Shown here: piece after piece, positions 1 to 64,000 of the stretch
How positions within the stretch are numbered: the first letter of the stretch is position 1
Layout: every line of letters starts with the position of its first letter
Origin: Debaryomyces hansenii CBS767
Lineage: Eukaryota; Ascomycota; Pichiomycetes; Serinales; Debaryomycetaceae
Direction: 5' to 3'
Assembly: GCF_000006445.2 (NCBI RefSeq)
Contig: NC_006046.2
Span: 1-64,000 of the forward strand
DNA length: 64,000 nt
The notes under the pieces: generated by a model
What the model saw: only the letters and a program-made list of their open reading frames with translations
Database searches by the model: none
What the model was told of the DNA's origin: nothing
Translations under genes and position numbers: made by a program

Positions 1-322
1 AAATCGGCTTTTTCCCCCTCCCCTTTTTTTTCCGCAATTTTGGGGGGGGGGGGGGGGGGGGGAAAAAGGGCAAAAAAAACCCCCCCCGGGGAATTTTAAA
101 CCCCCCTCTTGCCCCATTTCAGGGTGTGGGCAACTGGTTGGGGAAGGGGGGAATGGGGGGGGGGGCTTTTTCGTTATTTACCCCAACCGGGGGAAAAGGG
201 GGATTTGCTTCAAGGGGGATTAAGTTGGGAAACGCCAGGGGTTTTTCCAGTCCAGGCGTTTGAAAAACGACGGCCAAGGCCCAAACTTGAATGCTCGAGG
301 GGCCGCCCAGTGTGCTGAAAAG
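1..322. other. Residual cloning vector, adaptor and low-quality read
   Basis: This stretch is not yeast DNA. Homopolymer runs of G and C up to about 62 are typical of a failing Sanger read. From about 190 the text follows the lacZ-alpha region of pUC-type vectors: GATTAAGTTGGG, AACGCCAGGG, then the M13 forward primer core ACGACGGCCA with read errors. It is followed by a XhoI/NotI-like stretch and CCAGTGTGCTG + AAAAG, which matches the BstXI site and adaptor (CTGGAAAG) of pcDNA2.1/pCR-type vectors with one G missed. Yeast sequence starts at about 323. The apparent open frame at 109-318 is therefore spurious. Confidence 0.93.
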
Positions 323-459
323 AACAGGGAACAGTGATTATGACAGGTACTTCTAATGGTTGCGGTGGAATCGATGGAAGATACTTAAAAGATGGGGACC
401 TTGTAGAGGTTACTATTGATCAAATCGGAACACTCTCTCATAAGACTAAGTTTCTTTAA
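323..459 (+). pseudogene. 3' fragment of FAH-family hydrolase gene
   Basis: The last 45 codons plus stop of a fumarylacetoacetate-hydrolase-family gene, almost identical to the end of the intact gene at 34248-35117. The conserved TGTPNG loop reads TGTSNG here, and a K-to-R change follows. The 5' part is missing only because the cloned insert begins here at the vector adaptor. In the living genome the gene may be complete beyond the window, so pseudogene here means truncated by the contig end rather than proven dead. Confidence 0.85.
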
Positions 460-722
460 ATATTAAATTTAGAATGATTATTTATTTAGAATCATAATTT
501 ATAAGAATGCATCTCGTTGTCTTTTATAAAGTGTAAAGTGCTCTTGTTCTTTAATAATATACAGTACAACCTCTTTTATTTTATGTCACATGAGAGTAAG
601 TGAGGATATAAGAAAAGATGCTAGTTTCCTTAATAAAAACTTATGAGAATATTTAATTTATGTTATTGTAGTACCGGCCTGAGTGATAAGTCATCTACCA
701 GGTTTGACAACCTGGATCAACG
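323..722 (+). repeat. Segmental duplicate of 34981-35378
   Basis: The FAH gene end and its downstream region match 34981-35378 through the 3' flank, with scattered substitutions and short indels. Homology runs into the sequence TGGATCAAC that starts the family B kinase-fusion fragment at 35370, then stops abruptly near 722. The FAH gene and the adjoining family B fragment were therefore copied as one block, and the copy was later cut. From 723 to 925 I recognise nothing. Confidence 0.85.
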
Positions 723-925
723 CAAGAAAAACTCCACATATACCACCATTTCCAATTCGACATAGAGTGGACTTCGAGTCAATTTAACGGTAATTTTTGA
801 TGGATATAGTACGACCCAACTCCATTCCGTAGCAACGCAAGACCGATGAAGAAGCATACAGATTTTTCCTTACTTTTGAGTCTTCTTACCTCAACTTTTG
901 ATACTTCGTATGTGCTTGCTAATTT

Positions 926-1390
926 TCATAATCGTCCGGAATTGGTTTGACCGACAAATCTTGACCTTGACTTATTCATTCTCTCAACAGTTGCAAGCAT
1001 TGATCTGGATACTGCTTCTCTATCGTCATCTGCATATTTCGAATACCAGAAGCCAATAAAGTATACTTTCCCTCTCCAATATCGTATACTAAGTTGACTA
1101 ATACCTCCATGTATTATACAAGCTTCGTGAATTATTATTAGCTGATCTCGGACTTTTTTATACACCTCGCCACCTGTTTCATACTTTTCGCATTCTAATG
1201 CCAATGGTTTGGTTGATATAAGTATGAGAAAAGGTCGGATTACCTGATAATACATGCCAATATTGAAGAAACCAAACATACAACGCTGCTTGAAATAGGC
1301 TCGGTTGAACCTCTGCTATGGAAATAACTTTTCATACGCAGCCACTTCACTACCTTCCAAAATAGGTAGCTTTTTGACTTCAGCTGGGTA
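926..1390 (-). pseudogene. Decayed fragment of family A nuclease-kinase fusion
   Basis: Minus-strand translation aligns with the C-terminal kinase-like domain of the intact gene at 30676-32628. The catalytic loop equivalent of IIHGDIS reads IIHGGIS, losing the Asp. The FIDFGYS activation-loop start reads FIGFWYS, losing the DFG. A piece upstream at about 1355-1386 still encodes VKKLPIL, the strand that carries the nuclease-like Lys in the intact copy, so a large internal stretch between nuclease-like and kinase-like parts is deleted. It cannot encode an active kinase. Confidence 0.82.
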
Positions 1391-2165
1391 TAAGATCGAG
1401 CCAAAACCATCAATTATGTAAAACTTCACAAATCAGATGGCTTAAGCAGATTTGCAACCAAATATGTGTGCTCGGAAAGTAATATATAATTACTCTAAGA
1501 GATATGATTTTATGTTTGATAGGTTTTTTTTTTTTTGCCGCGTTTCACCTATGACTTTCACCTAGAAAAAAAAAAAAAGTTTCACTATGTTGAAAACACG
1601 AAAATCTTAAGTGCAATGAATAGATTAATATATAAACCCGCAACTATGTAAACCGTTTGTGTAATAAATTGAATTGGACTTATTTAATACACGCGAAATA
1701 CAAACAAATTCGCGAAAATCATTTACAACAAAAAGGCTCTTGATTATATAACAAGTGTCTTTATAGGGGAAATGGTGCATAACAAAGATGTGAGAAGGGA
1801 AGACGATAACTGGGAGTTGGTGAACATAAGGGGACGAAGAAACGTTTTTAATGGGGAGAAGATGGAATCGTTCCACGAAACAGACACTGGAGGGGCCTCT
1901 GAAGCTGAAACAGAAACCAGCGCCTGAGGGCGAGCTGGAGGCTAAGAAGATGGAGTCTGATTAGTCTCAGGGTTCCTGGACTCCGTCATCACCATACCAA
2001 AAACCTCCTCCATCGAGGGGAATTTATCAAGAAAAGATATTGAAAAAGCAAAAGGAATGAAAAAAAAAAATGAATAAGAAAAAGAAAAGGGAATGATATC
2101 TGCTATAAGCAGATAAGAAACAAAACCAAGGCAGAACTGGGAACTACACCCTCCTAAAAATAAGC
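1391..2165. other. Intergenic, holds dispersed repeat
   Basis: No recognised gene. It has T- and A-runs at about 1527-1578. A repeat at 1772-1955 matches 36082-36266, and 1960-2100 resembles 4286-4437. A 51-codon frame inside the first repeat is listed separately. Confidence 0.5.
1772..1927 (+). CDS. Short conserved reading frame, copy 1
   Basis: A 51-codon frame starting ATG GTG. It stays in frame with the start of the frame at 36065-36271: both share DVRREDDNW, LVNI and GRRNV, then a TD.GG stretch. The two DNA copies differ by a 3-base indel in the middle, which keeps the frame, and by many substitutions. That pattern hints at past selection for a small protein. This copy stops earlier (TGA at 1925) while the copy at 36 kb reads on. 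I do not recognise the product. It could equally be the decayed start of a larger subtelomeric gene. Confidence 0.3.
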   Translation: MVHNKDVRREDDNWELVNIRGRRNVFNGEKMESFHETDTGGASEAETETSA

Positions 2166-2640
2166 CTACATGCCGCTATGTAGACTATGTATCTGTATAT
2201 GACCCCTTTCCCGGATGATGGGGTCTTTGGAATTAGCCGACTTGTTATAGTTATAACAAAACCCAAACGTGGGGCCAAGATAGTACACTCCCCGATGTTC
2301 CTTGGAAGTGCCCTCCACCGACAATCTGTCGATCTCTGTTGACCGCTCCGGCAAGCACAGGATATGGAGGAGCGTGATGAGGATGCGACAACCTGGAATG
2401 CTCCTTCCGGAACAGGTCAATGTTGTTGTTATGGATCGTGAGCATGTGGTGCTTATATCGCGAATACAGCGGTACTCTCACTCATTCAGTAAACGAAACC
2501 ATACCATCGCTGAGCCGGGCGTTGTCAACGGAATAGTCCAATTCTTCACCGTTCGACACATTTTGAATGATCGCTTGTTCAAGATCGTACCGGTTGACCG
2601 CATTGATCACTTCTACTCTTTCCTAAAATAGGAGATTACC
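2166..2640 (-). pseudogene. Fragment of unrecognised subtelomeric family (F1)
   Basis: The minus strand holds two overlapping frames that together match the fragment at 22230-22500. Shared features are a YSVD motif, then a GM.SFTE motif, then YSR.KH, and finally LLHIL.LP near the 3' end of the match. In-frame stops and shifts occur at different places in the two copies, so both are relics. Its function is unknown. A link to the N-terminal part of fungal telomere-linked helicases is possible but not supported by any helicase motif here. Confidence 0.5.
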
Positions 2641-2659
2641 AATATTATCGTTCGATCTC

Positions 2660-3340
2660 AACGTCTACAAACAATCACCTGCCTTCACCAACAAATCCCC
2701 ACCCCTGGCCTTCCTATGTCGAGTACGTATGTAGCGGCCATACTTTTGAGGGAACTTTTGGAAGGCCACCGAGCGTGCCGAGTTTCGATTGATGTAGGGA
2801 TGGCGGCTCATTTCCCCAAACTTTCTTCGAATGATGCCGCAATCACACATGAAGCTACATAGGAGCCCCGGAAGCTGCATGCATTGGCGGCTGATGCGTC
2901 AGTGCCAGTGCTCAAGCCCCAGCACGCTCACCTCGCAGGAGGTTGGGCTGAAGCTGCTCGTCTTTGACCGCCAGCAACTCCATCACTTCACGGAACGACA
3001 GCATTTTCGACACGATGGCCTGGGCGTATTTCTCAAAGAACAGCAGTGGAATAATGTAGTTTTTGAGCGGGTCTCGGTGAACACCACGGCGAGTCCGATG
3101 TCCTAGTGCATGCCCAATCCGAGCGTGATACTGAAGTGGTAGTCGCTCATATCGTAGTCGATGGGCTTGGCCACCACCCACCGGTGCTCGTAACTGAACT
3201 CCGGGCCGTAAGTTTTCTCGTATTCTTCAGGCAGCATAGCGATTTTGTGCGCAGAGACAAAATAGTAAATCCTTGGCCGAGGATTTTCAAACAAATATAT
3301 AAAAAGCTTATCGAAAGTAGTGAAACACACAAACAATAAT
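2660..3340 (-). pseudogene. Broken unrecognised coding relic
   Basis: Three minus-strand frames (3336-3103, 3181-2912, 2880-2665) read like one protein interrupted by frameshifts. They include a Tyr-rich stretch with YEKTYGPEFSYEHRW, an ITLGLGM segment, and a helix-like stretch with FREVMELLAVKDEQ. GC content is clearly above the flanks, as in the F1 and zinc-finger families of this window, so it may be another part of the same large decayed gene. No catalytic motif is visible and I do not assign a function. Confidence 0.4.
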
Positions 3341-4789
3341 ACCGAAGATTAAAAGCCTTGAAAATACTTTCCCAACACAGTGGATTTAAATATCTTCCCC
3401 TTCCTATAATAATCAATAATATACATGAAAAAGGTGATTTAAAGTGAATAAGGCTAGTAATAGTATACCTCTGATATGTATGAGTCTATAACGCAGCATC
3501 TAGTTCTTAAATTTTAAGAGTAAATCTGGCAAAACAAAATATATGCGAAATGATTTAAACTATAATATCGGCAAGATATGAGAAGTTTCAACCCGAATCG
3601 GCCTCAAACGATATTCCGTTAGGTATATTAGATGCTTGCAGTAAAACTGTCCCATATATTAAATGCTCGTGGTAATGCATTACATAATTTCTAGGCAGCG
3701 AAGAATCTCTATACTTCAACTTCAATATGGTGGAACTCCCGGCATCGTAAAGAATATACAATTACAGAATTTCCCAACATTATCCAAACAATTACTTCAT
3801 TAAGGAATATAGGTTGATTAGAAAAAGCTTTGACAATTCTTATAGCAGAACCAATACAATTGCCCAAGATTTGATATCTCTTAGTGCCTTTCAGTGTTAA
3901 CCGAATTGTTCTGTCGATATTTCCGAGTGTATATGATGCTGAATTTTTTCATTTATTATTATTTTGTTTACTACTCCTTTTTTTTTTGATCTAATATTAC
4001 TATTATGCAATGGTACTCTAAAATGCAGTAATTATCATATTTCAGTTTCTGTATGCAAATTATACACTTCTTTGATATTCTCAGCAATTGAAGGGATAGG
4101 TTCTTTTCTCCGCTCACGAAAGATTAACATACAAGATATTAGCAACTTCAAAGGATATTTAAAAATAGAAGTAACCAGATTGTTAGACTATTGTTTAAGA
4201 ATATTCTAAGCTATAAATTGATTGTCGCTGAACTTAACAATCGTAAAGTTACGATACACACAAATAGAGTCTTATCAACAAGATCCGTCTCGGGGTTCTT
4301 GGACCCCGTCATCACCGTACCGTTCGAAAAACTCCTCGATCGAGGGGAAGTTATCATCAAGAACAGACATGTTTCTTTCGCGCTTTGCAAAAAAAAAAAA
4401 GAAAAGAAAAAAAGGGAATGAAATAAACTCGCTTTAAGAGGCGAGAGAATGCTGGCTTGATATCTCAGTTGCTGGCTGGACGCAGTCGTGCTGGCTCAGA
4501 AATTCAGAAGATCTGCTATCCAGTATAACCATTGACCGCCATAAATATAAAAAAAAAAGACAAAATGATTCGCACCCAAAACGGTAACTTGCAGCGCGCC
4601 GCATCAGTAGATTAATACTTAATTTTGACCCACCCAAAACAGCCATATCCAGCCATATGATCTATATCTACACCCTATACACAAAGAAAACCAATCCCAG
4701 ACCCACCACAGAACCGTAACACCCCATAAATCCTCGACTCTCGACACTACATCGAAAAAAGCGTCCCTGTTTGACTATGTATCCCGGCA
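3341..4789. other. Intergenic, mostly unrecognised
   Basis: AT-rich with only short random frames. Positions 4286-4437 repeat 1960-2100: both contain GGACcCCGTCATCACC-like text, then GATCGAGGGGAA, then an A-rich tract and AAGGGAATGA. From 4440 to 4789 I see nothing that I can assign. Confidence 0.5.
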
Positions 4790-4792
4790 AAG

Positions 4793-5090
4793 TTTGCAGC
4801 TTTTAATAATTTTTTGCACAAATAATTCGATAAATACTACAATTTTAAGTTTTACAAAACTTTTTTTCACATTAAGATACAGCACAAGCTGTTCTTCTTG
4901 GGGTGTGGATTGTACACAACACCGATGAGTAATAAAAAAACTAGCAGGTTAGAAGTCCCATATATCAGGTTATTACTTTTTTTTAGAGTGAGAATGTCCT
5001 TTATATAGACCGTTTTTTTTCCGTTCGGGTTGGAAATCTTTTGTTTTTTTAGTGTGAGGTGCGGGTTGTTTGTTTTTACATTATTTTTGT
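4793..5090 (+). repeat. About 300-bp dispersed repeat, copy 1
   Basis: Matches 55145-55440 in the same orientation over its whole length, with about one difference every ten bases plus small indels. Both begin TTTGCAGCTTTTAAT and include ACACCGATGAGTAATAAA and GCGGGTTGT near the end. Copy 2 runs straight into the TGTCGACTAC motif, copy 1 does not. No open frame is shared, so it appears non-coding. Confidence 0.85.
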
Positions 5091-5428
5091 ATGTATAAGG
5101 TGATTCAAAGGGTGATTCGTTTTGTCCTGCTTTCGCACTATGCTGCAAATAGTCATTTTTTAACGTTCACATGCATTTGCCCTCGACGATTAATGAGCTG
5201 CCCTTCAAAGATATCTAACTCTGCATTGTTTGTGACAAAAATGGAAGCATACTTGTTATCTATTGTTGAAATTCATTGAGTTTCTGTTTTAACGCTTGAT
5301 GGAAATCTACATAGTCTTAACATTCATTACAACACGTATGGGAATCATATATGAAATTGCAGATATATAATAGTCTAATGTTTTCTTTTTTTAGGTTTAA
5401 AACCTTTTATATTTAAACGGCTACTGAA

Positions 5429-5887
5429 CTATTTCGTCCCTATATCTTCGTATGATAATACTCCATCTTCAGAACATACTCCCCTACCATTATTAGGTAT
5501 TGCGTAATTACAAACACTATCTTTACGGAAATCGTGGCGTTGCCATGTGTTTAATTGCAAGAACTGAGCTCCACCATTATTCCATATTTTAGCCGTATCA
5601 CCTCCCAGAGACCCTGTATTCTCACACTCACCACTAGCAGACAAATCCATTTCCCAATTGATTGCTCCTTTGCATCTCTTCTTGCTGTGACCAATGATGT
5701 AATAAGTTGCCTCCTGCGCAGCAACCATGTTTACATAACCTCCTAGTAAGCCAAAATTTGATTGCAATATAAAAGTGGTTAGACTCCTACCTCCACTTGA
5801 GTGTGATGGTAGTGCCAAAATGACATTACAATAGTCTATGCACTTGGATACAACGTTAAAATATAACCGGAGGTTCTGATACGACAT
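5429..5887 (-). pseudogene. C-terminal part of secreted cysteine-containing (killer-toxin-like) protein
   Basis: A 152-codon minus-strand frame. Its middle has a hydrophobic, Gly/Ala-rich stretch followed by IGHS..RCKGAINW. This pattern (IG.S...CKG.I.W) recurs in the secreted precursor at 21076-21888 (IGSS..ECKGYIKW). After it come several Cys residues and a WNNGGAQF segment that parallels WNGGDF in the other gene. There is no signal peptide at this frame's start, so it is probably a 5'-truncated relic. The relation to yeast killer toxins is inferred only from layout. Confidence 0.4.
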
Positions 5888-6096
5888 CTGATTATCGGAC
5901 TTTAACTGGTATAAATATAATAGGTTCTGGACAAGATCTGATTAATTTGTACGAAGGTTATTCTCCTATTCATGGGCTTTTATTTCTGGAACGATTAAAT
6001 CGTGGTCCATTTTCCTGGTTATCTCTAGTTAAAAAGGATAAATATTTTTTAGTCCTTTGGGACTATTTAGATAGAACCGGGAATGGATGGTGCTAA
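5887..6096 (+). pseudogene. Orphan coding-like relic without start
   Basis: A 69-codon open frame with no ATG. Its composition is protein-like, with segments LYEGYSPIHGLLF, RGPFSWLSL and FLVLWDYLDR. It ends with TAA at 6094. It lies back to back with the minus-strand relic at 5429-5887. I do not recognise the family. An origin in a cytoplasmic plasmid, a retroelement or a mobile gene is possible but unsupported. Confidence 0.3.
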
Positions 6097-7050
6097 GTAT
6101 ATTATTATATATAACTTCCTAATTTATATTTCATTGAAGGTACAATATAAGGTTTAATCTTTTCAACTAAAATAGGCATAGAATCAAGATATATAATCAA
6201 GAAATCTAAAGAAAAGAGAATCTTTGATGTATCTAAGAAGAGAGAGAATTTGAAGTAAATACGTTAGAAGTAGAAGGGAATAATTTTTTGAAACCTTACG
6301 ACAATCATAGACCAGCGAGAAAATTAGAATTCAACCCAGTACCAAAAGTTCGGATTGATCAAATTCTATAGGTAGCTAAATTCGTTGACGCATAACTAGT
6401 GACTGGTAAGCTTATACGGCTGCCTAAGGCAGGAAATGAACCTACATATAAAGCATCTGTTATGACCATATAATCTACAATAGTAGAAACAAGTATAATA
6501 ATATACTAATAGCTAATATACCGAAAGTTAATAAGTTAAGAAAGTAAGAAGGCACTAATTGTGATATAATCATAATAAAAAAAGTAAAGATGGTAAAATC
6601 CTAATAATAAAACTCACACTCATGGGTTAAGTCTGATTTCAAATCAGTAGTTAGGGGTTCTATTTCCTAAATGTCTTTTTTGATCTCGACTATTTTTTTA
6701 TCTTGAATATCTATTCATATATATATATGACAGTGAACTATTTTTTTATTAAACCAAAATGTACACTCTTCAAGTGTAGGAATAATCAGACTTTGGTGAT
6801 CCAAATTGGATAAGTTAAATCGTCAACCCTAGAAATTTTTGAAATTCTCAAAATGTGGTCCTCCACCAGTAGATTTTTCAACCCTATGACTTCATGGATT
6901 TTCTTGAGGCTTTTCTAACTCTGTGTAGACAAATGAGAGATCATTGACATATTTTAGGAGATACGAATTGTGCGTCCCACACCATAACCCCACCATAAGT
7001 GGGCTTCAATATAAATTATGGCCTAAAGAATTACTTACTCTTCTGTTTAT
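6097..7050. other. AT-rich intergenic with decayed coding-like text
   Basis: A plus-strand stretch at about 6300-6480 translates with several stops into text such as VTGKLIRLPKAGNEP, suggesting an old coding remnant. At 6631-6672 a tRNA-like anticodon arm (TCTGA TTTCAAA TCAGT) and T arm (TAGGG GTTCTAT TTCCTA) occur without matching D and acceptor stems. Nothing else is recognised. Confidence 0.35.
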
Positions 7051-7088
7051 TATGGGAAAACCCCGCAATCTCCAAGTGCAGGTATAGT
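7051..7088 (+). repeat. Core repeat type B
   Basis: TATGGGAAAACC, CGCAATCTCCAAGTGCAGG and a terminal TATAGT identify this as a member of the type B family (other members at 20955, 23783, 49251, 55506, 61948). The left ACTAT box is replaced by TTTAT. Two TGTCGAGTACGTA motifs follow within 50 bases. Confidence 0.8.
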
Positions 7089-7105
7089 ACAACTCGAACA
7101 AGCAG

Positions 7106-7137
7106 TGTCGAGTACGTATCCCGTGTCGAGTACGTAA
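7106..7137 (+). repeat. Tandem TGTCGAGTACGTA motifs
   Basis: Two copies of TGTCGAGTACGTA, 18 bases apart. The motif family (TGTCGACTACTTAAC and variants) also occurs at 2717, 12228, 21010, 29625, 36314 and 55437, repeatedly near truncated repeats. Its role is unknown. Confidence 0.7.
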
Positions 7138-9064
7138 CCTCAAAAATAAAATAAGCTTTTATGCAATGGGGAGTGTTCTGCCCAATTACACAGCATAATC
7201 TTCAATAATATGACGCGAATATTTTGTGCGTAATATTACATAAGGTATTTTTATGTGTATTGACAATTTATTGTATCCTAAAAAGGTATATCACGAAGCC
7301 ATATGTGGAATAGTCTCAACTAGGACTACTATTTGTCTCGAGTAAGAAATCCTTGTTTTACTATTGTCCTTACTGGTAATACTCATAGGACTCACATCAT
7401 TATGTTTCTACATAAGTTTCACGCTCAATACTAATCGTACACTTGCTTAGAGAAGTATATACTCTTCTCCACATACTAGGTAACGTAAGATTAACTTTAT
7501 TAATTAAGATAGGCATTTTATCACCAAAAAAATCTGTGTTATTTCCTTTCTTCTACATTGTGGCCACAAGAACTTTTATTCTAATAGAGAAAACGTGTAC
7601 TATAATTCGTCATGCTATCACGCTTTTAGCAGATGGAAAATATAGGAGTAGTCAACAAAATGCGCCCGACAAAATTCGCGCATTTCGCAGATAGGACTTC
7701 ATTCACTATCACAATAAGAAAATGTAGGCAAGGAACCTATTTCTAATAATTATAAACAACAGCACCAAATAGCATCATCAAATTTGCTTTGTCAATTGTT
7801 TTATTTTTTACTTGTTGTCCTGTAGATTCATAGATTTTAATGAGCAAAATGATATAAAAACGACTAAAACCCAGAATTTGGTATATACAAATGATACTAT
7901 ACTCCTTATATTTTCTCTCATAAATAAATTTGTAATTTATTAAATACGGCCTTCTTAATATTTAATATCATAGATTCCTTTGACTCTGAAATACTTCTAG
8001 CATTAGATTTCGCATATTAGTTATTTTTTATGCATGTTTTCTCATCATTTGATAAATTGAAGAGTTAATATACAGTCATACATGCAGTTCCGATAAAGCT
8101 TTGTTACTGAAAACTAACCCCGAATTATCCGAGCAGCAAGAATTCCTATTACAGAGCAAATTTCTACGTGTACATGCATGCATAAATGATGACAAAATAA
8201 AAGTGCTTTTTATTGAAAGGTATGGAGAATAAAATGTTCCACATCCAAAAAAAACAATCACATTTCATTGATAAGGACTTACCAAAAACGATACAATTCG
8301 TCTTTCCGGATCTTAAATAAAGTTCTCAAGTTTTTTCTAAATAAATTAATGAGCAATTTCTCCTAATCTCTAGGACAGTTTCTCTTGGGCAGAATTTCCG
8401 GTTACTACAGAAAATTAAGGCTTTCATAGCTCTAAAAATAATATAAATTCGGTTATCATTATCTTAATAACCGGATTCATATGCCTCTGTTCATAATCTA
8501 GGCATTATTAGGTAATAATGTTTACAAATGTTCTTTATGGAAAGTTTTCGTAAAATCCTGCATAGTTAGATAATACCTCTTTCATGTTGTTCATACATCA
8601 TAAAAAAATACTCGTAATTACAACCGCGTATCTCTTAAACTAGCAGTCAAACATCAATTCTATATATGAAGTCAATATGATCAAGTCCTGAGGTCAATCT
8701 TAACGAATTATGCACTGGCAGTATGTGTCATCTTGCGTAGCTATCTTTAGTAAAAAATTGATGCTTAGGTATTTAATTAAAATTATAATTCTGAATATGT
8801 ATTATCAGAGTATGGCAATATCAATGCACATTGTTTAAACTTCTCCGCGAATATACAATGAACTTTAAATTTCGGAATTTAGAATAAGATTGGGGTTTAA
8901 TTTATGCGGTCGATCGAATAGCAGCACCATCTAATTGGGTAATTCCGTTACCATTACTGGAGAGAATAAAATGTGGCTAGAATTTAGGAAATCAAAAAGA
9001 ATTACTATAAATATAACTAGTATTCCTTAAATTTTACCTAAGTTTATTTTTCATTAATCAAGGT
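7138..9064. other. Long AT-rich upstream region of the cell-wall gene
   Basis: Nearly 1.9 kb without a recognisable gene. Short frames at 7443-7694 and 8076-8261 have no protein-like features. Long intergenic regions are usual ahead of yeast adhesin-type genes. A TATA-like TATAAATATAA at about 9006 lies some 55 bases before the ATG at 9065. Confidence 0.5.
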
Positions 9065-11914
9065 ATGAAATCTTCTTCAATAGTTAGAACTTTAATTGCC
9101 TTAGCAGGTTCTGTATCTGGGTTAACCATTTCGGAACCAACAGTTCAGAATGGTGCAATAAATTTAGGCCTTAGAATTGGAGACGATTTAGATATCAATT
9201 CGGATGCATATCTTACCATTATTAATGCTATCCTTTCAGCTGATGTTGGTGTTGGTAGCATTAATAACAATGGTGGATTTTATTTCAAGTATGATGGTGG
9301 TATTGCTGCAGTTTCAGCGGCCGTAGCTACTGGTGACATTGGCAATGAAGGTACCATCGTGTTCAGTTCAGAAACAGACAGTCTTGCAACTGTTTTGGGG
9401 TTGACTACAGCTCTTGGTAAATTCAAAAACGGTGCAGATGGTAAAGTATATTTTGATTCACAAGATGGTGTCGCATCAGTCTATGAATTAGTAGGTGTAA
9501 ATGGATGGGAGAATGATGGATTAATATATATGAGACAATCCGACAACTTAGTTGGTACTGCACTTATTAATTCTGTTAATATTGGTGGGTTATTAAGTGG
9601 GTCCGTACTTGAAGCAACAAATGACGGCTCAATTTGTTTAGATAGTACTGCCTACACTCAACTCTTATCTATTCAAGGTGATGGATGTATGACAGTTATG
9701 AATGGTGGGTCTATTAACTCTTTGCTTGATATTGCTACAGGTGTTATTAGTCTTGATAATGACATCTATTTGGCAGATGGAAATTCTAATCTTCAAATAG
9801 GCCTTGGAAGTTTGAGTGTAGGTATTGATGGTGTTATCGATATAGGAACTGCTCCTACATATAATCTTTACGGATTTGGTGGTGGAAATGAACTTCAGAT
9901 TTTAGGACTTGGAGCTATCGATGGACTTAGTAATATTCCATTACTAGGACCTGTATTAGATCTAGTTTTAAACCTAGTAAGTGGACTTGTCGGAAATGTT
10001 ATTTTAGGACCAGATATTAGTTATGACAGTGATACCCAAATATTGACTGTTGACATGAATGTTTTACCCGCAGTCATAAATGCCGCCAAAACACTTGTTC
10101 CTAGACTTCCAAGTGGTATTACACTTTTGAGCTCTAAATATAGGCTTAACGGTGACTACGATAGTACTAAGTTTGAAGTTCAGGGTACAAATATTGTATA
10201 CAATGGAGACGTACCAAGTCAACTGGTTCCTCAAGCTTGTACTGCTTGTACCTCAGTAACTATCCCAACTATCCCAACTGGTACAGTGACTTCAAGTACT
10301 ACTTCATCCACTTCTACTGGATCTGACAACGGCTCTAGTGCTACCGGTTCTAGCAATAGTGCAACTCCAACTGGATCCGACAACGGCTCTAGTGCTACCG
10401 GTTCTAGCAATATTGCTTCTCCAACTGGATCCGACAACGGCTCTAGTGCTACCGGTTCTAGCGATAGTGCGTCTCCAACTGGATCCGACAACGGCTCTAG
10501 TGCTACCGGTTCTAGCAATATTGCATCTCCAACTGGATCTGACAACGGCTCTAGTGCTACCGGTTCTAGCAATATTGCATCTCCAACTGGATCTGACAAC
10601 GGCTCTAGTGCTACCGGTTCTAGCAATATTGCATCTCCAACTGGATCTGACAACGGCTCTAGTGCTACCGGTTCTAGCGATAGTGCGTCTCCAACTGGAT
10701 CTGACAACGGCTCTAGTGCTACCGGTTCTAGCGATAGTGCGTCTCCAACTGGATCCGACTACGGATCTAGTGCTACCGGTTCTAGCAATATTGCATCTCC
10801 AACTGGATCTGACAACGGCTCTAGTGCTACCGGTTCTAGCGATAGTGTGTCTCCAACTGGATCCGACTACGGATCTAGTGCTACCGGTTCTAGCAATATT
10901 GCATCTCCAACTGGATCTGACAACGGCTCTAGTGCTACCGGTTCTAGCGATAGTGCGTCTCCAACTGGATCTGACAACGGCTCTAGTGCTACCGGTTCTA
11001 GCGATAGTGTGTCTCCAACTGGATCCGACTACGGATCTAGTGCTACCGGTTCTAGCAATATTGCATCTCCAACTGGATCCAACAACGGCTCTAGTGGTTC
11101 AGGTTCTGACAACGGATCTGGTGGTTCAGATTCTGACAACGGATCTGGTGGTTCTGGTTCTGACAACGGATCTGGTGGTTCAGGATCTGACAACGGATCT
11201 GGTGGTTCTGGTTCTGACAACGGATCTGGTGCTACTGGTTCTGACAACGGATCTGGTGGTTCTGGTTCTGACAACGGATCTAGTGGTTCTGGTTCTGACA
11301 ACGGATCTGGTGGTTCTGGTTCTGACAACGGATCTAGTGGTTCAGGATCTGACAACGGATCTGGTGGTTCTGGTTCTGACAACGGATCTAGTGGTTCTGG
11401 TTCTGACAACGGATCTGGTGGTTCTGGTTCTGACAACGGATCTGGTGCTACTGGTTCTGACAACGGATCTGGTGCTACTGGTTCTGACAATGGATCTGGT
11501 GGTTCTGGATCTGACAACGGATCTAGTGGTTCTGGTTCTGACAACGGATCTGGTGGTTCTGGTTCTGACAAAGGATCTAGTGGTTCTGGTTCTGACAACG
11601 GATCTGGTGGTTCTGGTTCTGACAACGGATCTGGTGCTACTGGTTCTGACAACGGATCTGGTGGTTCTGGTTCTGACAAAGGATCTAGTGGTTCTGGTTC
11701 TGACAACGGATCTGGTGGTTCTGGTTCTGACAACAGATCTGGTGCTACTGGTTCTGACAACGGATCTAGTGGTTCAGGTTCTGACAACGGATCGAGTGCC
11801 TCTTCTTCCGCAGAAGTTCCTATTGCATCAGTAAATGAAAATGGTGCAAACAAAGTTGAATTAGGAGCTTTATTTATATACCCATTATTGGCTTTAATTC
11901 CTTTCGTGATCTGA
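9065..11914 (+). CDS. GPI-anchored Hyr/Iff-type cell-wall protein
   Basis: A 949-residue protein. Residues 1-19 form a signal peptide. Residues about 20-395 fit the hyphally regulated cell-wall protein N-terminal domain (PF11765 type): repeated strands with NNGGFYF, GNEGTIVF, FKNG.DGKVYF, WENDGLIY and a Cys pair near SICLD and GDGCM. A Thr/Ser stalk follows, then 14 units of 18 residues (TGSDNGSSATGSSNIASP type) and about 26 units of 9 residues (SDNGSGGSG type). The C terminus has NGA and a hydrophobic tail, a GPI signal with omega site near Asn926. It is therefore predicted to be exported, glycosylated and linked to wall glucan. In Candida such proteins act in adhesion and wall integrity, and that role is inferred here. 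Repeat number is likely to vary between strains. A decayed paralogue lies at 44090-44700. Confidence 0.92.
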   Translation: MKSSSIVRTLIALAGSVSGLTISEPTVQNGAINLGLRIGDDLDINSDAYLTIINAILSADVGVGSINNNGGFYFKYDGGIAAVSAAVATGDIGNEGTIVFSSETDSLATVLGLTTALGKFKNGADGKVYFDSQDGVASVYELVGVNGWENDGLIYMRQSDNLVGTALINSVNIGGLLSGSVLEATNDGSICLDSTAYTQLLSIQGDGCMTVMNGGSINSLLDIATGVISLDNDIYLADGNSNLQIGLGSLSVGIDGVIDIGTAPTYNLYGFGGGNELQILGLGAIDGLSNIPLLGPVLDLVLNLVSGLVGNVILGPDISYDSDTQILTVDMNVLPAVINAAKTLVPRLPSGITLLSSKYRLNGDYDSTKFEVQGTNIVYNGDVPSQLVPQACTACTSVTIPTIPTGTVTSSTTSSTSTGSDNGSSATGSSNSATPTGSDNGSSATGSSNIASPTGSDNGSSATGSSDSASPTGSDNGSSATGSSNIASPTGSDNGSSATGSSNIASPTGSDNGSSATGSSNIASPTGSDNGSSATGSSDSASPTGSDNGSSATGSSDSASPTGSDYGSSATGSSNIASPTGSDNGSSATGSSDSVSPTGSDYGSSATGSSNIASPTGSDNGSSATGSSDSASPTGSDNGSSATGSSDSVSPTGSDYGSSATGSSNIASPTGSNNGSSGSGSDNGSGGSDSDNGSGGSGSDNGSGGSGSDNGSGGSGSDNGSGATGSDNGSGGSGSDNGSSGSGSDNGSGGSGSDNGSSGSGSDNGSGGSGSDNGSSGSGSDNGSGGSGSDNGSGATGSDNGSGATGSDNGSGGSGSDNGSSGSGSDNGSGGSGSDKGSSGSGSDNGSGGSGSDNGSGATGSDNGSGGSGSDKGSSGSGSDNGSGGSGSDNRSGATGSDNGSSGSGSDNGSSASSSAEVPIASVNENGANKVELGALFIYPLLALIPFVI
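10316..11071 (+). repeat. 14 x 54-bp coding tandem repeat
   Basis: Fourteen exact-length 54-bp units inside the cell-wall gene, each encoding 18 residues. Units differ mainly at the fourteenth and fifteenth residues (NI or DS) and at DN versus DY. Variants alternate in blocks, which suggests recent unequal exchange or gene conversion. Confidence 0.95.
11072..11800 (+). repeat. About 26 x 27-bp coding tandem repeat
   Basis: The second array uses a 27-bp unit encoding SDNGS plus GGSG, SGSG or GATG. It begins where the 54-bp array ends and shares the TCTGACAACGG core with it, so the short unit probably arose from the long one. All lengths are multiples of three. Confidence 0.93.
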
Positions 11915-12826
11915 TCTGAAGTTACTATTTTTGCTTTCGAATTCTTCCATACTAATACCCAATTTATATTATTTCGTTAAGAGATTTTTTATTTTTAAAT
12001 CTCAATCTTAATTTCGGTTATAGATTTTCATAAATTTAATATTACTAATTTGAATGTAGTTAATAAATTTGCATCGTCGACATTTTGTTTACTGCAGAAT
12101 ATATGGGGCTTGCTTCTCAATGTAGGCTTTCAATATCGTGGGATTCTCTGGTAATTAGAACGAGAGTTTATGAAACATTATTATGTATAGACCCTTGCAA
12201 ACACGCCTCCCACCTTTGTCTCTCCTGTGTCGACTACTCACCAACATACCTCCTTAAACATCATTAGTACCTTTCTATTCCTCATTTATATAAGGAATAC
12301 CTTCCTATTCCTTTCATCTTCCCTTCCTATAAAAATTACTTCTACATTACACAATACTTTTTCTCCAAATTACCATCGTGATAAATATCTCTCCTATTTT
12401 AACAATCCTCTAAACTTCCTTTAAATTTCTTCTCATTCATGTTCAATTACTCTTTCATTAATATGTCCATTACTCTCCTAAATATACAAATTATAGATAT
12501 CGCCTTATCATATTCTCAACAAATACTTCCCTTGATATTTTCATATAAAAATACTTTAGTTTCATCTTCTTATCTAACCCTAATATAATATCCTATACTA
12601 CTCTACTGAATATTTCATCACCATGCCTTATCATTACGCCCTCTCATTTTATATATTTAAACCAATTCTACTACCTTTTCAAATTAAATTCGTCTTCTTC
12701 TAACTATTGCTACTCTACTTTTTATAAACAATCAATAATCTATTCTAATTTCCTATCAATACTCCCTAATTCCACCTCAAATATATCACATCATGATACT
12801 CTGAAAAGTAAACAAAGAACACTTTA
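11915..12826. other. Intergenic with strongly G-depleted strand
   Basis: From about 12195 to 12800 the plus strand contains very few G bases and many CT-rich runs (CTTCCTATTCC, CATCTTCCCTTCC). It starts next to a TGTCGACTACTCA motif at 12228. No gene is recognised, and the small frames at 12085-12424 are not convincing. GTAAACAAAG at 12809 precedes the core repeat. Confidence 0.6.
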
Positions 12827-12874
12827 CACTATTAGTATGGGGTGAACAGTTTGCACGCAGTTACAGGATATAGT
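12827..12874 (+). repeat. Core repeat type A
   Basis: CACTATTAGTATGGGG at the left and ATAGT at the right, with TTTGCACGCAGTTACAGG inside. On the left is the shared module CTCTGAAAAGTAAACAAA. On the right it joins directly to a truncated zinc-finger family fragment read on the minus strand. Confidence 0.85.
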
Positions 12875-13276
12875 CCCTAGCTGCTGTATTGCCGATATCA
12901 AACATATCAATGGGCTTCTCCGAATCCTTTTTATTGCGGTAAAAATAGGACATGGTTGGTTTCTGGTTGGGGATCGTGTACCCCATTGTAGCAAAGGTAT
13001 GCTGGAGAAACCTGTTCTTTATATGGTGTGCACTCATAAGGTGCTCGTTGATGAGACGTTTGGAACAGTGGTTGAAACAAAGGGGTTGAAACAAAGGGTG
13101 CAGACATTTAGTTTGGTCTCTTTGACTTCAGGAATTTCTGTATCACCTATGGGTATAACGCGTTTTCTCAAGTAGTGTTCCTTCGAATAAAATGTAAAAT
13201 GGTTCAAGAGCTCGTCAAAACTTCTGATACCCCTCGCGCTAAAGGCGTTGTTTTTCCGTACATAGATGGGGGTCAC
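12875..13276 (-). pseudogene. Truncated zinc-finger family fragment
   Basis: The minus strand encodes the N-terminal part of the dispersed family described at 45983-46894: YLRKRVIPIGD, EVKETKLNVCTLCF, then after a short repeated insertion and frameshift NHCSKRLINEHL, FLQHTFATMGY and IPNQKP. The finger is C-x2-C followed by H-x3-H-x4-H. The fragment ends abruptly at the core repeat boundary near 12874. It keeps more of the N terminus than the three long copies. The break at about 13085 duplicates a short AAAGGGGTTGAAACA stretch. Confidence 0.8.
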
Positions 13277-13311
13277 ATTTGAGGTGTTGACTACGCAATT
13301 TTAAATAGTTA

Positions 13312-13399
13312 TAAGACTATATCACGAGCCTATGGAAATGGTATCGTTGAAGCACAGCAGTTAATGTCAGAACGTTGGCATGAAACCATCAATCTTCCT
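13312..13399 (+). pseudogene. C-terminal relic of SERWHE family
   Basis: About 29 codons: NGIVEAQQLMSERWHETINLP, matching codons 30-50 of the frame at 48662-48877. It stops exactly where a type A core repeat begins (13401), without its usual final 20 residues. The product is unrecognised. Confidence 0.65.
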
Positions 13400-13400
13400 A

Positions 13401-13446
13401 CACTATTAGTATGGGTTGAGCAGTTTGCATGCAGTTGCAGGGTATA
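13401..13446 (+). repeat. Core repeat type A
   Basis: CACTATTAGTATGGG, then GTTTGCATGCAGTTGCAGGG and TATA. The right box is ATAAA instead of ATAGT. Unlike other type A copies the left side is a coding relic rather than the GTAAACAAA module. Confidence 0.8.
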
Positions 13447-13709
13447 AACAACTGCTATTTTAATTTGTATTATTAACTGGTACTGGTACTATGAATCTTT
13501 AAAATAACAATCGTAAGATAACAGTTTCATTTAGGGCTGTTCACCATCTTCGTGAAGCCTTCAAGCCATTACCTCCCTCTGTTGTACTTGTATCGAGATT
13601 GTGCGCTCATCTCATCAAAAACTTCTTTATAGGAGGACTTTCTATCACTTTCATATTTGCCATTCTTGTCACTTTTATCATGAATTTCTTGACTTTCTTG
13701 GCTATCATT

Positions 13710-15456
13710 TTAGCTAGAACTATGTACTTCCAATATGAAATCAAGAGATTCAAAATCTAGCCTTTTACGTTTCTCATTATTTGAACTGTCCGATAGTCCA
13801 AAATCAATCAAAGAAATTTTACCTAACTCAGATACATGAATGTTTTCGAGCCTGACATCATTGTGAGAAATCCCTAACAGATGAAGTTCCTCGAGCCTTG
13901 ACTTGATCGTTGTGTGCACTTTTTTCTTATCCCACTTTTTTTCCGGAATTTCCCTTCCTAAGTATTCAAATATATGCATCGGATGATCGGCAAGTCCGTT
14001 CCAGTAACCTGAAACAAGGAGCTTAGGGAAATTAGAAGCAAACTGAGAGCTAGCAATTTTTTCATTGATTACAAGTTCATTGAAGAACATCCCATAATAA
14101 TCCTTTTTTTCTGGTATGTGGAAACACATCAAATCATTCTCTTCCCACAACCGACTAGAATAATAGTATAATTTGACAAAAACAGGGGATGGAAGTTTCA
14201 AACCAGGATAAAATTCTGCAGAATCGTATATAACTCGACAATATGTATTGCCATAAATGGCATCAAAGTTGTCACTATCGTCATTTTCTTTTACCAAAAA
14301 TCTAACTTGCTTGAGACCCCACTATCCCCACTGTCCCCACTATATGACAATTTTCCTGAAGATCCGTAAGATTTTTTAGGCAAAACGTTCAGAAATGGAT
14401 CCAGTTCTTTAGTTCTTCTTGCCACCTCAAAAGTTTTCTTCAACCTGCCCATTGTGTCAATCACATCAGCCTCATGCTTATAGAAAAATCCGGCTATTAC
14501 CGACCTCAAAGTAATGCCATGCTCCACAGTTTCTGGATCACCAATGATATAGTAGTCTATAGTCATTTTATCATCAATAATTTCATACTTAAAGAACCCT
14601 AAGAATGTTTGGTGATCTGAAATAAAAATCCTGTCGGTTCCACAGAGGAAAGCTTGGTATATATATTTCCTTAAAACCAAAGCAAATAATACCCTAGGCG
14701 TCCACTCCCTATCTGAAAAAAAGTTCCCACTTGATTGCAGCCTCAATCTTCTTCGGTTCAGCAAATTCTCAATTTGACTCTCTAAAGCTGCCTTTAATTC
14801 TTCAAATCCTTCCGTCATCTTACAGACTCCCGTTTTGTAATCACCTATCCCAAATACAATTTCGGGATATTGTATGCCCGAATCTATTTATCATATGAAT
14901 GATATCAGGTTGTATTGTTCTTCGTTGATCCAATGGGGGTCGTATAATAGATGGACTGCCAAAATAGTTGTCCATGTCACCTACATCACGATAAAGTCCC
15001 CTGATTGGGATTGCTATTTCATTAAAGTATTCTTGGAGAGCTTATTCCACATGAATAGCATCTCCGAATGGATAACGATACTTTTTGGATAAGTAATCAT
15101 CACTAAGGTTTGATTCTCTAAGAGCCTTATCAAGTGGAGCAAGGTACCTTTCTTTGAATTCATCACTACTCATCTCCCTGAAATCAGCAGTAATAAATGC
15201 ACGACTGGTATATACAAGAATAGGCATAAAAGGCATATTACCTACGTCCACGGATGCCTTACTCTTGGGCACTAGTCTCTCTGAGGAGGGTTTTGGCTCA
15301 CTTCTTTTACTTCGAATCCTTAATAATCGAGTATCTAAAAAGATTCTTGCATTCTCTTCCTCGTTATTGCGGACTCTATCATATACTTCTGGATTTATTA
15401 TAATGCGACGCTCGCTAGGATCATCGATGGTGATAGCATACCCCTGAAAAATACAT
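13710..15456 (-). pseudogene. Broken family B nuclease-kinase fusion
   Basis: The minus strand matches the intact gene at 55706-57631 almost from end to end, beginning at an equivalent ATG (MYFSG) at 15456. Breaks include a frameshift just after the start, a stop at about 15042 after GDAIHVE, a frameshift near 14870 between the PD motif (QPDII) and the GDYK motif, and a frameshift at about 14295 before the kinase-like part. The GIGDYKT segment, the HNDVRLEN catalytic loop and LIDFGLS are still present, so the decay is fairly recent. The encoded kinase-like domain is complete in one frame (14297-13710) but lacks a start of its own. Spacing and order of motifs support that the nuclease-like and kinase-like parts were one protein. 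Confidence 0.88.
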
Positions 15457-15989
15457 ACATGGCATGTGATAGCGATGCTTCTTGTTCATCCACTAATAAT
15501 TAATTAGATGGGGTTACGTAATCGTAACAGTGATTATATAATGAAATGCCGTAGCGTGAATTCTCGTCTGGAGTCGCATGGCTTTCCAAAGGTTTGAAAT
15601 GTCTCGGCAATCTCCTACGTATAAAATGTCGCTAAAAGGGTATATGTAGGATCATGATTATGCGTACCTGAGAAACCTGCGTCGCAGGTTTAGATCAAAA
15701 AATTTACAACCCTCGCTATTGTTGGCTTCCTGAACTATTGTAACTATACTATCATTGTTGCAGACAATCTATAAAATATGGGATGATATGTCTCTAGTGT
15801 TAATTTCTTAATTTGTACCCCTTTTTTCTCTCTCTTTTTCTCACTATGTCGAGTTGTAAGGTATAGTTTTCTACGGTGTCTTTTACAAGCTGGGAGTTCC
15901 ACGATTGTGGACTATATGTACTGGGCTTTTGAAATCTCACCCATACTGCAAGGTGTAAACTTGGATTTCCATAATCACACCATATCTCT
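15457..15989. other. Intergenic, nothing recognised
   Basis: No gene or repeat family member was identified. Short T- and CT-rich runs occur near 15820-15845. The last part may hold more of the decayed OPT gene that follows. Confidence 0.4.
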
Positions 15990-17228
15990 CACCAAGGAAA
16001 CCATTGCCATTTTCATTCGGCTTCAATCTAAACCCAGGTAGATTTAATCAAAGAAAGCATGCTTGTGTATTTTTCTTTACCAACTTACTTGTTAGTGTAA
16101 ACAATTTAGTTGTTGAACAATTCAGATTCTTTGATCGGAACATAGGTATTGGAAGAATGATCTTATTTAATTTGTCTTGCTATTTAATTTCAGTTGGCTG
16201 GTCTGGCTGAACAATAGACATATTGGTCACCCCAAATGATAGGGTTTGGCCTGGAGTTCTAAGTAATATAGCACTATTTAAGACACTGCACTCAAATGAC
16301 AAGATAAGTTTTTCAGAATAATTTTCATATGCTCTTTCTCCTGGTATTGGCTTCCTGATTTGATAATGCCATTTTTGAGTACAATTGGAGCTTGTATTAG
16401 CTGGTGTAACCCTTCTAGTGGTGTCCTTTCTCAAGTATTTGGCGTACAAACAGGACTTGGATTATTTCCGTTAACGTTTGATTGGAGCCAGATTACTTCT
16501 CTCAGTAATTCCCTTACAACTCCGTTTTTGGCCGTGTGTTCAGCTCCTTTGTTTTTTGGATTTGGATCATAATGCCAGGATTGTACATTAAAAATCACTG
16601 GCAAACTGCGAATCTACCAATTATGACGAATTCCATTTATGATGTAAAGGGTGAGTCATATCAGGCAGCAAAAGTAGTTAATAAAAATTTGAACCTTGAC
16701 TATGAGAAGTTCAAAACTATTCACCAGTAATATTGCCAGTTGCTCTCTTGATGAATTTAGCCCTTGGATTAGCGACATTGCAGCTATGATGGTCCAGTTT
16801 ATTCTAAAATTCAAGTTGAGGTTATAATTCCTTTGAGAACCAGAAACTGCAGGCCAGATATACATAATATGGACATATGCAATTACGAAAGACTTCATTG
16901 GAGTATCTACGTTTTGGTATCCTTTATTGGATTAGGCTTAGGATTTGAATTTTGTGAAGGTTTTAAAGATTCACCTTTAACTGCAGAGGGATTCTTTGTT
17001 TCAATAATAATAGGAGGCTTTTTATTTGTTCCCTTATTTCCAATTGAATCAAGGTCAAATATGCTGATTAGCTTGGCCCCATTCTTTGAAATTGTGTCTG
17101 CATTTTGGTATAAAGGCCAACCATTAACTTTATTGTACTTCTATTGTTTCGGCTTCTCAACTTTACAGCATGCTATGCATATCTCTCAAACTGCTAAAGT
17201 AGGTCATTACATATGTTTAGCGAAATGA
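15990..17228 (+). pseudogene. Oligopeptide transporter (OPT family) pseudogene
   Basis: Plus-strand pieces in several frames line up with the fungal OPT peptide transporter family in order: FNLNPGRFNQ, then DILVTP with VWPGVL and LFKTLH, then QVFGVQTGLGLFPLTFDW, FVFWIWIIMPGLY, KNHWQTANLPIMTNSIYD, YSPV with LNLALGLATLQ, and finally APFFEIVSAFWYKGQPLTLL with YFYCFGFSTLQHAMH. At least four frameshifts or stops separate them. The N-terminal membrane segments and the C terminus after GHY are missing. The active protein would import small peptides across the plasma membrane. Confidence 0.88.
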
Positions 17229-17458
17229 CAATATCTACGATGAAAAGAATAGCAAATGCCGGAAATCCTACAGCAAATGGACTTTTGGAATCTCTCTCTC
17301 AATTAAGGGAGAAATTGAAGAGAGTTGAGAGAAGCAGCAACAAGTCCCTGTCGTCCAAACCTAGTTCACCCGTATACTCGCACACTCTTCAGAAGATTTG
17401 GGAAGAATATGTTCCTGGCGATTTTGAATTCAATTTCGGAGGATCAGAAATGAACTAG
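17213..17458 (+). CDS. Short frame, possible C-terminal relic of another gene
   Basis: An 81-codon frame overlapping the end of the OPT relic in another frame. It has a basic coiled-coil-like stretch (SLSQLREKLKRVERS), a Ser/Lys/Pro stretch and an acidic aromatic tail (WEEYVPGDFEFNFGG). Such tails occur in fungal Zn2Cys6 transcription factors, but no DNA-binding part is present. It may be a C-terminal piece joined here by rearrangement. Function unknown. Confidence 0.3.
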   Translation: MFSEMTISTMKRIANAGNPTANGLLESLSQLREKLKRVERSSNKSLSSKPSSPVYSHTLQKIWEEYVPGDFEFNFGGSEMN

Positions 17459-17832
17459 TAATTTCTCGAACTGTTCTTCACCTTAGTAAAATACAATTCA
17501 AAGTTTCTGGATCTTAAGAATCAGAAAGCAGCATGGAGAATCGATATGGATTAGAACAAATGACTGATATCTAATAAGCAATGTCTAACTTGAAGTCTTC
17601 ACCACAATAATGGCATAGAATATGCAATCCAGACCAATATTATTTCGGTGAACGAGGGCCGTTGACCCCGTTTTTACTCGGCTTAATTCGCCGAGCTAAT
17701 ACACATTTTGTTTTTGCCATTACAAAGAAATTCTCTCTGCGGTAAACTAAACACGATGAATAGCCGTTAATGTTGCTGGTATTTAAGATGCCCTTCAGCA
17801 CACTTAACCAGTTTGTCCCTTTAAATCTAACC
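17459..17832. other. Intergenic, nothing recognised
   Basis: About 370 bases with only shadow frames. It would contain the promoter of the decayed aminotransferase gene. Confidence 0.4.
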
Positions 17833-19014
17833 ATGGAACAACAAAATTATTTTAGCAGTCTACCAGATGAGTTTCATGACGACGTGCGTGGTCTCAGGTT
17901 GCTTTTCAACTCTGATAAAATGGAATTTAAGATCTATGGGTCTGTAGTGGGTTTCAAGGGAGTAAATTGCGAGACTTATCTCCCTGCTTATGTTTGTGAA
18001 GCTAAAAACATTATGAGTTCATCTCATTCAGACCATAATTATTATTTGACTACAGATATGTCCGGATTTGTTGAATGCATTCGTTCGGTTGTATTTGGAG
18101 AAGAAACTGAAAAGGACCGCATCGTTTCGGAGCAGACTTTTGCAGGAATGGGTGCCTGCCTTTGAATTTCTTGCCAAGAAAGTCTGCGTTCCCAGTTTTT
18201 ATATTGCGGTACCAGCATGGATTATTATTTTCCAATTATAGCTACAAGCTGTGGGCAGACACCAATATTTTACAGTATTACGATGCAATAACTCGTAAAG
18301 TTGTCATGGATGTTTTGAGGAAAGCTATGGAAAATGCGGCAAAACAGTCTGTGCTCGTCTTTCAGGCTATCTGCCACAATCCTATCGGAACAGATTATAC
18401 AGAGGAAATGTGGGACTAGATTGCTCTTCTAGCTAAGGATAATGATCTGATCCCAGTGCTTGATTCAGTTTATCTTGGTTATGCCTCAGGTGACAGTGAC
18501 ACAGATTCCTATGCTATTCGCAAGTTTTGTAATGAAGAATTGCAGTTTTTTGTGTGTCAATCTTATTCAAAAAACCTCTGTTTATATTCTGAGCGTATTG
18601 GTGCTCTTCACGTTGTTCTTAAGAGTTCAGACTACGTTCCTACCACAAAAGAGTGTTTACGGTCTACCCTTCGTTCAGATGACATGCCCTCCCGTGTACG
18701 GGGCTCGCTTAGCCAGCCTAATCGGACGTACGCCTCAACTTAAAAGCAAATGGAGACAGGGGTTAAAGGCAATGTTTCAAGACGTGGCTGACAGAAGAAA
18801 ATCAATATATGATGTCCTTGTTAAATCCGGTATTACTTGGGGGTTCACACATTTATTGTCGCAGAGTGGGTTTTTTGGTTCAGTGCTTGACTGAAGGTTA
18901 GTCAAACAATACCATATTTACATACCCTCCAACGGGAGAGTCAAAATTACAGGTGTCAATCCGAACATTGTTAAATATTTCGTTGCTACTTTGCTGACGG
19001 TGCTTGCTGAATGA
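17833..19014 (+). pseudogene. Aspartate aminotransferase pseudogene
   Basis: Class I PLP-dependent aminotransferase, covering the full length in three frames. Frame 1 holds FSSLPDEF, GLRLLFNSD and DHNYYLTT. After a shift near 18160 come EFLAKKVCV, YYDA.TRKV, FQAICHNPIGTDYTEEMWD, a TAG stop at 18417 replacing a Gln codon, LIPVLDSVYLGYASGD and QSYSKN with the PLP lysine. A second shift near 18665 leads to PPVYGARLASLIGRTP and, beyond a TGA near 18892, VKQYHIYIPSNGRV to the true end at 19014. Codon-level identity to the family is still high, so inactivation looks recent. The active enzyme would interconvert aspartate and oxaloacetate with glutamate and 2-oxoglutarate. Confidence 0.9.
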
Positions 19015-19154
19015 TCGTTATCAAACAATTAGCGGATACGGAGCTCAAAATTGCATAGCATTACTTGTCTCGAATTGGTTTTGGAACCTTGAACCAAATA
19101 ACTAAATCTAAAATTGTCTGAGTGTTTAATGTCAAAACTTTTGTTAATAAAATG

Positions 19155-20454
19155 ATCTAGAGCAATTCCTTATAGCCAAATATCCCAGCCCTTTCTCTTA
19201 TTGCGATTTCTTCCATAACCTTCGTGCTTCTCATATACTTTTGATTCTTCCATTTATCGCCGACAGCTTCTTCGTAAGTGCATCGTTGCTGATACGAAAG
19301 CTTGTTGAGTTCGCTCGTTCCGTAGAAAACACCATATCCTAAATCCGTGCAGTTGAACATATCTTTGGCGTGCTTCTGAAACTCCTCGTATAGCTCGTCC
19401 ACCATCAACATCCTGTCGGACTATGGTCTGGTACTCCCGAACCAAGCATCCAACCAACTTGCCGAGGTCAGGCGTGCTGAATCTGACCGACCCGATCATC
19501 ACCTTTCGGTTATCCTGCTGGTCGACTATCGTCTGGAAAGCCGGCAACGTCCTATTGAATTTATGGTTGTATGACCGGGTGGACTCAAATGTCTGGTATG
19601 CTAGATTCTCCCAGTTTTTGATGATCTACTTGGCGTTGTTTCTCATCAACATATAGTCTGCAATGGCCAACTTCAAGAAGTAGTTGAGGCCGTCGAAGAT
19701 TTTGGCCCGCACCTTCGACTGCGCAAACCTGTCATCAGGAAGCATCAACGAATTAATCACGGCTTTCATACGTTTCAGTCGTGTCCTCTTCCATCACAAT
19801 ATACCTTTCGATCGTCTCCATCACCGCCCGCTTCACCACTTCGTCGGTGGGATTGGTCACCACTTCTTCGATGATTCGGTTACCGCATACCTTGGCAAAC
19901 GTGTAGAAAAAGCGACTGGCGTAATTTGCATATATCACCTGGGTCGTAAAAAGGACCGGCACCTTCAATATGCCCTCTCGCAACATCCGATTGTAAATGG
20001 GATGCGTGCCCTTCAAATGTGGCCTGTCCTGGAGAATATACTTCTTGACGGCCTCAAACACCGGTATACTTTCTTCCTTGTTTTCGCTGTGTAAGTACTG
20101 CGGGTATCCCTTTCCATAATATAGGTTGGCGTTGATTGTGCGGAGGAACTTGTCCTCGTGCCGGAGATGTGTATGCGGGCCTTCCATGGTTGTCATTGAA
20201 GTGGGCGGTTTGGTGTCTTCTTTTTCGCGGTATAAATAGGAAAAGCCGCACTTTTGGTTGGGAATTGCATACCCGGTTGTTCTGAAGACGTGCTGTTGGA
20301 AGTTGCAATTGACCCTGTGTTCTGTTCTAAGATGTTGATTAATGTGTGACTTTGAGGCATGATTGAAGCAAAGCTTGCAAACATTTAACTTAGATTCTTT
20401 GACGCCTGGTATCTCGGAGCCATTGGTAGAATAATGTTGTAACAAACAATTCAT
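19155..20454 (-). pseudogene. Zinc-finger family, long broken copy 1
   Basis: Starts like copy 2 (45983-46894) with MNCLLQHYS, then a C-x2-C...H-x3-H-x4-H finger (residues about 27-47), GYAIPNQKCGFSYLY and a long helical region. A 2-base deletion near 19760 (TCATACG versus TCATAAACG in copy 2) shifts the frame. The rest continues as LPAFQTIVDQQDNRKVMIGS, VRCLVREYQTIV, and after another shift MLMVDELYEEFQKHAK to a stop at 19157. It is the only copy here that keeps the apparent C terminus. GC content is higher than the surroundings. Product unrecognised. A DNA-binding or mobile-element role is possible because of the finger and the copy number. Confidence 0.8.
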
Positions 20455-20935
20455 TTAAAAATCTCCGTAATGCGCAAAAAGCTACAATCTTTGTGTATAC
20501 TAATAAGTCTTATATACTATGATAAAATTGAATTAGTTCGGCTATCTGACACTAATGGACATTAATAAAAGCAATAGTACTCAACTGTTTTGTAATTAAT
20601 CAATTAATGTCGAATAAACCATAGAAGTATGAATGATTTACAAAGAGTATTTTAAGGTATCAGATGATTATGCAACTATAAACTTTTGAAGATAATGAGA
20701 GGTAGATCTTTAAAGCCAATATCTAACTATCAGAAAGAGATAAATTGAAGGTACTGTACTCTTATATATATTTTTTTTTATTCGGTTTTATATATGTTTA
20801 TAAATGATTACGTATGTTTTATGTTAAGTATGTGATTATGTAAATTATAGGTATTATTGTTAAGCTTTGTTTATTTGTTTTGATTTAATATACCACGACG
20901 TCATGGTCCTCTGAAAAGTAAACAAAAACAGTTTA
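20455..20935. repeat. Conserved 5' flank of zinc-finger copy 1
   Basis: Nearly identical to 46895-47362: the two long copies were duplicated together with about 480 bases of upstream DNA. The flank contains a decayed trace of the SERWHE family end (TTAAAGCCAATATC at about 20714), an AT-rich stretch, and CTCTGAAAAGTAAACAAA just before the core repeat. Confidence 0.85.
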
Positions 20936-20995
20936 CACTATTAGTATGGGGTTAACTATGGGAAAAACTCGAAATCTTCAAGTGCAGGGGATAGT
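20936..20995 (+). repeat. Composite core repeat, type A left half plus type B
   Basis: CACTATTAGTATGGGGTT from type A is followed directly by AACTATGGGAAAAACTCG, CTTCAAGTGCAGGGGATAGT of type B. Because both halves occur separately elsewhere, this is a fusion of two core types within one locus. TTGTCGACTACTTAAC follows at 21009. Confidence 0.85.
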
Positions 20996-21075
20996 CAGTA
21001 CATCATTTTTGTCGACTACTTAACTTTTTCTTTTAAAAATTCACTTTATTAAATCTTTACTCTTGCCCCAACTCG

Positions 21076-21888
21076 CTACATGCAATCAAGATCCCATATA
21101 TTTGCGTTGGTAATCTCCGGATGCATCACACGGACATCTGCATTAAAATCACCACCGTTCCAACCCTTCAAACAGAATGATGCCATCTGCCGTTTATTAG
21201 CTTCTTGCACGCTATTGTCACATGGTTCTGAAAACATACTACCTGTCCCTTTAGTATAACACTTCTTTTTGCCGGAACTAGTCCATGAGGCTACAGCACA
21301 TGTCCAGTTTAATCCATCTACCTCGACCCACTTAATGTAGCCCTTACATTCTGGGCCTGATGAACCAATTATCATATCTGCTATCGCTGTCCCCAAAGAT
21401 GCAAAGCCGGTAATGTTATCAATGAAGGAAGCTTTAGTGTCATACCAGTTCTCTATTAGCCATACACGAGCGGTCTCTAACCTATACTTGGTTACAAAAC
21501 TATACTTCTTTAGTCTCGTCGGTGTTACCCATACTGGTAGATCAGCCGCTCTTTTTACCACACCTGTTGCGTCAGCACTGTAATTAGTCAAGATTCTATC
21601 AAAATCTTCGAACCCAAATGCTAGAGCATTAAAATTCTCATTTCTTTTCTTATTGTTGATCGCACTAATAAACTCCTGAGATATTTCTAACTGATTAAAT
21701 AATGTATCTGGCATTCTATTACCATTACCGGACCGGAGATATTCATGTGCTTCTGACGGTATGTTACTTATTAACATGGTCACTTTAGCAGTTGCGTTAA
21801 GTTTTTCTAACTCGGCCTTCAGGGGGAATGTTTCAGCTAACCCTACGCTGAGACATAACAAAAATAACCCGACGAATGATTTTAACAT
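21076..21888 (-). CDS. Secreted precursor with Kex2-type site, killer-toxin-like
   Basis: I choose the ATG at 21888 because it gives a clean signal peptide (MLKSFVGLFLLCLSVGLA); an upstream ATG at 21939 would bury it. The 270-residue product has about 110 residues of pro-region, a VVKR Kex2-type site, and then a mature part with a hydrophobic segment (FASLGTAIADMIIGSS), ECKGYIKW, and about six Cys before the end (KKCY, EPCD, FCLKGW, DLDC). This layout is that of secreted yeast killer preproproteins, but I cannot name a family, so the toxin label is inference. A related C-terminal relic lies at 5429-5887. Intact reading frame. Confidence 0.6.
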   Translation of the reverse strand: MLKSFVGLFLLCLSVGLAETFPLKAELEKLNATAKVTMLISNIPSEAHEYLRSGNGNRMPDTLFNQLEISQEFISAINNKKRNENFNALAFGFEDFDRILTNYSADATGVVKRAADLPVWVTPTRLKKYSFVTKYRLETARVWLIENWYDTKASFIDNITGFASLGTAIADMIIGSSGPECKGYIKWVEVDGLNWTCAVASWTSSGKKKCYTKGTGSMFSEPCDNSVQEANKRQMASFCLKGWNGGDFNADVRVMHPEITNANIWDLDCM

Positions 21889-22047
21889 TATGATTATCTT
21901 TGACAGATTTTCAGGTGATATGTCTATTGTAGAATACACGGGCGAAATTGAACCAATTATCTTCAGTGATAATTTCTCATAAAAATTTAAAAAAGAAAAA
22001 TTAAAGTTCCGTAGAAAGTCAGGTTAGCAGACTATGTAACAAAGCTA

Positions 22048-22132
22048 TGTATTTTATTTTTTGTTAGAGGGGCGTGTACCAGCTTTTTATTTTATTTTTT
22101 GTTAGAGGGGCGTGTACCAGCTTTTTATTTTA
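22048..22132 (+). repeat. 38-bp tandem duplication
   Basis: GTTAGAGGGGCGTGTACCAG with its flanking TTTTTATTTTATTTT occurs twice, 38 bases apart (starts at 22063 and 22101), plus a partial third flank. It lies about 160 bases upstream of the secreted-precursor gene. Possibly duplicated promoter DNA or simple slippage. Confidence 0.85.
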
Positions 22133-22229
22133 TTCTCGAAAATAGTGCTTCCATACATTCTAACAGTGTGACAGGCTTTTACGAGTGCGACTTCACATGG
22201 ATAATTAGCTGTAACATGCAATTTACAAT

Positions 22230-22500
22230 AATTTTATCCACTCTTTCAATCTCGCACCTATTTCGGTTAACCACGGTGGCAAGCTCAGGATATGGAGGAG
22301 CGTGATGATAATCATCGATAACTTGGTATGTGCGGCTCGAAAGCGACACATGTCATTGCCGAATAGCACAAGCAACTGGCGCTTATGCCGCGAATACTGC
22401 GGGACGTCAATGCACTCGGTAAACGATGTCATGCCGTCGTTGAGGCCCTAATCGTCCACCGAGTACTCCAACTCCTGTTCCACCATTGATTGAGCAACAT
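22230..22500 (-). pseudogene. Fragment of unrecognised family F1, copy 2
   Basis: The minus strand encodes YSVDD, a stop, GMTSFTECIDVPQYSRHKRQ, an aromatic stretch and LLHILSLPPWLTEI. It matches the relic at 2166-2640 in both protein and order. One in-frame stop follows YSVDD. No function can be given. Confidence 0.5.
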
Positions 22501-23399
22501 GGAGCAAACTGATAATTGTGTTATGAGCGTCTTTATTAATTTTCTGCTTCTAATTGTAGAGGACAATCCAAAGAGCATAACTTTCAAGCGGTCTTCCAAT
22601 TACAACAATTATTCAAATTATGTTTCTTCGAATTTAATCATTCATATTCTTAGAGACCGCATGATGTCCGTCTTGAAGATCATCTTATATTGGCTTAATT
22701 CTTGCTCGTATATTCAATATTATGATGCAAGATTAGTACCAAGAAATTTGGCTGTAGCCGTTTACGAGTGCGCATTGTAGCTTAAAAATTTAATGCAAAT
22801 CAAAATCGTTTGATCTCATGCAGGCATAGACATTTGGCAATGTGGCGCCTGACTTATAAGAGCGCATCAGGAAGGGCAAATCTCGCATTAACTTATTACA
22901 TCTATTCAGATGAATTGCTTAATAATGTATTTTGAAGTAAATTTACTTTCGCTTATGAACGTTTTTGAACAACCCCCTAATCGGATTTTATTTATCGTTT
23001 AGTCTTTGACGCTACTGATAACCCTATAAAGTCAAATTTCAATCCCGAACACTTATGGTTGCAAGTACATGCCTGTACGTTCAATTCAATTACCAAAACG
23101 AATTGAATAACTTACGAACTAACGTAACATTTCAAGCATTGCATATAACAATATTACATAATCAAATGTGAAAATTTTTCTGCGTGTGTAACAAGGAAAT
23201 GAGCTTATGCAAGACTGGTCCAAATGGCGGAACCGGAGCACATGGGTAGCGTTGACTGATGTATGATAATTGGCAATCGTTCCGTAATGCCGTGTGGAAG
23301 TGGACACCAAGTGTCCCAGGGCTAGTACAATGGTTTCGTATACCTGGCGGTACATATCGAGTTCTACATAGTTAATTGACTAGATGGCATGACGATCCT
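22501..23399. other. Intergenic, nothing recognised
   Basis: Small frames at 22490-22780 and 23119-23355 lack protein-like support. No repeat family member was seen. Confidence 0.4.
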
Positions 23400-23824
23400 A
23401 CATATGGTAGCCTGCAAGACATCAGAAACAACAACTTACAAGTTATAGTTATGTCAATAAAAGTTTTTCCATTTTACGACGTTGTAGGTTTGCACACGTT
23501 AATTTTGAGTCTCAAGTTGAAAATTCATGTGTTATGGCGTTGAATGGTCACAAGTTCGTAAGCACAAGAGCATTAGTGGAAGCTCAGCAGCAAATAAGAT
23601 AGATATAAATAAAATCTTCCAATAGAGAGGACAACCAAACGACTTCGTTCCTAATGTGCAATTACAAGAAAGTGTGCCTTACTAAAATTCTTCGATAACG
23701 TAATACAATCTTACCTTCTCTTTTGGTACCAGTTTACACACATTTACGACATTGCACCCAAACGGGTGTGTTCCTTAACTTAACTATGGGAAAAAACGCG
23801 CAATCTCCAAGTGCAGGGGATAGT
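23400..23824 (+). repeat. Dispersed repeat shared with 61620-61988
   Basis: Shares with 61620-61988, in the same order, ACATCAGAAACAACAA, TTTTACGACGTTG, AGTGGAAGCTCAG.AGCAAATAAGA, TAATACAATCTTAC, TTTACGACATTGCACCCAAA and finally a type B core. At 61 kb this block is the upstream flank of a family A kinase-fusion gene, so here it marks a lost or deleted copy of that gene. Confidence 0.8.
23783..23824 (+). repeat. Core repeat type B
   Basis: Complete member: ACTATGGGAAAAAACGCGC, AATCTCCAAGTGCAGGGG and ATAGT. The left and right five bases are inverted repeats of each other. Confidence 0.88.
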
Positions 23825-24359
23825 ATCCATCTATTGTATTTTTCACAAACAGATATCATACCATGCTATACAGACAGACAGAAATCCACTTATCAGATAT
23901 ACCAGAGTTTGTAGTTTTCTCATTAAAATATTCTGTGGTACTTTAATGCCAACACACAGTTTTAGGTTGTTAGATTTTATTGAAGAAAATTACAATCTGG
24001 AATTTTATTCTGCAACATCTTGTTTTATGCTACCTCATACTTACAGACCATGCCTTCCGTTTAAGCGCTTTGATTTGTTTCTTCTGATGATCTAAGAAGG
24101 GCTCTTTGCTTTAACCTTTTCAAATTAAGAAAAATCATCATTTTAATAATGTTCTTTACTGGTGTTTTCCGTTCCTAATGACTGAGGTTCTAGGACTTCA
24201 GTTTATAGATACAAAGAGGAATATAGTTTTTCGCGGAGGAACAATAGTATGTACTTATACTTATAATAAACTGATAACATTACCAATAGCACGAAGCTTA
24301 TATCAAGAGGATATTCTATTATTGTTTCAAAGATCGTATTTTTTTACATAACTATGTAC

Positions 24360-24795
24360 GATATTATGAGCTCAGGTTAATTGAGCAGTTGAAACAAAAC
24401 GAAAAAAAACAAAGAAAATGGGAGAAGCTACAAGAAAGATGTACCAGATATTTATTTGTTGATATTGGAAGTGGTATTGTACAACAAGAAGATATATATG
24501 CACTTTTTATGACAATGATTACTAAGTTCATTAAGATTGGGTATAAGAGACTGGCAACAGATCATGGTACAATTTGTCAAAAAGAATGTTTCTAGCAGCA
24601 AATTAAGCTCATCCTTTATCTCTAGATTTTTGGAAATGCAGGAAGAGCATGGATCAAGTGTAGCACTTAATAGTACAAGAAAACTAGCAGAGAAGACCAG
24701 CAATTAATGTCCGAGCGGTAGCACGCAATAATTAATCTTCCAACATCGGTTAAGGAAATAGATAATTTCAAGACTAACATTAGAGCGTAAAGAAA
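24360..24795 (+). pseudogene. Decayed SERWHE-family gene, copy with upstream part
   Basis: A plus-strand frame (24389-24595) encodes a charged coiled-coil-like start, then RYLFVDIGSGIVQQEDIYAL. After stops comes EDQQLMSER, HAIINLPTSV and FKTNIRA, which is the family end also seen at 48662-48877. The same VDIGSGI segment is encoded on the minus strand at about 29400-29480. These pieces show that the VDIGSGI and SERWHE parts belong to one gene. The product is unrecognised. Confidence 0.5.
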
Positions 24796-24927
24796 TCTTT
24801 TAGCGTCCATAAAAACTTTTTCTTGCTTATTTAATACAACAATAATACTCTATGTAAGTACTTGTTTGTTTACTTTTTTTGGTTTATGGCTCCTCAAAAG
24901 TAAACAAAACCAGGCTTCCAGGTTTTG

Positions 24928-24965
24928 TATGGGCTTGTCGAGCTTCCAACCAATTGCAGGAGACT
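24928..24965 (+). repeat. Core repeat type C
   Basis: TATGGGCTTGTCGAGCTTCC, then AACCAATTGCAGG and AGACT. It resembles the type C copy at 49088 (TATGGGCTTGTCGCGGTTCC). CTCAAAAGTAAACAAAACC lies just to its left, as in type A copies. Confidence 0.75.
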
Positions 24966-24973
24966 AATTATAT

Positions 24974-26632
24974 CTAGCTTCCAGCAAATTTAGATTTTGC
25001 CCGTAGTTTATGACCGTTGATATAGAACAAAACTGGAATAAGAATCATTAAGAGTGAAATAAATCCCAATACAGTACAACCCCATGCAACAGGATAAGAT
25101 GAATTTGATAGGTTATTAAATAATGGCCTAGCAAATAAAGGAAAACACCCTGCAATGACAGATCTAAACATGTCATTGCTAGCAAACACTGATGCGACAT
25201 AGCGAGGAAAAGACACCCCTAAATACTGAAGTAGCGATTGAAAATTTAATAACGCGCTCATTCCAAATATAATAGCACCAAATATTGGACCAACCCAGTG
25301 ATAGTCAGACCTTGATGTCCAACCAAATACGAATATTCCAAGTGGCATTAGCACACTACCAATTATAGAAGAAAATAAAAATATTTCTGGCTTAACACTT
25401 TTATCAGCTAGGAGGTATTTTGTGAAAGTATGATATATAATCGTCAGATATGCTATTGCTCCTAATAATGAACCAACCATGATAGTAAAATAAGTTGTCC
25501 CTGTTTGAACCAATGTAAATTTGTAGGTTTGTGTAAAAACTATTGGAAAAGCTTCGTACCAAATGTATATTACAGAGTAAACCATTGAAATATAAATGTT
25601 AATCAAGAGAACAACTGGCTCAAGTAGAGTCACTTCAAAGGGTCTCCATAGAATTTCCACAACTAATTCTTTTTTAGTATGTGCATTATTCTCGATTTCA
25701 CCTTTGCTAATAATATTTTTATTGCCAGTTATTTCTCTCAATATCTTCGCCTTTCTAAACAATATTGTTTTATCGTAAGTCTCTGGTAGAAACAATGATA
25801 ATACAATCAAACAAATCCCTGATAATATAAGCGAAAACCAGAAAGTCCATCTCCAACCATCTTTCACAACCAAAATTGAGCCAAAGAATGGTCCTAAAGA
25901 AATACCGCAGAAGCAACTAAAACCCCATATTGCAAGTCCATGTGGCATGTATGGCAAGTATAATATATCAGCAATCGATGCGCCCCCTGTTGCGAGAGCA
26001 GGGGACGCAAATATCCCACAAAGAAATCTCAATATGCTTAAGCTCGTTATATCTTTTGCTAAGGCAACAGGAATTTGAAGAACACAATAAAGAAATAGAG
26101 TAACAATATAAATAGAAGTTCTTCCAAATACTGCATTTTCTGACAAAGGCGAAAAAATCATAGGCCCAATCCCATACCCAATAACAAACATAGTCAAGGG
26201 TAGTATTGCCAATACATAAGAAGTATTTAAATCTAACATAAGTTGATCAATTCCTGGCGTATAAATGGCAGACCCTAAATAGACGAAGCAACTTAAAAAG
26301 CAAACTTGCAGAATAATCGCAATTTTATATTTTAATGGCCAGTTTTTAGGGTTCTGCGGATCTGTCAAACTTTCCCAATCTACAATGATCAAATCATTGC
26401 ATCCTAGTTTGGATGAGCTGAGAGTAGCTTCATTAGCTTCATCTTTGATACTTACCGGATCTATATTATCTTTTTTAACACCTTCTTCATTATTAGCTTC
26501 AGCCTTGAAATGAAGGAATTTGTTTGGTACAGTATAATTTTCATTCTCTTCCTTATAGCGGAAAAGTTTATGGCCGGACGCATGATAAACTAATCGACCA
26601 ACAAAACTGTCTCCAATGAACGAAGATAGCAT
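24974..26632 (-). CDS. MFS multidrug transporter, MDR1/FLR1-like (DHA1)
   Basis: A 552-residue drug:H+ antiporter of the plasma membrane. The cytosolic N terminus ends with VDWESLTDPQNPKNWP (about 84-99), the box typical of the CaMDR1/FLR1 group. Twelve membrane segments follow. Signature pieces are PLSENAVFGR (162-171) between segments 2 and 3, the antiporter motif GISLGPFFGSIL (243-254) in segment 5, WRW (260-262) and PETYDKTIL after segment 6. The end, GHKLRAKSKFA, is also typical of the group. It would export azoles, benomyl-like compounds and similar drugs. It is divergent from the Old Yellow Enzyme gene and shares its promoter, which holds three TTACTAA sites. No break is seen. Confidence 0.9.
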   Translation of the reverse strand: MLSSFIGDSFVGRLVYHASGHKLFRYKEENENYTVPNKFLHFKAEANNEEGVKKDNIDPVSIKDEANEATLSSSKLGCNDLIIVDWESLTDPQNPKNWPLKYKIAIILQVCFLSCFVYLGSAIYTPGIDQLMLDLNTSYVLAILPLTMFVIGYGIGPMIFSPLSENAVFGRTSIYIVTLFLYCVLQIPVALAKDITSLSILRFLCGIFASPALATGGASIADILYLPYMPHGLAIWGFSCFCGISLGPFFGSILVVKDGWRWTFWFSLILSGICLIVLSLFLPETYDKTILFRKAKILREITGNKNIISKGEIENNAHTKKELVVEILWRPFEVTLLEPVVLLINIYISMVYSVIYIWYEAFPIVFTQTYKFTLVQTGTTYFTIMVGSLLGAIAYLTIIYHTFTKYLLADKSVKPEIFLFSSIIGSVLMPLGIFVFGWTSRSDYHWVGPIFGAIIFGMSALLNFQSLLQYLGVSFPRYVASVFASNDMFRSVIAGCFPLFARPLFNNLSNSSYPVAWGCTVLGFISLLMILIPVLFYINGHKLRAKSKFAGS

Positions 26633-27291
26633 TATGAATTAGAGTACTACTATACTACGTTATTAAATTATTAAGTTATTAAGTTATTATGACAAGCATT
26701 TATACAAACTCTAGGTGCGCTTTTGCAATAATTGTGTATTAGTAATGCATAGCTACAAAGTATAAATATGTAAGCAACACAATAATTTCAGCAAGCCTTG
26801 ATTTCCTTATCACGTTACTAAATGCGAAAAATTAAGCCTCGGCGAAGGATCCAAGACCAAAGCAAAGCAAGAATATTATTGTTAAATATAAAATAATTAG
26901 AAACTGAGAATCTTGTCTTTTACCTAACGTTTATAGATTTTAATAGTAATGAACGTGGTTTAAAAGAAAAAGATCTTTCATTAATTTTTCATAGTATCCA
27001 CGAATATCCGGAATATATTTTGTGCAGCATTTATTTTATTGGCTTCCATTACTGAGCGCGCTGCTATCGATCACATGACACATTTCTAATATGCACTCAG
27101 ACACAAAATTAAAACCATTAATAAGCAACCGACATTGAAAACATGCAACACCTTTCACTAATATGTACTCTACTTTTCTTGATGTATGGATTCTTACTAA
27201 TGAAGATACAATGAAAAAGTATAAATATGTGTCAAATTGAAATGATTTAGTATTTCGTTAGTTTTCTTAAACATACATTAGAGAAGAAGAA
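26633..27291. promoter_or_regulatory. Divergent promoter with three Yap1/Cap1-type sites
   Basis: Perfect TTACTAA elements occur at 26739-26745 (as TTAGTAA), 26815-26821 and 27194-27200. This is the preferred site of Yap1/Cap1 bZIP factors, which in yeasts activate both FLR1/MDR1-type pumps and Old Yellow Enzymes under oxidative or drug stress. TATAAATA at 27220-27227 lies about 65 bases before the OYE start. The sites are seen; the regulation is inferred. Confidence 0.7.
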
Positions 27292-28563
27292 ATGACTGGA
27301 ATTCAAATTTCATCATTAAAGAACACAGATTTGTTTAAGTCCTTAAAAGTTGGTCAGAATACTTTGTCTAACAAAGTAGTTTATCCACCAACCACCAGGA
27401 TGAGAGCATTAGAGGATCACACACCATCTGATTTGGAATTAGAATACTACGGCTCGAGGTCTAAATACCCAGGGTCATTATTGATTGCGGAGGCTACGTT
27501 CGTTTCAGAACAAGCAGGTTTAAATGGTTCAGTTCCAAGTACATGGAATTCAGAACCGGCTGGTTATGTTCCAGGTATTTGGAATGAGAAACATGTAAAA
27601 GGGTGGAAAAAAATTACTGATAGAGTCCATGAGAACGATTCGTTTATTTCAAGTCAATTTTGGTTTTTAGGTAGGGTCGGCGATCCACAACTATTAAAGG
27701 ACCATGGATTGGATTATGTTGCACCATCTGCAATTTACCCAGATCAAGATTTTAGAAACAAAGCTGAAGCTGCTGAAAATCCTCTTAGAGCCTTAACAGA
27801 AGAGGAAATTCATGAACTTATTTATGAGACATACACAAATGCGGCTAAGAATGCGATCGCTGCTGGATTTGATTATATCGAACTTCATGCAGCTCACGGA
27901 TACTTGCTCGATCAGTTCTTGAACCCGGCTACAAACCAAAGAACTGATAAGTATGGTGGTAGCATCGAAAATAGAGCAAGGTTAGTTTTAGAATTGGTTG
28001 ATCATTTAACAACTCTTGTTGGTGCAAGCAAATTGGCTATCAGAATTTCACCATGGGCCAAATTTCAAGGTATGGATGCTGAAAAAGATTCAACTCATCC
28101 TATCACAACATTAAGTTACGTCTTGCATGAATTACAAAAAAGAGCAGATAATGGCAAGGGGCTTGCATATGTGTCAGTTGTCGAGCCCCGTGCTCAAGGG
28201 GGCGATGATGTTGAAAAGTCTCAACAGGTTGGTGATAATACATTTGTTGGACAAATTTGGAAGGGTGTTATTTTAAAGAGTGGAAATTATACCTATGATG
28301 CTCCTAATTTCAAAACTTTGTTGAATGATATTAGTGATAATCGTACCATGGTCGGTTTTGCCAGATATTACACTTCGAATCCCGATTTAGTCAAAAGATT
28401 ATACGAGGGATGGGATTTAACTCCGTATGATAGACTGACTTTTTACGGTTCTAGTAACTGGGGTTATAATACATTTAATAGTTATAATGAAAATCGTGAA
28501 TTTACTAAAGATGTTGAAAGCGATATATTGCCTGAAGCCATAGAAGAGATAGATGTCAAATAG
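27292..28563 (+). CDS. Old Yellow Enzyme, NADPH dehydrogenase
   Basis: A 423-residue FMN-dependent ene-reductase. It uses NADPH to reduce activated C=C bonds of enals, enones and nitro compounds, probably in the cytosol. The barrel start is seen in [11 protein letters not shown] (29-39). The substrate-binding pair is HAAH (His199, His202), so it carries His/His rather than the His/Asn of OYE1. Tyr204 follows, where OYE1 has its proton-donor Tyr196. Further family text: [24 protein letters not shown] (207-230) in two parts, RISPW (251-255), and [14 protein letters not shown] near 354-367 for FMN phosphate binding. Length and ends fit the fungal family. Shares a stress-type promoter with the drug transporter. 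Confidence 0.95.
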
Positions 28564-29130
28564 ATAATAGATATAGAATCATAGAAGATAATAACAATTT
28601 GGATTTTTTTTTTTCGTAGTGTTAAATTAGTAGTTATTTGTAGTAAAGTGAAAATGCAATAAATGGTTCATATGAGCACTATCTTCTGCAATTGCGTGCA
28701 AATTGTTTGTTTTTATTCTAACGGCTAATCGCAAAAATTAAAATTATAAATTTCATAATTTTGATATGGGTGCGAAAAAATATGAAAAATGGGATGATAA
28801 ACTGTTAAGGCTTGTTATGAATTTTGATGAGTTGAAGACTTCCGTTTTTCCAACTAAAAAGTAGACATATAGTAAAATTCATCTATAATATGTGAAAAAT
28901 TGATTTTTATTTGTATACGAGCATTATATGTGTTATGATGGTATTTGTATGATTCATAACTTTAAAACACTTTAAGACGGTCAAAACCTAGAGAAGTTGT
29001 TTTGTGTGACACTTTCGTGCAATGCTGCAAAACTTTAACTATTTTAAGAAATTCCTTTCTAAAACAAATCGTACATTCCATCTATATAAGCCAGCCATTT
29101 AAAAGATTTCTTTCTGTTCTAATTGAATGT
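28564..29130. other. Intergenic, nothing recognised
   Basis: The 3' flank of the OYE gene with a T-rich terminator-like tract at 28608-28617. No other feature seen. Confidence 0.4.
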
Positions 29131-29580
29131 AAGGTTTGAAATTATCTATTTCTTTGAGCTATGAAGGAATGTTAGTGATTTCGTGCCATCGCTCGGACAT
29201 CAATTACAATACCTCAACAATGCTATTTTCATATTATATTGCTAGTTTTTTCATAACTATTGAAAGCGACCGTTGGCCGTGGGCTGCCTGAATTTCTAAG
29301 AACTTATAGATAAACGACTAACTTAATTTGCTGGGTGTTACAAACTTCCTTTTTAACAAATTGCACCATTATTTGTCCCCAGTCTCTTCTTCCGAACCTG
29401 TTTTTGAAGAAGTTGGTACTCATTGAACGAAAGCGCATACATATCCTCCTGTCGAATAATTCCACTTCCGATATCTACAAATAAGTATCTGATGCATCTT
29501 GTAACTTTTGCAATTTTTCTTTGTTTCTATCTGTTTGCTTTAATTGTTCCATCAATCTTAGTTCATTATCTCACATAATT
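29131..29580 (-). pseudogene. Decayed SERWHE-family gene, inverted copy
   Basis: The minus strand carries, in broken frames, a coiled-coil-like stretch (EKLQKLQD), RYLFVDIGSGI, RQEDMYAL and, further on at about 29170-29205, LMSERWHEITNIP. It is the inverted counterpart of 24360-24795. Stops and shifts leave no usable frame. Confidence 0.5.
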
Positions 29581-30564
29581 AATATAGATACGTAGGTATG
29601 TTGAAATATATCCCCCCTCTCCTGTGTCGACTACTTAACCGGAAAGCATAACTACAACGATTTATCAAAATCTTTCAGGTATTTGTCCATAATGTTATCT
29701 AGAGACTTAATATCATTTAAACAAGTAATTTATCAAATATTTGCGTTATTTTGCACATTATTCGAAAAGCAAGACACCATAATGTGTAGTTTCAGGTGAC
29801 CGGGAGGACATAATGTTTTGTTAATGTATATCATTACAATGCGCTCTTTTTGGAAAAACTACATTCTGAACAAATGGAGCAAAAACTTTGGGGGATGATA
29901 AAAATCTACAATCTGGGCAAAAAAGTTTCAATGTAGGTTTGATAACGTAGGATGTTCTTGGAACTTGAAAATATGGGTAGAGAAGATGCGGTTTTACCAT
30001 ATCATATAGAAATTGGATGGTATAGTGGAGAATTAGGTTTTGTAGAATTGTAAGTTATCCATATCTCTTGTATTCTTTCTAAATACCGAATAGTGTAGCC
30101 ATATCTGCAATGTTCATAGTGTTTCAAGTGCTGCAATTAATAATTCACTCCCGCAGGTCGCACACATATTCAGCTAGTAAACGAGAAGTGTGCATACAAG
30201 TCTCCTCGTCAGTTGATGAGCTGTCGCTTTTAACTACGTACCTAATCTAGCATGGTGCTGCATGAAACCAAGGTCATTAGTGTGTTAATTTCTAATCAAT
30301 ATGCTTAAAGTTTCCGTGCACGACTTGGCGGTAATTTTATACGTGCGATCTGCCAAGACCTACCCTGGGAGTGATTTATTTTTTGCTTTTTGTTTCGCTA
30401 GGTATACCATAATTATTTAATTCGTATTTGAAAGTAAAAATTTTGACGATAAAAAAATATGTAATAAAAATTCATTTGGAGCTGTGAGTGTTGCTACTGA
30501 AGGAATGTTATCTAGTTTAGGCATACAAAATGGAAAATTGTTATTGGCAACTGCATTCGCATTC
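29581..30564. other. Intergenic with TGTCGACTACTTAAC motif
   Basis: The motif is at 29625-29639. One arm of an inverted repeat lies at 30236-30267 (partner 33566-33597, on the other side of the kinase-fusion gene). CATTCGCATTCGCATTGGCA at 30552 marks the edge of the block shared with other family A genes. Confidence 0.55.
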
Positions 30565-30675
30565 GCATTGGCAGTTTGCCGCAAATAGTTTGCCATGCGA
30601 CACTTATCTCGCAGCTTACCATCTACTTAATATATACGTGTATTTTATATATCAACCCATACATTCTTCATTTAA
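30565..30675 (-). repeat. Conserved 3' flank of family A gene
   Basis: Almost identical to 59190-59299 and similar to 39830-39945. The common text starts at CGCATTGGCA.TTTGCCGC and includes CATGCGACACTTATCTCGCA. It marks one end of the duplicated unit around the family A genes. Confidence 0.9.
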
Positions 30676-32628
30676 CTATTCATATTCGTTTGGAGTAGGC
30701 TGACCAAATATACCACACAATTGTTGGTGTTCACTCTTGATCCTCTCAGGGTTAGCACTCACTGGATTGGAACCTAATTTATCTTCTGTGTATTCTGAGT
30801 ATCCAAAATCAATAAAATATACCTTCCCTTGAGAATATAAAATATTCCTTGGGCTTATATCTCCATGTATTATGTTATAAAGGTGGATTATATTCAATTG
30901 TTCTTTAGCTTTCTCATAGGTTTCTTCATCGCGTGGTAGAGTCTCTTTAGCCAAATACTTCAATACGATAAATGGTCCCAATGCGTGATAATAATTTCCT
31001 ATAAAGAATCTCCCGTAAACAGGTTCTTGAGCAATATAAACGCTGTTAAACTTAAAATTAAGTAAAAGCCGTTCATATGCTCGCTTCTCACATAAATATG
31101 CTCTTCGACAATTATCAAACATGTCGTGCTTTTTTATTACGTATTTATTATGATCTCTCTTTGCCTTGGCAGGGTCAAATACTTTAACAACCAATTCAAC
31201 AGTTTCATCGATGTCTTCCTTGAGATACATTTTTACGTCTTTAGAGTTGACTTTGAAAAGTTGAGAATTAAACGTAACCCCGCTTTGTACATCAATACGT
31301 TTGAACTCTCCAAGTCCAATCTTTGGCTCAATGACATGTAGCTGTCTCATAAAAGAATTGTAATTATTTTTAAAAATTTTATCAACCTTCTCACCTAGAC
31401 CGTCTAAATATGTCAAGTACTCCTCGTCTGACTTACGAACATAGTCATAAATTGCATCTAGTCCTCTTTTAACGTCATTTAATTGGTATTCGTTAGCACT
31501 AAATGCCTCATAGATGAATGAAATTAGCCCTCCTCTCAACGTAAGCCCAGATGATTGACAATCTAGAAGTCTATAATTCAAGGCTATGAATTTGCAGTTT
31601 TCAGGGCCTGTAAGTTTTTGATTGACTATTTCCATGCTTCGTTCTATATCTATTTCGATCAAGATAGTTGTATATGAGTCGGTCAACATGCCTTTGTTTG
31701 TGTGGTCAGAGAACATTTCCGCAACAACTTGAATCATAAAACTTACCATTCGTGGTTCCGTAAAATCTACCACCTTTTCACCTTTCAAGATTGGTAACTT
31801 TTTTACCTCCACGATAGCAAGAGATCTTCGATGTTTCCATTTATAATACGCCACGACATCTGGGTGCGAATGGAATATATCATTAGATTGATGTGGTACT
31901 TTGGTGTTGACTCCTGTTCGACCCGCAGTATTTTTGGTACGGATATTAATTTCAAAATTTAATAGTGCTGCTACGTATTCACATATAGGATCGAATAGAT
32001 ATTTTTTAAAATTTTCTTTATATGTATCTTCATCAGTGGATAAGACATCTGTCACAAGTATATGCTTCATGTGTAAACCAAGGAAGAGCAAGTTTGTTAT
32101 TATTCTTTTGCTTTCATCCTTATTAAAATTGCTTGAGAATATATCAGTTTTCAAGATATTTTCCAAATTAAATGCCAATCTACCTTCCAGAATTATTTCG
32201 TTGAATGATTCAAATTCAAGTTCAGAAAAAGTTTCAATAAGGACATTGTCTGTACCATGACTGGAACCAATAGCATGAAGAGTAGTAGGATTCAACAATT
32301 TTCCATCTTTGCCTTGGAATTCGTACTCCGTGAATGGCATAACGCAAAAGAAAATAAATAATTCTTTCCACTCATCTGGATGATCGTCAAAATACAACTT
32401 GTGCTTTAAGGTAACCATATCCATTTCAGATTTCTTATTAGTTCTGAAAAATTTAGATACCATTTCTAAATGGCTCATATTTTGGTGTTCACTCTTGCCG
32501 AAAATACTTCTGTAGTCGAATTTCGTAATCTCAAATTTATCAATATCTATGTCAATATCCATACCAGTATCCTCGTCATCTCCTAAAATATATCTCCTAA
32601 TATTATTACGAAAAGTATTGTTGTTCAT
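30676..32628 (-). CDS. Family A nuclease-like/kinase-like fusion protein
   Basis: An intact 650-residue protein. An N-terminal region of about 80 residues differs between copies. A middle domain carries a PD-(D/E)XK-type core: HPD (Asp257), then AIVEVKK with Glu274 and Lys276, spacing 17, inside alternating strands and helices. The C-terminal third is protein-kinase-like: VVKVF (Lys482), a helix-C Glu candidate (Glu514), hinge VLKYLA, catalytic loop HGDISPRN (588-595) and DFG (607-609). All catalytic positions seen are intact. No signal peptide or membrane segment. This order (nuclease core, then kinase) is known from Crinkler-type effectors and related transposon-derived proteins; membership is inference. 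It may act on DNA, proteins or both. Copies: 59300-61255 (intact) and relics at 926, 39830 and 40299. Confidence 0.8.
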   Translation of the reverse strand: MNNNTFRNNIRRYILGDDEDTGMDIDIDIDKFEITKFDYRSIFGKSEHQNMSHLEMVSKFFRTNKKSEMDMVTLKHKLYFDDHPDEWKELFIFFCVMPFTEYEFQGKDGKLLNPTTLHAIGSSHGTDNVLIETFSELEFESFNEIILEGRLAFNLENILKTDIFSSNFNKDESKRIITNLLFLGLHMKHILVTDVLSTDEDTYKENFKKYLFDPICEYVAALLNFEINIRTKNTAGRTGVNTKVPHQSNDIFHSHPDVVAYYKWKHRRSLAIVEVKKLPILKGEKVVDFTEPRMVSFMIQVVAEMFSDHTNKGMLTDSYTTILIEIDIERSMEIVNQKLTGPENCKFIALNYRLLDCQSSGLTLRGGLISFIYEAFSANEYQLNDVKRGLDAIYDYVRKSDEEYLTYLDGLGEKVDKIFKNNYNSFMRQLHVIEPKIGLGEFKRIDVQSGVTFNSQLFKVNSKDVKMYLKEDIDETVELVVKVFDPAKAKRDHNKYVIKKHDMFDNCRRAYLCEKRAYERLLLNFKFNSVYIAQEPVYGRFFIGNYYHALGPFIVLKYLAKETLPRDEETYEKAKEQLNIIHLYNIIHGDISPRNILYSQGKVYFIDFGYSEYTEDKLGSNPVSANPERIKSEHQQLCGIFGQPTPNEYE

Positions 32629-33187
32629 CGTAATTAATTATGATGAATAAAAATTCGGTATTTTTTTTTCTTGTGAGACTCCATCAATTTATAGGAAATC
32701 GAATAAAATTAGCATAAAAGAAATATTTGTTTCAGATTCTCATTGAAGGAAGTATTGTGATTTTGTGGGGAAATGCGAACATCACGAAAAAAAAGCCCAA
32801 GATTAATGAGTTAAGTAATACCGCAGATGATAAACAGGAAGATATTGATGTAGTGGAAGATAAAAGAAGACAGATAATCGAATAAGCGATTTCGATATGC
32901 ATTCTCAAGGGGGAAGGCTACCCTATTTATATATTCATAAATTGATCAAATGGATGACGGTATCACACTGTGTAACCTGCAACCCTACAGTGCGACTTTA
33001 CCACTTTCGCATAGATTTGCAAGTTGTGGTAGTGCCTAAGTAAAAGACAATTAAAGTGCTCGGGGTTGATCTTTACGCGCATTTGCGACATGCACCGGCG
33101 ACATTGCGCGCAGTGGTTGTGTCCGTGAACTATAGTGTGCGATAACAATTCTAAAAAAAGTGAGGGAGAACAAAGAACAATTTATAT
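32629..33187. repeat. Conserved 5' flank of family A gene
   Basis: Homologous to 42204-42566 and 61256-61700. Shared text includes TTCTTGTGAGAC, CAATTTATAGGAA, TTAGCATAAAAGAAAT, TTGTGGGG and ACATCACGAAAAAA, and, further out, TAACCTGCAA and GTGCGAC. The promoter therefore travels with the gene in each duplication. Confidence 0.82.
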
Positions 33188-33233
33188 CATTAGTATGGGG
33201 TTGAACGGTTTGCACGCAGTTGCAAGGTATAGT
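33188..33233 (+). repeat. Core repeat type A
   Basis: CATTAGTATGGGGTTGAACG, TTTGCACGCAGTTGCAAGG and TATAGT. The right edge joins directly to a zinc-finger family fragment on the minus strand. Confidence 0.85.
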
Positions 33234-33555
33234 GCTGGAGAAACTTATTATTTATATGATGAGCCTTTTTAAGATGTTCGTTGATGTGACGTTTAGAACA
33301 ATGGTCAAAACAAAGGGTGCAGATATTTAGCTTACACTCCTTGACTTCGGGAATTCCTGAGTCACCAATGGGTATAATACGTTTTCTCAAGTAGTGCTCT
33401 TTTGAATGAGATTTGAAATGGTTTTTGATTTCGCCTATTACTGCTTGTCTTTCTTCAGTGATGGGAATGATTTGAGGTAAAAATTGAGTAATAAATTTGT
33501 TTGATAAGGGATTTATAATTTTGGCCCGAAAAATGAATACTGAAACATCTTCCAC
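33234..33555 (-). pseudogene. Truncated zinc-finger family fragment
   Basis: The minus-strand frame encodes an N-terminal region absent from the long copies (EERQAVIGEIKNHFK), then HYLRKRIIPIGDS, the finger CTLCFDHCSKRHINEHLKKAHH and NNKFLQH. Family reading stops after FLQH, exactly at the core repeat, whereas other copies continue with .F.TTGY. The remaining codons of the open frame are read from the core repeat and are not family sequence. Confidence 0.8.
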
Positions 33556-34247
33556 GGAACTCTTATTCCATGCAGCTCCATGCTAGATTAGGTACATAGA
33601 TAATTATTTTTTGTTAAAGAACAGCACAACAACTTTTGTTCGACGAAAATTGACCTTATATGCACACTTTGAGGTTATATGTGCGCGACTCAGAGACTAG
33701 CGAATATACTGTGTGCACGCTCACCTATTAGTAGTCTAACTAACCTGTCAATTGCAACACTTATAACAGCATTAACTTTGGAGATATAAACTGATAGTCT
33801 CCATATTTCAATAAATTAATTGAGATTTGAAATGGTTACAACTTGGCAGGAACAAGATTTCTACATCACCGTTTTTTTTTTTTTCGTGTTCAGGTAGTAG
33901 TCGGCTTTTTATATACTAAATGTCAGCCTCAGACCATGAGTTCCAGTATAAGAAGTGCGAATCGTATTGAAGTCTAATTATCAACACTGCAGTTTTCTAT
34001 TGTCACGCATATTTTTGTGTAAGTCAACAGTGTAGTTTTTTCATATATAACTCGCATTGAACTTTTATTCATTAAGAGTTGATTCGAGACCCCCACCGGC
34101 GATCCCCCACCATATTTGTTTTCCACTTTATGTTAATAATGATCTACCCAGAAATTTTGATATATAAATCTTATTACTCCTGTGAATTAATCTATATTCA
34201 ATTCACCTTATATATATTAAGTGAAACATAAAATATTAGCTTAAAAA
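33556..34247. other. Intergenic, promoter region of FAH gene
   Basis: Contains the second arm of the inverted repeat at 33566-33597 (partner 30236-30267). TATATAAAT at 34161-34169 is about 80 bases before the FAH start and is the likely TATA element. A T-tract lies at 33871-33884. Confidence 0.55.
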
Positions 34248-35117
34248 ATGTCGAGTTGGAACAGATTAATTAGATTTGAGGCTAACGACGGCAAAATTTA
34301 TAGAGGAGACGCTATCGTCTCGGATTCTGATTATGACATTGGTAAACAATTTGCTGAAGGGAAAACCATCAAAGCCAGGGTCGTGATTGGTAGTAATATC
34401 TTTACTGACGCCAAGGTGACTGACGAGGTATTGGAAGTTAAGAAATTATTGGGACCTCTTACTGGCGAGGATGTCCCTGTTGTTAAATGTATTGGAATGA
34501 ATTACAAGGAACATCTAATGGGTATAATCGAGCCACCACCATATCCACAACTCTTTTATAAGCCACGCACGAGTGTCGCTGACCAGAATGAGGATATTCC
34601 AATCCCACTGTTCGCACAAAATACTTGTGATTATGAAGGTGAATTATGTGTCGTCATAGGAAAGACAGGTAAAAATATAAATGAGGAAGACGCCTTGAGT
34701 TATGTTGCAGGATATGTTTCAGGAAATGATCTATCAGCTCGGGATTGGCAATACTTCCCAGAATATGCAGGAAAAGTACCACAATTGGGATTTTCTAAGA
34801 GTTTTGATAGATACGCACCTTTGGGACCAGCAATAGTTTCTTCTAAAATCATCAAAGATCCCCATGCACTTCAACTCCAAACTAGAATTAATGGCGACCT
34901 TCGCCAAAACTGTGGTACCGATGATCTTTTGTTTGGTATTTCAAGAATCATTGCCTTTATTAGTCAAGAGACTACTTTGGAACAGGGAACAGTGATTATG
35001 ACAGGTACTCCTAATGGTTGCGGTGGTATTGATGGAAAATACTTAAAAGATGGGGACCTTGTAGAGGTTACTATTGATCAAATCGGAACACTCTCTCATA
35101 AGACGAAATTCCTTTAA
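34248..35117 (+). CDS. FAH-family hydrolase
   Basis: A 289-residue fumarylacetoacetate-hydrolase-superfamily protein, cleaving or isomerising 2,4-diketo or 2-oxo acids with a divalent metal. The core begins with CIGMNYKEH (81-89). Metal ligands are likely Glu130 and Glu132 (DYEGE) and Asp161 (SGNDLSARD); Lys184 lies in GFSKSFD. The TGTPNG loop is near residue 253. The N-terminal ~75 residues and length match fungal members of the FAHD/ureidoglycolate-lyase-like group rather than true FAH (about 420 residues). The exact substrate cannot be told. Neighbours include a sugar permease and, further away, a GH88 enzyme and an SDR, so sugar-acid catabolism is plausible. A truncated copy of its 3' end opens the window. 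Confidence 0.88.
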   Translation: MSSWNRLIRFEANDGKIYRGDAIVSDSDYDIGKQFAEGKTIKARVVIGSNIFTDAKVTDEVLEVKKLLGPLTGEDVPVVKCIGMNYKEHLMGIIEPPPYPQLFYKPRTSVADQNEDIPIPLFAQNTCDYEGELCVVIGKTGKNINEEDALSYVAGYVSGNDLSARDWQYFPEYAGKVPQLGFSKSFDRYAPLGPAIVSSKIIKDPHALQLQTRINGDLRQNCGTDDLLFGISRIIAFISQETTLEQGTVIMTGTPNGCGGIDGKYLKDGDLVEVTIDQIGTLSHKTKFL

Positions 35118-35369
35118 ATATTAAATTTAGAATGATGATTTATTTAGAATCATAATTTATAAGAATGCATCTTTTCGTCTTTTATAGAATGGAAAGGGCT
35201 CTTGCTCTTTACTAATATACATAACAGCTTCTTTTTGTTTTATGTTACTTGAGAGTAAATGAGGATTTAAGAAAGATGTTAGTTTCCGTAATAAAACACT
35301 TATGAGAATATTTATTTATGTTATTGTAGTACCGTTCTCGGTGATAAGTAATCTACAATATTTGACACT

Positions 35370-35708
35370 ATGGATCAACATCCCAGACACGTGGAAGATG
35401 ATATCCTTCTGTATTTTTATCATGAAATAGAAGAGACCACTGCTAGACTTTATTGTGACATTTTGGAGGAATACCACTATTTTGGTCACGCTTCAATCAT
35501 ACCTCCGTTCTCGACAGACCAAAACTTTAAGCCGGGCATTGTCTATATGTTTTGGAATGAGGCATTAACTCATCGAAATCCAGATATTTGGTTTGTGATA
35601 AGAGATTATAAGACAGAAAACTATTTTTTAACTAAAGTACTTCAAGAATTGAAATTAGCTATGACGGACGTTTGTAGAAAAGCGTTTGAACTTGAAACGG
35701 AAGTGTAG
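35370..35708 (+). pseudogene. Fragment of family B nuclease-kinase fusion
   Basis: A 112-codon frame that matches residues about 137-245 of the intact gene at 55706. The PD motif is mutated (NFKPGIV for NFKPDIV), but RDYKTENYFLTK keeps the DYK triad part. After ELKLAMT the frame shifts and the homology ends near 35710. The kinase-like half is absent. It sits directly behind the FAH gene, and the same junction is found at 712-722. Confidence 0.82.
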
Positions 35709-36064
35709 GGATGCTGGGATAACTAGAGGACTTAATGACGGGCCTTTTGGACTTCCGTTACGGCATAATGGCTCTCGCGTTGCAGACAGATATAGACGGG
35801 CGTCTTGACTTTTAGGTCTTGAAGGGCATAACTAGGAAAGCTAGGGCCGCTCTTCGCCTTTCTTTTTTCTCTCTCTTCTCTCCTTTACTATATATTCTAC
35901 TCTTTTACTAATCTTCTCCATTTGTCCATTTTTTCCTTCCCGTTTTTCTCGGTTATGGCGTTTCTCCATCCAGAAGCACTTCTAGCGACACATGCGTATA
36001 GGGGGCTCGCCTATATATGAATCTTGCGCATGTAAGCCGTACTCAGATAAAAAAGGAGGGTAAT
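35709..36064. other. Intergenic, nothing recognised
   Basis: A CT-rich run at 35855-35945 is the only notable feature. Confidence 0.4.
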
Positions 36065-36271
36065 ATGGAGGGACGGGTGGGTGGTAAGGACGTGAGAAGG
36101 GAGGACGACAACTGGAAGTTGGTGAACATAGGGGGACGAAGAAACGTGAATTTGGGAGAAGGTGTATCGTTCCATAAAACAGACGCTGGAGGGGGGTCGG
36201 GAGCTGAAACAGGAACCAGGTTGAGGGCGAGCTGGAGGCTAAACAGATGGAGGCTCATTGAACTCAACTAA
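36065..36271 (+). CDS. Short conserved reading frame, copy 2
   Basis: A 68-codon frame from ATG GAG GG. It contains DVRREDDNWKLVNIGGRRNV, a Gly-rich middle and a basic Arg/Trp-rich end (RLRASWRLNRWRLIE). The shorter copy at 1772-1927 keeps the same frame despite a 3-base indel. No known domain, signal peptide or membrane segment. It might be a small subtelomeric gene or the decayed start of a larger one. Confidence 0.35.
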   Translation: MEGRVGGKDVRREDDNWKLVNIGGRRNVNLGEGVSFHKTDAGGGSGAETGTRLRASWRLNRWRLIELN

Positions 36272-37304
36272 AGCAGGAGATGGGTTATATTTGTGATAAG
36301 CAAAAACAGAATGTGTCGACTACGTAACTTTTATATATGAACTTGTATTTGATTTTTATTATTCTTTTCTATAAAATGAACGACGTATGCTTTCTATTAG
36401 ATCCCGGTGCCTATGTAAAATTTTGATATTCTATTGCTAAGCTTGTTTTATTTGTTCTGATTTGACGTCATAAAACTCTCAAAAGCAAACAAAGATCGAT
36501 TTGTGCTTTTATTATGAGATTGCCAGTTATCAATAGGATGAGATTACTACAGTTTTACAAGTTCTTGAACATTACTAATATCATATTAACTATAATAGTA
36601 TGCTCACTTTGCTCGCCCTACTTAATTGAGCATTAATGTCCTGTCTTCCTCACTCCTGCACATATTGAGTTCCTCGAGCTTATCTGTGACTTTATCTTGT
36701 TAAGCAACTTAGCATAATATGCCCCGCATTAAATTACGAAAGAAAACGCCAAAATTAGATATACCCGACCAAATGTGTTTCTCCACGACGACTCCAAAAT
36801 ATTTTTAGATGTTCTATTTATTTTCATTAGAATATTTTGAACAATTATCATAATAGTTCATACATATAAGCGTAGTGTTTGCTTGAAATTTCATTTCGTT
36901 TAAAAATTAGGTAATGCTTTCCAATAATTAGAATAGCTTTAGAGAATTGAATGAGCAAGACTGAATCTTAAACAAAAATATCTTTCTATGACTAAGCAAC
37001 AATATGAATTATTCTCCTATCGGATTTACTAGCTACGAATTTGGTGGGGGAACAAAAACTAACTTCCCCACACCCCCATTTTACAGAAGAAAAGATGCTA
37101 GTAACGTGACGAGCTCAAAATTAAGTATTGAATCTTCCCCCATTATTACCCTCGTTTAAAAAAATCATTTAACGGCTGGCACTTAATGAAATGAGAGTTG
37201 TCATCTACCGTCTTTCGGAATATAAGGCACGGACTAGGAAACTTCATATATAAATCGCTTTATCTTCGCTGATTAATTCCAAACATTACTAACTGTATAT
37301 CAAT
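36272..37304. other. Intergenic, promoter of sugar permease
   Basis: TGTCGACTACGTAAC at 36314-36328. CTCTCAAAAGCAAACAAAG at about 36474 resembles the module left of type A cores, but no core follows. CGG at 37216 and 37230 are separated by 11 bases, a spacing used by some Zn2Cys6 factors. TATATAAAT at 37247-37255 is the likely TATA element. Confidence 0.5.
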
Positions 37305-38960
37305 ATGACAGATGCTCGTGACGATAAAAGCAATAATGTTGCAATTCTGGTTGGGGGCGATTATTCAGATGCAGAATGTCAAAGAGAACTAAAATTGGAA
37401 GATGTTACACCAAAACTAACAAAATGGTTTTTTCAATACCCACATTTGTTAAAGTTAAATATATTTTTAGGCTGTGCTTTATTTGGTATGGTAACTCAAG
37501 GATATGACGGTACTTTGATGGGTAATTTACAAACAATTCCCACCTGGAACAGTTATTTTAATAATCCTTCTGGTGAAAGGTTGAGTACTTTGTCAAACGG
37601 TCAAGTATTTGGGTCCATAGCTTCGGTGCCATTCTTGGTTATAGTTGGTGACCGTATTGGAAGAAAACATATGCTTCTTATTGGTGTTATTTTATCAATC
37701 GTTGGAGCCGGAATACAGGCCGGTGCAGTTAACTATGGTATGTTTCTCACATCTCGTATTGTTTTGGGCCTTGGTTCTGGTGCAACGCAGGTTTCGTCTG
37801 CACCATTGCTAGCCGAAACAGCCTACCCTTCTCAAAGACCAGCTATAACAAGTATGATGCAAGCGAGCTTTCCTGCTGGAGCATTTTTGGCAGCACTTTT
37901 TGTATATGCTGGTTTTGAATCAGATTTGAAGTATAACGATTGGTCTTGGCGTATGCCTTCAGTTCTACAGGGTGCGTGTCCAATAATTCAATTAGTTTTG
38001 GTATTTTTTTGTCCAGAATCACCAAGATGGCTTATAGCTCACAACAAAGAGGACGAGGCATTTGAAGTTTTGACTAAGTATCATGCAGGTGGAGATAGGA
38101 ATAGCGAGCTAGTTAAATTTGAAATGGCTGAAATTAAAGCTGCAATTGCCAATGAGCAGAGTGGAAGGAAGGTTTCCTGGTTAACATGGTTTCAAACAAA
38201 AGCAAATTTTCATAGATTATTTCTCACAATTGCGTTACCAACCATTATACAATTGTGTGGATCTTCACTCGTATCATACTATTTTTCCATTGTTCTTGAA
38301 GGTATTGGTTATACTAATCCGGTTGAAAAGTTGAAAATCAATATTGGATATACTGTGTTTGGTGGTGTGTTTGGAGTAGTTGCCGCATTGTATTCTGGTA
38401 ATGTAAAACGCAGAATTTTGATGTTAGGAAGCCTTGGGTTAATGTTGATAACATTTGTCATTTGGACTATATTGTCAGCTGTAAATGAACAAACAAATCA
38501 AGAGAACAAATCATTAGGTAGAGGAATTGTGGCAGTAATGTATTTTCATTCAGGATTTTATCATATGTTGTCTCCAATTGGTAATACATACGTCATGGAG
38601 GTTGTTCCTTATACCCTAAGAGGCAAAGCTGCACTTGTGTATTCATTAAGTTCGCAAGCATGGGTTTTGTTTAACAATTACGTTAACAACCTTGGGTTGG
38701 ATTCCATTTCATGGAGATATTATATTGTATTTTGTGTTTGGTTGTTTGTGCACATGGTCGTTATCTATTTCTTCTTTCCTGAGACCAAGGGATTGGGCTT
38801 GGAAGAAATGGCCCAGATATTTGGGGAAGATATTACTGATTTGACAATGGATGCCGATAATGCAATTATCGAACCTAGAGAGCATGACTTAAAAAGTCAA
38901 GTAGATCATATTGAAAGTGTTTCTCCGCAAAACTCAGCTAATGTAAAACTATCAAACTAA
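37305..38960 (+). CDS. MFS sugar permease, LAC12-like
   Basis: A 551-residue sugar:H+ symporter of the plasma membrane. Twelve membrane segments are visible. Family marks: GDRIGRKH (115-122) after segment 2, RIVLGLGSG (151-159), YPSQRPAITSMMQASFPAG after segment 4, PESPRWL (237-243) after segment 6, GNVKRR after segment 8, and PETKGLGLEEMAQIFGED after segment 12. The pattern and length match the fungal lactose/cellobiose/galactoside permease group better than hexose (HXT) carriers. Substrate not determinable from sequence. A C-terminal relic of a related gene lies at 45643-45800. CGG direct repeats in the promoter suggest control by a Zn2Cys6 factor (inference). Confidence 0.9.
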   Translation: MTDARDDKSNNVAILVGGDYSDAECQRELKLEDVTPKLTKWFFQYPHLLKLNIFLGCALFGMVTQGYDGTLMGNLQTIPTWNSYFNNPSGERLSTLSNGQVFGSIASVPFLVIVGDRIGRKHMLLIGVILSIVGAGIQAGAVNYGMFLTSRIVLGLGSGATQVSSAPLLAETAYPSQRPAITSMMQASFPAGAFLAALFVYAGFESDLKYNDWSWRMPSVLQGACPIIQLVLVFFCPESPRWLIAHNKEDEAFEVLTKYHAGGDRNSELVKFEMAEIKAAIANEQSGRKVSWLTWFQTKANFHRLFLTIALPTIIQLCGSSLVSYYFSIVLEGIGYTNPVEKLKINIGYTVFGGVFGVVAALYSGNVKRRILMLGSLGLMLITFVIWTILSAVNEQTNQENKSLGRGIVAVMYFHSGFYHMLSPIGNTYVMEVVPYTLRGKAALVYSLSSQAWVLFNNYVNNLGLDSISWRYYIVFCVWLFVHMVVIYFFFPETKGLGLEEMAQIFGEDITDLTMDADNAIIEPREHDLKSQVDHIESVSPQNSANVKLSN

Positions 38961-39827
38961 TTTATATTTCACATAGATAAAAGAGTTATAAACTATTCTC
39001 TGCACCCACTTCATGTAGTCGACCTCTCAAATTTGGTTGTCGTTGCGTCCGGAGACACCTGTATCAGAAACTTTTGTTTGTTACATAGTCGGCACAGCGG
39101 TGCGTAGGCGGGTTTGTTTATGGTATACAACCATATGTACATGTATAGTTTTATTGCCGAAAGAAGAAATTGCCGGTGGTTACTTGGTGGTTAGATGGGA
39201 CTGACAAAACTAACTAAATATGTTAAGCCGGTATTTAGCTTTTGACATTTGCCCGCGGCAGTGAAGCTGCAACCTGCTATTTTGGGATGTTTCTATACAT
39301 AACTTAAAATCTCTAGCATTATTCATTATTTTACCAGCATTTTTTTATGATCTACCAGGAATAATACTACCGCTGCGTCATGCAAGTTATTCATCAGAAG
39401 AAAACACTCAAAAAAAGGAAGTCAACAGCTTGTTTGATTTTCTTGTTCTCTCTTATACGTTGTCATGTACATTTTTGATCCTTTTACTGATATGAATGAG
39501 ATCCATGAACATTAATGGGACATAGTACAATCATACAGAATGTTATTTAACTTTAGGAAATGTGGGTATTGAAAAAACCATTTTGCTAGTTTTGGTAACA
39601 TCTACAAATGCGAACTCTTTCTGATTTTCAGTATCTGAATAGTCCAGAGACATGTATCGCAGTATTATTGTCTTAGTCATTATGAATATCTCCATATTGA
39701 GTAGTAAATAATAAGTTCTAGACTTTAACTGAGAGCATAATAGACAAGGCTTTTTTCCATTATACCTGTTTCACCAATTAGTAATTACATTCATGTGCTA
39801 AATTGTAGAAAGAGGTTATTTGGCATT
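38961..39827. other. Intergenic, nothing recognised
   Basis: A GTAGTCGAC at 39016 is a partial inverse match to the TGTCGACTAC motif. No gene-like frames. Confidence 0.4.
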
Positions 39828-40070
39828 GGTATTCGCATTTGGCAGTTTGGCGCACATAGTTCCCATGCGACACTTATCTCGCAGCTTACTGTCTACTTAA
39901 TATATACGTGTTTGTAGTTATCAATCCATAATTCCTTCATTAGATTATTCATATTCCTTTGGAATTGGCTGACCAAATATACCGCACAACAGTTGGTGTT
40001 CATTCTTGATCCTCTCAATTTATCTTCTGAGTATTCTGAGTATCCAAAATCAATAAAAGATAAAATATTG
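39828..40070 (-). pseudogene. 3' scrap of family A gene with flank
   Basis: Includes the conserved 3' flank (CATGCGACACTTATCTCGCA) and, on the minus strand, FIDFGYSEYSEDKL, then the last residues (QLLCGIFGQPIPKEYE) after a deletion and shift. The rest of the gene is missing. It lies only 230 bases from the next family A relic. Confidence 0.8.
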
Positions 40071-40298
40071 AATATGAGGTCTATATGATACGGTTCAAAA
40101 TTTCAAGTTTTTGCGAATATCGGTTAGGATTCTGAATTTTAAGAAAATTTTTGAGAAAAGTGCGAAAACTTGCAAATGTGATTTCTTACTTTCTTCAGTT
40201 TAAAGTAGCTTTCATAATAATTTGAGGAGGAGCGTGATGAGGATAAGCGACAGACATGGTTTAAGCTTTTTATTACTCGCTATACAATTATAATATAA

Positions 40299-42203
40299 CT
40301 AATTTCCCTCATTCTTCGAATCTTCATACCTTTCCGGAATTAATTGATTAAACACTCTACACAATTTTCTGTGTTTGCTTTTCCTTCTCTCAGCATTAGA
40401 ACTAACTGGTCGTAAACCCTTCTTATCGTGAAAATAATCAGAATATCCAAAATCAATAAAATATATCTTTCCCTCTGAATAAAGAATATTCCCGTTCACA
40501 AATATCTCCATGTATTATTCCGACACTGTGAATTTTTTCCAATTGCTCCTCGGCCTTTTCGTACGTCGTTTTATCTTTGGGCAATCGATCATCTTTTTCT
40601 TTCCCTTGTTCTATATATTTTAATATGAGGAATGGACCCAATGCATGATAATGCTTACCGATATTGAAAGTTCCAAAGACGCATTTCTGGTCAATATAAA
40701 CACTATTGAACAAGAAGTTATTTGGCAATTTTTTGTATGCAAGTTTCTCGCACAGGTATGCCCTGCGACAGGCGCCGAAAATATCAGTTTGTTTATCTTG
40801 GTGATCCTTATGGTCTCTTTTCGCTTTGATGAGATCAAAAACCTTCACAATAAATTGATCGTGATCCTTGACTCCCCTTAAAAAGTCCGTTATATTCTTC
40901 GTCTTCACTTTGAAAAGTTGGATATTAAACATAAACCCGCTGCACGTCAATATCATCAAAGTTTCCGAGTCCAATTTCTGTTATAAGAAGTCTCTCTTTC
41001 TGGTTCTCGATGATTTTCAATTGCATTGATGCAGTACTCCATGAATGGCATCTTATCTTTCGATGATAGTTCATCCAAGTAAGTTAAGTACTCTTCATCT
41101 GTCTTACGAATAAATTTATAAATAGCTTCCATTCCTCTCTTGATTTCTGCTAGTCGGGACTCATCCACCAGAAATGCCTCATATATATATATATGAAATA
41201 ATGCCACCTCTCAAAGTAAGGCCCGATGATTGACAATCTAAGAGTTTGTAGTTTAGAGCTATCGACTTGTCATCATTCCGATACTCATTAGTCTCGTTGA
41301 TCATCTCCAAGTTTCTCTTGATATCCACTTCGATTAAAACTGTTGTGTATGAACGACTGATAATGTAATGTTTTAGCATATTCCACCATATCTGGATAAG
41401 AGTGGAATAAATCATTTGACTGATGTGGTATTCTAGTATGGACTCCAGTCTGGCCAATGTAATTCTCTTCTACTAGTGGTTGAAACCGTAATATTGATGC
41501 AACATATCCGCATATGGGTCTGAATAAGAAGTTCATGAAATTGTTTTTGTATGCTTTCAGCATTGTATGCAATATTTGTGACAAGTTCATAATCCTGTTT
41601 AAAGCAAACTCCAAGCAACTTTTTTATTACTTTTTTTCTTTGATCTTCGCTAAAAGTATCAGAGAATAGGTCAGTTTTCAAAATACATTACAAATTAGCA
41701 GCAAGTATATCTTCCAATATTACTTGGCTTAGTGATTCAAACTCTATATCTGAAAAAGTCCCAAAAAGATTATTTTCTGTTGCCTAGCTCAGACCAGTCT
41801 TACGTAGGGTATCAGGGTCTAGCAAGTTCCCATCAGATCCTTGAAATTCATATTTGGTAAACGGCATAACACAAAAGAAGATGAATAATTCTTTCCATTC
41901 ATTTGGATGATCTTTAGAATATGACCTTACATGATCCATATCTAAGTCCAATTCATTCTCAATTTCGAGCATTTTATGCAAAATTTCTCTATAGCTCACA
42001 TTTTGATCTGGGCACTTATGGAATATTCTTCTGTAGTCGAATTTGGTAATTTCAAATGTATCAATATCAGTATTTATCTCTATCAATATCCTCACCGCCT
42101 TCCAAAATATATCTCTTAGTATTAATAAAAAAGAATCTTTGTTCATTGTAATTAAGCTAATGTTAACAAAAACTTCATTATTCTTTCTTGTGAGACGTCT
42201 CAA
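40299..42203 (-). pseudogene. Broken full-length family A nuclease-kinase fusion
   Basis: The whole family A protein can be followed on the minus strand through seven frames, so it has at least six frameshifts or stops. Preserved marks are EWKELFIFFCVMPFT, HPNEW, the nuclease-region Asp in SYPDMVEY, LNYKLLDCQSSGLTLRGG, the kinase Lys in FIVKVFD, IIHGDI and FIDFGYSDY. The EVKK strand is missing because of a deletion near 41360. Its N-terminal region differs from both intact copies. It is more diverged than they are from each other, so it is an older copy. Confidence 0.87.
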
Positions 42204-42566
42204 TTTATAGGAATTTAATTAAAGTTAGCATAAAAGAAATAATTGTTTCAAATTTCATCTAGGAAATAATTGCAATTTGTGGGGTTATTGATATGCGAAG
42301 ATCACGAAAAAAGTTCTGATACTACCAAGATTGACGAGCTTAGTAAGATCGCTGATGATAACCAGGAAAATATTGAAATGAAATATGGAAGAATATAGGT
42401 ATTTTTATAAACAGTTTGATACGTTGAATGCTATACTTTATATAGTTAATTGACTAAAATAGCATGCGGATACCACACAGCGTAACCTGCAAAACGGAGG
42501 GTGCGACAGTGTCAAGTAACAAAAATTTAAAAATGTTCCTTTATTCGCATTTTACGACGTTGCATT
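42204..42566. repeat. Conserved 5' flank of family A relic
   Basis: Matches 32629-33000 and 61256-61700, including TTAGCATAAAAGAAAT, ATCACGAAAAAAG and TTCGCATTTTACGACGTTGC. It runs directly into the end of the GH88 gene. Confidence 0.82.
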
Positions 42567-43850
42567 TTATTTATCATAGAGACCTAATTCTAACAATTTG
42601 TTACCAATCATTAAAAAATAATAATCAGCATAAACATAACCATGATTTGCTGCTCTAAATTCTGCAGGCGCGCTAGGCTTGTTGAAAAATGTTGACTTGT
42701 TTAAGATGGTGTCAGTTTTACCAATATCAACCGAACCATCATCGCTCCATTTAGCTTCATCATTATAGGCGATCTTAGTACAGTCAAACACAAGCTTTAA
42801 GGTACTATTTAAGAACCATTTCTCCTTAGTATACTCATAAATCTTAAGCATCCCAAGTCCTGCAGCCATAGCAGAAGCGACATCCTTTATTTCCTTATCG
42901 GGAGCATGGAAATCCCAAGGTGGAACTCCATCTTCAGTCAATTGAGACATGTAATATTTGGAAATTGTCTTAGCAGCGTCTAAAAACTTTTCATCTTTGG
43001 TGTAGTAGTAAGTTTCGGAATAGCCTAAAATAGCCCATGCTTGACCTCTAGCCCAAGACGATTCATCGGCATATCCTTGCACAGTTAATTTTTCTTTAAC
43101 CTTTCCTGTTTCTCTGTCATATACAAGGGCATGGTAAGACGACATATCTTCTCTAAAATGATTCTTTAGAGTAGTCTCTGCATGTGTAGTTGCAATTGTA
43201 GATAGGCTTAAATCACCACTCAAGATGGCACCCATGTATAATAAGTTTAAGTTACACATGTTATCGATGATAACAATGAGATCCTTCTCATATGAACATG
43301 GTATAATGCCATGAAAATCATCCCAACTTCTAATACAGCCAACTTTTGCGTCATACCTAGTAGCAAGTGAACGTGCCGCAGTTATGATTACATCCTTTGC
43401 TTTTTCGCTACCACTGCGATCTAATTCCTTCTTAAAAGTAGGCTCGATCATGAAACCTAAATCGTGATTATCAGTTTTAGTCTTTTTAGCCACCAATGGC
43501 TCAGACCACCATTTAGAAGCGAATTCTAATTTAAGAGGATTGAGTTTGTCGGAAGGGTAATACTTTGGATATTTCTCACTTCTTTCCAATAAAGTATAAA
43601 GGTTTCCGGCAAAAAAGCCAGAAGTCCAAAATTCAACATCTCTAGTGATATATCTATCTTCTTTGGTCAAGTCAGGAAATTCAGTTGGAGGCTCCTTTTG
43701 CTTTAAAGCGGGTAATGCAACTCCCCAAATCTTTCCAACAACAGATTCACCGTATAATTTATCCTTAATTTCGTCTAAGTAGTTTTGCATCATCATTTCA
43801 ATCTCATATACTTTATTTGTGTATAATATTTCTGTTTTATATTTGGGCAC
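42567..43850 (-). CDS. GH88-type unsaturated glucuronyl hydrolase
   Basis: A 427-residue (alpha/alpha)6-barrel glycosidase. Family marks: RDVEFWTSGFFAGNLY (70-85), HDLGFMI (129-135) with a likely catalytic Asp130, IIDNMCN (194-200) with a second acidic residue, GYADESSWARGQAW (259-272), PPWDFHAP (310-317) and NHGYVYADYYF near the end. GH88 enzymes remove the unsaturated uronic acid left at the end of oligosaccharides by polysaccharide lyases, by hydrating its double bond. No signal peptide is evident, so it is probably cytosolic and works on imported oligosaccharides. The related GH105 family is the main alternative. Such genes are patchy in yeasts, so transfer from other fungi or bacteria is possible. 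No breaks seen. Confidence 0.88.
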   Translation of the reverse strand: MPKYKTEILYTNKVYEIEMMMQNYLDEIKDKLYGESVVGKIWGVALPALKQKEPPTEFPDLTKEDRYITRDVEFWTSGFFAGNLYTLLERSEKYPKYYPSDKLNPLKLEFASKWWSEPLVAKKTKTDNHDLGFMIEPTFKKELDRSGSEKAKDVIITAARSLATRYDAKVGCIRSWDDFHGIIPCSYEKDLIVIIDNMCNLNLLYMGAILSGDLSLSTIATTHAETTLKNHFREDMSSYHALVYDRETGKVKEKLTVQGYADESSWARGQAWAILGYSETYYYTKDEKFLDAAKTISKYYMSQLTEDGVPPWDFHAPDKEIKDVASAMAAGLGMLKIYEYTKEKWFLNSTLKLVFDCTKIAYNDEAKWSDDGSVDIGKTDTILNKSTFFNKPSAPAEFRAANHGYVYADYYFLMIGNKLLELGLYDK

Positions 43851-43911
43851 CAGTGGTTATATATTATTTAGTTTCAACCCTATATTTGAAAGTTAGGGTT
43901 AATTGGACTGC

Positions 43912-43930
43912 ATATATATATATATATATT
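43912..43930. repeat. AT dinucleotide run
   Basis: A short (AT)n microsatellite in the promoter region of the GH88 gene. Confidence 0.9.
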
Positions 43931-43966
43931 TTGGTGGGGGTACCGAAAACTGATGGGCATTTCTAT

Positions 43967-43986
43967 GGGGGGGGGGGGGGGGGGGG
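43967..43986 (+). repeat. Poly-G tract of 20
   Basis: Twenty consecutive G followed by TGGTGGTG. It lies in otherwise good sequence between the GH88 gene and a Hyr-type relic. Rare in yeast DNA; a sequencing or assembly join is an alternative. Confidence 0.85.
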
Positions 43987-44089
43987 TGGTGGTGTTTGAA
44001 GGATAAAATTAAGCATAAATCATTCCGTTCCTTTAAATATATCGGCTACAAAAGCGCTAATTTCCGAATTCATTACACAAAATTATTCC

Positions 44090-44700
44090 TGAGTGAGTAT
44101 CGACTCCGATGTTTAGGAGGCAACCTTGATAACCGTCGTGGGTTCTATGTTACAAGTACAAATGGTCTAGCAGCAGCTGTAGCGGAACAATTAACAATTC
44201 GCCAATGTCGCATCCACTTACGATTTAGCCAGTATTGGAGCCTTCAAAAATACTGGTGATATGTGGTTCGGAAGCGCAGAAAGCGTTGCTTCTCCTTTCA
44301 CTATTACTTCTGTTACTGATTGGCAAAACGACCGTTTGATATACTTCAAGCAAGCAGGAGGTGTGGCCTCAGTGGTCGCTCTAGCCCAAGTTGTGGGCTC
44401 AGGTGGACTTTTATCTCTTGAAATAATGGTCAAATTTGCTTGGAAGGAGTGTCATATATTCAAACTTCTTCAATTGATGGATCTGGTTGTATCAATGTAG
44501 GAGATGGTGCCAATGCTAAAATATCGTCAAAAACCATACCCGTGTATTGACCGTTGATAGTATATTCCAAGATACATGGGGAACAGCCGGCTTAACTATC
44601 GATTTTCTACTAAAAGGAGATTTACTGTTGATGCCTAAGCAAAACAGTCGTAGTAATTCCAGATTTCACGATAAAGTTTATAGATGATTCATATATTAGA
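44090..44700 (+). pseudogene. Hyr/Iff-type cell-wall protein relic
   Basis: Plus-strand pieces match the N-terminal domain of the cell-wall protein at 9065: RGFYVTSTNGLAAAV, then FKNTGDMWFGS, WQNDRLIYFKQAGGVASV, and after a shift GQICLEGVSYIQ, SSIDGSGCINVGDGAN. The frames change at about 44200, 44250 and 44420 and a stop follows near 44545. Signal peptide, stalk and GPI end are missing. The homologous domain order supports origin from a full-length paralogue. Confidence 0.8.
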
Positions 44701-45642
44701 TTAGAATATCTCCTTCATCATGCTTTGAGTTTACCAAGAGAAAGAACGTTTAATTGATAATAAAACGCGTCAGTGGGATTTAAATCCTTGATAGACTTTT
44801 CAAGAGGAGAAAAATTCATCACTGCTGATCTCTATAAATTCTGTCTTTATTATCGTGTTCTTAATAAAAATCTCAGCCACTCCTATGGGCGTAGACCTGG
44901 TTGAAACAAATGCATTATTCTGGGGTTTTATTTGCTTTCAACATGGGTAATACTACATTTTTGTAGGTCTACCGAGTGGTGCCATACTTTTTCATGGCGG
45001 ATACGAAATAATTATTCCAGAAAATGTATCAAAATGGTCTCGTATATCAGACGGTTACATCTCGAGTTCCTTTCAGACGCTCTTGTCGTAATGGGACTCA
45101 AGCTTGGGGACCTTGAGCGCCACCGCAAAATCTCGATTACCTCCTTCATTCGGTAGGTCGCGACAGAATCAATTAGCGACATAGTCTTTTAACAGTTATT
45201 GTCTATAATTATCATTATAACACACGTAAAGTTGTCTGTGTGAGAAATTCCATATATGACGTAGCTTGCGTGTATATTGCAACATATACAAAGTTCAGCT
45301 CAAGAAAATGACACCCAAATTTTCAAAATTAGCAGAATCTCAATGAAGTCTACTATTTGTCACCCAACTAAGTAAAAAATTGATAAATATAAAAATAAAA
45401 ACTTCATCTAGAAGGTCAATACTACATGTAAGTTTTACATTATTTAAAGACACAAAAGGTGTAAAGATTCCGTTGTGAGAACGTTATCCAAAAAGTAGCT
45501 AAATATTTGCTCTAATTGCTTTCAGAAGTATGTTGTTGGGAGAATTAACGAATTAACTAAAGGCTGACCTTAATTTATATATAATTCGAATTTTGCTCGA
45601 TATTGCGTTTGATTTTCTTTAATATAAATAATCTAACCTAAC
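44701..45642. other. Intergenic, nothing recognised
   Basis: Short frames such as 44932-45156 have no family resemblance. AT-rich, no repeat member detected. Confidence 0.4.
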
Positions 45643-45800
45643 CTACTGTTGTCTAATATTTGACTTTTGTGAAGGAATATTCTCGATCTTCTCGATATGA
45701 TCTAGTTTACTTTTTAATTCATATTCTCCAGGTTCAATAATTGCGTTGTCAGCCTCCATCGTCATATCAGAAATATCTTCCCCAAATATCTGGCCAATTT
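45643..45800 (-). pseudogene. C-terminal relic of sugar permease
   Basis: The minus strand encodes GQIFGEDISDMTMEADNAII, then EPGEYELKSKLDHIE. It matches the tail of the permease at 37305-38960 (AQIFGEDITDLTMDADNAII). The transmembrane part is gone; upstream the frame merges into a G-rich minisatellite-like sequence. Confidence 0.85.
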
Positions 45801-45834
45801 CTTCCCAACCCCATCTTAAATAATCATCCCAGCT

Positions 45835-45985
45835 TCCATTCAATACTCCATCCATATCTCATTTCCATTTCCAATTCTAAATACCTCCCAATCAAATCAT
45901 ACCTCAACATCCCATTCCAACTCCCTCTCCAATATTTCATCCCAACTCCCTCTCCAATAATCTTCCTCAAATAATACAAATCTCA
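45835..45985. repeat. Strand-asymmetric minisatellite-like stretch
   Basis: The plus strand is almost free of G (for example CCCAACTCCCTCTCCAATA occurs at about 45939, with a close variant at 45917). It joins the permease relic to the truncated end of zinc-finger copy 2, so it sits at a rearrangement junction. Confidence 0.7.
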
Positions 45986-46894
45986 TCTCCAATTGAATTT
46001 ATGGTTGTATGACCGTGTGGACTCAAATGCCTGGTATGCTAGATTCTCCCAGTTTTTGATAATCTCCTTGGCGTTGTTTCTCATCAACATATAGTCTGCT
46101 ATGGCCAACTTCAAGAAATAGTTGATCCCGTCAAAGATTTTGGCTCGCACCTTTGACTGCGCAAACCGGTCATCGGGAAGCATCAACGAGATAATCACGG
46201 CTTTCATAAACGTTTCAGTCGTGTCTTCTTCCACCACAAAATACCTTTCGATCGTCTCCATCACCGCCCGCTTCACCATTTCGTCGGTGGGATTGGTCAC
46301 CACCTCCTCGATGATTCGGTTATCGCATAACTTGGCAAACGTGTAGAAAAAGCGGCCGGCGTAATTTTCATATATCACCTGCGTCGTAAAGAGAACCGGC
46401 ACCTTCAATATGCCCTCTCGCAACATCCGATTGTAAATGGGATGCGTGCCCTTCAAATGTGGCCTGTCCTGGAGAATATACTTCTTGACGGCCTCAAACA
46501 CCGGTATACTTTCTTCCTTGTTTTCGCTGTGTAAGTACTGCGGGTATCCCTTTCCGTAATATAGGTTGGCGTTGATTGTGCGGAGGAACTTGTCCTCGTG
46601 CCGGAGATGGGTATGCGGGCCTTCGATGGTTGTCATTGAAGTGGGCGGTTTGGTGTCTTCTTTTTCGCGGTATAAATAGGAAAAGCCGCACTTTTGGTTG
46701 GGAATTGCATACCCGGTTGTTCTGAAGACGTGCTGTTGGAAGTTGCAATTGACCCTGTGTTCTGTTCTAAGATGTTGATTAATGTGTGACTTTGAGGCAT
46801 GATTGAAGCAAAGCTTGCAAACATTTAGCTTAGATTCTTTGACTCCTGGTACCTCGGAGTCATTGGCAGAATAATGTTGTAACAAACAATTCAT
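45983..46894 (-). pseudogene. Zinc-finger family, long copy 2 (truncated)
   Basis: A 303-codon open frame, the longest uninterrupted reading of this family. Residues about 20-47 hold KLNVCKLCFNHASKSHINQH and LRTEH, a C-x2-C...H-x3-H-x4-H zinc-finger-like motif. GYAIPNQK, SFSYLYREKE-like text, TTIEGPHTHLRHEDKFLRTI and a long helical part follow. It ends with NHKFNWR where other copies read NHKFNRTLPAF, because the sequence breaks at 45986 into the minisatellite. Copy 1 and copy 3 carry the missing 3' part. Not a recognised domain family. Neighbouring upstream DNA is shared with copy 1. Whether the truncated protein is made is unknown. Confidence 0.7.
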
Positions 46895-47362
46895 TTAAAA
46901 ATCTCCGTAATGCGCAAAAAGCTACAATCATTGTGTATACTAATAATTCTTATATACTATGATAAGATTGAATTAGTTCGTCTATTAGACACTAATGGAC
47001 ATTAATAAAAGCAATAGTACTCAACGTTTTTGGAATTAATCAATTAATTCCATAGAAGTGTGAATGATTTACAAAGAGTATTTAATGATTATGCAACTAT
47101 AAACTTTTGAAGATAATGAGAGGTAGATCTTTAAAGGCAATATCCAACTATCAAAGAAAGAGGTAAATTGAAGGTTCTAATTATGTACTCATATATATTG
47201 TTTTTTATTCCGTTTTATATATGTTTATAAATGATTACGTATGTTTTATGTTAAGCATGTGATGATGTAAATTATAGGTATTATTGTTAAGCTTTGTTTA
47301 TTTGTTTTGATTTAATATACCACGACGTCATGGTCCTCTGAAAAGTAAACAAAAACAGTTCT
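46895..47362. repeat. Conserved 5' flank of zinc-finger copy 2
   Basis: Nearly identical to 20455-20935, including the CTCTGAAAAGTAAACAAA module at its outer end. It contains a decayed SERWHE-family tail near 47140. Confidence 0.85.
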
Positions 47363-47411
47363 CACTATTAGTATGGGGTTGAACGGTTTGCACGGGGTTG
47401 CAGGGTATAGT
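47363..47411 (+). repeat. Core repeat type A
   Basis: CACTATTAGTATGGGGTTG, AACGGTTTGCACGGGGTTGC and AGGGTATAGT. The six end bases CACTAT and ATAGTG are exact inverted repeats. To the right lies unrelated DNA leading into the DAL5-type relic. Confidence 0.88.
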
Positions 47412-47513
47412 GATCAGCTGAAAAATCTTTCATTACTGTTATCACGGGGTCCATGGTTGCATAATGTAGATGATTAAAGAGATAAGAACTGCTCATGTTA
47501 GACTTAATAGTTT

Positions 47514-48110
47514 GCATATCTTAAAAATTTGGTTGCAGGTGCTGCATTTGCTGTACTTTTGTCATTAGCTGCATGTCTTTTCATGATATGGAAACCAAGA
47601 AAGACTTGTCTCACAGTTATTTGGACCACCTTACCATCCCTTGCCGGTTTAATTGCGGCTGTTTCACTTCCATTGACTAATGCTATAGGTGTATTGGCAG
47701 CTATTTCCTTAGCCTCACAATCTTTTGGTGTTGGATGAATTTGTGCATTTGGTTTAGGGCAAACCACTGCAGGCGCAAGTTATACCAAGAGATTGGTCAG
47801 AAATGCAATGTTCATGGTTTCATATTCTGTTGCAGACATTATCTCACCTCAACTATGGAGAGCTAAGGAAGCTCCTAATTATGTCCCTGCATGGTTTGTT
47901 CAGATTGTTCTAAGTTTTTTCACTGCTCCAGTTTTGATTGGTGCTGTATGGTTTATTTTACATGGAAGAAACAAAGAGAGATTAACAACGTTGAACGAAA
48001 AGCTGAAGGTTGGTCATGTCAAGAACGAAGAAGGTGAAGTTTTTGAAGTTAACGTTGTTGCTTTAGATCTTACAGATTTAGAAGATAAAACTTTCATTTA
48101 CCCAACTTAA
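47514..48110 (+). pseudogene. DAL5-family (allantoate-type) MFS transporter, 3' part
   Basis: About 200 codons in a single frame: NLVAGAAFAVLLSLAACL, KPRKTC, then a TGA stop at 47736 where the family has Trp (VG*ICAFGLGQTTAGASY), KRLVRNAMFMVSYSVADI, SPQLWRAKEAPNYVPAW and LTDLEDKTFIYPT at the end. The N-terminal half is missing. Only one nonsense change separates this part from an open frame, so decay is recent. Active members import allantoate, nicotinate, thiamine-like or related carboxylates. It starts about 100 bases after a core repeat. Confidence 0.87.
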
Positions 48111-48661
48111 TATATTTTACTATATAAAAGAGTTTACTAAGAACTAAATATAGAGTTAAGAATTACCTAATTGATTCAATTCCCTAACCCCAACGCCACC
48201 GCAACACCTTTGGTGGTATACTTTTCCTTAATATACTTTTAACTCACCAGCTCTAATTAAATGAATACCTGGTTCTCTTTTCGAGGGCCGAGCTTATACA
48301 TAAACGTGAGCATGTTAATTTTATCCCCCCTTTAAAAGGTTCTTGACCGCAAAGAAGCTTTTCTTGTCTTCCAGTTCATTGTCATCCAGCTCATCAACCT
48401 CGTCGTTTTGCCCCAATTATTTCTCACTCATATCAACTCTTGGAATTAGCCCACTCATACTCCACCACGGTTGCAACACTCTAATTATCTTTCATTAATA
48501 TCTTCTAATACTTCGAGAATTGTATTGAAAACAGTTATAATCTGCGGATTTCTGATGTTCTTCAAAGGATGTATCTAGAGATTTAAACCTTTTAGATTGT
48601 TATTCGTTTCATTTACGTTTCAAGTCCAAGCCATTAATATTCTTAACAATGTAAAAGGTAT
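48111..48661. other. Intergenic, nothing recognised
   Basis: No gene-like frame. The end merges into the SERWHE-family piece. Confidence 0.4.
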
Positions 48662-48877
48662 TTGTTTGTCGATAAGTGTTTAGAGATACAAGCAGGACAT
48701 GTATCAACAGTAGCCTTAAACGAAAAAGCTTCCACCAGAGATTATGAAAATGGTATAGTTGAAGCACAACAGTTGCTTTCAGAACGTTGGCACGAAATCA
48801 TCAACCTTCCCTTATCGCTTAACGAATTAGAAAACTTCAAAGCCAATATCCAACTTTCCACCAAAAAAATAAACTGA
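48662..48877 (+). CDS. C-terminal piece of SERWHE family
   Basis: A 71-codon frame: HVSTVALNEKAS, DYENGIVEAQQLLSERWHEI, INLPLSLNELENFKANIQL and a natural stop after KKIN. Relics with the same end occur at 13312, 20630, 24690, 29170 and 47050. The frame is intact but has no convincing start, so it is probably the end of a larger lost gene. About 75 bases after the stop lies the GTAAACAAA module and a type A core. Function unknown. Confidence 0.45.
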   Translation: MFVDKCLEIQAGHVSTVALNEKASTRDYENGIVEAQQLLSERWHEIINLPLSLNELENFKANIQLSTKKIN

Positions 48878-48935
48878 TGAGGCCAATTATGTACTTATAT
48901 ATTGTTTATTATTTGTTTATTCGTTTTGACATGTT

Positions 48936-49013
48936 ACTCTGAAAAGTAAACAAAAACCAGTTTACACTATTAGTATGGGTTTTAACAATTTACATGCAGT
49001 TGCAAGGTATAGT
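48936..49013 (+). repeat. GTAAACAAA module plus core repeat type A
   Basis: CTCTGAAAAGTAAACAAAAA is followed by CACTATTAGTATGGGT (core from 48965), TTACATGCAGTTGCAAGG and ATAGT at 49013. This is the clearest example of SERWHE end, module and core in order. GTAAACAAA fits the forkhead-factor consensus. Confidence 0.85.
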
Positions 49014-49087
49014 AATAGTATGGTCCGTATTTTTTTGCACTGTCGAGGTTCCGCTTTCCAAAAGTTTTGTCAAGGTCCCAATAGCTT

Positions 49088-49127
49088 TATGGGCTTGTCG
49101 CGGTTCCTCCCAATTGCAGGGTATAGT
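49088..49127 (+). repeat. Core repeat type C
   Basis: TATGGGCTTGTCGCGGTTCC, CAATTGCAGGG and TATAGT. Directly to the right starts a coding scrap of the zinc-finger family. Confidence 0.82.
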
Positions 49128-49250
49128 CAGAGCGACCTCGAAGGTTAGTTAGATTCTTGTTCCGAGAGTACCATAACTCGGTTCGAAATTTGCTACCGGA
49201 CGGGATGTTGATGATGGACGAACTACACGAGGATTTTCGAAAGCACGCCA
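49128..49250 (+). pseudogene. Zinc-finger family scrap between two core repeats
   Basis: In one frame this reads RRLVRFLFREYHNSV, LLPDGMLMMDELHEDFRKHA, matching the C-terminal region of copy 1 (VGCLVREYQTIV, MLMVDELYEEFQKHAK). It begins at the end of a type C core and stops exactly at a type B core. About 120 bases of gene lie between two cores. Confidence 0.8.
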
Positions 49251-49288
49251 ACTATGAAAAAAACTCGCAATCCAAGTGCAGGGGATAA
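49251..49288 (+). repeat. Core repeat type B
   Basis: ACTATGAAAAAAACTCGC, AATCCAAGTGCAGGGG and ATAAA: a diverged member with GAA in place of GGG and an altered right box. It interrupts the zinc-finger scrap after KHA. Confidence 0.8.
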
Positions 49289-49361
49289 AGTTACAAATAT
49301 AAAGATTGCAAATAACTCAAAACATAATCGAAAATCCATATACTATAAAAAAAAGTTTAAA

Positions 49362-50288
49362 CTAATTGAAGTATTTAGCCAACCATCCAAGCATGAGTTC
49401 AGGGAATTCACCAAAATAATTATACGCCAGGAATCTTTCATCAGAGCCTTCAATCCAATGAAGTTCTTTTTCTTTAGAACCTAAATTTTCGTAGATAGCT
49501 TGAACATCATCTACATCTGAGCGATAATCGTTTTGTAATTGAAAGATCTTTGTAGGAACTGTGACACTCTTTGCATATTTTATTGGCGAAAGGTCATCAA
49601 GGTGGAATCCATTGGTTGTGTAATACTTGTTATCAATATACTGAACAATTTCTTTGGTGGAGGTTTTCAATTTCATCAGCTCGACCAGTTTCTCTAAGAA
49701 AGGCCTGGCAGAGACTGGTTGTAAACCAATCATAACTTTAACATCTTTGAAGTACTCGGGATGTTTGTTCATACCGATTATAGCCGCATCACAACCAACA
49801 CAGATTGCCATCAACCCTTTTTCCATTTTTTTGGTGTCTGGTCTTGAATTAGCATACTGTAATGACCCAATTACATCACGATATTCAAAAAGTCCTAATC
49901 CAAAGGTCCTCCCATTTGCATCACCACTAAGTCCATGGTTCCTGAAGTCATACGTTAAGATGTTATACCCTGCATCATGGAGATGTTTGTAATAGTTCAA
50001 AAAGTTAACCTCGAAACCACCAAAACCTCCAAGATCTTCCAAATGCCCTGCAAAACCATAGCGATTCCCTGGCCAAAAGTGGTTGCAGATGATCAATCTA
50101 TTGGATTTACCAGGGATAAACCATCCTTCAATTGGAATACCATCCATAGAAGGAAAAAAAATTTCTTCATAAATTAAGCCAACACTTTCTGGAGTTTTTA
50201 AGACAGGGGTTCTCCATCCGTGCAATGCGTAATTCATTAAACCATCGACTTTTTCTTTATCCGATTCTTTCCAGAAAGACATTTTCAA
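49362..50288 (-). CDS. Alpha/beta-hydrolase with non-standard catalytic residues
   Basis: A 308-residue single-domain protein. The fold is seen from ICNHFWPGNRYG (oxyanion region, about 67-78), YDFRNHGLSG (113-122) and the nucleophile elbow GLMAICVGCDAA (158-169). The elbow places Cys163 where Ser is usual (A-I-C-V-G for G-x-S-x-G). The C-terminal region with the usual His reads IEGSDERFLAYNYFGE and has no His. It may therefore use Cys as dienelactone hydrolases do, or be non-hydrolytic. Start at Met1 or Met3. No signal peptide. Divergent from the SDR gene, with paired promoter motifs between them. Confidence 0.8.
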   Translation of the reverse strand: MKMSFWKESDKEKVDGLMNYALHGWRTPVLKTPESVGLIYEEIFFPSMDGIPIEGWFIPGKSNRLIICNHFWPGNRYGFAGHLEDLGGFGGFEVNFLNYYKHLHDAGYNILTYDFRNHGLSGDANGRTFGLGLFEYRDVIGSLQYANSRPDTKKMEKGLMAICVGCDAAIIGMNKHPEYFKDVKVMIGLQPVSARPFLEKLVELMKLKTSTKEIVQYIDNKYYTTNGFHLDDLSPIKYAKSVTVPTKIFQLQNDYRSDVDDVQAIYENLGSKEKELHWIEGSDERFLAYNYFGEFPELMLGWLAKYFN

Positions 50289-50826
50289 AATATCATATGT
50301 TCGATTTATTAAAGGCCATTAAACAAGATTATCGTTTGTTGATATAGTTACTAATAATTCTTGAAAGTTGAATCCGGGGTATTAAGCCGCACGAATCTTA
50401 AGAGAATTTGAGGAAATTACACTTGAGGTTATTACTAGCAATCGCTTCGGCCGAATAAATTTCATTTCGATTATTGCCGTAACGAGGATTGTTCTGTTAA
50501 TGCGACAAATTAGTCAAGGGTAAACTTGGCTGTACAATATATCCGTAGTAATATCTTTCCACCGATGACGAATAACGGATTTGAATTCGGGGAATTAAGC
50601 CGCATGACAGATTGAAGGAAGTAAGGAAAATTTAAACGAACTTTAGTAAGCATAATAATAGATAGTGCGAAGCATTGATTTATGTAAGCTGATTAATTGA
50701 TTTCGGCCGAGGCAATTTCAGATACGTAAATTCACTTATTGTCTTCGATAAATACGATTTACAGCAATATATAAAGGCATTAAATTCTTACTCAGTGAGA
50801 ACTATCGCATTCAGTATATAAACAAG
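50289..50826. promoter_or_regulatory. Divergent promoter with two pairs of repeated motifs
   Basis: A 25-base motif occurs twice in the same orientation: GAAT.CGGGG.ATTAAGCCGC at 50370 and 50583. TTCGGCCGA occurs at 50446 and 50702. Both contain CGG/CCG triplets of the kind bound by Zn2Cys6 factors. TATATAAAG at 50768-50776 lies about 55 bases before the SDR start. Co-regulation of the two genes is inferred. Confidence 0.65.
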
Positions 50827-51603
50827 ATGCAATTTTATAGTAAAGAACACGAAATTAATGGTAAAGTCGCACTTATTACGGGAGGAGTGAAGAATCTCGG
50901 AGCAGCAACAGCATACGAGTTAGCAAAGTGCGGGGCTAGTTTATTTTTGCACTATCATTCATCAAAAGATAGTGACGCAGCTGAGAAGTTGGCGAAGGAA
51001 TTGCAAGGTACATATGCAGACATCAGAGTGGAACTCTATCAAGGTGACTTGGACAAAGCTGCTGACTTGACCAAGCTTTTTGATGCGGCCAAACAGAAGT
51101 TTCCTCAAGGAGTTGATATCGCTGTTAACAATGTCGGGATGGTATTAAAAAAGCCTATCAAAGATATCACTGAATCTGAATTTGACCAAATGGGCAGTAT
51201 CAATAATAAAACTGCTTTCTTCTTTGTCAAAGAGGCTGCTAAGAACGTTAATGAGAACGGCAAAATTGTTTCTTTAGTCACGTCACTTTTAGCTGCATAC
51301 ACTCCATTCTACTCTGCATACCAGGGTAATAAATCAGGGGTTGAATACTATTCGAAGTCAGCTTCGAAAGAATTACAATCCAAGGGTATCTCAGTGAATT
51401 GTGTAGCTCCAGGGCCAATGGATACTCCGTTTTTGTACGGCCAGGAAACTAAGGAAGACGTTGAATTCTACAAAACATGCGGGTTACACGGCAGATTAAC
51501 TAAAGTTGATGATATCGTTCCTATTATTAGATTTTTAGTTACTGAAGGTAGTTGGATTACCGGTCAAACAATTTACTGTTCTGGTGGATTCACCGCTCAT
51601 TAA
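50827..51603 (+). CDS. Short-chain dehydrogenase/reductase
   Basis: A 258-residue classical SDR. The cofactor loop is TGGVKNLG (18-25), followed by NNVG (101-104), Asn127, Ser153 and the catalytic Y165-QGN-K169. SVNCVAPGPMDTPF follows as in the family, and the C-terminal SGGFTAH is typical of the 3-oxoacyl-reductase-like group. It oxidises or reduces an alcohol or sugar with NAD(P). HYHSSKDSDAAE after the second strand suggests NADP preference (inference). Followed at 51676 by an aldehyde dehydrogenase relic. The pairing of SDR with dehydrogenase would fit sugar or alcohol catabolism. Confidence 0.92.
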   Translation: MQFYSKEHEINGKVALITGGVKNLGAATAYELAKCGASLFLHYHSSKDSDAAEKLAKELQGTYADIRVELYQGDLDKAADLTKLFDAAKQKFPQGVDIAVNNVGMVLKKPIKDITESEFDQMGSINNKTAFFFVKEAAKNVNENGKIVSLVTSLLAAYTPFYSAYQGNKSGVEYYSKSASKELQSKGISVNCVAPGPMDTPFLYGQETKEDVEFYKTCGLHGRLTKVDDIVPIIRFLVTEGSWITGQTIYCSGGFTAH

Positions 51604-51675
51604 AGTATAAAGATATAATTTATATGGTATATATTTTATTAGGTTGGTAATTAAATATTATTTCCGAATTCGATT

Positions 51676-52352
51676 ATGCAGCAATTTTTTAATTCCGATC
51701 CTCGTACGGAAACAGCATTGAAATCTGTAGTAGCCGTTATTTTCTATAATTCAGGTGAAGTTTGTTGTGCGGGTTCACGTCTATATATTCAAGAAGGTGT
51801 TTATGATGCATTTGTTGATAACTTCTTACAAATTGATAATTCTGACATTAAGGTAGGTGATCCATTCTTACCAGATACTATTCAAGGTTCCCGAAAATAG
51901 CGTTAATCAATTGGATAAGATTTTGAAATACATTCAGATTGGTACTAATGAAGGTGCAAAAATATTGGTGGGTGGAGAGATTACAAGGAAAGGGATATTC
52001 CATTAAACCAACTATTTTTGTCAAGGCTAATGATGATATGAGGATCGCCCAGGAAGGAATCGTCGATCCTATTATAACAATTAGTAAGATCAAAACTACT
52101 GATCATATAGTTCGTATGGCTAATAATACTGCTGATATTCAAACTTCAAACGCGAATAGAGCAATTGATGTTTCCCGTAGATTAAAGGCAGGTACCGTTT
52201 GGGTAAATACTTACAATGATTTCCACCCAATCGTTCCATTTGGTGGTGGTTATAACCAGTCTAGTATGGGAAGAGAGATGGGTGAAGGAGTATTACAAAA
52301 CTATACCCAGGCAAAGGCTGCTAGAATGGGTATTATTAAACCAAAAAATTAA
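51676..52352 (+). pseudogene. Aldehyde dehydrogenase relic
   Basis: The C-terminal half of an NAD(P)-dependent aldehyde dehydrogenase in two frames. The first (51676-51900) has FYNSGEVCCAGSRLYIQEGVYDAF with the catalytic Cys. A shift near 51895 leads to SVNQLDKILKYIQ, GGERLQGKGY-like text, KPTIFVKANDDMRIAQE, AGTVWVNTYNDFHPIVPFGG and a complete C terminus. The N-terminal half with the cofactor site is missing, and a normal EEIFGP reads EGIVDP. About 70 bases separate it from the SDR gene. Confidence 0.9.
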
Positions 52353-52675
52353 CATATTTTTATGAAGTTTATAATGATACTAGAAATAAATGTTATCTAT
52401 TTAATTATGAGATGTTGAATTAAGCCCTTCTTAGGGATGTTCTCTTAATAATGGTTATAATTTAATTCATTAGCTTCATTGAACAGGTCCAACGCAAGAG
52501 TAATAAGTAACCTATTTCGTAACTAGAATTCTGAACCAAAATTCCTTAGTATCACGAATAATTTTTCTTTCCTAAGTAAGTGGTTGATCAATTTATTTTC
52601 AATTTTATTCGGGTAAGCATCAACCAGGCAGTCTCAGTTTCCTTTCCAATTGAATTTATTGAAAATGCCACTAAT
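52353..52675. other. Intergenic, nothing recognised
   Basis: AT-rich, no gene-like frame. Confidence 0.4.
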
Positions 52676-53313
52676 TTATCTATCAACGTATTTGATGATG
52701 ATTGGTTTTAAATATGTGAAGAGCAAGTTTTCCGACCGAGAGGCTTCACCTATTTTAGTATTCAACGCCCCTACCTGAAGAGCGTTGGATATTTGATTCA
52801 GCTCTATAAAACTCGTCTTTTGGTTAATTTCTTCCAACTTCTCCAGTTCAGTAATATGTTTTTGATCTACTAACTGTAATAATCGTTTATATTCTTCAAC
52901 TAGCGCTTTTTTAGCCGCAATTTCATAAGAGCCAATTTCATTTTTCTTATTCAAATGTATATTTGCTTCCATTCATAGTTGAATAAGACTATAAATCATT
53001 TACGACACAGAGGCTATTCCAATAACATCTTTCTTATCCGACAAATATAATAATCTTCCGTATGTATCAGATAACGCAATAATATCCTTCATTAGAGAAA
53101 TCAGACCTTCGTGTGATGAATTTCTGGTTTTTAAAATTAACTTTTCAAATTGAAACATTTGCCTGATTAATAAACGAAGCCGCAAGGTGGATGTCATTTT
53201 CAAGTCTTTGGATATAGGTTGTTTATATCCTAGCAGAATCTTCTATATTCAACTGTTCCTCCTGAAGCGAAATTCCATTACCAGATAGTATTTCTTTCAC
53301 TAAATCAATCATT
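52676..53313 (-). pseudogene. Broken coiled-coil protein, unrecognised
   Basis: The minus strand starts with MIDLVKEILSGNGISLQEEQ, hits a stop after about 30 codons and continues in other frames (53203-53000, 52972-52676) through a helix-rich, charged region (KKALVEEYKRLLQLVDQKH, ELEKLEEINQ). The last frame is open to its stop. It looks like one gene with two or three breaks. No domain recognised. Confidence 0.4.
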
Positions 53314-53379
53314 GTTCACCCATTTATATAACGATTCAAGTATATAATAGACGTTGTATATTTCTTGCGCTTATGCTGT

Positions 53380-53690
53380 CATGAGTGACTTGGATCATTT
53401 TAGTTATTCTAGTATTGAAGGTGTTGCAAAGCTCATTAAATCAGCTTTAATTATCCATGGTGGTAATTGTATGTTAATTACGCTACAGTCAAAAGACATT
53501 TTGATTCCATTACTACTGATAGAAAGAAACTTATATGGAATAATAAATCTCACTTTCTATGCTGGTGGAATTGCTGCTTGGTTCCAAAAATTTTAAAATT
53601 AAAAAGCGTGGTGATGTTACTCAACTCAAAAAAGGAAAGCACAAATACTTGTTGATATTTCAAGCAAGAGGTTAAAAGATGTTTGAAGGA
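53380..53690 (+). pseudogene. Unrecognised coding relic
   Basis: A frame from ATG 53381 (MSDLDHFSYSSIEGVAKLIK) goes out of frame near 53480. It appears to continue as NYATVKRHFDSITTDRKKL and then, in a third frame, FKIKKRGDVTQLKKGKHKYL. The pieces read like a small basic protein but no family is recognised. Confidence 0.3.
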
Positions 53691-54429
53691 TTAATGAATT
53701 AAAATCAACTTTAGGACACAAATATAAAATAAAGTTATATAAAATGCTCATCCAAAACAAATTGTTAACTGGTCTGGTTTCAAACAATATATGATGTATT
53801 GGAATTGCGTAATTTATGAATATACATATTTGATATTAGTCAAAATAACTACTCCATTTTTGAATTTTTGGAGCCTAAGAAACTTTTAAAGAATAAGTCG
53901 GATAGACAGATCGTATTTTTTGCGACTTCTAAAACTAAAACACCGCTTTCAAATAGTTGGAAAGGCCAATATTGCTTATATTTCCTTTTTACATAAATTT
54001 TCAGCTAACTGTCTAACTGATCTGATTTATCCTTGCCTGAAAATATACTAAAAATAGCCTTATTTACAATATTGTTTGGCTACAAGTAATTTTGTTTTCA
54101 GATAGCAAATTTTTGTAAAGCATGCATACAAGGCACGCATAATATTGATATTATAACCAAAAGTTTATTAGTAATTTATTGAACATATCTATTAGAATCG
54201 GTAATAATTTTTATATACATTTAATTATGATGCCAATAAGCGTATATCCGATCCGACCACTTAAGATGATTGATTTATCGTTACTTCTATTTAAATTTGA
54301 ATTAATCAAAAGATTTGCGTATTTCTAATGTATTTCTATCATTTAAATTATACGAATCCAACATGCCGTTATAGCAATTTGTTGAACTTAGGTGAAAATA
54401 TTAGTCTTCACCCTGTGTTTTGATGAGTA
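53691..54429. other. Intergenic, nothing recognised
   Basis: Very AT-rich with no gene-like frames. Confidence 0.4.
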
Positions 54430-54786
54430 CATACTTACTAAATGATTCGGACCTTTGGTAAGAATGGTGATAACATATTTACTATCATCAATTCTTCTTG
54501 CTATAATTTCGGTCCCGAGAATTTTATGGATAAAAGGTCAAGCTTCGTGATTAGCAATTTATTAAGCCCATGGACATCTCTCTTAAGCATGTTTTCTATC
54601 TTGGTTCTGAAAGTGGCTGCTGATATGATCCAATATATCGTCGGAACTACTTCCTGCTATCCAATGCACATATTTTCTGAACCTTTCCGATAATGAGTTG
54701 ACAATCTTCTTATCGTGAATCACTAAAGGTATGCCTTCCACCTGAACTATGCGTAAATCATGCGTCTCCATAATGTATGTATGCAA
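54430..54786 (-). pseudogene. Unrecognised coding relic
   Basis: The minus strand encodes DLRIVQVEGIPLVIHDKK, LSERFRKYVHWIAGSSSDD, then a stop, and FIHKILGTEIIARRIDDSKY further on. The composition is protein-like. The family is unknown. Confidence 0.3.
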
Positions 54787-55144
54787 TGCACGAATGTTAG
54801 TATTATACTTGACACATCAGCATCTTTGGCGGTGCGTTCTTTTTTTTTTTTTTTGGTAGTTGAACGTATTGGCGTGAGATCTGTAGTCGGGTAGTTCAAA
54901 ATGCATGTGATCGAGTGTCAGGTGTTTTATTGCATGTGACGGTGTGTCATGAGTTTTCGGGTTAGCCCTTGGCTTCGCAGGTCTACGGCTGGCCAACAGA
55001 GGCTAAACTACGGGCGTATAGAGGAGATATAACGGTGTAGTTGAAGTACCGTACATCTCCATACTAGTATGTTCTACTTTCCATGTAATTTAGTTTGATT
55101 ACGAAAAACCAAAATTTGCAATATTTCAAGAATGCCACCAAAGT
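54787..55144. other. Intergenic, nothing recognised
   Basis: A T-tract at 54839-54854 and GC-richer text around 54950-55010 without a supported gene. Confidence 0.4.
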
Positions 55145-55440
55145 TTGCAGCTTTTAATATTTTTTGCAGAAATAATTCGAAAAATACTACAATTTTAACT
55201 TTTACAAAACATTTTTTCACAGTCAGATACCGCACAAGTTGTTCTCCTTGCGGTGTGAATTGTACAACACACCGATGAGTAATAAATATGCTAGCAGGTT
55301 AGCAGTCCCATATACCAGGTTATTTTTTTTTAGAATGAGAAGGTCCTGTATATAGCCCGGATTTTTCCGGTCGGGTTGGAAATTTTGGTTTTTTTAAAGT
55401 GCGCGGTGCGGGTTGTCAGTTTTTACATCATTTTTGTGTC
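55145..55440 (+). repeat. About 300-bp dispersed repeat, copy 2
   Basis: Partner of 4793-5090 (see there). It ends at a TGTCGACTACTTAG motif (55437-55450), about 65 bases before a type B core. Confidence 0.85.
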
Positions 55441-55505
55441 GACTACTTAGCAAACATTGCGACATTTGTACTACGACATTGCAGTATACCATCGTGTGCA
55501 CCTTA

Positions 55506-55538
55506 ACTATGGGAAATCTCCAAGTGCAGGCGAAAAGT
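55506..55538 (+). repeat. Core repeat type B, shortened
   Basis: ACTATGGGAAATCTCC, AAGTGCAGG and CGAAAAGT. The inner AAACGCGC is deleted and the right box is altered. It follows the text GTGTGCACCTTA that also precedes the core at 61948. Confidence 0.78.
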
Positions 55539-55705
55539 CACATGCAGTATGTATGCAGCTCATAAGCCGTTTGTCTTTGTAACACTTACCAACTCGTTCA
55601 AGACGGTATATTATATAATCAAACTCGGGGTAACCCCAGATCAATAAATAAGGGATGAAATTACAACCACAGCACCTCAATACTTCACATATTATCATGT
55701 CATGA

Positions 55706-57631
55706 ATGTACTTTTCGGGCGAAGATAGTAACAATATTACGTATGATGACCCCGCAAATAAATGCATTAGGATTAATCCATCATTATATGCTAGGGTTCA
55801 AGATGACAATGAACAAAACATAAGGGTCTTTTTAGACACTCACCTTTTGAAAATAAGAAATATCTCACATAATCAAAAATTACCTACGTTGGAACATATA
55901 ATATCCAAGCATAATGCTTCAGTTTCTACTGGATCCACGACTGTGATGCTGGCACTGAATTATGTTACGAAAGCGATGATGACGGCAGAATTTAGAGAGA
56001 TCAGTAGTGATGAGTTCAAAAACACATATTTGGCTCCTCTTGATATGGTTATTAAGGATTCAAATCTCAGTAAAGAATTACTATCAAGGACGTATGATTA
56101 TCCTTTGGGAGATGCCAGACATGTGGAAGATGATATTCAGATATATTTTGATGAAGAAATAGCTAGACCAATCAAGCGTTTCTATCGTGACATCTTGGAT
56201 GAATACCACCATTTTGGTCATGCTTCAATCATACCCCCGTTTTCGACAAACCCAAACTTTAAACCCGATATTGTCCATGTGTCTTGGGATGAGGCATCAA
56301 CTCGTCAAAATCCAGATATTTGCTTTGCGATAGGAGATTATAAGACAGAAAACTATTTTTTAACTAAAGGACTTCAAGAATTGAAATTAGCTATAACGGG
56401 TTTCGTAGAAAAGCGTTTGAACTTGAAACAATTGAGACTGCATGAAAACCAGCACTTATTTGAAGATCGAGAATGGTCGCCTAGAGTTTTATGCGCATTA
56501 GTTTTAAGAAAATATCTTTATCAAGCCTTTCTCTGTGGGACAGACAGAGTGTTTATCTCAGATCATCAGTCATTTTCGGGGTTTTTCAAATATGAGATTA
56601 TGGATGATGGAAAAATGATCATAGACTACTATGTTATTAATGATCCCGAGACTGTGGAACATGGCATAACTCTAAGGTCAGCGATAGCAGGCTTTTTCTA
56701 TAAGGATAATACAGAGGCGCTCAGTACAAAAGAGAAATTCGCAGGACTAATTGAAATAAGTCAGAAGACCAAAGGACCAGATCCATTAGCGAATGTGCTT
56801 CCTCGACTTGTGGAAGAACCCACACCAAGTCGTAAACATAAACGTAGCAAGATGTCTGGGAATCAACTTCGAAAACGATTGGTAACTATAGAAGAAAGCA
56901 ATGAAGTCGACTTTGATGCCATTCGAGGTAACACATTTTGTCGCATAATATATAACCCTGCTGCATCTTTTCCTAATTTGGGATTACTGCTTCCGTCCAC
57001 AGTCTTTGTTAAATGGTACAACTATCCTGAGCAGGCTCAAGAAAATTTTCCAGATAAAGATAGTTACTACGACATGTACGTCAATGAGCTTGAAATTAAT
57101 GAGATGCTTGCGAATTCGTCGTTTGCTGCAAACTTCACAAAGCTTATAGTTTCTGGATACTGGAATGGTATTCCAAGCCAGCCGATGCATATATTTGAAG
57201 ATTTGGGAGAAGAAATACCATCTACTGAATGGGATAAATTTGGGGTGCATAAAGTAGTTAAGGAGAGACTTGAGGAAATTCATCTGTTGGGAATTTCGCA
57301 TAATGATATAAGGCTCGACAATATACATGTTTCAATATCGGGAAGGGTCACTTTGATAGATTTTGGGTTGGCTTTTTATCCAAGTAGTGAAGAGCAGAAA
57401 AAAAGAGACTTTGAAGCCCTTGATGAGCTTGTCCCAATTACTGGTTATGGGATTTCTGGGGAGGATAAAATACGCGATGTTGTCTTGGCTAAAAACGAAA
57501 ATAATGAAAGTGGATGGAATGATCATGCAAATTCCAGTGACGAAATAGTCTTTGACGAACTGGTTTTAGAGTCTGATGACACCCCAGGGTCTACTAAGGT
57601 TGATTTCAATTCGAAATATGATGAAACTTGA
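55706..57631 (+). CDS. Family B nuclease-like/kinase-like fusion protein
   Basis: An intact 641-residue protein and the only complete family B member here. The N-terminal ~170 residues are helical. A PD-(D/E)XK-like core follows: FKPD (Asp188) and IGDYKTE (Asp211, Lys213), then the helix LQELKLAI. A basic linker lies near 374-392 (SRKHKRSKM, LRKR), possibly a nuclear signal. The kinase-like domain has FVKWY (Lys436), a helix-C Glu candidate (Glu461 or Glu463), the catalytic loop HNDIRLDN (532-539) and DFG (552-554). An acidic tail ends the protein. Family B differs from family A in nearly all sequence but has the same domain order. Effector, toxin-like or defence roles are inference. Broken copies: 13710-15456 and 35370-35708. 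Confidence 0.8.
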   Translation: MYFSGEDSNNITYDDPANKCIRINPSLYARVQDDNEQNIRVFLDTHLLKIRNISHNQKLPTLEHIISKHNASVSTGSTTVMLALNYVTKAMMTAEFREISSDEFKNTYLAPLDMVIKDSNLSKELLSRTYDYPLGDARHVEDDIQIYFDEEIARPIKRFYRDILDEYHHFGHASIIPPFSTNPNFKPDIVHVSWDEASTRQNPDICFAIGDYKTENYFLTKGLQELKLAITGFVEKRLNLKQLRLHENQHLFEDREWSPRVLCALVLRKYLYQAFLCGTDRVFISDHQSFSGFFKYEIMDDGKMIIDYYVINDPETVEHGITLRSAIAGFFYKDNTEALSTKEKFAGLIEISQKTKGPDPLANVLPRLVEEPTPSRKHKRSKMSGNQLRKRLVTIEESNEVDFDAIRGNTFCRIIYNPAASFPNLGLLLPSTVFVKWYNYPEQAQENFPDKDSYYDMYVNELEINEMLANSSFAANFTKLIVSGYWNGIPSQPMHIFEDLGEEIPSTEWDKFGVHKVVKERLEEIHLLGISHNDIRLDNIHVSISGRVTLIDFGLAFYPSSEEQKKRDFEALDELVPITGYGISGEDKIRDVVLAKNENNESGWNDHANSSDEIVFDELVLESDDTPGSTKVDFNSKYDET

Positions 57632-57984
57632 TACAAATGACTTCGGACCAGTTCAGAAGTATTTTTGAAGGATGTGTACTTGGATTCTTATGTTTTACAG
57701 TGGTATGACTTATTAAGCTTAAGATAATGAATAAAATTATGTCATAATTCAAAACTATAAACAATGGGGCAGAGGAGCTTTGCAGAAAGTCTATATATCT
57801 TTATGATAGAAATTCCATGATTCACCATGATACAATTGAATATTTACTAGTTAATAAATTATGTATGTCAAAGAAACGAAGTAATACTTCTATTTCATCA
57901 TAACGTGAGCAACCTCGTCACCTAGAATGGAAAGCCATAGCTGAAAAAACGCACACAAAGATGTTCAAGCTAAGCTACTAGACT
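57632..57984. other. Intergenic, nothing recognised
   Basis: AT-rich 3' flank of the family B gene. Confidence 0.4.
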
Positions 57985-59187
57985 GGTCAAACATGCTTCT
58001 CATATACTTTTGATTCTTTCATTTATTGCATACAGCTTGTTCGTTCGTGCGTCGCCTGATACGAAAGCTTGTTGAGTTCGCTTGTCCATAGAAAACACTA
58101 TAGCCTAAAGCCGTGCCCCTGAACACATCTTTGGCGTGCTTCAGAAACTCCTCATATCGCTCGTCCACCTTCAACATTCCTTCTGGTAGCAACCTTCAAA
58201 CGGTGTTATGGTATTCTCGGACCAAGCATCTAACTAACTTGTCGAGCTCGCTCTTAATGAACCAGAACGAGCCGATCATCACCTTTCGGTTATCCTGCTG
58301 GTCGACTATCGTCTGGAAAGCCGGCAACGTCCTATTGAATTTATGGTTGTATGACCGTGTGGACTCAAATGCATGGTATGCTAGATTCTCCCAGTTTTTT
58401 GATAATCTCCTTGGCGTTGTTTCTCATCAACATATAGTCTGCTATAGCCAACTTCAAGAAATAGTTGATGCCGTCAAAGATTTTGGCTCGCACCTTCGAC
58501 TGCGCAAACCGGTCATCGGGAAGCATCAACGAGATAATCACGGCTTTCATAAACATTTCAGTCGTGTCTTCTTCCACCACAATATACTTCTCGATCGTCT
58601 CCATCACCGCTCGCTTCACCACTTCGTCGGTGGGATTGGTCACCACTTCCTCGATGATTCGGTTATTGCATAACTTGGCAAACGTACAGAAAAAGCGGCC
58701 GGCGTAGTTTGCATATATCACCTGGGTCGTAAAGAGAGCCGGCACCTTCAATATTCCCTCTCGCAACATCCGGTTGTAAATGGGATGCGTGCCCTTCAAA
58801 TGTGGTCTGTCCTGGAGAATATACTTCTTGACGGCCTCAAACACTGGTATGCTTTCTTCCTTGTTTTCGCTGTGTAGGTACTGCGGGTATCTCTTTCCGT
58901 AATATAGGTTGGTGTTGATTGTGCGGAGGAACTCGTTCTCGTGTCGAAGATGGGTATGCGGGCCTTCGATGGTTGTCATTGAAGTGGGCGGTTTGGTGTA
59001 TTCTTTTTCGCGGTATAAATAGGAAAAGCCGCACTTTTGGTTGGGAATTGCATATCCGGTTGTTCTGAAGACGTGCCGTTGGAAGTTACAATTGACCCTG
59101 TGTTCTGTTCTAAGATGATGATTAATGTGTGACTTTGAGGCATGATTGAAGCAAAGCTTGCAAACATTTAGCTTAGATTCTTTGACT
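57985..59187 (-). pseudogene. Zinc-finger family, long broken copy 3
   Basis: From VKESKLNVCKLCF at the 5' end it follows copies 1 and 2 with few changes. A 1-base difference near 58390 (TTTTTTG for TTTTTG) shifts the frame after NAKEIIKKL; the 3' part (LPAFQTIVDQQDNRKVMIGS, RCLVREYHNTV, EGMLKVDERYEEFLKHAK) is readable in other frames with stops. At the 5' end the family sequence breaks at 59188 and is fused directly to the 3' flank of the family A gene. The open frame start at 59246 therefore reads foreign DNA. Confidence 0.8.
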
Positions 59188-59299
59188 CGCATTGGCAATT
59201 TGCCGCAAATAGTTTGCCATGCGACACTTATCTCGCAGCTTACCATTTACTTAATATATACGTGTATTTTATATATCAACCCATACATTCTTCATTTGA
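59188..59299 (-). repeat. Conserved 3' flank of family A gene
   Basis: Almost identical to 30565-30675. Here it begins at GCATTGGCAATTTGCCGC immediately next to the zinc-finger fragment, which fixes the unit's edge to a few bases. Confidence 0.9.
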
Positions 59300-61255
59300 T
59301 TATTCATATTCCTTTGAAATTGGCTGACCAAATATACCGCACAACTGTTGGTGTTCACTCTTGATCCTCTCAGGGTTAGCACTCACTGGGTTGGAACCTA
59401 ATTTATCTTCTGTATATTCTGAGTATCCAAAATCAATAAAATATACCTTCCCTTGAGAATATAAAATATTCCTTGGGCTTATATCTCCATGTATTATGTT
59501 ATAAAGGTGGATTATACTCAATTGTTCTTTAGCTTTCTCATAGGTTTCTTCATCGCGTGGTAGAGTCTCTTTAGCCAAATACTTCAAGACGATAAATGGC
59601 CCCAATGCGTGATAATGATTTCCTATAAAGAATCTCCCGTATACAGGTTTTTGAGCAATATAAACGCTGTTAAACTTAAAATTAGGTAAAAGCCGTTCAT
59701 ATGCTCGCTTCTCACATAAATATGCTCTTCGACAATTATCAAACATGTCGTGCTTTTTTATTACATATTTATTATGATCTCTCTTTGCCTTGGCAGGGTC
59801 AAATACTTTAACAATCAATTCTACTGTTTCATCGATGTCTTCCTTGAGATACATTTTTACGTCTTTAGAGTTGACTTTGAAAAGTTGAGAATTAAACGTA
59901 ACCCCGCTTTGTACATCAATACGTTTGAACTCCCCAAGTCCAATCTTTGGCTCAATGACATGTAGCTGTCTCATAAAAGCATTGTAATTATTTTTAAAAA
60001 TTTTATCAGCCTTCTCACCTAGACCGTCTAAATATGTCAAGTACTCCTCGTCTGACTTACGAACATAGTCATAAATTGCATCTAGTCCTCTTTTAACGTA
60101 ATTTAATTGGTATTCGTTAGCACTAAATGCCTCATAGATGAATGAAATTAGCCCTCCTCTCAACGTAAGGCCAGATGATTGACAATCTAGAATTCTATAA
60201 TTCAAGGCTATGAATTTGCAGTTTCCAGGGCCTGTAAGTTTTTGATTGACTATTTCCATGCTTCGTTCTATATCTATTTCGATCAAGATAGTTGTATATG
60301 AGTCGGTCAACATGCCTTTGTTTGTGTGGTCAGAAAACATTTCCGCAACAACTTGAATAATAAAACTTACCATTCGTGATTCCGTAAAATCTACCACCTT
60401 CTCACCTTTCAAGATTGGTAACTTTTTGACTTCCACGATAGCGAGTGATCTTCGATGTTTCCATTTATCATACGCCACGACATCTGGGTGCGAATGAAAT
60501 ATATCATTAGATTGATGTGGTACTTTGGTGTTGACTCCTGTTCGACCTGCAGTATTTTTGGTACGGACATTAATCTCAAAATATAATAGTGCTGCCACGC
60601 ATTCACATATAGGGTTGAATAGATATTCCTTAAAGATTTCTTTGTATGTATCTTCATCGGTGGACGAGACGTCAGTCACAAGCATATACTTCATGTGTAA
60701 ACCAAGGAAGAGCAAGTTTGTTATTATTCTTTTACTTTCATCCTTATTAAAATTGCTTGAGAATATGTCAGTTTTCAAGATATTTTCCAAATTAAATGCC
60801 AATCTACCTTCCGGTATTATTTTGTTGAATGATTCATATTCAAGTTCAGAAAAAGTTTCAATAAGGACATTGTCTGTACCATGACTGGAACCAATAGCAT
60901 GAAGAGTAGTAGGATTCAACAATTTTCCATCTTTGCCTTGGAATTCGTACTCCGTGAATGGCATAACGCAAAAGAAAATAAATAATTCCTTCCACTCTTC
61001 TGGATGGTTTTTAAAGTACAATTTTTGACTTTGAGGCTCCAAGTCTACATCAGACGTATTTCCAATTCCAAAAAATTTATACACCATTTCGGTATGGGTG
61101 ATATTTTGATGGGCACTTTTATCGAATAATGTTCTATAATTGAAACTGGTAATCCCAAATAGACCAATATCAGCATCAACATCCATGTCTCTGTGTTCAC
61201 CGCCGCGTTCCAAAATATATCTCCTAATGCTATTAGGAAAAGTGTTGTTATCCAT
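59300..61255 (-). CDS. Family A nuclease-like/kinase-like fusion, second intact copy
   Basis: A 651-residue protein, nearly identical to that at 30676-32628 from about residue 85 to the end and clearly different before it. Motifs: HPD (Asp258), AIVEVKK (Glu275, Lys277), LIVKVF (Lys483), HGDISPRN (589-596) and DFG (608-610). Most differences downstream of residue 85 are conservative or silent, as expected for a recent duplication or gene conversion. The sharp change near residue 85 suggests a conversion boundary or selection for a new N terminus. The 5' and 3' flanks also match. Its N-terminal 80 residues hold no signal peptide. Confidence 0.8.
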   Translation of the reverse strand: MDNNTFPNSIRRYILERGGEHRDMDVDADIGLFGITSFNYRTLFDKSAHQNITHTEMVYKFFGIGNTSDVDLEPQSQKLYFKNHPEEWKELFIFFCVMPFTEYEFQGKDGKLLNPTTLHAIGSSHGTDNVLIETFSELEYESFNKIIPEGRLAFNLENILKTDIFSSNFNKDESKRIITNLLFLGLHMKYMLVTDVSSTDEDTYKEIFKEYLFNPICECVAALLYFEINVRTKNTAGRTGVNTKVPHQSNDIFHSHPDVVAYDKWKHRRSLAIVEVKKLPILKGEKVVDFTESRMVSFIIQVVAEMFSDHTNKGMLTDSYTTILIEIDIERSMEIVNQKLTGPGNCKFIALNYRILDCQSSGLTLRGGLISFIYEAFSANEYQLNYVKRGLDAIYDYVRKSDEEYLTYLDGLGEKADKIFKNNYNAFMRQLHVIEPKIGLGEFKRIDVQSGVTFNSQLFKVNSKDVKMYLKEDIDETVELIVKVFDPAKAKRDHNKYVIKKHDMFDNCRRAYLCEKRAYERLLPNFKFNSVYIAQKPVYGRFFIGNHYHALGPFIVLKYLAKETLPRDEETYEKAKEQLSIIHLYNIIHGDISPRNILYSQGKVYFIDFGYSEYTEDKLGSNPVSANPERIKSEHQQLCGIFGQPISKEYE

Positions 61256-61988
61256 CGTGATTACATTAATGTGAGCAAAATCTTCATTTTTCTTGTGGAC
61301 CTCCTCAATTTATAGCAAAATAACTAAAGTTAGCATAAAAGAAATACTTGTTTCAAGTTTCATCTAGGAAATAATTGTATTTTGTGGGGTTCTGTATGCG
61401 AACATCACGAAAAAAGTTTTGGTATTACGGAGATTGACGAGTTTAGTAAGATCGCAGTTGATAACCACGAAGATGCTGATGTGGACGATGGAACAAGACA
61501 GATATTCTATAAAACAATATTGATATGCTGAATTCTAAGGGGACTACTGATCCCTACACCCGTTTGCAGGGATATGATTAAATCGAATCCCACATAACAT
61601 AACATGCAAAACGTAGCGTGCGACACATCAGAAACAACAAATTGCAAGTTATGGTTGTGTCAAATCAAGTGCTGATTTACATTCGCATTTTACGACGTTG
61701 CATTTAATCTATCATATAAGTTTGCAAGTTAATTCTTGATTCGGCTGTCGCGTCTCAAGTTGATAAGTGCATCTTTTTAGTGGAAGCTCAGTAGCAAATA
61801 AGATAAAATCTTTCAACAGAGCGAACAACCATAAACGACTACAATTATGTGCTTTACTAAAATTTTTCGATAAAGTAATACAATCTTACTTTTTTTTCCC
61901 AGTTTACAAACATTTACGACATTGCACCCAAACGGGTGTGCACCTTAACTATGGGAAAAACGCGCAATCTCCAAGTGCAGGGGACAGT
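61256..61988. repeat. Conserved 5' flank of family A gene, extended
   Basis: Up to about 61700 it resembles 32629-33000 and 42204-42566. From 61620 to 61988 it also matches 23400-23824. The outer end is a type B core, so the full duplicated unit runs from the CGCATTGGCA edge near 59188 to the core at 61988. Confidence 0.8.
61948..61988 (+). repeat. Core repeat type B
   Basis: ACTATGGGAAAAACGCGC, AATCTCCAAGTGCAGGGG and ACAGT. It forms the outer end of the family A unit; unrelated DNA follows. Confidence 0.86.
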
Positions 61989-62328
61989 AGCCATATTTAT
62001 ACTACTTTATTGAAATTGGCTTTCAAAGAGATAGAAGGGCCTCATATTAGTAACTGGTATACTATAGTTGTAAATTGTTATAGTTTTTACCACATCGCTT
62101 TTAAGCCATCTTTTCAGTTTTGCGAACTAGAAAGTCGGGCTAATGTCATTTTAGTACAAGTAAGGCGTTTTACCTGCAGTACTGGGTACAAACTTAGTTT
62201 TAAAGTAAGGACGTTTATGCAACCTCGGACGCACCATCGGAGCACGAAATTGCCTTTACAGTGCTCCGAAGTCACTATTTAATGATTGAAATAATGCCAA
62301 CAGCTCAAAAAATTGAAGGATAAAAAAC
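61989..62328. other. Intergenic, promoter of MCT-type transporter
   Basis: No gene or repeat seen beyond the core. The long open frame that crosses this region (61767-62282) runs through the repeat and is not protein-like. Confidence 0.45.
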
Positions 62329-63696
62329 ATGGAGTCAACTATTAGGACAGACATAGAGAAGCTGGTACCAGTTTCAGAACTGAAAGAAAGACTTGACGGT
62401 GGTTACGGCTGGGTAATGGTTTTTGCAACCTTCTTATTCCTCTTTTCCACTTGGGGCGTCAATTCAGCATTTGGTGTCTATTTCTCTGAATATTTAAAAA
62501 ACAACACTTTTCCAGGAGCAAGTAGAATTGACTATGCTTTTATTGGCGGTATATCTTTTGGTGTGGGTCTCTTTTCAGGACCTTTGGTAAACTACGTACA
62601 TGGAATATTAGGGACACATTTAACTATTTTGTTGGGAAATTGTTTCCAGTTTACTTCAATAATGCTTGCAAGTTGGTCCGTTAGTTTATGGCAACTATAC
62701 TGCTCTCAGGGAATCATGCAATCTTTTGGCTTGGCTCTTATAAGCTTGCCGGCTTTAACATTATTGACACAGTGGTTCACAAAGCGTAGAGCCCTAGCTC
62801 AGGGATTAGCGGTCATGGGAAGCGGTGCAGGGGGTGTAACTTTCACTATGGCCATGTACAAAGTAATGGAAGTAAGAAATGTTCATTGGGCCCTAAGAGC
62901 ACAAGCAATCATAAGCGCTTGTTTAGTATTAATCGGAGTGGCTCTCGTTCGTACTCGCACAAAAGCTGTTGTATTTATACCTATCGATATGCCTACCCTC
63001 AAATGCGTAGGATTTTGGTTACTATGTTTCTTCAATGTAACATGTGTTTTCGGATATGTCATCATATTGTATACCATGTCATCGTATACCACTTCATTAG
63101 GCTATACTCAATACCAAGGTGCTATCGTATCTACAATGGTACAAGTCGGATTCTGTTTTGGAAGGCCCTTGATAGGTCATGTGTCAGATATTGTCGGTCC
63201 GGCAACGATTACTGTTTTTTGCTACTATATGGCCACAATATTTACTCTTGCAATGTGGATAACCGCAAGAAATTATGAGTCGTTAATTATGCTTGCATTA
63301 CTTGAGGGGACCTTCATAGGTGCAGTTTTTTCGACGACTGCTCCCATTATTGTTCATTTAGTGGGTCTCAGAAGAGTCAATGTTGCGTTCTGTATGCTGT
63401 GGGTATTTTTTGGGGTTGCTTCAATATTTGGTGAGCCAGTTGGTGTGTGTTTGACTGACTTACTCCCGAATGGAAATCTAGATCCTAACCTGTTTAAAAA
63501 AACGGCAATTTTTGCTGGATGCTCGTTTTTTGTTTGTGCAACTTTCATGCTATTCTTGAGGGGATACCTAATTGCCAGAGAGAGAATTATGGAGAAATTC
63601 TACTCCGATGAAAAGTCAATAGATAGATTATATGTCAATGTTCCTGCACGAGATGTCTTCAATCACCTTTTTGTTTGGTCAAATATAAGAGCCTAA
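62329..63696 (+). CDS. Monocarboxylate-transporter-like MFS protein (MCH type)
   Basis: A 455-residue membrane protein with twelve predicted segments. DGGYGWVMVFATF (23-35) at the first segment is the signature of the monocarboxylate porter family. Further marks are FGVYFSEY, a Gly-rich third and fourth segment, WFTKRRALAQGLAVMGSGAGG in segments 4-5 and FGRPLIGHVSD in the second half. Fungal members (MCH1-5, ESBP6) carry monocarboxylates, riboflavin or unknown acids; the substrate cannot be told. The short N terminus and absent long loop are usual for the smaller members. Intact reading frame, no close copy in the window. Confidence 0.88.
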   Translation: MESTIRTDIEKLVPVSELKERLDGGYGWVMVFATFLFLFSTWGVNSAFGVYFSEYLKNNTFPGASRIDYAFIGGISFGVGLFSGPLVNYVHGILGTHLTILLGNCFQFTSIMLASWSVSLWQLYCSQGIMQSFGLALISLPALTLLTQWFTKRRALAQGLAVMGSGAGGVTFTMAMYKVMEVRNVHWALRAQAIISACLVLIGVALVRTRTKAVVFIPIDMPTLKCVGFWLLCFFNVTCVFGYVIILYTMSSYTTSLGYTQYQGAIVSTMVQVGFCFGRPLIGHVSDIVGPATITVFCYYMATIFTLAMWITARNYESLIMLALLEGTFIGAVFSTTAPIIVHLVGLRRVNVAFCMLWVFFGVASIFGEPVGVCLTDLLPNGNLDPNLFKKTAIFAGCSFFVCATFMLFLRGYLIARERIMEKFYSDEKSIDRLYVNVPARDVFNHLFVWSNIRA

Positions 63697-64000
63697 TAAT
63701 ATTTCAATAATATAATTTATATATCGTAGTTAATAATCTATAATTACTGATTTGAATCAATATAAATAAACCTATGGCTGTATTTAAGTTAAATAATTTG
63801 CATCTACATCATTTTGTTAACGATAAACAAAAATAGTTACGTACAGAATCATGCATATAAAATGACATTGAGGCCCAAATTTTTCGTTCCGCGAATATAA
63901 TGACTACTCCCTGCAATTGGAATTGGAATATCGATGTCAATGTTACCGATATTGAAAACAAAAACAAAAGTCGCATGTACAAGATGTCGAAGGAGCAAAG
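63697..64000. other. Intergenic, nothing recognised
   Basis: AT-rich 3' flank of the transporter gene up to the window edge. No further gene start is visible. Confidence 0.4.

What the first reader, a model, noticed from the sequence alone, without database searches (positions are those of the whole stretch)
30676..32628. Two subtelomeric families fuse a PD-(D/E)XK nuclease-like core to a protein-kinase-like domain
Family A (650-651 residues, two intact copies) has HPD...VEVKK (Asp257, Glu274, Lys276) before a kinase-like domain with Lys482, HGD..N and DFG. Family B (641 residues, 55706-57631) shares little sequence but has PD...GDYK (Asp188, Asp211, Lys213) before Lys436, HND..N and DFG. Two diverged families with the same order suggest a real functional unit. 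Known relatives in architecture are Crinkler-type nuclease-kinase effectors and transposon-derived toxins. In a yeast such genes could be selfish, act in competition or defend against invading DNA. Role is inference; motifs are seen directly.
Basis: partly seen in the sequence, partly recalled or inferred. Interest (0 to 1): 0.88.

Follow-up and report, generated by a model that had tools for sequence, protein, structure and literature searches.

The report
Yeast poison-antidote-like nuclease-kinase gene families
A yeast genome carries dozens of copies of gene families that each join a DNA-cutting-enzyme-like part to a kinase-like part, an arrangement known from fungal spore-killer genes, and the part before the cutting site varies most between close copies, which would matter if these are self-protecting poison genes.

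Summary
Family A (30676-32628 and 59300-61255, both on the MINUS strand) and family B (55706-57631, +) are intact genes of large families in this 12.18 Mb yeast genome; I found a third, chromosome-internal family C (24-29% identical to A). In 38 long open frames the proposed PD-(D/E)XK residues are each kept in at least 18 of 19 (A+C; B). It is the only one of 13 (A) or 12 (B) candidate triples so conserved. Kinase Lys, His, Asn and DFx Asp are kept in 19 of 19 of each set. Whole-gene dN/dS is 0.16-0.45. The nuclease fold is untested: both structure predictions failed (pLDDT 36, 33) and no REase profile matches.

New here: in 13 of 14 close paralogue pairs synonymous divergence is higher upstream of the PD motif (12 at p<0.05), with segments swapped between subfamilies.

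The best comparator is not Crinkler but the Spok spore killers (nuclease kills, kinase protects). A/B/C share that order and a compact kinase, but lack Spok's Cys cluster and QxxxY motif: Spok-like in design, not filed as Spok members. A self-neutralising poison-antidote role is my best guess (0.45); one copy (C_L027) speaks against it.

The parts
30676..32628 (-). Family A copy 1, 650 aa nuclease-kinase-like protein (PD-(D/E)XK triad Asp257/Glu274/Lys276; kinase Lys482, HGD590..N595, DFG607)
   Evidence: Intact ORF; conservation in paralogues
31939..32628 (-). Family A copy 1 residues 1-230: divergent, mosaic N-terminal segment upstream of the PD motif
   Evidence: Peaks of divergence at codons 41-80 and 181-200 within subfamily A1; upstream/downstream test
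31624..32031 (-). Family A copy 1 residues 200-335: putative PD-(D/E)XK nuclease core (Glu200, Asp257, Glu274, Lys276, Gln300)
   Evidence: fold not confirmed
30679..31308 (-). Family A copy 1 residues 441-650: compact Bud32/RIO-like kinase domain ending 41 residues after DFG
   Evidence: RIO1 26.5 bits against cut-off 22; Bud32 model 40.2 bits against cut-off 125
59300..61255 (-). Family A copy 2, 651 aa, 90% identical to copy 1
55706..57631 (+). Family B, 641 aa (DUF3698 + kinase-like; Asp188/Asp211/Lys213; Lys436, HND534..N539, DFG552)
56003..56266 (+). Family B residues 100-187: divergent segment ending at the PD motif
56126..56710 (+). Family B residues 141-335: putative nuclease core; Pfam DUF3698 covers 180-285
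   Evidence: DUF3698 E 1.1e-46; triad conservation; fold not confirmed
56906..57445 (+). Family B residues 401-580: kinase-like domain
40302..42146 (-). Broken family A copy (remnant in pieces)
929..1279 (-). Family A kinase-end remnant near the contig end
13596..15434 (-). Broken family B copy (remnant in pieces)
35298..35708 (+). Family B remnant, head-to-head with family A copy 1

Best explanation
Families A, B and C are single-protein, self-neutralising poison-antidote genes that work like the Spok spore killers. The middle domain is a PD-(D/E)XK nuclease that damages DNA. The C-terminal compact kinase, in cis or in trans, keeps it harmless in cells that carry the gene. The divergent N-terminal segment before the nuclease active site decides which partner or target is recognised, so that copies become distinct from one another. 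A cell or spore that has received the protein but lost the gene would be poisoned, which would favour spread and retention of the subtelomeric blocks that carry the genes. Shown here: gene structure, motif conservation, purifying selection, amplification, segment exchange, and divergence concentrated upstream of the PD motif. Inferred: nuclease fold and activity, kinase activity, antidote role, and what the variable segment does.
For: Order N-domain, PD-(D/E)XK triad, kinase in 38 long open frames of three families. Triad uniquely conserved. Kinase Lys, HxD His, Asn and DFx Asp 19 of 19 in both sets. Whole-gene dN/dS 0.16-0.45 in 14 of 15 comparisons, the 15th not computable. Two long copies have lost the nuclease triad (C_L028 all three residues, B_L052 Asp188 and Lys213) while keeping the kinase residues, the state expected of a resistance-only allele, though C_L028 also lacks about 100 N-terminal residues and may simply be decaying. 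The kinase resembles the compact Bud32/RIO sort (all 19 A/C members match Bud32 models at E<=1); the Spok kinase is likewise thought closer to eukaryotic-like kinases (passages). In 13 of 14 close pairs synonymous divergence is higher upstream than downstream of the PD Asp (p<0.05 in 12; pooled 253/2608 against 207/5635; the pairs are not fully independent), and segments are swapped between subfamilies.
Against: C_L027 keeps the nuclease triad and its N-terminus but has HRN instead of HxD and ends 10 residues after its DFC; a poison without its antidote should be lethal unless other copies protect in trans. No REase family or fold is detected. Spok's Cys cluster is absent in 38 of 38 and no conserved QxxxY follows the Lys. 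Within most subfamilies the nuclease core and kinase are 95-100% identical, so copy-specific protection by the kinase sequence alone is unlikely. B_L049/B_L051 show no upstream excess of synonymous change. No expression, toxicity or sexual-cycle data are available.
Confidence: 0.45

Rival explanations
1. Intracellular defence against invading DNA (linear cytoplasmic plasmids, retroelements or viruses): the variable segment recognises the invader, the nuclease destroys DNA and the kinase controls the nuclease.
For: Divergence in a segment beside a conserved nuclease core is also what a recognition arms race gives. A/C kinases match anti-phage kinase models PD-T4-6 and MAD6 in PADLOC (19 of 19 A/C members for several models; B not scanned), but for the member shown the matches cover only the kinase catalytic loop.
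Against: No link to any invader was found; the PADLOC match is kinase-only; repeated decay at chromosome ends is more typical of selfish or dispensable genes.
Confidence: 0.2
2. Crinkler (CR)-type or other secreted effectors used against competitors or hosts.
For: A REase-kinase C-terminal half is about one-sixth of CR C-termini (passages, review PMC5289972). C_L024 and C_L025 have a hydrophobic stretch near the N-terminus (15-residue mean 1.75).
Against: No LxLFLAK- or HVLVVVP-like motif (0 of 38); no Crinkler model among Pfam hits at E<=1; in the other 36 sequences the highest 15-residue hydropathy mean in the first 45 residues is 0.97 or less. No signal-peptide predictor was run.
Confidence: 0.08
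3. Domesticated or ordinary cellular regulators (for example nucleic-acid-binding signalling kinases) amplified passively with subtelomeric blocks; the triad is kept for binding and not cleavage.
For: Purifying selection on whole genes; family C lies at interior sites, 0 of 10 elements within 65 kb of a contig end, as expected for stable genes; nearest A-B pairs have fixed relative orientation, as passive block duplication would give.
Against: Retention of a catalytic-type triad together with full kinase motifs, and divergence concentrated upstream of the active site.
Confidence: 0.2

Closest known systems
Spok spore killers (Podospora Spok1-4, Fusarium FuSpok)
   Same: N-terminal domain, PD-(D/E)XK nuclease and C-terminal eukaryotic-like kinase in one protein; multi-copy, duplicating, with pseudogenes (passages and section 19 of PMC6660238; passages of PMC12693581).
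   Different: No C-x3-C-x13-C-x5-H-x7-H cluster and no conserved QxxxY. Close Spok homologues in the paper's section on distribution are from Sordariomycetes and one Eurotiomycete; this is a budding yeast. Direct sequence comparison with Spok could not be made.
Crinkler/CR effectors with REase-kinase C-termini (e.g. CRN8)
   Same: REase-like then kinase order (passages).
   Different: No CR header motifs.
Pfam DUF3698 (PF12479)
   Same: Family B is DUF3698 (19 of 19 members); the domain (residues 180-285) covers Asp188..Lys213.
   Different: DUF3698 has no assigned function; this report proposes it is a PD-(D/E)XK-like nuclease core. Families A and C do not match it.
Bud32/RIO-type kinases
   Same: Compact kinase with HGD..N and DFG; all 19 A/C members match Bud32 models at E<=1, 40.2 bits against cut-off 125 for the window copy; the window copies pass Pfam RIO1.
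   Different: Only about 45-55 residues match; the fused nuclease-like half is absent in Bud32 and RIO (recalled).

Membership tests
Spok | N-domain, PD-(D/E)XK, kinase order in one protein | tested here: met
   By motifs only; fold not confirmed
Spok | Zinc-finger-like Cys/His cluster before the kinase | tested here: not met
   0 of 38 with strict or loose pattern
Spok | QxxxY motif downstream of the catalytic Lys | tested here: not met
   4 of 38 have a QxxxY within 110 residues (C_L024, C_L025, B_L049, B_L051), not at a shared place; A/C have an invariant Gln300 instead
Spok | Eukaryotic-like kinase with HxD..N and DFx | tested here: met
   DFG in 9 of 9 A and 19 of 19 B, DFA, DFC or DFT in 10 of 10 C; C_L027 has HRN
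Spok | Sequence homology to Spok proteins | not testable with these tools
Spok | N-terminal coiled coil | not tested
   No coiled-coil predictor run
Spok | Killing and resistance in crosses | not testable with these tools
   Needs bench work
Crinkler (CRN) | LxLFLAK/Ubl header and HVLVVVP (motif names recalled in part; LxLFLAK also) | tested here: not met
   Motifs 0 of 38; no Crinkler model among Pfam hits at E<=1; Ubl fold not tested
PD-(D/E)XK nuclease superfamily | Conserved D...(D/E)xK | tested here: met
PD-(D/E)XK nuclease superfamily | REase fold | tested here: inconclusive
   Models too poor; no profile match; a crude propensity count calls strands at both motif sides in A, but the helix expected after ExK is called partly strand in A and strand in B
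DUF3698 | Pfam PF12479 match | tested here: met
   Family B 19 of 19 at E<=1, window copy 160.5 bits against cut-off 25; no A or C member
FunK1 (fungal kinase) | Pfam fungal-kinase model match (model name recalled) | tested here: not met
   Not among hits at E<=1

The most novel reading that the evidence does not exclude
A budding yeast carries a large arsenal of self-neutralising nuclease-kinase poison-antidote genes in three separate families, and the shuffled segment before the nuclease active site is a self-recognition code (for example copy-specific dimerisation) that lets nearly identical kinases silence only their own nuclease. This would answer the open question of how one protein can be both poison and specific antidote.
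Probability: 0.25. Interest if true: 0.88.

Novelty: new variant of a known kind. Interest (0 to 1): 0.68.

Why it matters
If the families act like Spok, poison-antidote drive by nuclease-kinase proteins reaches the budding yeasts and is a substantial content of one yeast's chromosome ends. It would give DUF3698 a function, and natural series of near-identical proteins that differ mainly upstream of the nuclease site would make the question of how Spok-like proteins tell self from non-self directly testable in a laboratory yeast. If they are defence genes instead, they would be a new class of yeast genome defence.

Tried and rejected
Pattern-then-tblastn searches with the A/C and B profiles found no relatives in viral contigs or in bacterial and archaeal genomes. 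REase-only profiles, made from 9 of 19 A/C and 6 of 19 B sequences, found no REase in the PDB or Pfam at E<=10 (for B one HNH endonuclease at E 0.18, chance level), so the superfamily rests on motif, conservation and spacing. FunK1 and Crinkler were considered and rejected.

A and B as a functional pair: 15 of 21 subtelomeric A elements have a B element within 4 kb (random placement mean 5.1, 0 of 5000 reach 15; same-end shuffles mean 7.3, 1 of 5000), and the 16 such nearest pairs in the genome are all on opposite strands (9 head-to-head, 7 tail-to-tail). But 20 of 21 subtelomeric A elements point to the contig end (strands; exception C5:20407), so duplication of one block with fixed polarity explains this without a functional pair, and I do not claim one. 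The 4 kb and 65 kb limits were my choice.

Positive selection in the divergent segment: not shown; dN/dS of the N-terminal region is 0.18-0.46. Clustering of synonymous changes by a 60-codon maximum was clear in only 6 of 15 pairs (at most 114 of 5000 shuffles) and absent in others, such as C_L026/C_L031 and B_L049/B_L051, so I rely on the simpler upstream/downstream test, in which B_L049/B_L051 fails (p=0.73) and A_L017/A_L018 is p=0.09.

Rows dropped:'s 77 rows I used 52 as A and 13 (typed as 10) as C, leaving out 11 kinase-only cross-matches to B genes and one duplicate;'s 69 rows I used 60 as B, leaving out 8 cross-matches to A or C and one short B fragment. The 38 sequences are 9 A, 10 C and 19 B, 523 to 677 aa; B_L038 is cut by the contig end and C_L028 lacks about 100 N-terminal residues. 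Copies with internal stops (for example C3:147579, C4:1576985, C5:2003960, C1:20066) were not aligned.

Full report
1. What is there. The window is the left end of contig C4 of a genome of 12,181,948 bases in 8 contigs. Contig sizes, a 12.2 Mb genome size printed for D. hansenii (PMC2876123 passages), and CTG codons that do not behave as leucine fit Debaryomyces hansenii or a close relative; the species name itself is recalled and comes from no call. At CTG columns other members have Leu in 10% (A/C) and 19% (B) of cases, at TTG columns in 37% and 44%; Ser is 8% and 12%, so the count argues against Leu but does not by itself show Ser. I used code table 12. The two family A genes lie on the minus strand; family B is on the plus strand.

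2. Family size. Six-frame searches of the genome give 77 rows for A and 69 for B; DUF3698 gives 38, and none in 14 control genomes. From these I took 38 long open frames: 9 of family A, 10 of a third family C (24-29% identical to A) and 19 of B. Merged, there are 27 A, 40 B and 10 C elements; 21 of 27 A and 28 of 40 B lie within 65 kb of a contig end, 0 of 10 C do. Many A and B elements are broken.

3. Conservation. In A+C, Asp257, Glu274 and Lys276 are each kept in 18 of 19; the exception, C_L028, has lost all three. Lys482, His588, Asn595 and Asp607 are 19 of 19, Asp590 18 of 19 (C_L027 has Asn). In B, Asp188 is kept in 18, Asp211 in 19, Lys213 in 18 of 19 (B_L052 has Asn at 188 and 213); Lys436, His532, Asp534, Asn539 and Asp552 in 19 of 19. 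Within A copy 1, 73 of 650 positions are kept in at least 18 of 19, and only 1 of 13 possible D-x(10-30)-[DE]xK triples is wholly so kept; in B 195 of 641 positions and 1 of 12 triples. The paralogues are not independent, but A and C are only 24-29% identical, so the retention is meaningful. Whole-gene dN/dS is 0.29-0.45 within nine close groups and 0.16-0.36 in five wider comparisons; one wider comparison (B_L052) was saturated. Some short regions are higher (the A2 kinase, 0.98 with dS only 0.014; the B2 tail, 2.10 with dS 0.022).

4. Domains. Kinase part: Pfam RIO1 26.5 bits (cut-off 22) and Pkinase below cut-off in A copy 1, Pkinase below cut-off in B; all 19 A/C members match Bud32 models at E<=1, the window copy at 40.2 bits against a cut-off of 125. 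PDB kinases match both profiles, in the 60 best rows shown mostly around the catalytic loop. After DFx there remain 41-44 residues in A, 10-36 in C and 58-92 in B. hhalign joins the kinase parts of A/C and B (98%), not the nuclease parts (0.3%). The nuclease part of B is Pfam DUF3698 (19 of 19), function unknown; no paper in the searched library contains that name. No REase model or chain matches representatives of either family. Structure models failed. So 'PD-(D/E)XK nuclease' is a motif-and-conservation inference; I put it at about 0.85.

5. The divergent segment. In close paralogue groups the downstream part (codons 300-650 in A/C, 260-575 in B) is 95-100% identical to the nearest copies, except in B3 (84-90%) and in the lone copies A_L023, C_L027, C_L028, B_L040, B_L041 and B_L052. 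Upstream of the PD Asp, nucleotide divergence per 20 codons peaks in A1 at codons 41-80 (26-34%) and 181-200 (24%), in A2 at 41-80 and 141-200, in three of four C pairs at 61-80 (22-45%) and in three of four at 161-200 (up to 18-33%), in B1 and B2 at about 101-200 (11-27%); B3 shows no such contrast, and there are lesser peaks elsewhere (B1 codons 581-600, 20%; the two ends of C_L032/C_L033). In B1 codons 1-100 are conserved (1-3%), so there the patch is internal. Counting only codons with the same amino acid, the synonymous difference is higher upstream of the PD Asp than downstream in 13 of 14 pairs (p<0.05 in 12); pooled 253 of 2608 against 207 of 5635; amino-acid differences are more frequent upstream in 14 of 14 pairs. 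Segments are exchanged between subfamilies: B_L041 and B_L044 are identical at codons 151-175 but 55-91% alike in the other windows of the first 400 codons; A_L022 is 99% identical to A_L017 over codons 1-50 and 46-88% beyond, but 93-100% identical to A_L021 from codon 226 on. Two readings are open: gene conversion homogenises the 3' two-thirds, or diversity upstream is favoured. dN/dS of 0.18-0.46 in the N-terminal region means positive selection is not shown.

6. Layout. Of 27 A elements, 16 have a B element within 4 kb; the nearest such B is always on the opposite strand (9 head-to-head, 7 tail-to-tail), and 20 of 21 subtelomeric A elements point to the contig end. Blast of flanks shows that stretches holding both an A and a B gene were copied together, in different subfamily combinations. 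This is what duplication of subtelomeric blocks gives and is not evidence of a working pair.

7. What it most likely does. Published work on Spok (passages: PMC6660238, and its section on distribution; PMC9972908; PMC12693581) describes the same order in one protein: an N-domain, a predicted PD-(D/E)XK nuclease whose Lys is needed for killing, and a predicted eukaryotic-like kinase needed for resistance; the authors of PMC9972908 infer that SPOK1 kills by damaging DNA in E. coli and yeast. Families A, B and C share the layout, the catalytic-type residues, a compact kinase, multiplication and decay into pseudogenes, and a divergent N-terminal side; the Spok authors suggest that their domain 1 may set specificity. 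Two long copies have lost the nuclease triad and kept the kinase, as a resistance-only allele would, although one of them is also truncated. One copy, C_L027, shows the opposite (nuclease triad kept, HRN in place of HxD, shortened end), which speaks against the model unless other copies protect in trans. The Spok Cys cluster and QxxxY motif are missing. I therefore say 'works like Spok', at 0.45, and not 'is a Spok'. How a segment outside the kinase could make protection copy-specific is my inference: it could set which molecules pair, so that each kinase acts on its own nuclease.

8. Prior knowledge. Searches of the held library listed no title or abstract start that names these yeast genes as nuclease-kinase proteins; I saw listings, and passages of six papers, not every listed paper, and the library holds only openly licensed PMC papers. 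PMC4055711 passages report 51 expanding D. hansenii gene families and enrichment of unknown function in some. The nuclease-kinase design itself is known (Spok, CR effectors), so the find is a new variant of a known kind.

Noticed in passing
window 1-300: Low-complexity G/C/A runs followed by a stretch resembling M13/lacZ cloning-vector sequence (resemblance recalled): the contig end looks like poor Sanger reads with vector.
   Followed up: partly
window 9065-11914 (+): 949 aa Hyphal_reg_CWP cell-wall protein with long 54- and 27-base repeat arrays.
   Followed up: partly
window 19753-20454, 45983-46894, 58365-59246 (all -): A repeated gene with a weak OrsD-like match (E 0.02, below cut-off); 22 rows in the genome, the longest open frame 1122 aa at C5:9841, where the match holds one stop. 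Copies sit just 3' of family A genes at window 59300 and C6:23683.
   Followed up: partly
window 21076-21888 (-): 270 aa protein with a signal-peptide-like start (by eye) and no Pfam hit; could be a secreted subtelomeric protein.
   Followed up: no
window 51676-52352 (+): An apparent aldehyde dehydrogenase gene in two ORFs; the second matches Aldedh profile positions 344-460, the first was not scanned.
   Followed up: no
window 322-582 and 34980-35240: A 261-base direct repeat, 91% identical, the second overlapping the end of the FAA-hydrolase ORF.
   Followed up: no
window 55706-57631 residues 377-382, and other B1 copies: A basic K[RH]KRSK stretch between nuclease and kinase parts, nuclear-signal-like, in 6 of 6 B1 copies and 0 of 13 other B copies.
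   Followed up: partly
own genome C5:584185 (L027): Family C copy with an intact nuclease triad but a mutated kinase catalytic loop and shortened end; a test case against the self-neutralising model.
   Followed up: partly
own genome C6:1105430 (L031), C3:356771 and 359712 (L024, L025): The highest hydropathy stretches of the 38 proteins: a 19-residue mean of 1.88 in L031 and an N-terminal 15-residue mean of 1.75 in L024/L025.
   Followed up: no
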